NCBI RefSeq assembly: GCF_026151205.1
Contig: NC_087075.1
Coordinates: forward strand, 3,014,359-3,074,358
Direction: 5' to 3'
Length of the DNA stretch: 60,000 nt
From: Bolinopsis microptera
Taxonomy: Eukaryota > Ctenophora > Tentaculata > Lobata > Bolinopsidae
Both the position numbers and the translations under genes were made by a program. A model generated the notes under the pieces. The model saw only the letters and a program-made list of their open reading frames with translations, was not told the origin of the DNA and ran no database searches. Positions within the stretch are counted from its first letter, which is position 1, and each line of letters starts with the position of its first letter. This document shows, one piece after another, positions 1-60,000 of the stretch.

Positions 1-50
1 AGATAATTTACGATTTATCGTCTTCAATAACACAGAGAATAATACAGAAG

Positions 51-257
51 TCACGTACATGTACTGTGTACACTGTACAAGTACATGTACTGTGTACAAG
101 TACGTAATATGTACAAGTACATGTACTGTGTACAAGTACGTGATATGTACAAGTACATGATATGTACAAGTATATGATAGTACATCATGATGTTAAGTAG
201 TAGTACATGATATGTACATAATAATGTAAAGTACAAGTTATGTACAAATCTGTACAT
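51..257. repeat. TGTAC-rich simple repeat
   Basis: A tract dominated by GTACATGTAC, TGTACAAGTAC and related self-complementary words, about 200 bases long. It is low-complexity and capable of many small hairpins. The open frame it contains is a by-product of the repeat and is not called a gene. The stretch from 258 to 890 holds no exon I could support, although the last exon or exons of the glycosyltransferase could lie here or to the left of the window. Confidence 0.8.
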
Positions 258-890
258 TGTAGAATGTAGATATATGTTGTCCCGTTACGAAGAAGACTTA
301 AAAGCAGAGACTCTGTACAATGTTTCTAGGTAGACATGAGATTCATCTTCAAAAGTTATGATCCAATTTGATTGTTTTCATATTTAACGACAAATATAAT
401 TTATGAGAAGAATAAAAAAGAAAACCCACGAAATTAGATAAAATTAGAGCTGATCTTGCATAAAACGGAGATGGATAAATTATAATAATTATGTAAATAT
501 GTAATACAATATTACGATGTTAACAGTGAAATTTTTAAGAGAAAGTGTACGGTAAATAGGCAGAAATCGAACAGAAACTGTTGCTAAAATAAAAAATAAA
601 TAAAATAATTATTGCTTGCTAGTAGCGAGTTGTTTTAAACCAAATATTGTAAAATGATTATTAACATTTGGTTAATTCGTTTAAAAACAACAAAACAAAA
701 TCAGTTAAATTATTATTATTTTAAACAGATTGGCAGCCAGCTGCACATGCTTCAATCGTAATTGTTATCATAGTATTCAGTAACAAGAGAGTGCAGTTAC
801 TAAAGTAACTAAAGTTACAAGAAGTGTAGTTAATAAAGTAACTAAAGCTGCAAGAATACAGTAACAAAAAGGACCACATTCTTTACATAC

Positions 891-3800
891 CTTAGCATGA
901 TAAGCCAGTGTCCCCATAAAAGCATCTTCAACCAGAAAAACAGGTTGGACACCAGAGTAGTGGACATCTAGAAATTTCTGAAATTATTGGGTTATGTTAG
1001 AGTTGTAACATTATAATTATGTTGTAATTAATAATTATAAAGTTATGTTAGAGTTGTAGGTCACAAAATCCATAGTTGGCAGTTTGGTCTATGGTGCAAT
1101 TGTGGAGAGACAGGGCGGGTGTCAGTACATTACATCGGGCGAAGTACGAATTCACATTTACAAGTTATAGTCCTAAATTATTAAATCAAAGTTCTAAACA
1201 AGGGATAGTTTTAAAAAAACAACGCCCAAGTCTAATCTTTCCCTAAAACAAAAACTAAAAATTAAAAACTTCATTGCAAATTCCGCCAATATCTCTTGTC
1301 ATAACTCAAAATACGGAGATAATGCAGGTCAAAGATATTATTCAAATAAAGATTTCTTTTACACAAATCATGCACAATCAGCGAGAATAGATTGCTTTGG
1401 GGTCTTCCTCTTCTCCCTGGTAAGTCCAGTGTATTGATGGCAAAAATGAGGGAAGAAAACGCTGGTCCGTCAATAGGACCCCGCAAAACATGTCCTAACA
1501 TTCTCCACCGACTACGGGCCACTTTTTCTGACAATGGTTCAGCATTGCAGCGTTTATACAAGTTTTTGTTGGAGATGACTCCTGGGTACTTTATATTCAA
1601 AATAGTGCGAAGATGTCTGCGGTGAACAACATCTAGTTTTTCAAGGATTATTTTGGGGACGGCCCAACAGGATGAGTTGTACATAAGAACCGATACGACT
1701 AAAGCATTATACAGTATTAGACGTTTGTTTAGGGGCAGTTTATCACTCCAGGCCTTCTTGTAATTGTTAAAGGCAGCATATCCCAGGTTTATGCGACGCT
1801 GAATATCAGCTTTGCTACACAAGACGGACCCTAGAGTGATACTTTTCCTCCATGCTTCATTCCCCGACACTAATTTTCCATCACTGTCGACTTCACCCGT
1901 ACTAGCTAAATAAACATGAGTGAAGTCCGTTTTGTCTTCATTGACAAAGAGGTTCCATTTCTCGAGTATAGCTGTTGCCTGGGGCAAAATAGCTCTCAAG
2001 TTGTCTTCCTCTTCATCATTGAAGTCAACATCATCAGCATATTCAGTGTCAAGTGGAAGGCCAGCAATAGTAATCGGGGGGATCGGCCTATCTAAACTGA
2101 TTGTTATAGTCCATCTAAGTTCATTCAAAGCACCAGCCAAGACAAGGGTGAACAGACAGCCGGATAGACAGTCACCTTGGAAAGCTCCAAGGAGACTTAA
2201 AAACTCAGCTGAAAGAACTCCATTTACCTTCACCCGTAGCTTTGTGTTGGACAACAACAACCGGACAATCCTCAGCTCATCCTCAGTACAGCCACACAGT
2301 TTCAGGAGTTCAAGAATCGTAGTGCGTTTGATCGTGTCAAACGCACTAGACATATCAATGCCCATGCGATGATACTCCCATTTCTTCCTTTGGACAACTG
2401 ACAGTAGAACTCGCTGACACCAAACAATATCAGCACAAGAACGAGCGCGTTTGTATGCACACTGCCATGGACCAGTGAAGGCGTTCACTTTTTCTTCTAT
2501 CCTTTTAAGAGTAGCCATAGACAGAATTTTTCTGGCTGCATTGGACAAGGTGAGTGGACGTAAATTCTTCAGAGGACCAATAGGTTTTTTTGGCTTCTGT
2601 AAGGGTGTTATAGTAGCCTCACCAATGGAAATGGGGAAAGTATGTGTCTCGAAACAACTGTTTATGATTCCAGCATAATGTTCATGGACTGTACTATTAG
2701 AGTACTTAATTAGCTCGTTGGGTATTCCATCGGGACCATTTGCCCTCCCATTTTTCAAGCTAGAGGTGGCTGCATGTATTTCAACTCCAGTAAAAGGTAC
2801 ATTGAGAGCACGTGGTAGACCCTCAAAAGGCTCGAGAGGTTGCTCATTGCGAGTCAGCTGTTTTTCGAGATAGTCTCTAACAACAGAAGCTTTCATGTCG
2901 TCAGATGCAATCAAACAGCCATTTTCATCATGAACACCAATCGAGTTATTAGGTGGTTTACTTTTCTGAAGATGTCTTACTGCTTCAAACATTTTCCTTG
3001 AATCGTTTGTGTTAGTAATATCACTATAGGTCTGATCAGCTTGAGCAGACCTCACTTCAACTAATCTTTTCTGGATACTATTAGTGAGGTGGTTGATGGA
3101 TGACCTCAATGTAGTTCGATCAAGAGATTGATTATTGTTAAGTAGCTGTCGGAGATCGTGACGCTTTTCAACAAGCTCTTTGAGAGTGTCATCACTGCTG
3201 TGATGTTTCAAGCGAGCTTTAGGTTTTGGGTCGATGGAAACATTGGCAGCATCACGAATATGAGACATAAGATTTTGAAGGTCGGCATTTGGATCGTTGC
3301 TGGTCACAAAATTTGAGAACTTGCCTTCAAGGGCCAAGTGATATTTATGTTGCATATCTTTGTTGCTTACAAGTTCTGATATATTATAAGAAGGAACACG
3401 ACGTTGTTTAGGTTTGAAACAAAGATGAATGTTGCTGAAATTGATGCGAGCAATGACAAGTCTATGATCTGAAAATGTTTTAGTACCAGCATAAGTTCTT
3501 GATTGAGTCAAAAGACACTTAGATCTATTTCGGCATAGTATGTAATCTATTTGAGAGTATACAGGCAGTGTCTTCTTACTGTACCGACCAGCCGACCAAT
3601 CCTTCCGCCAACCAGTAAATGATGTAACACGTCTGCTAGGTTGTATAAAACTAGTGTTCACAGCAAACAGATTATTTTCTGAGATAAAATCCAGTAATCT
3701 AGAACCATTTTCGTTCCTTATTCCCATTCCGTATTTCCCCATATATCTACCAAAACCCTGTTCAATATCAGAAGGGGATAATTTACCCAGTTTTGAATTA

Positions 3801-6800
3801 AAGTCACCCAGAAATTGCAACTCCACATTAGAGGGTACATTCTTGGCCTCTCTTAGCTGCCCATAAAAGTTATCCTAAATAGTCCTAAATAGTTAATAAT
3901 AATAGTTAATAGTTCTATGTTTACAGTATGCACTGAAGGGGTATCCTAGGAAGTTTCTTGAACTTTTAACAGGTACACCTCCTCATTTAACCCTCAATTA
4001 AGTTTCCTATCTTTCGGCTGAGTCGACCGAGGAGATCGATTTTACACGATTTTTTACACGATTAGAAAATTTATTTGTTATACTGGAATAATAACAATTT
4101 TAAAATATAAAATAAATCACTTCCCTCTGAAGTAGAACAGATGATGGGAGAGCTTCAAACATGGCGATGGAGGGAAGCGGTGTCTCACCGCTGGGAGGTA
4201 AATTAATACCCGTATCGCGATGGTAAAATTTTATGATATGAGATCTCAAGTAAAAAATAACACAAAAAATAAAAAGTGAATGTTGTCAGTGTAGTGAAAT
4301 CGGAGGCAACATTAATAAAGACGTATACACTTAAACCGTTACAATTATAGTCCCTATCTTGTTTTAAATACTCACAATAAAATACACACAAAAAAACACA
4401 CAAACGTCCCCAAAACATTAACTTCAATTTATATTTCCCTAGTTGAAATTAACTTATTTTATGAAATTGATACATTCGAGAAGATATCGTGATTACATGG
4501 TAGCCATCCATGATCCCCATTTAGCCCTAGGTTTTGTATATGAAGCAAATGGTTCTTAAATCTCTTTTTAAATAGTGAAATTGACAAAATATGATACGGT
4601 ACATCATGATCAAGGAGATAATTTAAAATTTTGGATGCATTAAAAACAAAATTACTATTCTTGGTCTTAGACATTGAGAATTTAGGATCGCATAGATCCA
4701 ATGGATCCTTAGCTACTCCCTAAAGCCGTGTGATATATTATCCGGTAAAAGGAGGTTCCTGTAGCACCGTGGTGTGGTTTACGTATTTAACAATATCACA
4801 ACTTGTTAAACAACAAAATAACAATATCACGCTTCAGCGAGGAAACATTTGATGTTTGCACTGTGTATTATATGTAATACTGTTAACGAAATACTTGGTG
4901 AAACCTTACTCAAGTTCCTCTGTCAATTCGACCATGTTATATATAATAATATATATATATAATAATGCATAATTTGCATATTTGTTATAACTTTATATCA
5001 AACAGGATCTTGTAAGATATCTTCTTAGTTTTATTTGCACAGACAGATCTTAATCTGTAAGTGCTTTCTACAACAGACTTATAAAGAATGACATTGCTAG
5101 TAACCTACATTAGCTGCGCCAGCATTACTTTTCTACATAACGTATTATAATACATTATACGTTAATGTTAACAACTATCCAACTTCTTACACATTTCCCG
5201 CTGCTACAAAATGTAAAAGTGCAGTGTAGACTGTAGTACACAGTTGTACGTTAAGGACCAGTAAAAGTAGTGTTGCAGTACAGTGTCCTACATGTCCTAC
5301 ATGTTCCCTGTGCATTGTAGTAAAAGTAGTGTTGCAGTACAATGTCCTACATGTTCTACATATCCTACATGTTCTACAATCTACATGTCCTACTGTTCTA
5401 TTCCCTGTGCATTGTAGTAAAAGTAGTGTTGTAGGCTACACTTACTCTCAATCAGTACAGTGTTCTATGTGGTGAGTGTAATACTACGTGGTGGGGAGGG
5501 ACTGCACTTTAACACTGTGGATATACGTGTAAAAGTTCGGGGTAGTAACATGGGACTAGGTGAGGTGAAGTGGTGAGGGAATTTCTGAGGCATTTTTAGG
5601 AGGGGTGTTTTAAGATGTTATACTGGGAAACAAGACTTGCGGTAGTGCAATGTGGCTAATGGGCAATTCCACCGTGACGGACACCACGATTTTGCTGTTT
5701 TTTAAAGTTCAAACGAATGTTATACTCGAGATGTTGTTTATTTATCAGCTCCAACTGTTTATTAGTCCACATTTAACCTTGCTACAGGTTGTGTGAAAAT
5801 TTCAGACCCCTACCATTATTACTTTCTGAGATAGCACCCCTGTGACGGACGTGACGTAAATATGACACTTTTTTTGGGTGTCTACTCAGATGGTACCCAA
5901 ATTTATCTCAAAAAGTTATCTATTGTATCTAATTTGGAATTACAATGATAGAAGAAGGTTTAGGGATTTCTGAGATGCCATTTTCTTGGAGATTGCTCAA
6001 TTTTTGTTTGCGTTGCGCCATTTTCAAATTGTGACAGACGTGACTGTGACGGACACACGTTTTTTTTCAATTTTTCCAAAACTTCCACTTGACACTTTTA
6101 TCTTGTTCAGTGACATCTACTCTGTATTCATGCCAATTTTTAGGCCTCAAATACCCCCAAGAGGTCTGCAATAGCCAAAATCGTCCATTTTGGGCATACG
6201 CTAGGGTATCAGTCTGGGGGCATCAATTATTTCTCTACTTGAACAAATTTACAACTCTGGTAAAACATTCATCACTGTTCAACGCATCATACTGTTGAGA
6301 CCATCTCCTAAAAGTTTCATTACTTTAGTGTTTAAAATGTGGAAGATATTAAATTTTTACTTCAAAAATATGCGAAAATAGGGTTAAGTCCATTTTTTGT
6401 GCCTTTTACCTTTGAAAAAGTTGTAAGCAAATAAAATGGCAATAACTCAGTAAATTTAATTATTGAATTGCATATGATGTTATTTGATAGTCTAGTCAAC
6501 ATAGTCAACACAATCCAACCTTATTTGACTTCTATTTGTCTTGGTTTTAGTCAAAATAATGGAAATATGGATAAAAACGGCTAAAAGTGAGCCGTATGCC
6601 CATATATGGGCATATACAAAAGTATACATAACTCGGTCATTTTCTGTCCAATTTTTGATTTGACGACATAGTTTTGTTGAGGACGGCCTCAGCTTTAAGA
6701 AAAATGCCTTTAAAGTTTGTTTAAAGATTTTTTGGAGCATTTTCAAAAAAATGTGACGGACGCGACAAGTTGGGACCCCCCTTACAAAAATTTTTTCTTA

Positions 6801-9800
6801 AAAGATACAAGCCTGATAATTTCTACGGTACTCCCTTACCTTCAGAAGAGATAGGTTACAGTGGTTTTTTGAATATAAATAGCACTATGTGGCTCTGAAA
6901 AAACTTTTTTGCTTAATTTTGTGACGGACGTGACACCATCTTTGTGGAAATTTTTTAGAAAAAGTATTTGAGTAACGGTTTTGAAACTTTGCATAGCTCT
7001 CATTCTTATGCATATGCCTAAGTGTATGGAATTTCATAGAGAAATATTGCTGCATACCCAAACTATGGCCCTTTGAAAATTTGAACGATTTTTTTCATTT
7101 CCGAGTAGTGTTCCTTTGAATGAGAAAAATCAAAAGTTAACGCAATATGAAACAAAAAACATTTGTTGACCTGTAAGGTTAAGAGTCTAATGAACATATT
7201 TTAACCAAAATTAGGTGCCTATCTTAACATTTTTCATTTTCACCAAGTGGAACCTTACCGTGGAATTGCCCTAATGACCATGAACATTTGATAATCTCGT
7301 GAGTCGTGAGATTGCTAAATAACTGTGTATGCATTGTATTGCTAAAACTAGGTTAGAGTAAGTAAAAAAAGTAAGTAAAAAAAGTAAGTATAAAAGTAAG
7401 TAAAAAAAGTAAATGCTCACATGAATAGCTTGACTGTTGAGAGTGTAGCCGCCGCCAGAACAGTAGGGAGAGAACTTATCAGGGGCCCACTCTTCAGGCT
7501 TCACTTCATACCTGAACAAAAGGGTAGTGTCAAACCCAGCCGTAATAATATAGTATAATAGTAGTAATATAATGTTAATACATAATATACTATAAAGATT
7601 AAATAAGGAGTTTGTACATTTTTAATGTTTAATCATTTACCTCATAAACAATAAACATGTGATCTTAACTGTCTATAGTAAGTGTAATTTTCAGCTCTGT
7701 AAATCAGTCTACGATAATTTAATTGGTTTCATGATAATTACAACAAGACAAATCTATTAAATTTGCTGAGGTGATATCCAGTTCATAGCTCTGTCGAAAG
7801 CCGAAGTAAGTCGAGTTTTCACAAGTGGGTCACCTCCTGATACCTCCTTGTGACGTCACACAAATAACGTACTGGGCGCTCACATTCAGATAAGTGATTA
7901 GACAAGGTAAATACCATTATTTGTGATCATTACACGGGAAAATAGAGGCTTTTTCTTGTGCAAGACGACTAAGCAAAGTGTTAACACACAAAAACAGGCG
8001 GTCTGGAAATTGCAACCAAGTTCAAACTCAAATCGAAAACATATTTCTTCAGGTCAGAACGAAGATGATAATTTAAATGCTGCAGTGCTGTAAGAGGCAG
8101 TGCTTTAATATATTTCACAGAAATAACTAAATAATATATTTCACAGAAATAATATATTTCACAGAAATAATATATTTCACAGAAATAAGACAATAAATAA
8201 GACAATAAATAGCCCTTACCGGCCATGTCTAAATACAGGCATGCCCCCGAATCTGACACCTCCAAAAAAGGGCACTGAGAGATCTTGCTGTTTCATCAGT
8301 TCGTGGTACTTGGACATGTTTATTATTGTGTCGTCATCACACTTTACCATTGTGTCGAAATCATATCTGCCGAGTAAAAATATCGTGTTCAATATAATGA
8401 TAATAAATCATGCTGAGATATTCCTGAAATATATGTACCGTGGTGTACAATCCACAATCATGTCATATATTATCAAAATACATAATATTATTATTATGTG
8501 AAATATTTGGATTAGCGCACATGAGATTTTGTTATCATCTCAGATTTCAAAATCATTACTAAAATCGATTCAATCATAGACATATTCAGCAAACCTATTA
8601 ACAGCCCATTCGATGAGCCACAAACTTTTAAAAACTAAATTCTTGTAAGAGTCCTCAAAATTTCCGATTAGAATGTCACCAAATTCTTTGGCCTCTTGCA
8701 GCACTGCAGCATTTACATTCGCATCTTCATTCTGGCCTGAAGAGGATGGGAATTATCTAACTTATTACACACAAAACGTTGTTTTCTAGATTTCAACCAA
8801 TATGGAATTCTCCACAACTTAACTCAAAGTACAACAATAAGCTGTTCCTAACCAACAACGAAGAAGTGTTTCCAGTTGATAGGTTTGCCCTCAGAGTCCG
8901 TCCAGTTATAGGCCCAGTACCCTTCATCTCTAATGAGAGCCCTTATTTCTTTTTTACCGGGGGCAGTTATTACTAAAACTAAATACTGTACATACTCCTT
9001 CCTGATAGCAGGGATTAATGTTAATGAACGATTCCTGCACAATTTAAAATAATTATATATTACTTTAGTTTACTATACATTTCATGAAGTTTCAAGATGT
9101 TGTGAAAGATAACTATGGTCGGATGAGAACTATTTGTAGATGAATTGCGCACATGGCTATAAGTATAACATGTATAAACTTAACATATTGTATAAACTTA
9201 TATTTCGTTTTACTTACTGAGTGACCATATCAGCGATTATATTTCTGACCTCTGCGGCACCATCTGAATCTGGCTCAGATATTATAGCAGACGGTGAACC
9301 CTTATATTTGTTCCTTAAATTCCTGAAAACAATCAAGAGTAAGCCGTGGCACTATTGGGTGTCGAACAATGATGAACAACACTGCAGTTCTAACAAATTG
9401 TTTGAATAAATTTTCAAAATCAGTCTTGTTATTAATTACAAACCTTATAAACAATTGTAGTTTAGTGCGGGGTAAAAATAAGTAGTATCTGAGTTTGTTG
9501 AAAGTCTGGGCAAATGAGGATGATCTGTTCTCGTGGACAGCCCCCTCTGCTTGCAGGTAGAGAGTCTGTGAATAATGATTAATGGTAGGTTAGTAGCTAA
9601 CTAATTGGTTTTACATTGCAGAAAACTGTGCTCTGATTGGTACAGGGATGCTCAGAAATTTTAATTCTATCACTTTTTCTTTCACAATTTAACAATTGGT
9701 GCAGAAACAATATAAATAGTGCATCATTCAATATTTGAATCAACTGTCATGTATGTATTAAGTACTTTAACGGGGGGTGGGGGGGGGGGGGGGAGGGGGG

Positions 9801-10268
9801 TAATGACTACCAATGGAGACTTTTGGGGACTAATGGGGACTAAAAATCATGGGGACTAGAGGTCAACTCGTTGACGTAATTCACCATTTGTCCCCATAAG
9901 TCCCCAGAATTTTTGACAGTTATTTATGGTTTTCAAGTTAGTTTAATAACGATACGATCGAGATGTTTTGTCCAAGATAAGAGTAGGATAAATCTAAATG
10001 GGGACTAATGGAGACTTTTGGGGACTAATGGGGACTAAAAATCATCTAAATGGGGACTAATGGAGACTTTTGGGGACTAATGGGGACTAAAAATCATGGG
10101 GACTCGGGGTAAAATCGTTGACGTAATTCCCCAAGTCCCCAAAAGTAGTCATTACCCCCCCCCCCCCCCCCCCCCCCCCCCCACTTTAACACTAACCTGG
10201 ACTATCATGATTGAGACTAAAGCACAGAGTCCTATAAAAAGGAGAAAGAGAACTCTCATTAATCTCAT
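891..10268 (-). CDS. GT31 beta-1,3-galactosyl/N-acetylglucosaminyltransferase, 8 exons, 3' end missing
   Basis: Type II Golgi glycosyltransferase of family GT31, which transfers galactose or GlcNAc in beta-1,3 linkage to glycans. Eight exons join in frame with GT/AG borders: 10197-10268, 9444-9565, 9218-9322, 8853-9034, 8595-8736, 8220-8366, 7421-7511 and 891-977 (948 nt, 316 codons). The start ATG opens a signal anchor (MRLMRVLFLLFIGLCALVSI). Exon 4 has the family's N-terminal core ending in FFVVG. Exon 5 reads GDILIGNFEDSYKNLVFKS. Exon 6 has the metal-binding DDD at residues 218-220 (MVKCDDDTIIN). Exon 7 has YCSGGGY at 273-279. Exon 8 has the catalytic-site segment VEDAFMG at 303-309. The C-terminal 50 to 80 residues usual for the family are not found. 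Intron 7 spans 6.4 kb and holds a LINE and a DNA element. The acceptor specificity cannot be told from the sequence. Confidence 0.9.
1271..3876 (-). mobile_element. Non-LTR retrotransposon ORF2 (APE endonuclease + reverse transcriptase), 5'-truncated
   Basis: One open frame of about 868 codons encodes the second half of an AP-type endonuclease and a complete reverse transcriptase. The endonuclease has FLGDFNS near the start, SQIDYIL and then SDHRLV (the conserved catalytic His region). The RT shows NGRANGPDGIPNELIK, a MGIDMSSAFDTI palm segment, AFQGDCLSGCLFTL and the catalytic YADD box (EYADDVDF). The C-terminal tail has RMLGHVLRG and GRRGRPQ, seen in RTE-like and related LINE clades. The frame is open from 3876, but the first roughly 100 residues of the endonuclease are missing, so the copy is 5'-truncated. 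There are no internal stops, which suggests recent insertion. It lies in intron 7 of the glycosyltransferase in the same sense. The clade assignment is uncertain. Confidence 0.85.
4441..4701 (-). pseudogene. LINE reverse transcriptase C-terminal fragment
   Basis: An 80-codon minus-strand frame contains ISLFKKRFKNHLLHIQ. A short basic 'FK.RFK.HLL' helix like this is the usual tail of CR1/L2-like LINE reverse transcriptases. No RT palm motifs are nearby, so it is read as a fragment of a second, unrelated LINE inside the same glycosyltransferase intron. Short length makes the call tentative. Confidence 0.4.
5240..5450. repeat. Imperfect tandem repeat (GTAAAAGTAGTGTTGCAGTA unit)
   Basis: The block beginning GTAAAAGTAGTGTTG occurs three times (near 5261, 5318 and 5417), separated by variable runs of CCTACATGTT and CCCTGTGCATTGTA. 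This is a small degenerate tandem repeat in intron 7 of the glycosyltransferase. No coding content is seen in 4710-5650. Confidence 0.7.
5661..7271. mobile_element. 1.6-kb DNA transposon-like element, TIR GGGCAATTCCAC, TSD TAAT
   Basis: The left end GGGCAATTCCACCGTGACGG and the right end CCGTGGAATTGCCC are inverted copies for about 12 bases. Each end is flanked by TAAT, a likely 4-bp target duplication. The interior carries the word GTGACGGAC at least five times (near 5673, 5842, 6048, 6753 and 6922), mostly next to an extra GTGAC half-site, and no transposase frame. This suggests a non-autonomous element with repeated protein-binding sites. Superfamily is not clear. It sits in intron 7 of the glycosyltransferase. 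Confidence 0.7.
8108..8190. repeat. 18-bp tandem repeat (AATATATTTCACAGAAAT)
   Basis: Three clean copies (starting near 8133, 8151 and 8169) and one diverged copy near 8108. The array begins a few tens of bases inside the intron, downstream of the 5' splice site of glycosyltransferase exon 6 (8220). Confidence 0.75.
9772..10182. mobile_element. Palindromic non-autonomous element tipped by G/C runs, 8-bp TSD
   Basis: The left tip is a run of about 25 G followed by TAATGACTAC. The right tip is its complement, GTAGTCATTA followed by about 30 C. The flanks read ACTTTAAC on both sides (9764-9771 and 10183-10190), an exact 8-bp target duplication. The body has three tandem-like blocks built from TGGGGACTAATGGAGACTTT, and both arms hold GTTGACGTAATTC. 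It has no coding capacity. The insertion lies in intron 1 of the glycosyltransferase, with its duplication starting directly after the donor GTTAGT of exon 1. Confidence 0.85.
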
Positions 10269-10412
10269 GACTAGAATCTTTTTAAATATAGGGAGGGGGT
10301 ATAAGGTAAAGCCCTTCAATGTGCAATCAATCTCTCATAGTCTTTCGTCAGAATATTGTATATGTCATAATATTTACATCTGAAGTTAGATAGTTTTAGT
10401 GTGGTCATGGTA

Positions 10413-10499
10413 CAGTAAAACCCTGATTTAAGAAGTAGTTTGGAAGAAAGGAAACATCCGCAATGAATCAGGGTCCACAGGTAAATCAGGGTTTTACTG
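10413..10499. mobile_element. 87-bp hairpin MITE with Tigger/pogo-like termini
   Basis: CAGTAAAACCCTGATTTA at the left is repeated inverted at the right (TAAATCAGGGTTTTACTG), with TA on each side. CAGT(A)-type termini with a TA duplication are typical of Tc1/mariner pogo/Tigger relatives. It sits about 145 bases upstream of the glycosyltransferase start codon, in its putative 5' region. Confidence 0.8.
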
Positions 10500-11629
10500 T
10501 ATGAAGAAATGTGTAGCTAAAATAGTTTCAGAAGCAAAATCGATCAAAGACATAACCCTAACAATAATTACACATTGTTTTTCAATTAGCACAAAAACAT
10601 CTTTGATTTCTCTATTGCACATGAATTTGCTGCAATGTAAATTCGTGAAAACTATATAATTTATAAAATCGAGAAAAGTACATTTTCAACTTTTTCCAGT
10701 GATGACCGTGGTTTAAATATTAATCCATTGATAGAATGGATAAAAGAGCACGACAGCTACCACACTTCATGTTAAAAAGTTAAATACATTTTTTTTTAAA
10801 GTGTGTCCAACAGTATATTATATAGTTATATACAATAAAGTAATTCAAGTGTTGCAATTGGCAGAGCACAATTATTGTGCTGCCGTTCCCTGAGAGAAGG
10901 CAGTAAGTCCATTTTTCGAAATTTTGAGATATTGGTATCAAAATTTTCAGGAGAAGATTCTCTACAACTTAAGCTATGAATCACGTTATAAAAATACTGT
11001 TTTAGCTGTCACGAAAGGCAGTAAGTCACACAAAACTTGACAATTTAGCACGTTATCCCAAAACCTTCCCTGATGATGATGATGAAAATCTTAAAATAAC
11101 TGGCTACAATGAGCATTTTATTAACAATAAATAGTAAAGATCAAAACTTCAATTTCCAAAAGACTAATAATTTTAAATACCTACCTAACAAAATTACACC
11201 CCGTTAAAACGTTATAAAACATCAGTAATTTAGTACAAAATTAAAGATCTTAACAATTTCTACACTTCAAAATACTAGAATAAATGTTCATAGAACAGAA
11301 TATTTGACTTTACCAGTCATTTGACGTTTCAAAGTGAAACTGAGGTTAAAGATGCAGTTACAAAAGGCCACTGGTTCTCAATGGTTACTGAAACAAACTT
11401 TTTCCAAAATAAAAGTTTTAAAGCAGTCCGTATATCTGCTTTTCTTTGAACTAAACAGCTCAAATAGAAAAACTCATTCCCCTGTTATTAAAACAATATT
11501 TAATTTAAAGGTGTTTGTTTTCAAATAAGCAAAGTCCAATAACACTTTACTACACTTCAATATACTTGGTATTTCATTCTTTATCATAGTAGTAGCAAAA
11601 TTAGCAAAATTAGATGCTATAATAAACCC

Positions 11630-12517
11630 TTATCTTTTCGAAAGATTAATCTTTCGCTTAAGATGTAGCCCCTCGCTTTCTACAATTTCAACACACACAC
11701 TTATAAACATTTCGTCCCTTGAACAGTTCAGTATGATGGAGCCCTGCTCAGCTGCTAGATCGACCATGGACCTACCGCTGTTACACAGGGTGATGATTCG
11801 TTCAGCTTGACCTCGTAGATTCGCGTCCACAAGCTCACAACTTGATAGTAGGTGCAGTGCTGTTTGCTCATCCGAGCCACAGATGCATAGCGGAGAGGCC
11901 ACTGCTCTGTCAACTCGGAAGAGAAACGAGTTCAGTAGATTGTTCTTGTACATGATGAGACTCATAACTAATACTTCCACTTCGCGGCTCACTCCAAAGG
12001 GGATAGGAAGGGGGTTGCAGGAGACTCTTGGAATTTCAGACCATCCTTCCGTCAGTAGTAGGTTTTGTAAGCTCTCTTGCCAAAGAAGCTCTGTGAATTG
12101 CTGCATCATTCCTTTAGTGTACTTATAAATCTTTTTGGGTAGTAACAGAACTTGTTCTAGATTTCTCTGGGTTAAGTCACAGGTCTGACCTTCAGTGCTG
12201 AAATGTTCTACTTTCCATATTAAGAATTTCTGCACGTCTCGGAGATGGAAGAGTACTGTTGGGTTCATTTCATCTAGTTGAGTTCTCACGAAGTCAAAAT
12301 GAATGTCGTCTGAGTCATGGAGAACCTTAAGGTAATGTTTGATCGAAATTACTCTCCCCATTGTTTGGAGTGGTGGTACACCCAGAATGACTTCAAGAAT
12401 GGCCCCGTGTACATTGAAAACAGCCCCGACTGCAGCTTTAGACACTCTGTACCACAGTTTGTTTATGTCTGTCATATTTGAATTTTTCATCCATATAATA
12501 GATCCATGATTTTTCAT
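11630..12517 (-). pseudogene. LINE ORF2 C-terminal region with Cys/His knuckle
   Basis: A 295-codon frame resembles the part of a jockey/R1/I-type LINE polyprotein that follows the reverse transcriptase. It starts with KLWYRVSKAAVGAVF and a LGVPPL segment and ends with CICGSDEQTALHLLSSC, a CxC...H....C knuckle typical of these tails. The catalytic RT part is absent upstream, so it is a 3' remnant, or possibly one piece of an element split by a later insertion. It lies between copies of the CCCTGAGAAAAGGCAGTA block. Confidence 0.6.
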
Positions 12518-13101
12518 CCATATAATAGGTCCATAAACCTTCCCTGAGAAAAGGCAGTAGGTCCATTTGTACAGCCTTCTCTGAGGGAACTTTTTCCGTG
12601 AGTGAACTTTTTCCCTGAGAAAAGGCAGTAAGTCCAGATTTATTTGCAGTTTTTATAGTTTTTGGCCTATAACTTCCACAGTTTTAGTTATATCGAAATA
12701 ATTTGTATGTGGTCGTAATCAGCTCAGCAAGCAAAAAATGTTGGTACTAATAATTCAAAATTTAAAGAAATATTATTTTCAAAATTTTTGAACCTGAACA
12801 CAAGGGTCCCCCCTTGTGTGAATTATTGAAACATTTTTTGAAAAATTTGTTGCTTTGAATATTGTTCAAATATTTTTTTCCAAATTAATGCATCTGACCG
12901 AGCTGAATACGATGCTGTAAAAATTATTCCAAAATATTCAATATTTAAGAAGTTATAGGCATTTTGAGCGAGAAATTATCCATTTTTCATCAATATTACA
13001 CACTTGCAATGCACAGGAGGCCCACATAAAGTAATCTCAATAAAAATGTACTGTCAAACAATAGTATTTCTCTGGAACCAGTAGAATCATTTGCTCAGTT
13101 T

Positions 13102-14817
13102 ATGTCTAATTCGGTATCTGACTCCATATACCTGGAAGAAACCAATGAAGAAGAAATTATAGAGGTGATCAGAGATTTTCAAAATGGTAAGGTGAGTGAC
13201 ATACCTATAGTTGTTGTAAAAAAACCGGCAAAGCTCATTGCTGGTACCTTGGCTAGGCTTTACAACACATGTATACAAAGTGGTACATTCCCAAGTATTT
13301 TTAAAACTGGTAAAGTTATTCCTATTTACAAGAAAGACAATAAGGAATGCATTGAAAATTATCGGCCTGTATCAATATTACCTTTATTTGGAAAGATCTT
13401 CGAGAAGGTCATTTATAAACGCCTCTATAATTTCTTCACATCTAAAGGTGTACTAACAGACTCACAGTTTGGATTTAGAAAAGGCCATTCTACCACCCAT
13501 GCTCTACACAAATCTATAGACTCCGTTACTAAGTCTCTGGCAAGCAATAAACATGTCCTAGGGATATTCATTGACTTGAGCAAAGCCTTCGACACCCTTG
13601 ATCACGATATTCTTTTATGCAAATTAAATTCCTACGGTATTAGGGGCACAGCACTTACCTTACTAAAAAGCTATTTGACAAACAGAAAGCAGTATGTTAT
13701 GTATAACGATGTACCATCAGAAACAATGAACGTGAAATTTGGAGTACCACAAGGGTCAATTCTAGGGCCGTTACTCTTCCTATTGTATATGAACGATATA
13801 GTAAACTGCTTTTCAGACAGTGAGGTGAAATTTGTACTTTATGCTGATGACACTAATATCTTCATATCAGGACCATCTAGAGAAGCAACATACAAAAAAG
13901 CCAACTTAGTACTTAAACATGTCTCGATTTACATGAAATGTAATCTACTTCATATCAACATGTCCAAATGCTGCTACATACATTTTAAACCTGCCTCTGA
14001 ATATGATGACACCTGTGCACGGACTAGACCATTTGCTATCCTGCTAGATGAATCTAGATCAATATTCATCAATGGTAAGGTTATTACTAAAGTCAAGGAT
14101 ACCAAATTCTTAGGTGTTGTTATAGATAGTAAGCTAAACTGGATTGCCCACATGCACTACATCCGTAAAAAACTGCGATATATGACTGGTGCAATCTGCA
14201 GAATTCGGCACTCGATACCTTCTGAACTATATTTGAAAATATATAATGCTCTTTTTGAATCACATCTCAGTTATGGTATAAGTGTTTGGGGTGTTGTCCT
14301 CAAAGAACGGTCCAATGATAGTCTTTTCATCACACAGAAGCACTGTATAAGGATCCTTTTTGGCGACCTTGACTCATATTTAGATAAACAATCAACATGT
14401 GCACGTACTAGACCATACGGTATGCAAAAACTAGACCGTAAACACTTTGAAAAGGAGCATACAAAACCCATTTTTAATAGATTAAAAATTCTTACGGCTC
14501 AAAACTTGGACAAATATCACTGTATTTTAGAATTCTCTAAGATTATCAAGTACCACTGCCCATACTCCCTTTATGAGGCTATCAACATTTCAAACCGTGC
14601 AACGAGTCTAATGGTTATTCTCCTAAATAAATCAAATACCTTTTTGTTTAATGCAGCCAAGCTTTGGAACGCTGTTCATAAAAAAATTTTAACTTCAAGC
14701 AATTGCTTAGAAACGTCCATTAGCTTGATAAAACTGAGAACCAAAGCACTATTAATACAAGCACAGGCAGCTGACTTAAAAGATACTTGGACTCCAAACA
14801 ATTTTAAATTGCAGTAA
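13102..14817 (+). mobile_element. Non-LTR reverse transcriptase ORF (CR1/jockey-like), endonuclease missing
   Basis: A 571-codon uninterrupted frame encodes a reverse transcriptase. It has ENYRPVSILPLFGKIFEK, SQFGFRKGHSTTHAL, IFIDLSKAFDTLDHD, KFGVPQGSILGPLLFLLYMN and the catalytic YADD box (VLYADDTNIF), then KDTKFLGVVID and a C-terminal LFNAAKLWNAV segment. The frame stays open upstream to about 13025 without a clear start, and no endonuclease is present, so the copy is 5'-truncated. Two short Cys/Arg-rich segments, CARTRPFA and CARTRPYG, interrupt otherwise familiar regions and are almost identical in DNA. The sequence after the stop to about 15.1 kb is AT-rich 3' untranslated sequence. Confidence 0.85.
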
Positions 14818-15102
14818 TCAAATCTAATTGCAGCGGCGCACACTTACTATTACTATCATGATTGTACTATAGACAGAAAATCTTTCAAATCGATTTTGGG
14901 CGCTTTTTAACCATTTGTTGTAATGTTTTTAGATAAGTTAAATATCTAAATTTATAAAAATTTTTATCGGAATGAATTAATTGATATTTAATAATTTATT
15001 CGGTAGGTTTATCTGGTATTGATATTGATTATATTGATATTGTTATTATTGAACGAAGCTAACTCTAGACATAGTTAATACTACTTCTTTTAAGAAAGGG
15101 AC

Positions 15103-15230
15103 TTGGAGTATAAACGACCAAGTTTGCATAAATTTCCATCCAACCAAGAACTCAGGAGGCAAAGGTGGGTGCGTAAACTTTTGGTCTGCACTCTCCGATC
15201 CTGTATCACCCTGGATTCTTCTCGACGTAT
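15103..15230 (+). pseudogene. THAP-type zinc finger fragment
   Basis: The frame reads KRPSLHKFPSNQELRRQRWV, matching the middle of a THAP DNA-binding finger (h.FP.d..lr..W). The N-terminal C2 pair and the C-terminal CxxH part are not seen. THAP fingers occur in P-element-type and Kolobok transposases as well as host genes. It lies 290 bases inside the right inverted end at 15520, so a transposase remnant is the likelier reading. Confidence 0.4.
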
Positions 15231-15404
15231 CTTTGTAAAAGTTATATACCTTCTAGTCAATCTCTTGCTACTCCAAGTCCCCTAAGATATCTGATCTAAA
15301 GTTCGTGCTAGTTATATATATATGAAATATATTTTTGTCTGCTTTAATTGATACTAAATAAAATTGTTGTTTTCTTGAAATTGTTGTTTTCTTATGTTCA
15401 TTAA

Positions 15405-15472
15405 CATAATAATTCCGAATAAAGATTTGGCGGAATGACAGGCTGAGCGCGGCCCAGTAAGTTTGTCCCATT
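15405..15472. mobile_element. Partial copy of the TTAC...GTAA mini-element
   Basis: Contains GGCGGAATGACAGGCTGAGC and then GCGGCCCAGTAA, the right half of the short element described at 15934. The TTACCTGAGGACCCCAGG half is missing. Confidence 0.6.
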
Positions 15473-15614
15473 TTCTCAAAATGACATCGATGTGACTTAC
15501 TGCCTTTTCTCAGGGAACGGAAGAATACAGAGGTAACGGAAATTTTCCACTGCTACCAATATTATATAATATGAAATATCAAAAATCAAATATATACACA
15601 TCTACTCCATCTAA

Positions 15615-15865
15615 TCATAGGGGCAGGGATGAGGTTATAAGAAACTTCTGAAAGTGGTTTCTCGTATTTGCTGTCCATTTTTTGATTTTTCCCTCTGTAC
15701 CCTCGTTACGTAGAGCAATGAGTGTGGTTCTTAACATTGCAAATCTTATTCTTGTCCTCACATGTCTTACCACATCGCAATACCTCTCTTTCCTTTTCCT
15801 GGCGATGAGGTCTGCTACTCTATTTACAAATCGCTTACATTCTTTGGGCATGCCTCCAAAAGTTA
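15615..15865 (-). pseudogene. C-terminal fragment of a repeated invertebrate reverse-transcriptase-type protein
   Basis: The frame reads LTFGGMPKECKRFVNRVADL and then VRHVRTRIRFAMLRTTLIAL. This resembles a C-terminal block that I recall from a multicopy reverse-transcriptase-type protein family in cnidarian genomes (GG..pE...f..rla..ia.K....Y......iRtr..FallRs.l...R). It is a short relic outside any intact gene. The family match is from memory of pattern only. Confidence 0.4.
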
Positions 15866-15933
15866 AATAAATTGATCTTTATATTATATAACATTTGTAG
15901 CGCAACGCGATTGGTGATGCACTACTGGGCGTC

Positions 15934-16017
15934 TTACCTGAGGACCCCAGGCTATTATGTTCATTAACATAAATAATAAAGATTTGGCGGAATGACAGGC
16001 TGAGCGCGGCCCAGTAA
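15934..16017. mobile_element. 84-bp mini-element, TTAC...GTAA, 9-bp TSD
   Basis: Starts TTACCTGAGGACCCCAGG and ends GCGCGGCCCAGTAA. The 9-base word CTGGGCGTC lies on each side (15925-15933 and 16018-16026). The left end holds the palindrome CCTGAGGACCCCAGG with one mismatch. Related copies are at 43109-43200 and 45468-45541. Sequence from 16027 to 16579 shows no gene. Confidence 0.8.
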
Positions 16018-16579
16018 CTGGGCGTCGCACATCAAATAACAGGGGATACTCGTAAAATATTTTGTATTTATCCCAAGACTGTCCATGATTCCAACTGGGC
16101 ACGTGTTATATCATAATAAACCTACAATGTTTCTTGCAACCAAAATACAAATTCTAAACACAAAACAACCAGATTTTATTCAAAGTAAGCAGTTAATAAC
16201 AATTTATCCTTAATCAACAATAAAACTAATAATATATAAATATTCGGTGATACAATAAGGATTAGTCATAAAATAAATAAAAATTTAGATCCATGAAATG
16301 CTATTCTAACTTAATGTTTAGTATTTGATATGTAAACTGATCACTGTTTCATGTGTGACTAATTTGCAATTTATAATTATGGTCAATATCTGGATCATCA
16401 TCACTTTACTTTCAGATTCTTGCTCATATAATGTTTCCCTCATTTTCAAATTTGTTGCTACATGCTATGAAAGTCAAAGTTTTTATACTTTTGGTATAGC
16501 TGTTTTATTATATAATTTATTATATATTTATATCTGGTTCTTTTGTCTTTGGGCTGAGAATTTGTATTTATTGACACGT

Positions 16580-17956
16580 TTGACCATTGTTAATGATCTG
16601 GCCCGGCGCGCGCTACTTCGTAGCACTTGCCGTCGGGCCAACATTTCGAGAAGAAAGCGGCGCGCGCTACTTCGAAGAAATTTAGACGAGTAACATCCGT
16701 CAATTCTGCCGTTTTCTCAGAAAAGGCAGTAAGTCCATATTTGCCATCTCGAGATATTGCGACTTTTTCGTTTATGGTTTTTTCTCCGCTTACTTTTTGC
16801 GTAAGATCGAAAGTAAACACGTTGAGTTATCAATAATTAGTTAAATTTTAATTTGTCAAAAAAATTAAAGCTTTGAGCCGTCCATAAGCTTAGATATAAC
16901 CATTTTTATGCCAAATAATCGAACCTATTTTTCATACTGGATGGACTTACTGCCTTTTCTGAGAAAACGTGGACTTACTTCCTTTTCTGAGAAAAATCTC
17001 TGTTCAATATTTTTCTGAGAAGGAAGTAAGTCCAAGCTTTTTACTAAATTTTTGAGGTTGGGATCTATGTATTTTGGATTATATTGTAAAATATAAACAA
17101 TTAGGTAAATCTAAATTGCTCCATATCATATAATAAATGTTTTTGAATAATAGTATGCCCTTATTTAGGCAAACTCGCCAATTTTGAACGATTTCAGTGC
17201 ATTAAATGATATCTTATCGATATTTTGATGAAAATGAACTTGATCTAAAAGATATACCTAAACTAAACATTCTCTGCGATTATAACAGCTCAATAACTGC
17301 TCCAATGTTTATGTTTTGCGACTAAAATACATCCGACGTTTTTGAAAATCGGCCACCAAATTTTTTTTGAGGCCTAAATGAAAATTTTGATCACTTACGT
17401 AAGGTTGAAATGTAATCATACATCGATTCTGAAAATTTCAAGCGAAAATATCAATCGGCAGTAAAGTTATGTTCTTTTTGGGAAATCGCTTTCTAAAATT
17501 CCGTTTTTAGCATGCTTTTATAGGAAGTAAGTCCAGCTACTTCTTCCTATCACAAATAATTTATCTCAGAAAAGGCAGTAAGTCCACGGAATAACTTCCT
17601 TATCTCAGAAAATTTTCAAGATTTTCTCAGAAAAGGCAGTAAGTCCGGACTTACGTCCTTCTCTCAGAAAATAATTGGCCAAAACCGAACATAATGTTTC
17701 TCAACAGGGACTTACTTCCTTAGGAATTGCATGCAACAATGTTTCTATACATTAATATGTAGCTCATGTTGTAGAGAATTTTCTACTGAAAATTTTGATA
17801 CCAATATTGTCATATTTCGAAAATTTGGACTTACTGCCTTTTCTGAGAAAACGGCAGAATTGACACGTTCAAAGTTGGGTATTTTGGTTGACGGATGTTA
17901 CTCGTCTAAATTTCTTCGAAGTAGCGCGCGCCGGGCCAGATCATCGACAATGGTCA
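16580..17956. mobile_element. 1.38-kb TIR element with internal GGACTTACTGCC motif copies
   Basis: The ends TTGACCATTGT..GATGATCTGG-type and the GC-rich block GGCCCGGCGCGCGCTACTTC are inverted at the right end (GCGCGCGCCGGGCCAGATCA). The inverted ends run inward for 110-160 bases through TAACATCCGTCAATTCTGCC, with one insertion in each arm. The interior has about ten copies, in both orientations, of GGACTTACTKCCTTTTCTGAG. No transposase frame is visible, so it is probably non-autonomous. Confidence 0.7.
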
Positions 17957-18902
17957 AGTATTTTGGTTCACCTAACCATATTATAGGTTTATATAAGTAG
18001 GTATTAGTAGTATTCTATATTATATATAGTAGATTTTATAGTAGCTATAGTAGATTTCTTTCAGGGGAGACAGAGGTGCGAGAAAGAACTTTTTCAATAT
18101 TATAGATAGTCTAGATTTGAACTTGGAGCCACAAGGCCAAGGGTGATTTTCATTTTATAATGATGTGATTTTCTTTTATGTTATTTTATATAGGGTCATT
18201 GTGATATTGTGTGTAAATTATTTGAAAAAACACAGCCGCACATGATGGTTTATTAAAATTAAGCCATACTAGCCATTATTTCAGGATTTCCTCGGGTAAA
18301 AATCTAAAAAATTAGTCAAATGTGTCCTTTCTTGGAATAATTTTCTGCAGTTGCATTAAATCAACTCAAAAATAATCGTATCGCGTTTAACTAAACAGGT
18401 GATATAATACTCGTAAGATATTTGTTTCAAATTCAACGAGTCCAACTCGGCCCGCGTCTTGGTAGGTTATAACTATATATATAAACCTACAAGATCGCGT
18501 TTGCCTAAATAAAAAATGTTTCCTAATTTCCGAGGGCGCGGCGAGAAGTACCCATTTGATATTATATTTGTATTCTTTATCGAATTTTGAATATTGTCAC
18601 TTCTTGTATGTTTTAGGTTTATAACATACCATGCCAAGAGGCGCGCTAAGTTGGACTTGTCGACGGTCTTGGAACATATTATTTGTCATACGTTGTATGA
18701 CCCGCCGCGCACGAGTGCGCGGCTCCCCCTTTATCGTTGAAACTCTACTATAGCTATATAGTGAAACGACCGTGGGGGTCACGATGTGATACAACATACT
18801 ATATATTGATTAATATTTTATATATTTTCGAGCAAATATTTTAAGAGTATCACTCGTTGTGCGTTGACATACGTTGCATAGCCATAACACTTTTCGCACG
18901 AA

Positions 18903-18960
18903 GGCGACTCATATTTAGATAAACAAGCAACCTGCAACATGTGCACGTACTAGACCACTG
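18903..18960 (+). pseudogene. Small LINE reverse transcriptase fragment
   Basis: GACTCATATTTAGATAAACA followed by ACATGTGCACGTACTAGACC repeats bases 14370-14410 of the intact reverse transcriptase ORF, with a short insertion between. It is a fragment of another copy of that LINE. Nothing else recognisable was found from 17960 to 20248, which is AT-rich with scattered GC islands. Confidence 0.7.
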
Positions 18961-20248
18961 GGCCTATGGTTCGCTTCTTTCACGTATGCATGATCCCGAA
19001 ATAAAAAGACCGCGGTGCATAGGGAGGGCACGCCTGTGCCTGGTAAGCTAGCAGTAAGATAACTAGTCGACTTACCTATTCGCGCACCTGCATTTGCAAC
19101 CTGTGCGCGGCAGGCAGCGTTGAGACCCACAGCGTGGGTTTTGGGGCAACAAGCGCCATAACACGAACAAAAAGAAACGAATTATTTTAACTACAATTGA
19201 CAATATCAAAGAAAGATGTTGTACATCCAGCACCATACTGAAGTAATCAAGTAACTGTAATAATACAAAATGATGACTAAGTCATGGGGGTTTAATCATA
19301 AATGAACCCTCATCGGCTAAATAAACCCACATCGGCTCAGCGTGTACAGAAACTATAGTCACTTTTCCCGTTTTAGCTTCATGCTATTTTATAAGTTATC
19401 TTCTCATACTTGATGAGTAGTGAAATTTAGTGTCTAAGCATTAAGAACAAAGAACAAAGAACAAAGAAGCAGTTTAAAATATCTTCGACTGCTGGAATAA
19501 ACAACTATCCAATCATATGACAAGGTTGAAGGTATAATTCGTGATATATCGTCAGAAGATTTTATAAATTGGTACTTTTTATGTATTGTAATTTAATAGC
19601 TGAAGTATATGAGCAAACGGTAGGACTAAAAGTTAAACATTTAATATCCCTAACAATCTAAATAAATCCGCTTAAATCTGATTTGCCATTATCAAAGTAA
19701 CAGTTCACACTCACAGTTCATTTAAGCAATATTAATAATAATTTAAGAGTTAAAAATATCAATACTTTGTAATATAATAAAATGATATTTCCTAGAGCCG
19801 GATCAGTATTTTACTTTTCAAGAAGCTTGCAGTTATTTACGGCCAACATAAACATGGAACAATGATTTCTGGGCCCATAAGATTAATATAGGCCTTTCTC
19901 TTTCCAAAATGTTCTTAAATGCCTAAGCACGACTAGTTAATCATTTTGGCAAAGTCAATAAAGACAGGATAAAATACTGAGTTAAATTGGTAACTCCAGT
20001 TATAAAATAGAGCCAACATATAATGCCACCGTAAAACTGTTAAAAATAAGTTTAGAAAACACTAAATAAGTCTCTCATGTATGAGAATAAATCGTCCAGG
20101 AAGGTTTGTTATCTACCCCAACTCAGTTTGAAGTGTTCCGTATATATAATCAAAGTTAAACTTCGTCGAAGGTTCATGAACACTGGAATTGGTGACATCA
20201 GGTGTTATTATGATGACGTCACGTGACATTTTGATGACGTCACAACTC

Positions 20249-23200
20249 TTATAACCAAGGATACCATGCTGGGTCCAGTCTGCACAGATTCTCGGGGGTT
20301 GTTGTCAAACTTATAATGGAGGGTAACTTGCTTTCTGCTTTGTCAAAGTTCGCTGCCGTCTGTAGGCGTGACATTATCTGGTTTACTGCCGACTGGGGAC
20401 GAGAGGGTCAATCTCAAACACAAGGAAAGTTTTATTTGATTTTTAAGTTATTTTTGCTGATCACAGTTAAACAATTTAGTTTTATTTTGAATTCAAAGGA
20501 TATTACACTCCAATCCGTTTAATTTTACCTGAATATCTTCAATCATACTGATGACTCGCGGTTCTGTCATATCTTTGATACTAGCTTGTACTTCGTCTTT
20601 CAATATGGCGGCCAGTATCGCCTCCGTGCCTGAAAAGTACGAGCACTTACAAAACGTAACATTTCTATTCAAATACACAAATAATCCTTATGTTTGAAGG
20701 AAGAAATTGTCATAGCTCAAAAGTCAAAGGTTAACATTTCAATTTCACGAGAAAAAAGACTTATTACTACTACTATTATTATTATTCCGTTATTACTCCG
20801 TTACTATTATTATGATCAGGAGATTAGGACAATTATTCTGAAAACTGGTAGACAAGACTACTAACCTAGTTTAGGGTCGATAAGACACCTTGCGGCAGCT
20901 ATCATGGAGAATACCATCGGACCCGAGAGAGATATTGGACCCATCAGTGTAATCATGTTCGGTGTCAGACGGAACGGAATATGCTGCTCGTGTACAAACT
21001 CTCCTGAGGTAATGAAGTCACGTGAGCTGAGGGAGTGCGACATTACTTGAAAGACATTTTATCTGTTCAGAATACCCCTTCTATTGTTGCAGTCTCCTTC
21101 ACTTACCGGTTTCCTTGCTGATAGGGATATGATAATGTACAGTGGACAAGGTGCCAGTCTCACTCACTTACCAGTTTCCTTGCTGATGGGGATATGATAA
21201 TGTACAGTGGACAAGGTGCCAGTCTCACTCACTTACCGGTTTCCTTGCTGATAGGGATATGATAATGTACAGTGGACAAGGTGCCAGTCTCACTCACTTA
21301 CCAGTTTCCTTGCTGATGGGGATATGATAATGTACAGTGGACAAGGTGCCAGTCTCACTCACTTACCGGTTTCCTTGCTGATAGGGATATGATAATGTAC
21401 AGTGGACAAGGTGCCAGTCTCACTCACTTACCAGTTTCCTTGCTGATGGGGATATGATAATGTACAGTGGACAAGGTGCCAGTCTCACTCACTTACCAGT
21501 TTCCTTGCTGATAGGGATATGATAATGTACAGTGGACCAGGTGCCAGTCTCACTCACTTACCGGTTTCCTTGCTGATGGGGATATGATAATGTACAGTGG
21601 ACAAGGTGCCAGTCTCCTGTGTTATGTAGATGTGTTCAGGTTTGAGACTGCTGAGGAATAGAGCGAACTGGACCAGACAGTCGAGGGCTGTTTGTCGGGT
21701 TATCTGGTGCCGGAAACTCCAGAACATTACCGGGTCTGGGTACGTCTTCTTAGCCCAATCTGGGAGATGTCAACTAATTAGTTAATTAGGTCAACTAATT
21801 GGTTAATTAGGTATACTAATTAGTAAATTAGATCAACTTATTAGTTAATTAGATCAACTAATTAGTTAATTAGGGCAACTAATTGGTTAATTTATTAATA
21901 GGTTAATTGTGTAATGAGCGAATAAGTTTGATGATTCTATTTAGGTCCAATCTCCAGTGAGAGGATAAGATTTGGTGAGAGGATAAGTGCCATGATATCA
22001 TGTGAGAGTGTGTGACGTCACGTGAGAGTGTGTGACGTCACGTGAGAGTGTGTGACGTCACGTGAGAGTTTGTGACGTCACGTGAGATTAGCTTACCTAG
22101 GAGTACAGTGGGAGGAAGAATGTTTGTCTGTATAAAGTGGTATATTTTGTTCAGAGCAATACGGTTTAGCACTGATCCCTCGTTCTGCATTCGACCTGAA
22201 ATAATTAACCAACTAGTTAATTAGCTAATTGGGTTACTAGACAATGAGTTTGTTGGTTCTGCATCCAATCTTGCGGAGGACAGCACGTTACGCAGATTTG
22301 CAAAGTTACCTAACAGTTTACAATACGAGCAATCAATAATATCTTTCCAATTAACCAGTTATCTCTCGATTAACCAATTAGACCCTAAATTACCGAGCTG
22401 TTCGTAATAGTAAGCAATAGGGGCGTCTACCTCCATTTCTGGGGACCTGTTCTTGCAATACCACCTGCATTATATGATTGGTGTTTTAAATAAATAATAA
22501 ACATTAAACAGTCATAAAATATACACTGATTGATCATTTAAATTTTAAGTTTTATTTATAATTCAGAGCATATATTACTTCTTTACTTGTAGTGATATAT
22601 ATTAACCTGTATATTTCCAGAACCGATATGTTGCTGGTGTTGTCCTCTATAAGCCTGGACCCGGGCGCTGAAGCTACTACTTTAGGCACACTCCTGAGAT
22701 TAATCAGTTAATTAATTAATTAATCAATTATTTAGAATTTCGATCAATTTATACTGGAGGTATAAATTGATCGAAATCAACCCTTAGTTTTATACTCACC
22801 ATTGTAAATTCCTGCGACAGGACTCTTTTCTCTGGAGTAGGGACTTGTTGAACATTCTTAACAGTTGTAAGAACCTGAAATATAAAGACAAGTTGTAAGA
22901 AACTGAAATATAAAGACAAGTTGTAAGAACCTGAAATATAAAGACAAGTTGTAAGAACCTGAAATATAAAGATAAATCAATTGGTTGTACTCAGTTTGGA
23001 ACTGAGATTTATAAGTAAACTTGTAACAAGACAATACAATATTCATATAAAAGCTGCACAACCATTAAGTCTAAGTTCTAAGTGATAAGGAGTAAAGTAA
23101 TTTTACAAATTTCTAACCTCTCTTCAGATCTGGCCAGTTTGACGTGAGATGAGGTGTTAACCATCAGATAAGGGTATACTTTACCGTTACTCCCACTGTT

Positions 23201-24024
23201 AACACAATATATGGGTTAATAAAGAGTTTGAAATGGTTTAACACAACATCTAACGTTAAGCCACAAAATGTGCACTCTTTTCGAACGACCGGATATATAT
23301 ATATACCGGTATTATTTAATGTGGGGCGATCGCGAATTAAGATATCACACGAACTAAAAATAAACAAATTTCTAAATCAGTTCACACAATTTAAGAAAAA
23401 TTCCATTAGTTAAAATGTATATTCATATACCGAATAAAGAGGCGCCTAGCAGTGAGGCTGTGTTTTCTGATCGTCTCAATCTTAGGTAGGAATCTAGCTA
23501 TTTTCACATAGTGAGCTTTTGGGTTCAGGAACTCTCCGATAAGGTAGACCTCTGAGGAGTGTTTAACATAGTTAAGATAAGGTAGCCCTCTGAGGAGTGT
23601 TTAACATAGTTAAGATAAGGTAGACCTCTGAGAAGTGTTTAACATGGTTAAGATAAGGTAGACCTCTGAGGAGTGTTTAACATAGTTAAGATAAGGTAGA
23701 CCTCTGAGGAGTGTTTAAAATAGTTAAGATAAGGTAGACCTTATCGTGAGAAGAGATATCTATATTAGAGATATCTATATTCTATGGCGAAATTAAATTT
23801 AATTAAAATTAAACGAAAGTGAAACTAAAGTGAAACTAAAGTGAAACTAAAGTGAAACTAAAGTGAAACTAAAGTGAAACCAAAGTGAAACTAAAGTGAA
23901 ACTAACCAGCGCTGGAACTACAGAATTTAGACAAGTAGGAGCAGCGTTCCTCCATATAGTTCTTACTATTGTTGCTCTGCGTCTTATCCAACATCTTAAC
24001 CCAGCATTTCAGTGTCTTTAATAC
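20249..24024 (-). CDS. TRRAP: TRRAP/Tra1-type PIKK pseudokinase, last 11 exons
   Basis: C-terminal 409 residues of the scaffold subunit that brings SAGA and NuA4/TIP60 acetyltransferase complexes to activators in the nucleus. Exons: 23907-24024, 23431-23551, 23118-23195, 22800-22874, 22607-22693, 22394-22464, 22097-22195, 21562-21759, 20866-21003, 20529-20629, 20249-20392; every junction keeps frame. Diagnostic segments are KIARFLPKIETIRKHS, NGKVYPYLM, SRLIEDNTSNISVLEIYR, FWSFRHQITRQTALDCLVQF, HIPFRLTPNM (residues 290-299) and the FATC end NLCRLDPAWYPWL before TAA. No catalytic HxD or DFG loop is seen, as expected for TRRAP. Three splice sites lie inside tandem arrays and a fourth abuts one. 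The first exon abuts GCC2_GCC3-family intron sequence, so this may be only a 3' fragment; no upstream TRRAP exon was found. Confidence 0.9.
21096..21620 (-). repeat. 65-bp x 8 tandem array spanning a TRRAP 5' splice site
   Basis: Eight copies with exact 65-base spacing (first bases of the donor word at 21101, 21166, 21231, 21296, 21361, 21426, 21491 and 21556). Each contains the last coding bases of exon 21562-21759, the donor GTAAGT and 10 intron bases. Copies mostly alternate between two variants (ACCG..CTATC and ACTG..CCATC), so many were added as 130-base pairs. Only the copy at 21562 is joined to the exon body. Confidence 0.95.
21768..21910. repeat. AACTAATTAGTTAATTAG tandem repeat in TRRAP intron
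   Basis: About six imperfect copies of a 21-22-base AT palindromic unit, beginning a few bases upstream (in transcript sense) of the acceptor of exon 21562-21759. Confidence 0.8.
22007..22087. repeat. 18-bp x 4-5 repeat carrying TGACGTCACGTG
   Basis: The unit GTGTGACGTCACGTGAGA repeats with 18-base spacing. Each copy holds a perfect cAMP-response-element palindrome TGACGTCA overlapping a CACGTG E-box. It ends 10 bases from the donor of exon 22097-22195. Another TGACGTCACGTG lies near 20214, just past the TRRAP stop. Confidence 0.8.
22864..22975 (-). repeat. 28-bp x 4 tandem array spanning a TRRAP 3' splice site
   Basis: Copies of TTTATATTTCAG followed by GTTCTTACAA repeat every 28 bases, with copy starts at 22864, 22892, 22920 and 22948. 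The acceptor at 22874 is the one continuous with the exon; the others offer acceptors 28, 56 and 84 bases upstream, two of which would shift the frame. Confidence 0.9.
23538..23745 (-). repeat. 38-bp tandem array spanning a TRRAP 3' splice site
   Basis: Five to six copies spaced exactly 38 bases (GATAAGGTAGACC at 23538, 23576, 23614, 23652, 23690 and 23728). In transcript sense each copy reads ACACTCCTCAG then AGGTCTACCTTATC, which is the acceptor plus the first coding bases of exon 23431-23551. One copy has CTTCTCAG. Confidence 0.9.
23819..23905 (-). repeat. 11-bp x 8 array abutting a TRRAP 5' splice site
   Basis: GTGAAACTAAA repeats with 11-base spacing from 23819 to 23896 and runs into the donor GTTAGT of exon 23907-24024. 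The donor TTAGTTTCAC is itself the first repeat unit. Confidence 0.9.
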
Positions 24025-24118
24025 CTGCCTCCCGACTAACCCTTACCATATCTTTGCCCATCTATTATATATAATAAAAATTATCATCTCCGCACGGTTC
24101 ACTTTAAACAATTCTTAC

Positions 24119-24512
24119 CACACACAGTTCTCCCCCTGAGTTTCGTCCTGACCAAGTCACAAGTTGTAACACAACCTGCTCCTTCGAACTGATCGTGTTA
24201 TCAGGACATTCTTCACAGGTGTTAATGGTCGCTGTTCTTGATCTTCCCATCTGGACATGGCTCTGCAGAATTAGGAAATCGTTAAGCAACAATTTTTGAA
24301 CTACCTTAATTTATAGAGTTATTGTGAGGAAGAATTTTTATTCTATCAAGCACAGATAATTCAAATTTAAAAACATAAGAATATAATTAAATCAATGCTT
24401 TAAAGTTATCTTAACCACAGGCTGTTTTGTCATAGTTTGGGAGACAATCCGCGTCACATTGTCTACAGCTAGACATATCATCATTCCGATATGACCATTC
24501 TCCACACGCTTC
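24119..24512 (-). pseudogene. Decayed GCC2_GCC3 exon pair
   Basis: 24119-24262 matches the 144-base B exon of the 40-60 kb genes (CEECPDNTISS is still readable) but is frameshifted. 24416-24512 matches the 96-base A exon (YRND.MSSC, PNYDKTACG) with one extra base and a changed donor. The intron sequence between and beyond also matches that family, down to about 24031 next to the TRRAP exon. Confidence 0.8.
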
Positions 24513-25336
24513 CTGGAATATAAGTTAATACCAGGCTAAATTGTAGTTAAGATAAGAAAATCGTTATAAGATAATTATATATTCCACGGTTATTTTTGAT
24601 AGAAATATTACCACTCGCAGACTCTTATGGGTTCTTGAATTATTCGTACCACAAATTTGCCATCTGATTCTAACGCCCAATATACCAATTCAAAATTGAT
24701 ATCATCATTAGTGTTAACGCTAAAAATTCGCCTCATCAACAAACAATCGAAGCCCATTGCCACTATGCACATACTGTTTTAAAGAACTCAGCAAAATAAT
24801 CTTAAACCAACACATTTTGAGTTTGTTTGGTAAAGTCTAACCTTTATTGGAGATGTACAAGAAATTTATGATAAGACATCAGTATTTCAATTGAAAATTG
24901 TATTCAACACTATAGTCGCTGAAAAAGGCTTGATCCCATGAAGTTCTACTACAAACAATGCCAATATTTTTACTCAATTCTGTGTTAGAGCAATTTTTCA
25001 ATAAATACGCTAATCGCCAATAAGAATATAAACTCTGCCTCAGTGTTCAAATAATGTGATTTAATCTCATTCTGAAAACAGTAATTGATAAAATTATGAC
25101 CCGATCTATTAAAGTGTAAAAATAACAAACGTGCTAACTAACCTATTTCCCAGATCCCTATAATAATGTGTTATATAATGTTAAATCACAGAACTTGAAA
25201 ATTTAGACAGAAAACACACGTAATTCACAGCTTACTAGAGAATCCAGCCAGGTGTTAAATTTAAAATTATATTTTACTTTTTTAAAAACCAATGCTTGTT
25301 GTTATTAGTCACCTTGTTGTGGTCTGTCTTTATCAG
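24513..25336. other. No gene seen
   Basis: AT-rich sequence. The part next to 24512 resembles the intron of the GCC2_GCC3 family (a stretch like TATTCCACGGTT and ACTCTTA). No exon with good splice borders was found on either strand. Confidence 0.5.
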
Positions 25337-25494
25337 ATGCTGTTCCGGAGGACCATAACTTATCTTTTGACCACTCTATTTTCCCAGAACGAGCCCAAGA
25401 ACACTGCTACTACAACGTTATTGAGAGAATCAGTTTGTTGAGCACCTCCACCACGTTACAGATACCACTACCTGACACCTTCAGTTCATTTTAG
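25337..25494 (+). CDS. Orphan terminal-exon-like ORF, unknown product
   Basis: After an acceptor TCTTTATCAG the sequence is open for 52 codons to TAG, with purine-any-pyrimidine codon bias typical of real coding DNA. The peptide includes EDHNLSFDHSIFPERAQEHC and ends PLPDTFSSF. I do not recognise it. It could be the last exon of an unseen plus-strand gene, a relic of one, or part of a mobile element. No upstream partner exon was found between it and the TRRAP exons. Confidence 0.35.
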
Positions 25495-26814
25495 AGAGAT
25501 ACGCCACACAGTGTCAGTAGCAGAGGGTGGATTAACAGGTATGTTAGTGTAGAATAAGTCGCACCAGGTGAGGTAGTAATTTGGAGTAGAGTGTGTTAAC
25601 CAGAGGTAGAATATGCTCCTACTTCCTCTCCCTCAGCAGAGTCGAAGAGCACTTCGACCTCATGTAACTGCCCCGCTCACTAATAGTTTAATTTCTTCAA
25701 AAGGTGGTCGACTCTAATCCCACTCTATTTCCCCCACATCTAGATTCAAGTCTGATAACCAACCTGTTTAATTGTATGTTTAACTCTTGACTACTGAGCA
25801 ACGAATTATTTTAACATGAATTTAAGGAGGTGTACTAGCAAAAAAAGTGTACAGGAAATGGTTAAGCAATGACTGCCAATATTTAATCTCATAATTAAGG
25901 GCCCGACCATACTATGCCTGTTGTACACCATTACAGTTATTCCACCATGACTGTTGTCGTAGTGCCGAACAAAGTAATGCCACCAGGCACGACAGTCATG
26001 TAACCATAGGCACGTAGAGTTGATTGTAGAGGGCTAGCCAAAGAACTGACAACTTCGTCGGGCCGTCTTATTCAAATGCCTAGCCTACTACCAATCCGAT
26101 CCTGACTTGCAGGCACAGCAGATACAATGTACTCGAGCCAACTGGCGTGGATAACGTGACGAGGGTCACGCTTACCTTAACCAGGTCAAGTATTTATACG
26201 AGAGAATGGACATTGGCGGTACAGAGTGGCAAAGAAAGTACAGACAGATCCGGTCTGAAAAAAAAAAATTAAACCTACTGACACGGAACACAAGAAGGTT
26301 CCAAAAGATTTTAATGAAGTTTTTAGGGTTAAATTTTTAGGTTTCATTCGGGTGACCAATTTTTTTATTTCCAAAATTTTCCCCCGTGACAGAGCCCACT
26401 TTTGCCCACTTATTTAACATCCCTTTCCTTGTTGCAAATATCTTCACTTGTAAAACATCGTAAGACTGTAAGAGGTAAGAAATTAATAGATTTAGAAAGT
26501 GATTATCATATCGAGCGAAAAACTTTTATCATAAAAATGTTATGACAGACACTCAGATAATTGGGTAATTACTTATTATAATAGCTAAATAACAAAAAAA
26601 AAAATCATAAAAATGTTTATTGTCATCAAATGAGCGAAGTTTTTGAAACACAGGGAAATGTAGTTTTTAGAAAAACGAAAATTGGTTCACGACTTCACAT
26701 TGACATTTTTTTGAGACTAAAGAAAATTTCAATTTTTTTCTCCAAAAGTTTTTTCGAAGCTCTAATGAAAGCATTTACATCATGATTGGTGACCGAACTG
26801 CATTCGACCTAATT
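25495..26814. other. No gene seen
   Basis: Mixed-composition sequence with short unsupported frames. A small inverted repeat around GTAGTGCCGAACAAAG and GGCACGACAG lies near 25960-26000. Nothing else can be supported. Confidence 0.5.
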
Positions 26815-26890
26815 GGTCCCCACTGGGAATCGAACCCAGGCGTTCTGTGGGGAAGCAAATGAATAAAAACCACTAAACCACCCGGCCGAC
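26815..26890 (-). mobile_element. tRNA-derived SINE head
   Basis: In minus sense the sequence has an A-box-like TGGTTTAGTGGT and a perfect B-box GGTTCGATTCC with a 5-bp T-stem (CTGGG/CCCAG), in a 76-base span. The acceptor stem does not pair (GTCGGCC versus TGGGGAC), so it is a tRNA-derived SINE or tRNA pseudogene, not a functional tRNA. Confidence 0.65.
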
Positions 26891-27730
26891 GTGACCAGCA
26901 CCATTGCTCACATTTTAACTTTTTTATCCCGATTGTCATAGTATGTTTAAGGTCGAGGCATCCAATCATGACAAATGGCAAAGTGTTTAAGAGCAGTTTC
27001 ATGTCTCGTAATATTATTGCATAATGTAGACCAAAATACTCAATAGATGTTATAGTTACTCTTGGTCGTTCCCCTCAGCATTCTCCCTAACAGCAAGCAA
27101 ACAACTAACGGGATTATCACGCTACATAGTTACTTGATCCCAATGTCCTTTTTTTTATCAATAAACAATCAAATTGTTACCAAATACATCATTTTATTTT
27201 AAACGAAAATTCGCCGAATGACCTTACATGACTTGACAAGTGACCGAGTGTAAACAAAATAAGGGACAACCGAAACACCAGTTGACCAGTAAACTGACAT
27301 AGCAATTACATCGTGCCCTAAAAGCACCCATAAGAGAAGGCGATGCTGCAACCAAGTGCAAGCTGAGGTATATTCCAATGAACAAATAAGTTACAGGCCT
27401 AAAATATAAATATAAAAAATAACAATGTACCATAAATCATAATTATAAAACACAAACAAATACAGCTTTGAGTTCATACAAATTATAATTGTATTGCTAT
27501 CAGGAAAACACACAAATGCTAATGGATAACCTCGAAAACAATAACCCTCAGAAACTGGAATTGTGCACAGTTTTTTTAACGTAGGATTATGTTGAAATTA
27601 GATAACACGCGCCAAATATTGTTGAAAAATGAATTTGTAACCGATCTACTGTTATTATGTAGATTTGCGTTCTTCGCTGAAATGTTGTGACGACACTATA
27701 TGATAAAGAAACATTAATAGTCAACATGTA

Positions 27731-28090
27731 AAAAGTTGTATTAACACCAAACCTCTTACAAACCAGCCTGTGGTAAGATAACTTTAAAGCTTATATTTAA
27801 TATTAATGTTATGTTTTAAATTTGAATTTAACTGTGCTATAAATTGATAACAACTTTATGCCCACTGGGATCATGCTGTAAAAAAATGTAAAAATAGGCC
27901 ACTACTGCGATGCTGGACTCCGAAGATAAGAGACGGACAGGTTTTGTAACTCGTTATTGTGAACCTAGGCTTTTTAATTAATACGAGGGTGAGATGCAGG
28001 TATCAGACGAAAAATTTGGACCCCCATTTGATTAACAATGGCGCCCAGTCCGAGTAAAGATCGGACCTAGATGGTTCTCCAGGTAAATTG
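27731..28090 (+). pseudogene. Decayed GCC2_GCC3 A-exon tail plus duplicated flank, copy 1
   Basis: Begins with a damaged ACACCAAAC..ACAAACCAGCCTGTGGTAAG, the end of an A exon and its donor, followed by the family intron (ATAACTTTAAAGCTTATATT). From about 27840 it continues into a block ending ACAATGGCGCCCAGTCCGAG. The same compound block recurs at 29320-29680, so the two are diverged duplicates. TGGCGCCC resembles an LTR-element primer site for tRNA-Lys, but no LTR was demonstrated. Confidence 0.55.
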
Positions 28091-28630
28091 GAGATTTGCT
28101 TTCGTTGGAAATGTGACTTACACAATATGATAAAATACAAACAGTAAAAGTCCTTGGTTATTTCAATCGCCCACGAGTCAATGAGGAAGTCGTCCAATAA
28201 TCAACATAATAAAAAGTATGGAGATTGGACATAAAATGAGGAATATTTAAACAAGTATGTAGAATTGGGGACCACTATCTAGGCAGAACCTCAAATTTTC
28301 CCAAAATGATTGTAAAATCAGGAGGAAACACATGAAACAACTCAGTAAGACGACAAAATGTTGTTTGCTTGAACTACTCATACCCTGAGTCTTTTCTTCG
28401 TTCTTGTCAGGCTTAGGCATTAAAAACAAATGTCCACTAATCTAATAAAGCATGGATTAGTTATGAAATTGAGAAAAAAAACCGTTTGACCCACAAACCG
28501 TATGTACAATTGTATAGATACACCTATACCATAACGATAGCTTAGTGCCAATACACGTTGTCTAACCATTGTCCACATTAACGCCCTGTGTCCCTTCTTC
28601 CTACATAAAGATAATCCTACACCTCCTCAG

Positions 28631-28741
28631 GTGGCGAAGATCCTCGCTCTGATGGTTCGGAGAGATAGCACCCTACAGAACAAAAGCTCACACGCACACA
28701 AGGGAAAGATCTACGCCACCATCGTCCGATGTAGTGTGTAA
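28631..28741 (+). CDS. Orphan terminal-exon-like ORF, unknown product
   Basis: Follows an acceptor-like ACCTCCTCAG and is open for 36 codons to TAA in codons with a coding-like bias: VAKILALMVRRDSTLQ, then HAHKGKIYATIVRCSV. Not recognised. It may be an isolated exon relic. Confidence 0.25.
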   Translation: MAKILALMVRRDSTLQNKSSHAHKGKIYATIVRCSV

Positions 28742-29319
28742 ACCACTCGATAGGCTTAACAATGTGTACGGTCTTTAGCTGTTCCAAGTTCAGTCAGCTT
28801 GCCAATCAGACTTAGCACTATGTTAGGTGGCAGTAAAGGTGCAGTAATGGTGCAGATAAGGTGCAGAAATTTGCCATGTAAGGTGCAGTATAGAAACATT
28901 TGTAAGAGCAGTATAGTAACCTTATGCATGTGAATCCTTAGAATGTTGTTCAAGTCCTTTGTTCTGCATTGTGGATATTCTGGCAGGGTAAGTCATAAAT
29001 AATCCACTTGACGCTTTGAGGTACCGCAGTTCTGACTTAACCACAAGTACTGTGCTCAAGCTGGTAATTAAGTAAATATTCACTAAAGAGTATTGCTAAA
29101 ACATTCCCATAGCTCCATTTTAATGAAAAATGCTGAATGCAGCAAGTACACAGTACGTATATGGAAAAAGTTAACCAACGAACAAATATTCTTATCTAGC
29201 CTGGTAAAAATAATATTCTAACTATCCAGGAAAACAATAAACTAGCTAAGTAAACACGTGTTATTGTAAAACAACTGAAATGTACTTATATTCTAGTGAT
29301 TTTCTTATCTTCCCCCAAC

Positions 29320-29680
29320 GCTTTGTGGAGAAGGAACATATCGTAATGATGCTATGACAACAGTGAGCATGTGGACGTTGATGATAACTTTAAAGCTTAT
29401 ATTTGATATTAAATGTTTTGGTTTTAAAATTTTAATAACTGATGCTATAGAAATAAGAACCACTTTATCCACTGGGATCATCCTTAAAAATGTAAAAGAA
29501 TGCAATAGTTTCCGATCCGCGAGGCTAGACTCGAAGGATAGGTGAACGAACAGGTATTTTTGTTAACTCGTTATGTGAACCTAGTCTGTAGAATAATACG
29601 AGGGTGGAGATGCCGGTAGGCAGACGAAAAATGTGGACCCCCATTGTTTACCCATGGCGCCCACGTCCGAGTAAAGTCTC
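29320..29680 (+). pseudogene. Decayed GCC2_GCC3 fragment plus duplicated flank, copy 2
   Basis: GTGGAGAAGGAACATATCG and AATGATGCTATGACAA match the first half of the A exon, followed by a jump to the intron ATAACTTTAAAGCTTATATT. The rest repeats the 27731-28090 block, including ACCCATGGCGCCCACGTCCG. It is a diverged duplicate of that locus. Confidence 0.6.
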
Positions 29681-29836
29681 ACCGTGTAGATCTTGCTTCA
29701 TGGTGCTGCCCGGTACATCACTAGTGGCCGCGTGTTCCACTAGGTGTATCCAGGGTACTTCAGGAGCCCTAGCATAACTAAGTAGAGAATAGTAACGTTG
29801 GTGTCCTTGGCCCTTGCTCGGGTGTATAAAACTCAT
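29649..29836 (-). CDS. Exon-like ORF, unknown product
   Basis: A 62-codon frame begins MSFIHPSKGQGHQRYYSLLS and could splice at a GTGAGA donor near 29680 (in transcript sense after QDLHG). The opposite strand has a TATAAAA-like word at 29825, so the region could instead belong to the flank of a retroelement running rightward. Not recognised. Confidence 0.2.
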
Positions 29837-30264
29837 CTTACCTTGTAACCTGTTTATTTGTAACAGTGATTATGGAATACCTTAGGGAAGGTAAGATTTA
29901 GGCGTGTGAACTGTTTTGGTGTGATTAAAGTGTGAAGTGAAGGATAATGATTTGAAGTGAGAATAAGGTAACCATAACTGTGGATAATGATTTAGCCTTC
30001 ACGTAATGAGAGAGAGAGAGAGCGAGATAGAGGCACAGCCTTAGACATTTGCAAGTGTTTACTGTCATAAATCAATGAGGCAGATTGAAGCCCAGGAAGC
30101 TTATTCCACTATGACTGTTAACAATGTTCATTGTTCATGCATAGTGCATAGTGCAAGTGGCATAACGGAGTATTTTAAATAATCGCCGTTTTTATTGTGA
30201 AGTCCGTGGTGAAAGTGACACCGTATTACATAACCAACGACGCTGATGAGTCGCTGAATGTGCA

Positions 30265-31490
30265 TTGAATAGAATTCCTCCAAAAGTCCAGGATCTGCAG
30301 CTACGACGATTACAACTAACCACAACATCGTTTGCTCCGTTACATGGTCCCATTTCTCAGATAGCATCTTGCCCGCCACCTGGACCCCAACGAACAAGCT
30401 ACGGAGAAGAAGAAGGGCACAGAGAGCCCGCCGATACTGAAACCCTAGACCCAGAGGCACCTTCATCCCTCGCAGATCTTCAACTGAAGAGGGACGAGAA
30501 CTACTTCAGATCCCTTTCCGGTGAACCTATGCTTCAATACGACCAACAACCTGGACGATCGACGTGTCATCATCTCGGCAACAAAAAACAACCTGACCAG
30601 CCCCTAGAGCAAGCAGCAGCTGGTATATCGCCGCAACCTTCTCATCCACACCGCAGCTGTTTCTATCAGTTTAACTGACTGTCCACGCGGTAGATGGTGA
30701 ACTCACGGAGGATTCCAACCTGTTGCTGTCCCTGGCGTCTACATTCTCCTGACCCACAAGGACCCTCACCATCTACATGGAAGCGTGCGGCGCCCTCAAA
30801 AACCTTGGTTCCTTTTCTCCAGACCGAATCATGTGACCTTTGAGCTCGCCCTGATGGAACGCCCATCGTCTACATTCGATCATCCCAATTGGATGGGTGG
30901 CTTCTTTCATATCTTCCAGGCTGTCATGAGAGCGTCGGGAAGGCTTGGAAACAAGAGTGAGTAGAAAAAGTCCTGACAGATCCCACATCTGGCCAGACGA
31001 CCTACACCCCTACACGAATCTGGATACGGAGACAGATGGCGCTAGCCTATCATGCCCCCACGAGGACGTCATCGTATCGTTTTTTTCAGAATCCCTGGAT
31101 GAGATAACGATAGGCCTCGCCATTGACGATCCCCTGGCATACTTCCAGACCACGTTGCTCCAGGGACTGAGCACTGCCTCCGGCACCGGCCCGAGCTAAA
31201 TTCCCTCCGTTCCACGTGGAATGCATATGAACGCATGCCACTGTCACATGAACCGCGGACAAACAACGTGGTGGAGTCCAGGAAACAAGAAGTTCTCTGC
31301 ATCTAGTCGACACCAAACCCGACCATCTACAATTTCAATGCAGCAGTCCAGATGTAACAGTCCTCGACAGAACAAGAAGATCTTAGCGAATTGCTTGGGA
31401 TGTTGCATGCCGCCTAAGAGGAAGAAGGCCAACACGACGAAGGAAAGAAGATATCCTCATCATAGTTCAGAACTACCATTCGTACGATGA
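30265..31490 (+). pseudogene. GC-richer broken coding-like tract, unknown
   Basis: Base composition rises to near 50 per cent GC and three plus-strand frames follow each other with one frame shift (30265-30678, 30945-31199, 31221-31490). The first includes PPPGPQRTSYGEEEG and LADLQLKRDENYFRSL. No domain is recognised. The short order of proline-, glutamine- and charge-rich frames after a possible primer-binding word at 29655 would fit a decayed gag-like region, but that is a guess. Confidence 0.2.
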
Positions 31491-31711
31491 AGATATTTTA
31501 ACCTATATTAGATTTGCTAAAGAGTGCTATGGTGAAATGTTTATGTTATAGTCAAGATATTATTCCTATTCGGGTTTTGACAAAATTGATTGAATACATT
31601 GTGATTTATATTACCTTAGCGTCTCTATAACCCAGTGTATTTTGTTTTTAAAGTTACAATAATTCGAAAATCAGTACCACAAAATGATTGTAATATAACT
31701 TATATAATTTT

Positions 31712-31972
31712 TTATACAATATGAAGTACGATGTGAGATGTTTCAGGTTTTGAATTATTACCAGTCGAGCATTTAGGACAAGTGATCGGTTTTAACGAGA
31801 CTTTACCGCCCAAATCATTGAATCGACCTCCGCCCTCGCGACTCCGCCCTCGAGTCCCAACCTTTAGGAAAACTTCCGCGTTTGCGTCCTCCATCCCCTC
31901 CAAGTCTTCCGCCTACGAGACCTCCGCCCACGCGTCTTCCGCCCATCCTGAACCGTTTCCCGATTGATAGTT
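31712..31972 (-). other. Gly/Arg-rich coding-like segment, unknown
   Basis: In minus sense this is dominated by GGCGGAAG-type units that encode MGGRRVGGGLVGGRLGG in one frame. In another frame it encodes CPKCSTGNNS followed by a stop. The frames do not join without a shift. It may be a relic of an RGG-box protein or a simple GGCGGA repeat. Confidence 0.2.
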
Positions 31973-32582
31973 ATTTTATTCAAATTTTTTGATTCTTTCT
32001 GAATAGATTTCAGTGAAGACAGATTCTAATGGAAATAATAGCTGAAAGCGTATCGATATTTCTACTCATACTCATATTTTAATGATATGTCTTAATTCAA
32101 TTATAACTTTAAAACGATCAATATGAACAATAAAAAATTTGACTACGGATATTATATTTCAAAACAAGAATATATAAACTGTAAAATAGTTATCCACTGT
32201 AAAATAGTTTTTAAGAAATCATAGCAAATATAACCATAAACCAGACAAAAGTTTAATCAAATATGGCTCATCAGAAAATTAACGAATAGCGAGAACGAGT
32301 AACAGGAATAAAATATTAAAAAGATAAAAAAATTAATGGACAGCATAGAAGTGAAAGTTAAACTAAAAAATAACTATTTACTGTCTCACTTAACTAAAAA
32401 CAGTGATATATTGTTCAAACACTGTTTTTTTTCGTCTGAGTGTGGTTTCTTTATTCAACTAAAAATCAGGCTTACTTCCAATCTCCTGTTGATAGATTGG
32501 TGGCTGCCTCTGTCCTACTCTTGTGAAGGTTTAAGCTTTGAGGGCCTGTGAGCTGGAGGGTGACTTCCTATGTCTATCTTAC

Positions 32583-32712
32583 TTGTATACGATTCCCTTG
32601 TCGAGGTGAGTTGTAGTATTGTCCTGATGTAATCTTTCTTGGGCAATACTACAAACTCTGGCTGTTTTGTCAGCAACGTAAATTTGAAGGTCTTCAACAC
32701 CTTCAGGATAAA
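32583..32712 (-). CDS. Orphan internal exon, unknown product
   Basis: 130 bases between an acceptor GTTTGCCCCAG and a donor GTAAGA, open in the frame YPEGVEDLQIYVADKTARVC then SIAQERLHQDNTTTHLDKGI. Codons show strong RNY bias in this frame and not in the overlapping open one. I do not recognise the protein. No neighbouring exon was found. Confidence 0.35.
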
Positions 32713-32786
32713 CTGGGGCAAACAAAAGTACAAAACAGAGTTAACTAAAACCTAGAATACGAAGTTAACACTTCATTCAAGAATCA

Positions 32787-34140
32787 TTGCCAAAATATCG
32801 TAATCTCCCTCAGATGACACTAACAGCTGTTAATGAGCCATCACAACCACCCTCGCTAACTGCAGTGATGCTTAAAGTGAGCCAGAAATCAAGGACCCTT
32901 AACCCTGACAAAAAGAAAACTAGACTATTGTTTTCAGGCTGCAAATCCCCATTTCACAAAATCCCTTAGCTTTGTCTGTCACAATCTATCTCCTCTGATA
33001 TTCTGATGAATCTCGTACCATCACATTTGAAAAACACTGCCCGATTTTCCTTCGAAGGAATTAAAACAACACACCAAATGAATAGAAGAGTCTTACTTTC
33101 TTATAACACAGCCGTCAAAGCTTTATAGCACCAACAGCACGAACTAACCGACGCAATAGAAGATGTCAGGAATTGCTAAAGAAAATAGACAGTCAATACA
33201 ATACAAAAGGTCTCCATCACTCTGATTTACAAGAACAACTAGAGACAACCCTATGAAAGTCATATTTATGTTTTATTTCTACAAGTACAACATTCAAGTA
33301 TCTATCAACAGCTTCTTGGATTGATCAAGGAACCAAACCCCTGCAACCTAAATCTAGCCAACAGTCAGAGTGAAAACTGGAAAAACTTTCCGTTCTACGT
33401 AAACCTGAGTAGAAAAACTGCCCCACTTGCACCCTACATCAGGTTTTACCGACGACCTTAACGGAGCCCACCACCAAACAAACGAATAGCTCACAAACAT
33501 TGCAACCAATCGAACAACAAGACCCTGACAAACTTATCAACAAACTGTAGACACCTCTGAAAATCAGAACGAAATTGTTCCCGTCCTCAACACGGAAATA
33601 AAAATCGTCTCAGGATGGAAAAGTACATCATAGAACTCAATATACAACCACAGAAAAAGCCAAATCCCTCCACTACAACTCTCAGCATACAACACGTACA
33701 AATAATGCTACTGTGTGAGCGTATGTAACAGTCTCTAACAACAAAGAAAAATAGTAAGAACGGGTCCAGAAAAGATTAAAGATCATCTTCACAATAACAA
33801 CGGCAACACTGCAGAACGATGCGCAGCATATAACCGATGGAGTAATGCACCACAACAAACCCCTCTACCACATCACTACTATCGAAGTAAGACAATGCCA
33901 CCCGAAACTATGGTGTGGTGGAAACATACATACCATAAGTTCTACGGTTGCAATTGCCTACAATCTAAAGTGCAGGTATCGACGAGCATTAACCGTATTG
34001 CAGCAAAACCCAACAGCAAAAACTCATTGAAGATACGCCACTATCAAAGCACTCCAGGGAAAGTCACCATCCCACACAGGCCCCCCAAAGCAAAAACTTC
34101 ACCTCGTAGACAGAGGAACATCACACATCGAACATAAAGA
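32787..34140 (+). pseudogene. A/C-skewed decayed coding-like tract
   Basis: The plus strand is strongly A- and C-rich with many short plus frames interrupted by stops. One frame reads RTLNPDKKKTRLLFSG, faintly like the segment after the YADD box in some reverse transcriptases. Another reads PETMVWWKHTYHKFYG. No assignment is justified, but the strand skew suggests an old element with an A-rich sense strand. Confidence 0.2.
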
Positions 34141-34236
34141 AATGAAGAACCCCGATTTTTAGTTAAAAGAAACCACCGACTCAACAACAAAAAGAGAAGC
34201 CCAATCAAACCACAGTTTTTTAGTTGAAATGACGTT

Positions 34237-35768
34237 TACATCAGTGTGGCCCATAAGTGACAACCCACGACGCAACCTCTGAACTACTCACTAAATTCGT
34301 CATCCAAATTTGCCTCCACACTTATCAGAGAATATCGATGGGACCCAACTTAGATTTCCTTAAAGTTATCGTAAGCCGAGCGCCCAATTACATTGGGCGT
34401 GGCGTGACCCAGGGGGGGGTGCTCCTCTTTTTCACTATTGACTTCTAAAATGAGACGCATTTAACAAAGAACTCAAAATTTTTGCACAGCATATTTGCAT
34501 GATAATTTGAAAACTTTTCCCAAAAGGTATTTCCAAGTTCATTGGTTCAAATAAAGGCTGAGTTATGACCAGTTTAAAATCCATCGGATATTTGATCCTA
34601 GCACTCCAGTCAGTGGATATTAGGCACTCAATTAGTGAACTCGTCACCAATCTGATCAAGCGTAATGCGTAAGCGTGTAAATAAGAGGTTTCATAAGTCT
34701 TTGATTTTGATACCGAATGATGACTTTGCTAGAAAGGTAAAACACAAAATTTTAGGATAAAAAAAATAAAATGAAATCAACTAATAAAAATCCCACACAA
34801 AAACACTTCAAAAAAATTCATTAAGATGGTTCAAAATGTCTCCCCCAGCTGCAAACACCATGAGCACCGCTTCTATCACACATCCGACAAGCGATCGTAG
34901 CAAACGCTGGGTCAATATTATGGATGATAGGTCGATCAGGGTGGATGCTTTAGATCTGCGTGATGTTTGCAATAGGATAGCTCTTATAGCGTTTGGTCCT
35001 TCACCCACCCCCACAGGAAGAAGTCACACGGTGTAAGGGACAAGACTTCTAGCCGGCCAGTGTGTTCAAGATGTTGTCCGATGTGTTCTGTGGGCGAACT
35101 AGTTGCGATGAAAATCTGAACTGGTCGAACGATGTGAGGTCGACTCCATCCTGGCATTAACCACCAGTCCTGTGAGTAGGGGAAAGTTGAAGGAGAACTG
35201 CGACAGATCAGGATAAAACTTGTTCTCCAGCAGATCCATATAGCGAACTCCGGTTGACTGACACTCTACGTTCCCTTTTTCAACGTAAAAGTTAAGGTCC
35301 TAGGCTTCCACGAGAACTGATGCGCACCAGATCGTAACCTTTTCAGGAAAAGCCAGGCTGGCACAATCAAGCGGCGCATGTGATCCAAACAGGCCATTAA
35401 CCAATAACGAGAACACGACTGATGCTCGGATCACGTATCCGATGGATTTTTGAAATGACATAACTTAGCCATATTTTAACCAATAACTTGAAACCTATGG
35501 GAAAGGTTTTCAATTAACAATCCAAATGATGTGCAAAAAATTTTGAGTTCTTAGCTTAAAGCGTTTCACATATTTATGTAAACCATAGTGAAAAAGATGG
35601 AGTGTCACGCCACTCCCACTGTAATTAGGGCGAGCTTACGAAACTTTCAGGAAATCTCAGATTGACCCATATCTCTACTCTCGAAATTTTGGTGCAATAT
35701 GAAGACGAAATTACGTGAGTATATTAAGAGGTTGCGTGTGTTAGTCACGTTATTGGGCCACCCTCGTA
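34237..35768 (-). mobile_element. Mariner-type DNA transposon with long inverted ends
   Basis: Bounded by TA on both sides. The right end in minus sense starts CGAGGGTGGCCCAATA, a usual mariner terminus, and the left end has CATCAGTGTGGCCCATAA. Imperfect inverted similarity continues inward for roughly 350 bases on each side (for example ACGCAACCTCT, GTGGCGTGAC and AGAACTCAAAATTTTT on both arms). A degraded transposase lies in the middle. The element is 1532 bp and interrupted by many indels. Confidence 0.75.
34808..35340 (-). pseudogene. Mariner-type DDE transposase, degraded
   Basis: Readable pieces in order are DLNFYVEKGNVECQSTGVRY, MDLLENKFYPDL, a QDG word, WPARS followed by a damaged W-G-V segment (the usual WPPRSPDL...WG block), and a tail CVIEAVLMVFAAGGDILNHL. 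The tail fits the C-terminal 'C......GGhf.hL' of this transposase group. Several frameshifts and stops show it is inactive. Confidence 0.6.
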
Positions 35769-38700
35769 GTAATATTTTCGTTTAAATTTCACTGTTCTGC
35801 AGTCGCTTAATTCATTTACTCATTTACTCATTTATCTCCTTACACGTCTGGTACGACACTCTAATCGTTAATTTTACAGATGAGCCCTATTGATGAAAAA
35901 ATTTATGTCATTTTATATGTTCATATATGCTCTGTTTACTATAACAACCTATTTTACGTTGGATTAACTATTTTACAGTTATAATTATTTTGTTTGAAAT
36001 AAATTCACGTCGCAAATTTTGTATGTACGATATTTGATCTGTTATAATTGAATTAAATACTATTTTAGAATAATGAGTATGACGTTAGAAAATGTCGATG
36101 TGTTATTCAGCTATTTTTTATTGAAATCATTCCAATATTATTATCAACCGAATTTATTACAATATCCTGTTGTATAGAATTTCTAAAAATGGACCTAGAG
36201 AAACCCAAAAAAATCCTTGACAAGTGTACAGCGCTATAACAATCCGGGGACACATACACCCAAATAACCAGAACAACATGCCCGAGAGACCTGATGGAAA
36301 GTCCAAAAATTCGAGCAATTACATTGGGTCCCCCCAAGAGCAGAAGGAGAAAAATGGGCATATATGAGCTGTGAAACTTAGGAGTCATTTCTATGTTTTT
36401 GAGAATAAATTGCCACAACCCAAAAATTCTCAATACAATTTGGCTGAATTGTAAATATTACCAATGGAATGAAGTTATAAAAACGTTAAAAATTTAAATA
36501 ATTGAAATATAAAAGAAACTAAATCCAAATTGTATCCGCAATAATGCAAAAATGCTTGAATGAGGTACCTCAGAAAAAAAAAACACAAAAATAATAGAGG
36601 AATTAAACACTAACCCGTATTGCAGTAAAAAATAATTGGTCAGGAGTCTGAACTCAGGGTCAATATCTGACAATAATGCCCAGTACAAACATGTTCCTTC
36701 CGATGTATGTTTATAAGTTCTGTTAAAAAAACAGCACCTGGTCTGCTACTATCTCGCAGGGTAAAGAGTACGTCGGTTCCAAGTTATATATAGCTCGATA
36801 CAAGAAAGAATTATATAAAGCTTAGCCAGGTGGAAGTGAAGATATTACTGAAAAGTGATCAAGAAGTGAGCTTCTCCAGTCGTTCTATAGGACGGATAAG
36901 GAAAGTAAGGTACTGAGGCCGAGTGGTGCATGGGTGGTATTGATAGCACAATGGAATGAAATGAACTGAGATCATTGGTAATCCAACCTGTACTTTAGGA
37001 GGGGTCAGCATAATTTAACTGTTTACAATGTGCATTATAGAAAACCTCTACACTATACCAGTATAGCTACACCGTAATCATTAACGAATCCCTTTGAGGG
37101 TCCCTTTTCGTGCTATTCCAAGCCAACCTTCAAGCCTATTGATAGTGACTCTATATATTTCCCCTAGAATCTTGTCATCATAGAGTCTATTCAGAAACAA
37201 TCAAACATTTGAATAAAAAACTATACAAACTGAAATGCTTAATATTAATGAGTTTCTTATTATAAATTAATTTTCGTGTTCAATATCAGGGTTCAAAAAA
37301 TATGTGCTAATATGTGCACAAAATAAATCCAAAAATATTCACAATGTCTATTTCTACACTCTACAGACAGCTATTACATATTTAAACACGTGGCTTAAAA
37401 ACAGAGGCAGATTTTGGGCTACTCCAACAATAAAAATGCTTATATAAGTCCTAAAATCTGCTGTAAGGAAAAATGTCTGATTCACCACCAAACTAAGCTA
37501 TGAAGTTTACTGTCCTACCAGCAAACCATTTCCTTTATAAGTAAATACCTGGTTCCTTATTTCATAGTTTATACTGGAGATTGGGGAGTTTCTATTTTTC
37601 CCAACATCCTGGTTTTGCTTTCTCCTCCTGATTCATCTCGTCAGATCCTTTCTCTATCCTTTCTATCTCACATTCCTTCGGACATCTTCATAAATTAAAT
37701 CTTCCTATGTGTCTTCCATCTTTTTTCTCGGCAACACTGCTTCAGATCCTTGAGAAGAATTCGCATAAGCATTAGAATTGACAACAGAAGCCTGAGTACA
37801 AAGCTGACATTCTTTTTCCCCTCCTCTTCTTAGACTGATTTATTCCAAATAAAGCATGTGTGTTGTCTTGACATCTCTTGGAACAAACGACCAAATGCAG
37901 TAAAAAGGAGAGGACCTTGTAGTCCTTTAGAAAAATGAACAAGTACTAGCCAAGAACACACACCAGTACCAACAGCAAGGTCCAATCACAATTCCAAGAC
38001 ACCCAATTGAGACATGCAACTATCATCAATACTTTAGCTGTTATTTCTATACTAGTAATACCACTTCAGAATTTGCTGCTCGGATAATTTCTCTCAGCTT
38101 ATCATTCCAAAGCAAGACACAGTTGAAGAGAAGAATTGTGTATGCAGGCACCGATGACCCCAACATACCCAAGAACTTCAAACCCAGCAGCTGGTGCAAT
38201 CTTTCTTGTTGCCCCAACATAAGGTGTCGAGTAGTCGTCCCTTATTCAGTGTGTAGTTATCGTCAAGAAGGCTGCAACTGAAATAATCAGTGGTATTAAC
38301 CAACTTACAGCCCTAAACACATTGTGGAAGAAAAAAAACCCCCTTTTTCATTATTTCCGAAGGTCTTAATTACATTAACTATCTTTCCAAAGAAGTTCCA
38401 AACAGCACCCATCCAACTAAAAGAAGAAAAGAGCAGACAGACAGAAGTATTGGAGGTAATGAACACACCTGCAACACAAAAAATCCTTTGTTTAATGACA
38501 ATAGATGGGATTACCCCGATTGGTCCTCAGTTAATTTTGGTAGAGGCAAAAGGGAGAGTGTAAAAGGACAGGTTAGCCAATATCAGAGCCAGTATAAGAG
38601 TGAGTTGGATCAGAGGTGGCCTGCTTCTGTCGCAGCTTCTTGAAACGGAAGCATCCGGCCCAGAGGTCAGGAACAGGAAGAAAGGTTACTGCATACATAG

Positions 38701-40045
38701 AAGTAGCTGAAGATATCCTGGGCTGGATCTGTCACATCCTGTGGACTTATAACACGCAAAGCTTTATGTATGTAGTACATGTGCACATGCCGGATTTGTC
38801 TTCATTTAGGTATAGTTGTGCAACCCTCAGTCACATTCATCCTTTACTACGTCAAGATAACACATTTCTTTGAAGTTCTCCCCAGATGAAAGTTGAATCC
38901 TTCTTTTTCTGGAAGACCAGTGAAAAAAGAATGTAGCCGCTAATATTTCCTGTCTAAAAAGATGATTGAGACTATTGGAGAGCCCAAAAGTGCTATTTGG
39001 AGTTGTTGTTTCCGGCAGCATTTTTTTAAAGGATTCATCATACCAGCCACATTTATTTTTGTCCTCGTTTGGTTCCCGAAATCTAGCATGAAGGGAAGAT
39101 CCGTCTGCCCTGGACATTTTCAGGAGTCAGTCCAGGTTAATGGCATGTTTTTTCTTGTAGACATTTCTTGAGTGACTGATTGCAATACAAATCGAGTCCG
39201 TTGTTATTATGATATCATCCAGTATTGGGGGAAAAAAAAAAACTGGACACATTTTCCAAAATCTTTATATATCTCAGAATTCTCCGATTCCCTAAAATTA
39301 GATTCTCCCCTCCTCAAATTTTCCATTTGACCCTTATCAGAACAAACTTAGGCTCGTTCACCTCAGAATGTAGGATGTTTGGTTAATTTCCGAAAGAGAT
39401 CAACAATTTCATGAGCGTCTCTGGGTACAGTATAGTTTCTGCTCCCCGCATCAGCAACACAGTTCAGTTCTTTTGTTGAGATCGTGTTACTTTGTCTCAT
39501 ACCAGTACACTTCAAACTTCAAGTACAGATGCAAGCAAGATTACCGTGGGGAATCCACATTCATCGTGTCAGTGTTATCATCCAATATCCATCCTACAGT
39601 GTCAACTCTTTGTAATTTTTCTTGTATGAATCTCCATACAGTTAACTGAGCTTCTGTTCTCTGCCCAGGTTTCTTCAAATTCTATCGGTGATCCCATTAT
39701 TCATCCACGTTAGCGTGATGGAAATACGCCCACACCTGACATTGGCACTTACAGTCAAGCAAGCTGTCTTTCCCCTATTGACAGAATCCAGCGCAGGCTA
39801 ACCATCGGGTTTTGTTGAGGATAATGGTTGGTATTCAGAGGGATCACATCTCAGGCAGCTAGGTTCGTTCCTCCATTGCGAGAATACCACCCAGGTGCAC
39901 AATCTCTGAAATTATTGACATTTTATTGTAGTTTCATAGTTTAATTAAGCTTTGAACTTTTAGATCGTCATAGTTATTCAAAAGCCCATCTGTTTTTGTT
40001 TGCAAATTAAACAATTTCAATAAAATAAGTTGGCTGAATTGCTTT
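35769..40045. other. No gene seen in 4.3 kb
   Basis: AT-rich with scattered short frames on both strands. None has a recognisable domain, good codon bias with splice borders, or obvious terminal repeats. The 38.8-39.1 kb minus frame (MSRADGSSLHARFREPNEDK) is the longest but cannot be assigned. Confidence 0.4.
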
Positions 40046-40182
40046 AGTACTGATAACAAAAACTTAGAATCATATGTTTAGACAATTTAAAAAAATCCTT
40101 CCAAAAATCTAAATCTAGACGAAACTACTATATATAAACGACTTAAACCTGATAGACACTTTCTATATTATTCCTCACTTAC

Positions 40183-40384
40183 CACAATGAGTTTTATTCT
40201 GAGTTTTCCAATATATTATCCACATTGTCTACAGAAAATAGCTTCCTCTATAGGACCTAATCATGTTTCCCTACAAGAGACCACTTGGTTGCAGACCATG
40301 TCAGCTGATCTAATGTTCCCGGAGTGCACAGTTTCACATGTTATCATGCTGCAGAGTTTTATACTGCCCAGCTGGCATGTTTCT
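40183..40384 (-). pseudogene. Frameshifted long GCC2_GCC3 exon
   Basis: Aligns along its length with the intact plus-strand exon at 59672-59872, including the donor and the following intron, but carries several one-base insertions and losses (for example an extra C before TGCAGCATGATAACATG). The cysteine pattern is lost after the first few codons. Confidence 0.85.
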
Positions 40385-43300
40385 CTGTAAGATTGTATTA
40401 TTACATCTCATAATATTCACATTTTTTATTTCTTTTTTATTTTTTGGGGGGTTCTGTTTCAATTTTTTGATTTTGACACCACTCGGGGGTCCAAATTGCA
40501 GGACCTAAAGTTATTATTCCTTGACCAATTTTTTATTCCGTCATACTGGAGTCTGGACCAGCCATTCCATTGTTTTTTTTCTGAGCATGTATTCTCTTGC
40601 CCTCAAAAAATTGAAGAACTACAAAAGTCTTGGGATTGATGATATCTCTAATGAGCAGTTTCTAGTAGGGGATCACCCTGCGTATACTCAAGATATAATT
40701 TTTTCCGTAGGCAATTCTCTAGCTTAAGTTTAAAATATTTAAAAATGGGTCTACTTACCACATCTAGGTACATCACAAAAAGTCAACGAAATTATGGCAC
40801 TCAACAACATAGTTCATGAACTAGTCCCCGCCAACATGACAAACTTGTTCCAGCCTCTAGATATTACGGTAAATCGTGTTTCCAAGGACATTGTCCGACG
40901 TTGTTATAGTTCATATTACTCGGGGGCGGTCATGAAACAGTGCTAGGAAAGCTCCACGTGATGTTAAGGTTAACCTAAGTTGTCTAAGATAAAACCACTT
41001 CACGCCGAATGGCTTGTAAAAGTTAACACTGAAATGCAGGACCGGGGTAGTTTGATAAAAAAGGTTTCCATAAAGCTAGAAATCACTGATGCTTTAAGCA
41101 TGGACTATTTCATGCACGAAAACCCATTTGATGAAGATGATATGTGATATTAGACACTGATCATGTACACATATTTTAACATTTTTACTGCTCAATGACT
41201 GCTTTTCTTACTTACTGTATAAAAAATGGATTTAAAAATCATTTGCTGAAATTTAAAAAACGTCAAAAAAATTGAAAAAATTCGGATTTTTGATGGTTTT
41301 GAATGCCTTCGAGCGTTCATATTAATGTCCGTTCACAATTATGTCCGTTCCGTTCATGTAATGTCCGTCCAAATAAGGTCCGATAAGGTATGCTTCAGTT
41401 AGGGATTGAGTAAGGATTAGGGTTTCGAATAGTCATTCAGGGCCACCTAGAGAACGTGTTAAAAAAGGTCACGTGACAGTCAAGTGTAGAGTGATTAATC
41501 ATCATCCCGTCCATAACAACCAAAGTATTTGATTTTTTCGAATAAATCACCTCGTTTTGGTCGGAATACCTAAAAAGTGATTCCATGACGCTTGTTTCAA
41601 TGTAAAAAAGGAACATTAAATTATTATGACATAGACCCTGTCAGAACTCCAAAAATTTACTCGGCGGGTTTTATTTTGACGGGTAGAAATAATGGCGTGT
41701 AAAAATTTTAGAAAAACCGCCAAATTTAACACGTTATAAAGTTATAATTAAACGAACTAAGGTACTTCAGACTTCAGTGCATGTTTTATGCTACACTGTT
41801 CAATATGAGCCGAAAATATTTTTTCGGTTTCGAAGTCCGCACCTACCCTTTAGAGGTACGTATCGAGAATGACTTGAACAGAAAATTTTCTCAGTCGAAA
41901 TCTTTCAGAGTTTTTCTGGAAACCACTTTTGTTCATGTTTCATGCTACCCTGATCATTATGAGCCGAAAATAGTCAGTACCTACATTCGAAAAATTGTGT
42001 ATCAAATGGTCTGCTTCGAAAAAATATTTATGGCTCATAATGATCAAGGTAACCTGAAACGTAAACAAAAGCTGTTTCCAAGATAACTTTGTAAATTTGT
42101 TGACTTAGAAAATGTTCGGTCCGAGTCATCTCGCTTTTTTGTTAAGTTATCCTTTAAGTTATCCTTTTATGGTGATGCTATGGTTATTTAGCATGTTTAC
42201 TGTTTCAATACCTGGATGTATACACTCGGGTTCATTAAAATCGAAAGTAAATTCCGTTCCTGAGATGCAGGTCACCTCACTGTTCCCTTTATTGATAGCT
42301 CCAGATTCTAAGCATGTAACCTCCACCACAGTTCCTGGAACTACTGGGAACTGTGTCGTGGTTCTGATCGTAGTTCTCCACTCAGCCTTTAGTCCCGTGC
42401 AGCTCACTGCAGATATATCATATTGAATCACGTTGACCTGATTAATTTGGTTGCGCGATAATTACAACAATAATTACAACCGCTATTTTAACAGTTCTAT
42501 CCCACGATTTTGTTTCCTTTCCCAATCCTAACCCTTTCAAGCAACCAGATCTAACATAACTATACCATTGCTTGCTTGGGGTCCGAGTCTCAAATACTGT
42601 GTAACAACAGTATAAGCTTCCAAGTTATCTTACCACAGGCAGTTTTGTTAGCGTTTGGTTTCCATCCAGCGTCACATGTCTCACAGCTTGTCATAGCATC
42701 ATTCCGATATGTTCCTTCTCCACACGGCTCTGGAATTATAACGTTATAACTGGCAAATCGTAGTGGAAGATAAGAAAATCCTTATTATATATAAACAGTT
42801 CAGATGTTTTACAATAACATTGTTTAAAAAATATTTGTCAAATTAAATATCCACATTCCACATATTCCACGGTTTGTCAAGGAAATTATTGTTACCCAGA
42901 CTCTTACTATAAGCCCTTACGGTTCTTGTCTTTTCGTACCACAAATATGTCTTCTTGATTCTTAGCCCTATCTGGCGCCTTATCCTTATGCCGTCTTAAC
43001 CCTTACCATATCGTTGCCCATCTATATAGTTATTATCATCTCAGCCCGGTTCTTGTTAACGGCACTATCCGTCGCGGAGTAGAGTCCGCGGCGGAGCCGC
43101 CGGACTCCTTACTGGGCCGCGCTCAGCCTGTCATTCCGCCTAATCTCTATTCAATCTTTAATGTTGTTTACCAACATTAAAGCCTGGGGTCCTCAGGTAA
43201 CCGGACTCCGAGCGGACTCCGGCGGTGCTCCGCCAAAATGTATTTACACTGGACTCGAGTACATTTTGGCGGACTCCGAGCGGAGCCGAGCGGACTCCGA

Positions 43301-46300
43301 GCGGACTTTAAAGTCCGCCGCGGACTCCGAGCGGCTCCGCGGCGGCTCGGCGGAGTGTCCGCCGCGGACTAAGCCACTAGGCGGACTCCGGTCCGCCGCG
43401 GACTCCGGCGGAGTGCTTGGCGGACTCCGCCGGACCTCTCCGCCAAACTTGAATCCGGCGGAGTCTGGCGGAGCTTGGCGGAGTCCGCCAGCTCGGCGGA
43501 CTCCGCTCGGAGTCCGCCGGACTCCAACAGAGTCCACTGACTTCCGACCTCCGACTTCCGACCCTCGGCTAAATTTGTCACGTGACATACAACATAGAAT
43601 TTTGCAATATTGTGGTCAGGTGAAAAGGTCGCTAGTGATAAACCTTAACCATTACCCTCACAATGTCAATAGTGTACAACTCTAGTCCTAACTTTGACCC
43701 TATAATGTATAAACGTTGACCCTAACCCTCCACCAAACCGTCCGCAGCGAAATATCAATGTCATTGACTGGTCACGTGACCAAAACAATTTTTGTCATAT
43801 TATCTCATATAGGGAAGCGTTTTTAGTTTTACCCTACACGTTGCATGTGGCGTCATTCGGCCGGATCCCAGCAAGCAAAAATACGTCGACCATCACAGGA
43901 CGACGCCAGCCAGCACTCTCTACGCTCGTCGAGCTCCGATCGTCCTGTGACGAAGTAAGGACAAAGCCTGAGGTCCTCAGGTAACATCGACCACCGATTG
44001 AAAATTCAAAGATTTTTTGACATAAAGGTCAAATGTAAAACTAAAATCTTGATGTTGATTGATTGACGACGTCAATTTTTGAGCACAGCGCGAGCGCATG
44101 CGGAAAAGGACCGCGTAGCTAGTCCGAGCGGACTCCGAGCGGACTTCAAATCAAATCAAATCAAATAAAAAATAATGTCATAAACATCATCACAGATTAT
44201 CGAAAACTCGTCCTTTTTCCTTCACTTCAAAATTTAACTTATATTATAGTTACATATATTATTACCTCGGAGCGGTAATTGGAACCCCTAGGTTCAAGGA
44301 GGAATATCATGTCAAAAAGAAAGTAGAGAATGGAGAAATGGGTAAAGGATATAGAAAAACTTTTTACTTTTGCTGCCGATGAGCCACAGGCGTTAGCTGC
44401 ATACACTAAAGGAGTAAATTGCAGATGGCAATACCTTCAAAGAACTGTTCCCAACATAGCAGAACTATTCAGACCACTAGAAAGTGTTTTAAGACACAAA
44501 CTGATACCAGCACTCGTGGGCAGATAAGTATAATGAATAAATTGTGTAGAAATTAATAAATGTGACTGTGAGTGTGACATTGTGACATGTACATTTGCAT
44601 TTGCGTAGGGCCGGCTCGATCCACGTGCGCGGCGCCCCCGCGCCCATTATGCTTACATCTCCAATTTCAATTGCAGTGTGGTGCTTGCGTGGCGCGGCGG
44701 GTCGGGTACTCATGTACTTGATTATTGAGAGTACCCCATCTTATGAACGATAGATGAACTAACAATATATTTTGAAGTTTTTTTTGAAGTATATTATATG
44801 TATTGATTATTCTGTGGCAAATAAAATTCTCTTTTTCTTAAATTCTCTTTTTCTTAATTCTTGTTCATTGAAATATTACCGCCAGCGAGGAGCCGCAGCT
44901 GCGACTGCAAGCCGTGTTACCCATTTCCCTGTACTGTATTGTGATCAGCATGAGTTTAATCAAAGTAATGTGTATCACTCGCTTCACTCGATCCGAAATT
45001 AAAGTATATAATCCTACAACGCCAAGCTAGTAATAGAGTTTTATGAAAGCACTCTGGCCAAGTCAGTGGATTCTTTTTACCTAATTTTAACTCATCCCAT
45101 TAAGGAACGCGCGCTGGATAAAAAGAAACCTAGCCAGAGTGGAAGTCGGCGCCCTCATTAAATTTTTGGAGAAAATCGCTCGCCAAAATTTGTTGGACCA
45201 GGACGATGTCCTAGCCTGGCAGCTCATTGCGCGTCGCAACGAGCTTTGTTGTTCGTCGACGTGCGACGAGCAACGAGAAAAATTGTGTGGCAGGTCGGGT
45301 TGCACATCTTAACGGGTGATACGCGTATAAATTTCGATCGCTGACGTACAGCGAGCAGCACAGCTGCGAGTGGCGTCAGCTAGTAGGATTTCATCCTACA
45401 AGGCACATCGCGTTTACCTAGCTAACCAGGTCATTTCCGCCTCCGGCGGTCGCGCGCTACTGCAAGCTTACCTGAGGACCCCAGGCTTTAATGTTGTTAA
45501 TAGAGATTAGGCGGAATGACAGGCTGAGCGCGGCCCAGTAACTGCAAGCGAGAGGGCTATAGTTAGACTTAGAGCAACACATCGCGCCACAAGCCAAATA
45601 TTTATCAACATCTTGACTAGCTACGCGGTCCTTTTCCGCATGCGCTCGCGCTGTGCTCAAAAATTGACGTCGCGTCGTCAATCAATTAACATCAAGATTT
45701 TAGTTTTACATTTGACCTTTATGTCAAAAATCTCTGAATTTTCAATTGGTGGTCTATGTTACCTGAGGACCTCAGGCTTCGTCCTTACTTCGTCACAGGA
45801 CGATCGGAGCTCGACGAGCGTAGAAAGTGCTGGCGTCGTCCTGTGATGGTCGACGTATTTTTGCTTGCTGGGATCCGGCCGAATGACGCCACATGCAACG
45901 TGTAGGGTAAAACTAAAAACGCTTCCCTATATGAGATAATATGACAAAAATTGTTTTGGTCACGTGACCAGTCAATGACATTGATATTTCGCTGCGGACG
46001 GTTTGGTGGAGGGTTAGGGTCAACGTTTATACATTATAGGGTCAAAGTTAGGACTAGAGTTGTACACTATTGACATTGTGAGGGTAATGGTTAAGGTTTA
46101 TCACTAGCGACCTTTTCATCTGACCACAATATCGCAAAATGCTATTGGCTATGTTGTATGTCACGTGACAAATTTAGCCGAGGGTCGGAAGTCGGAGGTC
46201 GGAAGTCAGTGGACTCTGTTGGAGTCCGGCGGACTCCGAGCGGAGTCCAAGCTCCGCCGGACTCCGCCGGATTCAAGTCTGGCGGAGAGGTCCGGCGGAG

Positions 46301-49300
46301 TCCGCCAAGCACTCCGCCGGAGTCCGCGGCGGACCGGAGTCCGCCTAGTGGCTTAGTCCGCGGCGGACACTCCGCCGAGCCGCCGCGGAGCCGCTCGGAG
46401 TCCGCGGCGGACTTTAAAGTCCGCTCGGAGTCCGCTCGGCTCCGCTCGGAGTCCGCCAAAATGTACTCGAGTCCAGTGTAAATACATTTTGGCGGAGCAC
46501 CGCCGGAGTCCGCTCGGAGTCCGCTCGGAGTCCGGCGGCTCCGCCGCGGACTCTACTCCGCGACGGATAGTGCCTTGTTAACAATTCTTACCACATTTTG
46601 TTCTCCCTGAGCTTCGTTCCTGGCCAAGTTCACAAGCTGTACACAAGGCTGCTCCTTCTGAACTGATTGTGTTATCAGGACATTCTTTACACGTCGTGTT
46701 CATCTTAATGCTCTTGTAGCTTCCAGCTGGACATGGCTCTGAAGAATTAGGAAATCTTTAAGCAGAAATTCGTTTGAACTACCTTTTTAAGAGGTCATTG
46801 TGAGTACCAATATCCTCGTTTTTCATTCTATGGCACAGTTAACTAAAATTTAAAACATAACAATAATATTAAATATAAGCTTTAAAGTTATCTTACCACA
46901 GGCTGTTTTGTCAGAGTTTGGTGTCAATCCAGCGTCACATGTCTCACAGCTTGTCATAGCATCATTCCGATATGCTCCTTCTCCGCACGGCTCTGGAATT
47001 ATAACGTTATAACTGGCAAATCGTAATGGAATATAAGAAAATCGTTATTATATAAGTACAGTTCAGATGTTTTACAATAACATTATTTAAACAATATGTG
47101 ACAAATTAAATATCCACATATTCCACGGTTTTTCGAAGAAATTATTGCCACCCAGACTCTTACGCCCTTACGGTTGTTGTCTTTTCGTACCACAAATTTG
47201 CCTCCTTGATTTTTAGCCCTATCTGGCGCCTTATATTATAGATATAAATCTCAGCTCGGTTCTTGTTAACAATTCTTACCACATTTTGTTCTCCCTGAGT
47301 TTTGTTCCTTTCCAAGTTCACAAGTTGTACACAAGGCTGCTCCTTCTGAACTGATCGTGTTGTCAGGACATTCTTCACATGTGTTCATCTTAATGCTCTT
47401 GTAGAATCCAGCTGGACATGGCTCTGAAGAATTAGGAAATCTTTAAGCAGCAATTCGTTTGAACTACCTTATTAAGAAGTTATTTCGAGTACCAATATCC
47501 TCGGTTTTCATTCTTTAGCACAGTTAATTCAAATTTAAAACATAACAATAATATTAAATATAAGCTTAAGTTATCTTACCACAGGCTGTTTTGTCAGAGT
47601 TTGGTGTCAATCCAGCGTCACATGTCTCACAGCTTGTCATAGCATCATTCCGATATTTTCCTTCTCCACACGGCTCTGGGATTATAACGTTATAACTGGC
47701 AAATCGTAATGGAATATAAGAAAATCGTTATTATATAAGTACAGTTCAGATGTTTTACAATAATATTAGATAAACAATATGTGACAAATTAAATATCCAC
47801 ATATTCCACAGTTTTTCGAGGAAATTATTGCAACCCAGACTCTTACGCCCTTACGGTTCTTGTCTTTTCGTACCACAAATTTGCCTTCTTGATTCTTAGC
47901 CCTATCTGGCGCCTTATCCTTATCCCGTCTTAACCCCTACCATATCTTTACCCATCTATATAGATATAATCATCTTAGCTCGGTCCTTGTTAACAATTCT
48001 TACCACATTCTGTTCTCCCTGAGTTTCGTTCCTGGCCAAGTTCACAAGTTGTACACAAGGCTGCTCCTTCTGAACTGATCGTGTTATCAAGACATTCTTC
48101 ACATGTGTTCATGTCAATGTTCTTGTAGCTTCCAGCTGGACACTCAGCTGATAAATAAGGAAATAGTAAGAGAAAAATGAGCTACAAATGTTAAAAATGT
48201 GAATAATGCAGAATACCATGAATTACTCTCTGGTCTTCAGATAAGAATCCTTACCACACGCAGTTCTCCCTGAGTTTCGTTCCTGGCCAAGTTCACAAGT
48301 TGTACACAAGGCTGCTCCTTCTGAACTGATCATGTTATCAGGACATTCTTCACACGTGTTCATATTAATGTTCTTGTAGCTTCCAGCTGGACACTCAGCT
48401 GATAAATAAGGAAATAGTAAGAGAAAAATGAGCTACAAATGTTGAAAATGTGAATAATGCAGAATACCTACCATGAATTACTCTCTGGTCTTCAGATAAG
48501 AATCCTTACCACATTCTGTTCTCCCTGAGTTTCGTTCCTGGCCAAGTTCACAAGTTGTACACAAGGCTGCTTCTTCTGAACTGATCATGTTATCAGGACA
48601 TTCTTCACATGTGTTCATGTCAATGTTCTTGTAGCTTCCAGCTGGACACTCAGCTGATAAATAAGGAAATAGTAAGAGAAAAATGAGCTACAAATGTTTA
48701 AAAAATTCAATAATGCAGAATACCATGAATTACTCTCTGGTCTTCAGATAAGAATCCTTACCACACGCAGTTCTCCCTGAGTTTCGTTCCTGGCCAAGTT
48801 CACAAGTTGTACACAAGGCTGCTCCTTCTAAACTGATCATGTTATCAGGACATTCTTCACATGTGTTCATGTCAATGTTCTTATAGCTTCCAGCTGGACA
48901 CTCAGCTGATAAATAAGGAAATAGTAAGAGAAAAATGAGCTACAAATGTTAAAAATGTCAATAATGCAGAATACCATGAATTACTCTCTGGTCTTCAGAT
49001 AAGAATCCTTACCACACGCAGTTCTCCCTGAGTTTCGTTCCTGGCCAAGTTCACAAGTTGTACACAAGGCTGCTCCTTCTAAACTGATCATGTTATCAGG
49101 ACATTCTTCACACGTGTTCATATTAATGTTCTTGTAGCTTCCAGCTGGACATGGCTCTGAAGAATTAGAAAATAGTAAGAGAAAAATGAGCTACAAATGT
49201 TAAAAAATTCAATAATGCAGAATATCATGAATTACTCTCTGGTCTTCAGATAAGAATCCTTACCACACGCAGTTCTCCCTGAGTTTCGTTCCTGGCCAAG

Positions 49301-49874
49301 TTCACAAGTTGTACACAAGGCTGATCTTTCTGAATTGATCATGTTATCAGGACATTCTTCACATGTGTTCATGTCAATGTTCTTGTAGCTTCCAGCTGGA
49401 CATGGCTCTGAAGAATTAGAAAATCTTTAAGCAGCAATTCGTTTGAACTACCTTATTAAGAAGTTATTGTGAGTACCAATATCCTCGGTTTTCATTCTAT
49501 AGCACAGTTAATTCAAATTTAAAACATAACAATAATATCAAATATAAGCTTTAAAGTTATCTTACCACAGGCTGTTTTGTCAGAGTTTGGTGTCAATCCA
49601 GCGTCACATGTCTCACAGCTTGTCATAGCATCATTCCGATATGTTCCTTCTCCACACGGCTCTGGAATTACAATGTTACTAGTGTTACCCGTGCCTACGG
49701 TCGGGACTTCACTATTGTAGTTGAAATGCAAAAGTATAAACCTGGGCAGTATCTAGATAGCCCGATTATATTTGAAAACACGCAAATTTCCGCGTGTTTT
49801 ATCGAAACTGTAAGTGTTCTCTTCACATTCCTGACATCCATCGTTAGTCATGTAGTTTCCAGCGGAGCAAGGGG
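40183..49874 (-). CDS. GCC2_GCC3/Sushi modular gene, left arm of inverted duplication
   Basis: A probably secreted or extracellular modular protein made of GCC2_GCC3 (ephrin-receptor-like) cysteine modules. All clear exons are phase 1-1. In transcript order: partial 49790-49874; A exon 49566-49661; six B exons 49264-49407, 49013-49156, 48762-48905, 48510-48653, 48255-48398, 48004-48147; A 47580-47675; B 47280-47423; A 46897-46992; B 46592-46738 (147 nt); A 42634-42729; Sushi 42212-42406; frameshifted exon 40183-40384. A exons (96 nt) read PCGEGTYRNDAMTSCETCDA. B exons (144 nt) read CPAGSYKNIDMNTCEECPDN, then SSEGAALCTTCELG. SVEP1- and SCUBE-type proteins carry such modules. Signal peptide and first exons are not found. 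The last exon's damage and a 3.5-kb insertion make function doubtful. Confidence 0.8.
40440..42110. other. Segment shared inverted with 58875-59590
   Basis: 40440-40665 and about 41490-42110 recur inverted at about 59415-59590 and 58875-59290. The core 40670-41480, with a transposase relic, has no match in the right arm. Several nested inverted words around GATCATTATGAGCC (near 41950 and 42040) hint at an old TIR element. Confidence 0.6.
40775..41148 (+). pseudogene. DDE_1 (pogo/Tigger-type) transposase C-terminal relic
   Basis: The frame reads NIVHELVPANMTNLFQPLDI then TVNRVSKDIVRRCY, the conserved 'vPaN.T...QPlDv..n..fK' block of DDE_1 transposases. After a frameshift it continues PLHAEWLVKVNTEMQDRG and ITDAL, the usual tail block, ending at TGA 41146-41148. 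One in-frame TAG and one frameshift show it is dead. Confidence 0.65.
42212..42406 (-). CDS. Sushi (CCP)-like exon of the left-arm gene
   Basis: 195-nt phase 1-1 exon with acceptor TATATCTGCAG and donor GTATTG. It encodes VSCTGLKAEW, then VVPGTVVEVTCLESGAINKG, then NSEVTCISGTEF and EPEC. Four cysteines in the Sushi order and a G.V...C..G pattern support a complement-control module. It directly follows the A exon 42634-42729. Its right-arm counterpart is mostly deleted. Confidence 0.75.
43109..43200. mobile_element. 92-bp mini-element, TTAC...GTAA, 9-bp TSD
   Basis: TTACTGGGCCGCGCTCAGCC to GGGGTCCTCAGGTAA, flanked by CCGGACTCC on both sides (43100-43108 and 43201-43209). The opposite arm of the host fold-back element near 46520 keeps the empty site. 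Confidence 0.85.
44330..44527 (+). pseudogene. Fragment of a repeated invertebrate reverse-transcriptase-family protein
   Basis: The frame WVKDIEKLFTFAADEPQALA, then NCRWQYLQRTVPNIAELFRP and LIPALVGR, matches from memory a segment common in multicopy RT proteins of cnidarians (W..ev..La.ia...P.aA..a...G...kW.yl.Rt.p......PLE...r...iPal.GR). The fragment at 15615-15865 looks like the C-terminus of the same kind of protein. Confidence 0.45.
45468..45541. mobile_element. 74-bp mini-element, TTAC...GTAA
   Basis: TTACCTGAGGACCCCAGG to GCGGCCCAGTAA, flanked by CTGCAAGC on both sides (8 to 9 bases depending on how the boundary A is assigned). The second fold-back element at 53509-53530 has the empty site CTACTGCAAGCGAGAGG. 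Confidence 0.85.
48004..49407 (-). repeat. Six tandem B exons, 251-255-bp period
   Basis: Six successive 144-nt B exons start at 48004, 48255, 48510, 48762, 49013 and 49264, each with about 110 bases of near-identical intron (GTAAGGATTCTTATCTGAAG-type donor side). The copies differ mainly by ACAGAATG/ACTGCGTG at the exon end and by the first codon. Confidence 0.9.
49790..49874 (-). pseudogene. Truncated 5'-most module exon of the left-arm gene
   Basis: After acceptor TTCGTTCAG the frame reads PCSAGNYMTNDGCQECEENT, a further GCC2_GCC3 start in phase 1, then runs into a stop without its second cysteine half or a clear donor. This may be where the inverted duplication breaks. Confidence 0.5.
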
Positions 49875-50492
49875 CTGAACGAATTTATTGCTAATAATTG
49901 GACCATAATTGGTTGCCAAAACAATTTGACAATACACTATGGAGTATTCAAATAGCATGGCTCCTTGATAGCACAGATTTTAGATAGTCGTGGGTCTGAA
50001 AAAATGTCCGTCTATAAAACTTCCGCCCATGGGTTTGAGATCTGAAAATGTCCACTAGAAACAAATTTGGAGGGGGGGGGTGGGTCCTTGATTACGGTTG
50101 ATTAAGGAGGGCGGGAGGGGGGAAACTTGCTAAAATATTGATGACGTACTATGTAAACAACCCTCTAAGGTTAGAAGTCGATCTGGCAAGGAAGTAGAAC
50201 ATAACAGATGAGTCGTTGTATGTGCGCTTATAGGTGTTATAGTGATCGGGAAGGAAGTATGAACTGTAGGATAGAAATCGCTAGGTGAAGTTAGCGATTA
50301 GTGTAATGCTAGATATATATAATATGGGGTGATTGGTTCTAAAGCTTACATGTACGGGACAAACTCGTGACATAGAGCTATCCCTGATTCCTGATAAGTG
50401 TCCAATTGTAGTGGTAATGACGACCCATAAGGCTCCGAATTGAAGAGGATTCAGCTGCCCAGTATTACTGTCACGCTTAACACAAATCGTAA
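49875..50492. other. Spacer between the inverted arms, left part
   Basis: No coding sequence seen. Contains short G-runs near 50070-50130. This and the next features up to about 51590 form the unique centre of the inverted duplication, where any divergent promoters would lie. Confidence 0.5.
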
Positions 50493-50945
50493 GGGGCCAT
50501 CTATATCTACTTAGGACGTCCCGACCAATAGAGGATGGGGTGGGGAGGTGCTTTTGGAATTTCGGACAAATCCGGGCAGGGGAGGGAGGATTTCTGATTT
50601 TGGCAGAATTAACGAAAAAGTCCCCATTTATGTCAACTCTTTGACACTAATTACTCTGTAAGTCTAAGAATCCCCTGAATTTTGACAGGATCGACGATAT
50701 CGACGTTTCGGCAACAGGCCTTTGTCATGGATCGACCCACTCATAACTTCATAAGAGCGAAGAAAGATTTAACACTACACATTTTATTAACAAGGAATTT
50801 GAGATGATTTATTGTACTCATAGAAAGTAGCTGGAAATCCGGAGTCCGGGGGATGGGGTGGTTTTGAAAAGTCGGACATACCCGACAGGGGGAGGGGGTG
50901 GTAAAAAATCTGCGATTTGGCGGCCCGTCCTAATTAGATGGCCCC
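50493..50945. mobile_element. 453-bp MITE, TIR GGGGCCATCTA, TSD TAA
   Basis: GGGGCCATCTATATCTACTT at the left and TAATTAGATGGCCCC at the right are inverted. TAA flanks both ends. The arms also share inverted purine-rich blocks (GATGGGGTGG near 50535 and 50850). No coding frame. Confidence 0.75.
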
Positions 50946-51053
50946 TAATACTTCAGCCAGTCATCAACACGATCTAGAAAGATACAGATTAACAATAAGG
51001 CACACGCATAAGTCGTGCTCACGTCACAAATGACAAGAGGGTGGATGAATTAA

Positions 51054-51330
51054 GGTAACCAGTAAACAGTAACCAGTAACCAGTAACCAGTAACCAGTAA
51101 CTCATAACGCAGTTAACCAGTAACCCTAAACAACATAACAATAACCACCAGTAACCTTAACCACAAGTAGGAAGTAACCAGTATCCAGGAACCACAAGTA
51201 TGAAGTAACCAGTAACCTATAACCAGTTTATCATAACCAACAGTAACAAGAACCACATAACCAGTAACCCACAAGTAACCAGTAACCAGTCACCAGTAAC
51301 CATTAGTAACCACAGTAACCAGAAACGACA
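51054..51330. repeat. (AGTAACC)n microsatellite
   Basis: Heptamer AGTAACC and close variants repeat for about 270 bases, cleanest at 51060-51105. The 51331-51590 stretch after it has no recognised feature. Confidence 0.85.
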
Positions 51331-51589
51331 TACTGGTTACAGTGTTTACCGTCCGATCACTTCGCAGGAAAGTTATCGTGCTTCCTAAGCTCATAACACA
51401 CTCGTGAACCACTCATAAATCTGAATGTAATGACTTGAGTACTAAGCAATACAATCACTTGCACAGTGCACAGGAGGTGAGTAAAAGCCCTGTGTAAGTG
51501 TTGTAAGTGAAACGCTCTGTCAACCACAATAAATCTGTACACTTGTGCAAGCGATAGCATTATCGAAATTTAAGTACCAAAGGATATTG

Positions 51590-52170
51590 GTATAACAAAA
51601 AAATTTCTTAGAAAATAACATAACTTAAAACGAATTGTGCTTAAAGATTTTTTAAATTTTTTTCGGGAGCCATGTCCAGCGGGGAAGCTACAAAAAAATT
51701 TTGGCAGAAACATGTAAATTTTTCCCTGATAACACGACCCGTTTAAAAGGAGAAAGCCTTGTGTACAACTTGTAAAACTTGGCCAGGAACGAAAATCAGG
51801 AGAAAAAAAATTTTTTTGGTGGTAAGAATTGTTAAAAAGGGGGACCGAGCGATTTGGAATTATTATATAGAGGGGAAAAAAGGGAGGGGGGTGGGGTTAA
51901 GACGGGAAAAGGGGTAAGGCCCCAGATGGGGACAAAGAATGGCACTATCCGTCCGGAGTCGAGTCCGCGGCGGAGCCCCCGGGGCCTTTTCCGAGCGGAC
52001 TCGGCGGTGCTCCCAAAATGTATTTCCAGGGACTCGAGAAACATTTTGGCGGACCCCGAGCGGACCCGACCCGGACCCCGAGCGGATTTTAAAAGTCCGC
52101 CGGGGGGGGGGGGGGTTTTTTTGGGGGGGGGGAGGGGCCCTCCGGGGGCGGCCCCGGCGGAGTGTCCGCC
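51590..52170. other. Probable low-quality assembled sequence
   Basis: Compared with clean copies of the same B exon, intron and fold-back end, this stretch has inflated homopolymers (AAAAAAAATTTTTTT, runs of 10-14 G) and lost bases. The errors stop abruptly near 52170, inside the fold-back arm. Frames here should not be trusted. Confidence 0.7.
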
Positions 52171-55100
52171 GCGGACTAAGCCACTATGCGGACTCCAGTC
52201 CGCCGCGGACTCCGGCGGAGTGCTTGGCGGACTCCGCCGGACCTCTCCGCCAGACTTGAATCCGGCGGAGTCCGGCGGAGCTTGGCGGAGTCCGCCAGCT
52301 CGGCGGACTCCGCTCGGAGTCCGCCGGACTCCAACAGAGTCCACTGACTTCCGACCTCCGTCTTCCGACCCTCGGCTAAATTTGTCACGTGACATACAAC
52401 ATAGCATTTTGCAACATTGTGGTCAGATGAAAAGGTCGCTAGTGATAAACCTTAACCATTACCCTCACAATGTCAATAGTGTACAACTCTAGTCCTAACT
52501 TTGACCCTATAATGTATAAACGTTGACCCTAACCCTCCACCAAACCGTCCGCAGCGAAATATCAATGTCATTGACTGGTCACATGACCAAAACAATTTTT
52601 GTCATATTATCTCATATGGGGAAGCGTTTTTAGCAAGCAAAAATACGTCGACCATCACAGGACGACGCCAGCCAGCACTCTCTACGCTCTTCGAGCCCCG
52701 ATCGTCCTGTGACGAAGAAAGGACGAAGCCTGAGGTCCTCAGGTAACATCGACCACCGATTGAAAATTCAAAGATTTTTTGACATAAAGGTCAAATGTAA
52801 AACTAAAATCTTGATGTTGATTGATTGACGACGTCAATTTTTGAGCACAGCGCGAGCGCATATTGCGGAAAAGGACCGCGTAGCTAGTCAAGATGTTGAT
52901 AAATATTTGGCTTGTGGCGCGATGTGTTGCTCTAACTATAGCCCTCCCGCTTGCAGTAGCGCGCGACCGCCGGAGGCGGAAATGACCTGGTTAGCTAGGT
53001 AAACGCGATGTGCCTTGTAGGATGAAATCCTACTAGCTGACGCCATTCGCAGCTGTGCTGCTCGCTGTACGTCAGCGATCGAAATTTATACGCGTATCCC
53101 CCGTTAAGATGTGCCACTCGACGCGCCCACACAATTTTTTTCGTTGCTCGTCGCACGTCGACGAACAACGAAGCTCGTTGCGACGCGCCGCGCAATGAGC
53201 TGCCAGGCTAGGACATCGTCCTGGTCCAACAAATTTTGGCGAGCGATTTTCTCCAAAAATTTAATGAGGGCGTCGACGTGCGACGAGCAACGAGAAAAAT
53301 TGCGTGGCGCGTCGGGTGGCACATCTTAACGGGTGATACGCGTATAAATTTCGATCGCTGACGTACAGCGAACATCACAGCTGCGAGTGGCGTCAGCTAG
53401 TAGGATTTCATTTTACAATGCAAGGCACATCGCTTTCATTTAGCTAACCAGGTGCTTTCGCGCCGCTGCGGGCGTGCTTGTTCCACAAGTCATTTCCGGC
53501 GGTCGCGCGCTACTGCAAGCGAGAGGGCTATAGTTAGAGCAACACATCGCGCCACAAGCCAAATATTTATCAACATCTTGACTAGCTACGCGGTCCTTTT
53601 CCGCATGCGCTCGCGCTGTGCTCAAAAATTGACGTCGTCAATCAATCAGCATCAAGATTTTAGTTTTACATTTGACCTTTATGTCAAAAAATCTTTGAAT
53701 TTTCAATCGGTGGTCGATGTTACCTGAGGACCTCAGGCTTCGTCCTTACTTCGTCACAGGACGATCGGGGCTCGAAGAGCGTAGAGAGTGCTGGCTGGCG
53801 TCGTCCTGTGATGGTCGACGTATTTTTGCTTGCTGGGATCCGGCCGAATGACGCTACATGCAACGTGTAGGGTAAAACTAAAAACGCTTCCCCATGTTTG
53901 ATAATATGACAAAAATTGTTTTGGTCACGTGACCAGTCAATGACATTGATATTTCGCTGCGGACGGTTTGGTGGAGGGTTAGGGTCAACGTTTATACATT
54001 ATAGGGTCAAAGTTAGGACTAGAGTTGTACACCATTGACATTGTGAGGGTAATGGTTAAGGTTTATCACTAGCGACCTTTTCATCTGACCACAATATTGC
54101 AAAATGCTATGTTGTATGTCACGTGACAAATTTAGCCGAGGGTCGGAAGACGGAGGTCGGAAGTCAGTGGACTCTGTTGGAGTCCGGCGGACTCCGAGCG
54201 GAGTCCGCCGAGCTGGCGGACTCCGCCAAGCTCCGCTGGACTCCGCCGGATTCAAGTCTGGCGGAGAGGTCCGGCGGAGTCCGCCAAGCACTCCGCCGGG
54301 GTCCGCGGCGGACCGGAGTCCGCCTAGTGGCTTAGTCCGCGGCGGACACTCCGCCGAGCCGCCGCGGAGCCGCTCGGAGTCCGCGGCGGACTTTAAAGTC
54401 CGCTCGGAGTCCGCTCGGCTCCGCTCGGAGTCCGCCAAAATGTACTCGAGTCCACTGTAAATACATTTTGGCGGAGCACCGCCGGAGTCCGCTCGGAGTC
54501 CGCTCGAAGTCCGGCGGCTCCGCCGCGGACTCGACTCCGCGACGGATAGTGCCCTAAGAATCAAGAAGGCAAATTAATGGTGCGAAAAGACAAGAACTGT
54601 TAGGGCGTAAGAGTCTGGGTTGCAATAATGTCGTCGAAAAACTGTGGAATATGTGGATATTTAATTTGTCACATACCTAGTGTTTAAATAATGTTATTGT
54701 AAAACATCTGAATTGTACTTAAATATAATAACAATTTTCTTATCTTCCACTAAGATTTGCCAGTTGTAACGTTATAATTTCAGAGCTGTGTGGAGAAGGA
54801 ACATATCGGAATGATGCTATGACAAGCTGCGAGACATGTGATGCTGGATTGACACCAAACTCTGACAAAACAGCCTGTGGTAAGATAACTTTAAGGGGGG
54901 GGGGGGGGGGGGGGGGGGGGTTCACCCTGATTTTTTTGTGAAACTTGGTTTCGAGATAGCAGTTGACCAACAAACTAGGACCAGTGACCGAACTTTTGAG
55001 GGGGTCCCAAACCCCAACCGCCAAACGGTGTCCGCGGGGCAGCCACGCCCATATTTGGTCCAAATCAGGCCCAATTTAGCCAAATACCCTGAACATGCCC

Positions 55101-58100
55101 AAAATCCAGATTTTAGGTGCTCTACTTGTAGCTAGTGGTTCCCTGAATTCGTATATGAATTTTCATCAAAATTGGATAAAAATTTGCCGAGTTATGGGAT
55201 AAAAACCATATGCCCATGTTTGGGCATACGCACCAAATTTGATCGATTTTGGTCCATAAATTGGTCAAATATCAACATTTTTTAAAGAAATCAGCCTATA
55301 CTACACATTCTCTATGATTGTCAGCTCAATATCTACCTAACTGTGGATTCTGTGTTCAAATAATCGCAAAAAATGAACAAAATCGCCCATATCTCAGTTC
55401 GCGATATTTGCAAAATTGACTTCGCTCAAAACAATAGAACTCAATAGGGTTTCAATATTTTTTCATGAAATTTTCAGAATCAACGTAGAATTGTCTCATG
55501 ACCTTAAGTTTTGGGACAGAATTTTAAATTAGGCCTTTAAAAAAATTTGGCGGCCAAATTCCAAAATTTGCACTGCTAAATTTAGAATTTGGCCGCCAAA
55601 TTTTTTTATAATAATAATCAGTGTGTGTAGCTTACGTTGCCAGTGTGTGTAGCTTACGTTGCAATTATCGAGCTCTGTTATCTTTTGTAACTTTGCGATA
55701 AATTCAGTTTGCTGCTACCGCGTAGTAAGCCTTTGCGTGTGTATACTTGTACATTACTATACAATGTACACCACGGAGGATGATTTACATTTGACCCGAT
55801 CTCAGAAAAAACTCAAGGATTTCAACTATGAAGAAAAGGAAGATGTAGAGGGATGTGCTGATAAATGGTTCACTTCGATGGCAAGAGAACTGAAATTAGA
55901 AAACTTCGAAATTCGTGGAGATATGGACAAAGAAATACTCATGTCTCCGTCTATCTATAAAAGGTATATGGCAAACTGGGTTATGGAAGCAGCAGACCTC
56001 GTACGACGGCAGAGTAGTCAGATGAGCGCTATGATGGAAATCGTTGAGTGCCTCAAGACGGAAGCACTAGCAGACAAGGAAAAGATGGTCAGGTTGCAGG
56101 ACCAGTTGCTAGTGCAGAAGGACGAACAACTACAGTTGTTTAAGACGTCAGTTGAAGAGACAGTACAAACAACGGTGGAGACAGGGATTAAGAGCTACAG
56201 TGCCGCTGTACAAAAGAACAGCACAAATGGCGCGGTCTGCAACAGTAAAATTCTGAAGAATGTAATAAAGAGTGTGGCTGCAGAGGAGGACAGGAGCAAG
56301 AATCTGATAGTGTTTGGACTGAAAGAAGAGGATGGAGAACAGCTTCCAGCTCTGGTAACCGCAGTATTGGAGGAGATCGGGGAGAAACCTCATTTTGAAG
56401 CGACTAGAGTCGGCTGGAAGAGGCCAGGTATCACGGCTATCCGACCAGTCAAGATCACCGTCCCTAGCTCAACAGCAGTTCATCAGATTCTGATGAAAAC
56501 AGGGAGACTGAGGATGGCTGATGCACACAAAGATGTATGGATCTGTCCTGATAGATCCAGTGAAGAGCGTGCAGCAAGGAAGAACGTGGTAACTAACCTG
56601 AAGAAGAGGAGGGCTGAACAGACTCATCTCGACCACTACATCCGTAACGGGAAGGTCTGTAGCCGGGTTAAGAAGGCACCATGATGACGTAATTCATGTT
56701 TCTCGGACACCGATCAGTATAATATGTACTTGTAGGAATATTTTAAGAGTTTACGGACGTTATCTGTATTTGAGAGACAATTATATTATATAAATACATT
56801 ATTATTTGATTGTTTCACACTTTTCACGTTTCATAATTTTATTACTAGGTGGAGGTGATGTTATTGAGACTTTGGGCGGCCAAAAAACTCCTGTTCTGAA
56901 AGTTGTCCTCTGTACTTGTTTCACTGACCCACGCTTTTTAGCATTTATACATTTCGGCCCATTTTATATGTTTGTTCGAATTGCTGTACATTTGTATACT
57001 TGCTATTTTGTAAAAGTTTCAAATCAAAAAAAAATCAATAAAAAAATAAGGATAAGGCGCCAGATATGGCTTAGAATCAAAAAAACAAATTCGTGGTAGG
57101 GAAAGACAAGAACTGTAAGAGCCTGGGTGGCAATAATTTCGTCGAAAAACTGTGGAATATGTGGATATTTAATTTTTCAAATATTGTTTTGAATCAAATG
57201 TTATTGTAACACATCTAAAGTGTACTTAAGTACTTATAAAATGACGATTTTCTTATCTTCCACTACGATTTGCCTGTTATAACGTTATAATTCCAGAGCC
57301 GTGTGGAGAACGAACATATCGGAATGATGCTATGACAAGCTGTGAGACATGTGACGCTGGATTGATACCAAACTCTGACAAAACAGCCTGTGGTAAGATA
57401 ACTTTAAAGCTTATATCTAATATTATTGTTATGTTTTTAATTTGAATTAACTGTGCTATAGAATGAAAAACGAGGATATTGGTACTCACAATGACCTCTT
57501 AAAAAGGTAGTTCAAACGAATTGCTGCTTAAAGATTTCCTAATTCTTTAGAGTCATGTCCAGCTGGAAGCTACAAGAACATTGACATGAACACGTGTAAA
57601 GAATGTCCTGATAACACGATCAGTTCAGAAGGAGCAGCCTTGTGTACAACTTGTGAGAGAACAAAATGTGGTAAGAATTGTTAACAAGGACCGAGCTGAG
57701 ATGATTATATCTATATAGATGGGTATTGGGTAAAGATATGGTAGGGGTTAAGACGGGATAAGGATAAGGCGCCAGATAGGGCTAAGAATCAAGAAGGCAA
57801 ATTTATGGTACGAAAAGACAAGAACCATAAGGGCGTAAGAGTCTGGGTTGCAATAATTTCGTTGAAAAACTGTGGAATATGTGGATATTTAATTTATCAC
57901 ATATGTTTCTCTACTGTTATTGTGAAACATCTGAACTGTACTTACATAATAACGATTTTCTTAGCTTCCACTAAGATTTGCCAGTTATAACGTTATAATT
58001 CCAGAGCCGTGTGGAGAAGGAACATATCGGAATGATGCTATGACAAGCTGTGAGACATGTGACGCTGGATTGACACCAAACTCTGACAAAACAGCCTGTG

Positions 58101-59872
58101 GTAAGATAACTTTAAGCTTACATATATTTAATATTATTGTTATGTTTCAAATTTAAATTAACTGTGTTGAAGAATGAAAACCAAGGATATTGGTACTCAC
58201 AATAACTTCTTAGTAATAACGTAACTTCAAACGAATTGCTGCTTAAAGATTTCTTAATTTTTCAGAGCCATGTCCAGCTGGAAGCTACAAGAACATTGGC
58301 ATGAACACATGTAAAGAATGTCCTGATAACACGATCAGTTCAGAAGGAGCAGCCTTGTGTACGACTTGTGGACCTGGCCAGGAACAAAACTTAGGGAGGA
58401 CTGCGTGTGGTAAGGATTCTTATCTGAAGACCAGGGGGCAGGGGGTAATTCAGAGTATTCTGTATTATACACATTTTTATATTTTATGTCACATTAGGTT
58501 CTAACTACTTTCTTATTTTTCAGCTGAGTGTCCAGCTGGAAGCTACAAGAACAAAGATATGACAAGCTGTGAGACATGTGAAACAGGATGGACACCAAAC
58601 ACTGACAAAACTGCCTGTGGTAAGATAACTTGGAAGCTTATACTATTGTTACACAGTAATTGAGACTTGGACCCCCAAGCAAGCAATGGTATAGTAATGT
58701 TAGAGCTGGTTGCTTGAAAGGGTTAGAATTGGGAAAGGAAACAAAATCGTGGGATCGAACTGTTAAAATAGCGGTTGTAATTATTGTTGTAATTATCACA
58801 CAACCAAATTAATCAGGTCAACGTGATTCAATATGATATATCTGCAGTGAGCTGCACGGGACTGAAGGCTGAACATTTTCTAAGTCACAAAATTAAGTTA
58901 TCCTGGAAAAAAACTTTTGTTTACGTTTCAGGTTACCTTTCAGGTTACCTATCATTATGAGCCATAAATATTTTTCGAAGTCGACCATTTGATACACAAT
59001 TTTTCGAATGAAGGTACGGACTAGTTTCGGCTAATAATGATCAGGGTAGCATGGTAGCATGAAACATGAACCAAAACTCTGGAAGATTTCGACTGAGAAA
59101 ATTTTCTGTTCGAGTCATTCTCGATACAAACCTACCTCTGAAAGCTATTAAATGTTTCAATCTTATCGTTCTTTTTTTACATGAAACAAGCGTCATGTAA
59201 TTGCCTTTATTTATTCCGACCATAGCGAGGTGTTTTATTCGAAAAAAATTAAATTCTTTGGTTGTAATGGACGGGATGATGATTACCAGAGTCAGAAGCG
59301 GACTCATAGATCTTTGAAGAACAGCTCCGTGAGACACCACTTTGCTACTTTCTGTTCGCTCAGACTACTTGCCCCGTACTTTATAACTGCTCATTAGAGA
59401 TATCGTCAATCCCAAGACTTTAGTAGTTCTTCAAGTTTTTAACAGTACGAGAATAGAATATACTCAGAAAAGAACAATGGAATAGCTGGTCCAGACTCCA
59501 GTATGACGAAATAAAAAATAGGTCAAAGAATAATAACTTTAGAGCTTTAGGTCCTGCAATTTGGACACCCAGGTGCTGTCAAAATCATAAAATTGATAAC
59601 TAGTTAGACTCGCATTCAAAATAAATAATAAATGATGAATATTATGAGATGTAATAATACAATCGTTTCAGTAACATGCCCAGCTGGGCAGTATAAAACT
59701 TGCAGCATGATAACATGTGAACTGTGCCCTCCGGGAACGTTCAGATCAGCTGACATGGATGCAACCAAGTGTGTCTCTTGTACGGGAAACATGATTAGTC
59801 CTAAAGAGGGAGCTATTTTCTGTAGACAATGTGATGATAATATATTGGCAAACTCAGATAAAACTCAATGTG
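51668..59872 (+). CDS. GCC2_GCC3 modular gene, right arm of inverted duplication
   Basis: Mirror-image relative of the left-arm gene. Exons: B 51668-51821 (badly corrupted), A 54784-54879, A 57297-57392, B 57551-57670, A 58005-58100, B 58266-58409, hybrid 58524-58619, Sushi remnant from 58848, long exon 59672-59872. Modules read PCGEGTYRNDAMTSCETCDA and CPAGSYKNIDMNTCKECPDN. In 54784-54879 the first Pro is Leu. B exon 57551-57670 has lost 24 nt in frame (the LGQERNSG segment). The hybrid exon starts like B (ECPAGSYKN) and ends like A (WTPNTDKTAC). A fold-back element and a LINE lie between exons. The gene continues beyond the window. Whether it makes a protein is uncertain. Confidence 0.75.
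51941..54553. mobile_element. 2.6-kb GC-rich fold-back element, second copy
   Basis: Same GGCACTATCC ends as the 43061-46574 element. Flanks are CAAAGAAT (51933-51940, in the poor-quality stretch) and CTAAGAAT (54554-54561), a near-perfect 8-bp duplication; related introns have CTAAGAAT uninterrupted. Inverted arms of about 1.2 kb meet around a short centre near 53.1-53.3 kb that is itself palindromic (CGACGTGCGACGAGCAACGA and its inverse). A segment LIKFLEKIARQNLLDQDDVL is open in the centre of both copies. It lacks the mini-elements and RT fragment of the first copy. Confidence 0.85.
54893..57050 (+). mobile_element. LINE insertion carrying only ORF1
   Basis: The intron after exon 54784-54879 is interrupted at a run of about 29 G and resumes near 57050 after an A-rich tail (AAAAAAAAATCAATAAAAAA). 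The unit contains a 5' region, a 22-base direct repeat (CAGTGTGTGTAGCTTACGTT twice near 55619), one ORF1 and a 3' region without reverse transcriptase. The 5' part shares the word TTTGGGCATACGC with 5661-7271. Confidence 0.6.
55764..56684 (+). CDS. LINE ORF1 protein (coiled coil + RRM-like)
   Basis: The likely start is ATG 55764 (MYTTEDDLHL), in frame with an upstream ATG at 55659; 306 codons from there. A heptad-rich middle (LKTEALADKEKMVRLQDQLL and onward) suggests a trimerising coiled coil. Next is an RNA-recognition-like fold starting NLIVFGLKEEDGEQ and a basic C-terminal domain with DVWICPDRSSEERAARK, common in invertebrate LINE ORF1 proteins that bind the element RNA. No stops are seen. 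ORF2 is absent downstream, so mobilisation would need help from another element. Confidence 0.8.
   Translation: MYTTEDDLHLTRSQKKLKDFNYEEKEDVEGCADKWFTSMARELKLENFEIRGDMDKEILMSPSIYKRYMANWVMEAADLVRRQSSQMSAMMEIVECLKTEALADKEKMVRLQDQLLVQKDEQLQLFKTSVEETVQTTVETGIKSYSAAVQKNSTNGAVCNSKILKNVIKSVAAEEDRSKNLIVFGLKEEDGEQLPALVTAVLEEIGEKPHFEATRVGWKRPGITAIRPVKITVPSSTAVHQILMKTGRLRMADAHKDVWICPDRSSEERAARKNVVTNLKKRRAEQTHLDHYIRNGKVCSRVKKAP
57551..57670 (+). CDS. B exon with 24-nt in-frame deletion
   Basis: Acceptor TCTTTAG, then ESCPAGSYKNIDMNTCKECP and a shortened end LCTTCERTKCG, where other copies have LCTTCELGQERNSGRTKCG-type spacing. The cysteines and splice phase are kept, so the exon is still usable. Confidence 0.8.
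58848..58874 (+). pseudogene. Sushi exon remnant
   Basis: After TATATCTGCAG only VSCTGLKAE remains. The next bases (ACATTTTCTAAGTCA) correspond to sequence beyond the other end of the intact left-arm exon, so about 280 bases were deleted. Confidence 0.85.
59672..59872 (+). CDS. Long GCC2_GCC3 exon, right-arm gene
   Basis: 201-nt phase 1-1 exon, acceptor ATCGTTTCAG, donor GTATGT. It encodes TCPAGQYKTCSMITCELCPP, then CVSCTGNMISPKEGAIFCRQ and NSDKTQCG, about one and a half cysteine-rich modules in one exon. The intron after it, to the window end, matches 40046-40182 inverted. Confidence 0.8.
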
Positions 59873-60000
59873 GTATGTGAGGAATAATATAGAAAGTGTC
59901 TATCACGGTTTAAGTCGTTTAAAATAGTAGTTTCGTCATAGATTTAGATTTTCAAATTATTAAACGTATGTTCTAAGTTTTTGTTATCAGTACTAAAGCA

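Follow-up and report, generated by a model that had tools for sequence, protein, structure and literature searches.

Minisatellite arrays on splice junctions of a partial TRRAP copy in the ctenophore Bolinopsis microptera, a probable case of ordinary repeat turnover

In the ctenophore Bolinopsis microptera, a partial copy of TRRAP carries tandem arrays that run across its splice junctions. These arrays are probably the product of ordinary minisatellite turnover, tolerated at junctions since the surplus copies end up in introns, and their setting is a minisatellite-rich, intron-rich animal genome. The covering of junctions by arrays is not special to TRRAP and occurs at about the chance rate in the genes sampled. 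Random placement leaves two observations unexplained, namely the crowding of arrays at exon edges and an excess of junction-spanning arrays among those with long units and many copies. Positions given below are those of the window, the whole 60,000-nucleotide stretch of DNA that was analysed.

The 3.9-kb segment that carries the arrays had been taken for the TRRAP gene itself. It is a partial segmental copy of that gene's 3' end (Table 1), comprising the last 11 coding exons (409 codons and a stop) and thus falling short of a full-length TRRAP/Tra1. The parent, which is the full gene, is located on the same contig at a distance of about 125 kb (C4:3159.8k to ~3204.9k or beyond). Similarity to human TRRAP is found along selected parent exons: two queries assembled from them (1171 residues, with one exon peptide of the first query out of frame) match human TRRAP chains with E values of 6.3e-119 and 1.2e-98. 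The window copy is truncated on both sides and its flanks are unrelated to those of the parent, with homology stopping at window position 24028, 4 bp past the acceptor side of the copy's first exon. Its reading frame is intact and encodes a protein that matches the parent's at all 409 residues, the codon differences being 11 synonymous and 0 non-synonymous, while substitutions between both copies amount to 0.9% in exons and 3.2% in non-array intron sequence. The intact frame and the absence of amino-acid changes rule out a decayed pseudogene; the copy may be under constraint, or it may be a recent copy of a divergent allele.

Table 1. Tandem arrays and exons of the partial TRRAP copy, in window positions
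Feature	Position	Strand	Basis
Partial segmental copy of TRRAP 3' end	20157..24028	-	blastn to C4:3159682-3164973; frame intact
65-bp tandem array, 8.1 copies, crosses donor (exon end 21562)	21090..21616	-	TRF, donor scores, exon edges
TRRAP exon, 198 bp, donor inside 65-bp array	21562..21759	-	exon edges; human TRRAP alignment
21-bp intronic array, no junction	21769..21892	-	TRF; alignment gaps
20-bp intronic array, 4.5 copies, no junction	21998..22087	-	TRF
TRRAP exon, 75 bp, acceptor inside 28-bp array	22800..22874	-	frame and splice signals
28-bp tandem array, 3.9 copies, crosses acceptor 22874/22875, 12 exon bp	22863..22972	-	TRF, exon edges
TRRAP exon, 121 bp, acceptor inside 38-bp array	23431..23551	-	frame and splice signals; human TRRAP alignment
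38-bp tandem array, 5.4 copies, crosses acceptor 23551/23552, 14 exon bp	23538..23741	-	TRF, exon edges
11-bp tandem array, 8.6 copies, begins at donor (exon end 23907)	23811..23905	-	TRF
TRRAP exon, 118 bp, first of window copy	23907..24024	-	parent homology; frame and splice signals

The exon edges of the window copy were set by reading frame and splice signals, and together with TRF they bear out the original prediction of a 65-bp array over a donor, 28-bp and 38-bp arrays over acceptors and an 11-bp array that starts in a donor. With units of 11-65 bp and 95-97% matches (TRF), these four arrays qualify as minisatellites. The prediction had credited each junction array with a few coding bases; the 28-bp and 38-bp arrays include 12 and 14 exonic bp, but the 65-bp array includes 55 and contains eight GTAAGTGA donors spaced 65 bp apart. 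It had also passed over five more arrays of the same stretch that cross no junction (units of 11, 21, 16, 20, and 15 bp). The prediction is thus partly confirmed: the arrays that it described are present, while its gene identity, its coding-base content for the 65-bp array and its more-than-chance overlap do not stand.

Comparison of the two gene copies shows that most of these arrays have changed in length. Copy numbers in the window copy and the parent are 8.1 and 7.1 for the 65-bp array, 5.4 and 21.4 for the 38-bp array, 4.5 and 9.5 for the 20-bp array, and 8.6 and 6.6 for the 11-bp array (TRF), and the 28-bp array has 3.9 copies in the window copy (TRF) and 2 in the parent (by eye). The 65-, 28-, 38-, and 11-bp arrays thus differ in number between copies as VNTRs do, and within the 21-bp array the two gene copies differ by 34 bp in length (alignment gaps). 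Copy numbers are the same in both gene copies for three short arrays, with units of 11 bp (at 20779), 16 bp (at 21880), and 15 bp (at 23752) repeated 2.0-2.7 times; turnover therefore does not touch every array. The original prediction had offered two causes, slippage seeded at intron ends and a mechanism that copies junctions. The latter is rejected, as two arrays free of exon sequence, those of 20 and 11 bp, expanded or contracted between the gene copies like the junction arrays; the idea of non-random placement is retained in part because of the two departures described below.

Under ordinary minisatellite turnover, a short segment would be tandemly duplicated at a nearly random position and would then grow or shrink by slippage or unequal exchange. 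A segment lying entirely within an exon would presumably be selected against. A segment straddling a junction could survive because its outermost copy would supply the correct exon end, and the surplus copies, with their pieces of exon and their splice sites, would become part of the intron. The spare copies carry splice sites of similar strength. Use of any of the 7 spare donors of the 65-bp array is predicted to lead to a stop after 284 codons, each of the 4 spare copies of the 38-bp array that retain AG to a stop after 57-60 codons, and spare acceptors 2 and 3 of the 28-bp array to stops after 143 and 129 codons. The farthest spare acceptor of the 28-bp array would add 28 in-frame codons with no stop. 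The expectation that distal copies often break the frame thus fits all but this acceptor, with 13 of the 14 tested spare copies of the window copy with intact GT or AG predicted to shorten the protein.

The placement of arrays was compared with a null in which units are placed randomly outside exons, a null that depends on gene models from a simple script, partly checked against known structures. In the window copy 3/9 arrays span a junction against 2.02 expected (P = 0.32), a count that uses exon edges 1-2 bp off and includes two arrays whose TRF scores, 44 and 46, lie below the cut of 50 applied elsewhere. In the whole parent TRRAP the figure is 8/45 against 5.36 expected (P = 0.15), in 20 other gene stretches sampled blind 8/104 against 9.92, and in TRRAP with 24 other 10-kb stretches 20/175 against 18.62; stricter exon cut-offs applied to TRRAP and the sample give 17/166 against 14.59 and 13/150 against 11.38. 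No array wholly within a predicted exon was flagged in TRRAP or the blind sample, a result favoured by a gene finder that penalised coding inside arrays. The original prediction considered the placement non-random and named genome-wide overlap no higher than chance as a result that would refute it. Such chance-level overlap is what is seen, in a sample rather than genome-wide, and it holds in the window copy, the full gene and the blind sample alike; what speaks for non-random placement is the edge crowding and the long-unit excess.

These counts follow several rules. The gene finder was run with raised intron cost and masked array interiors to limit false tiny exons. The TRRAP exons were curated by hand, with 30 listed predictions dropped or re-edged and those above coordinate 48100 excluded; the 84 exons retained sum to 10,362 coding bp, which means that some true exons are absent. 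Of the 446 exons predicted across the 24 sample stretches, 319 passed a length of 30 bp and a coding cut-off of 2. Arrays with a period < 8 or a score < 50 were excluded, except in the window-copy count, and exons within arrays of at least 3 copies were removed from the combined count of 175 onward. The 24 stretches hold 146 merged arrays, 130 of them counted at cut-off 2; the remainder fall beyond the predicted gene span or correspond to two rows in stretch L028 of a 64-bp ATM array that was counted from L020. Stretch L009 has zero countable arrays; L028 contributes one to the 175 and is absent at cut-offs 5 and 8 (too few exons) and in the edge-distance counts.

Arrays that lie in introns crowd toward exons. 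Within 20 bp of an exon are found 16/37 intronic arrays in TRRAP (6.7 expected) and 26/106 in the sample (10.0 expected), about 2.5 times the number given by random placement inside each array's own intron. At 0-10 bp the counts are 11/37 against 3.5 in TRRAP and 16/106 against 5.2 in the sample, and this peak occurs at donors (7 and 9, respectively) and acceptors (4 and 7) alike. The excess at ≤10 and ≤20 bp persists whether or not masking is applied, and under each of the two exon cut-offs used. Such a pattern could arise if slippage or duplication preferentially started in the splice-signal region, with arrays sometimes taking up exon bases. We consider this unlikely, for junction overlap is not elevated in the sample, and later loss of unique intron DNA between the array and the splice signal, which is perhaps what happened, would also yield crowding. 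Missed exons, moreover, lengthen predicted introns and reduce the expected count, and the excess is smaller in sample introns < 1 kb (15/45 arrays within 20 bp against 8.2 expected). At ≤5 bp with the strict exon cut-off it is weak (5/92 against 1.9, with 66 of 2000 simulations as extreme), and in the sample introns < 1 kb the 21-30 bp bin holds 1 array against 3.7 expected.

The second departure from random placement concerns arrays with units of at least 25 bp and at least 5 copies, 9/14 of which span a junction against 2.81 expected (P = 0.0003), in a class defined post hoc with 11 of the 14 arrays already seen. Junction-spanning arrays, in which every copy carries a splice site, might be better tolerated at large size and hence be overrepresented in this class. 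Of the biggest spanning arrays two lie in ATM, one of them covering an acceptor with 71 contiguous copies of a 64-bp unit (52.7 copies in L028 plus 18.3 in L020) and the other a donor with 69 copies of a 52-bp unit; a third, in an SMG1-like gene, covers an acceptor with 62 copies of a 60-bp unit. The proportion spanning is 7/12 and 6/10 at stricter exon cut-offs. We hold this explanation to be somewhat less probable still than preferential starting at splice signals. The three arrays added after the class was defined give 1/3 against 0.49 expected (splitting one ATM array already counted into two extra rows would make this 3/5 against 0.73), the class without TRRAP gives 2/6 against 0.84 at the strictest cut-off (P = 0.19), and arrays with units of at least 25 bp but < 5 copies show no excess (7/41 against 9.25). 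Some of the junctions are weakly supported, such as those adjoining the 60-bp SMG1-like array (exon domain i-Evalue 5.4) and the 25-bp array of L022. Exon support is also weak at the start of L028, where the peptide of the first exon found no match (domain score -0.6); the dynein exon adjoining a 65-bp array in L010 overlaps a Pfam AAA_6 match. Finally, misassembly or an unmerged haplotype could account for the arrays or for the second copy of TRRAP, as the two copies are 98.1% identical over the longest array-free block (1395 bp) and lie near each other on one contig. An artefact of this kind is very improbable, given the truncation of the window copy at both sides between unrelated flanks, the recurrence of similar arrays in several other sampled genes, and a divergence of exons and introns that differs as in real sequences.

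A human precedent for such junction repeats exists. Human segmental duplications contain internal tandem repeats, with a mean unit of ~30 bp, whose number varies between duplicated gene copies; some lie on exon-intron boundaries and alter intron structure, some have created new introns, and the changes are supported by transcripts (De Grassi and Ciccarelli, 2009, PMC2812944). The Bolinopsis arrays resemble these repeats in being minisatellites that vary between segmental copies of a gene and lie in some cases on exon-intron boundaries, with 12-55 exon bp in three of the TRRAP arrays. They differ in being known from DNA alone, in reaching up to 60-70 copies, and in recurring in TRRAP, ATM, SMG1-like, and dynein genes. 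Zhuo and colleagues reportedly traced human introns to tandem arrays in 2007, a work whose title ties arrays to introns and splicing, and Rogers is said to have proposed in 1989 that introns are gained by tandem duplication of proto-splice sites. Intron gain via tandem duplication of exonic proto-splice sites is also the subject of a later paper (Lehmann et al., 2010, PMC2891723). As described there, tandem duplication likewise adds splice sites beside an exon and makes the duplicated exon part intronic; unlike there, only one intron end lies in the repeat here, and the opposite junction lies in unique sequence outside each array. Creation of introns by the present arrays is ruled out, as the unit contains one intron end only. 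A literature search on ctenophore repeats found no papers.

The arrays can be regarded as natural competition experiments on splice-site choice, in which between 2 and ~70 consecutive copies of one donor or acceptor, similar in strength, compete, and RNA reads from them could tell whether exon distance, transcription order or exon definition governs the choice. That arrays crowd against exons is relevant to intron-length change in compact genomes. There is a small chance that exon borders in this genome are genuine minisatellite hot spots, where arrays arise at or against splice signals and reach dozens of copies. If so, pre-mRNAs such as those of TRRAP and ATM would hold one splice site in tens of copies of similar strength, only the outermost keeping the frame, and the splicing machinery would have to select by position and not by strength.

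Exons at 20249-24024, on the minus strand, encode the C-terminal end of TRRAP, and the original prediction had taken this stretch to be the TRRAP gene. The exons are indeed those of TRRAP, but a search of the assembly (264.65 Mb in 232 contigs, with the window at C4:3014359-3074358) places them in a partial copy whose parent lies elsewhere, from C4:3159682 onward, and the flanks of the two aligned stretches are unrelated on both sides. The parent extends for at least 45 kb onward from the aligned stretch, and a selection of its exons, compared with the Protein Data Bank, is similar to chains of human TRRAP (E 6.3e-119 and 1.2e-98). The window copy contains the last 11 coding exons and has an intact reading frame of 409 codons, with 11 codon differences from the parent, every one synonymous, and a divergence of 0.9% of sites in exons vs 3.2% in non-array intron (Fisher P = 1.9e-5). 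Taken together, these features rule out a decaying pseudogene, and the sequence comparison suggests one of two things: constraint on the copy, or its recent origin from a divergent allele. About 700 bp of one parent intron (C4:3162178-3162880; L001:5379-6081), including 26 consecutive G residues close to the start, have no counterpart in the window copy and represent an insertion or a deletion.

Features of the window copy, the ATM arrays and other elements of the window
Feature	Location	Strand	Details
Partial TRRAP copy	20157-24028	minus	aligns to C4:3159682-3164973
65-bp array	window copy		crosses donor; 55 exon bp inside
28-bp array	window copy		crosses acceptor; 12 exon bp inside
38-bp array	window copy		crosses acceptor; 14 exon bp inside
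11-bp array	window copy		starts at donor
64-bp ATM array	L028, L020		unit with acceptor; 52.7 copies in L028 running into 18.3 in L020; separate block of 11
52-bp ATM array			unit with donor; 69 copies
Long open frame	1274-3874	minus	867 aa; non-LTR reverse transcriptase-like by eye
Long open frame	13030-14814	plus	595 aa; non-LTR reverse transcriptase-like by eye
G+C-rich repeats	43083-43682, 46145-46552, 51836-52489, 54022-54573	plus, minus, plus, minus	similar translations in both orientations

All four predicted arrays (65, 28, 38 and 11 bp) were found in the window copy, alongside five more that cross no junction. The units of the 65-, 28- and 38-bp arrays had been said to hold a few coding bases, which fails for the 65-bp array. 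Copy numbers differ between window copy and parent for the 65-bp (8.1 and 7.1), 38-bp (5.4 and 21.4), 28-bp (3.9 and 2, the latter counted by eye), 20-bp (4.5 and 9.5) and 11-bp (8.6 and 6.6) arrays, and the 21-bp array contains a 34-bp length difference; junction arrays and exon-free larger arrays therefore change alike. Copy number is the same in both for three short arrays, each with 2.0-2.7 copies (an 11-bp unit at 20779, a 16-bp unit at 21880 and a 15-bp unit at 23752).

Overlap with splice junctions was compared with a null in which each array is reduced to a single unit and placed uniformly across the gene, with positions wholly inside exons barred, and a unit was considered spanning if it covered 3 or more bases of exon and 2 or more of intron. 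Contrary to the original prediction, spanning is at expectation in the window copy (3/9 arrays vs 2.02, P = 0.32), in full TRRAP with its 84 curated exons (8/45 vs 5.36, P = 0.15) and in a blind sample of 20 gene stretches, each 10 kb long and chosen among the dynein, PI3-kinase-like and myosin matches before repeats were examined (8/104 vs 9.92, P = 0.81). TRRAP served to train the simple script that produced the gene models of the other genes, with a homology check for parts of them only. TRRAP introns are short (median 251 bp), so the chance for a 65-bp unit to span a junction is about 30%. Junction coverage thus recurs across the sampled genes and is no commoner than geometry predicts. What does stand of the claimed non-randomness at exon borders is a crowding of intronic arrays near exons: 16 of 37 in TRRAP (6.7 expected) and 26 of 106 in the sample (10.0 expected) lie within 20 bp of an exon, with none of 2000 random placements as extreme in either case, whereas spanning in TRRAP and all 24 stretches remains at chance (20/175 vs 18.62). 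The excess peaks at 0-10 bp, at donors and acceptors both. Missed exons matter least in introns shorter than 1 kb; in those of the sample, 15 of 45 arrays lie within 20 bp of an exon (8.2 expected), and the next distance bin (21-30 bp) holds 1 (3.7 expected).

Units of at least 25 bp are in excess in full TRRAP (7/15 spanning vs 3.32, P = 0.028), under a division chosen once the data had been seen, and show no excess in the blind sample (6/27 vs 6.08). With at least five copies as well, 9 of 14 are spanning vs 2.81 expected (P = 0.0003), or 7/12 vs 2.27 and 6/10 vs 1.83 under stricter exon cut-offs. This class was noticed after the first two data sets and then fixed as a criterion before four additional stretches were added; these initially gave 3/5 vs 0.73, with two of the five being parts of an already counted ATM array, and independent new arrays alone give 1/3 vs 0.49. 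The largest examples are those of ATM; its exons resemble Tel1 and ATM kinases, with best E values of 2.4e-33 and 3.9e-33.

The splice sites of spare copies, those other than the outermost, are similar in strength to the outermost. None of the six spare donors in the parent 65-bp array scores below the outermost one, and in ATM the same is true of 57 of the 65 spare donors found in the 52-bp array. Fewer spare acceptors reach the outermost score (71-bp array, 4/19; 64-bp array in L020, 1/13; 43-bp, 0/5; 41-bp, 0/1); the outermost is slightly best in these four arrays, and the spare medians differ from its score by about 0.8 at most. The expectation that distal copies often break the frame largely holds in computed translations of the window copy: any of the seven spare 65-bp donors leads to a stop after 284 codons, any of the four spare 38-bp acceptors to one after 57-60 codons and two of the three spare 28-bp acceptors to stops, but the farthest 28-bp acceptor would add 28 codons in frame. 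From the reading frame, we infer splicing in the cell at the outermost sites.

Several other repeats accompany these arrays. The window has 23 occurrences of CACGTGAC over the two strands, vs 1.0 expected from dinucleotide shuffles, some of them in one 20-bp array and in repeated G+C-rich elements, and CACGTGAC or TGACGTCA forms the basis of several arrays within introns, both in TRRAP and in other sampled genes (stretches L001-L030). A predicted myosin intron (L026:3151-5041) holds about 240 copies of the 8-bp unit GTTACTTG. A 251-bp unit is repeated 5.6 times at 47991-49402; by eye, its minus strand has a cysteine-rich coding-like stretch followed by donor-like GTAAGG. Its degraded relative at about 24110-24250 lies just past the TRRAP copy breakpoint, and the copy starts within 4 bp of an exon acceptor, about 90 bp downstream of the degraded exon's donor-like end on the same strand (24029-24119). 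A transcript fusing the two is conceivable, and the poor pyrimidine tract of that acceptor counts against it. The four G+C-rich repeats probably form one mobile-element family. Elsewhere in the assembly, dynein heavy-chain matches at C3:8954112 and C1:6100405 lie in reading frames that run uninterrupted for 3357 and 3703 aa, many others being split exon by exon, and are possibly retrogenes; three near-equal PI3/PI4-kinase matches (C12:2853945, 13155351 and 15198816), each with a frame of 464 aa, suggest dispersed recent copies.

Among the titles listed in our searches of open-access papers, none was on splice-site arrays in ctenophores. Duplicated proto-splice sites are a described source of new introns (PMC2891723). 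In human segmental duplications, minisatellites that differ in number between gene copies are reported at exon-intron boundaries (PMC2812944); the present arrays are of the same kind, with unusually many copies. Tandem duplication, followed by slippage or unequal exchange, would generate minisatellites throughout introns, and a unit holding a junction may be tolerated because its outermost copy would supply the correct exon end while the remaining copies become intron. Minisatellite turnover with tolerated junction units is the most likely explanation.
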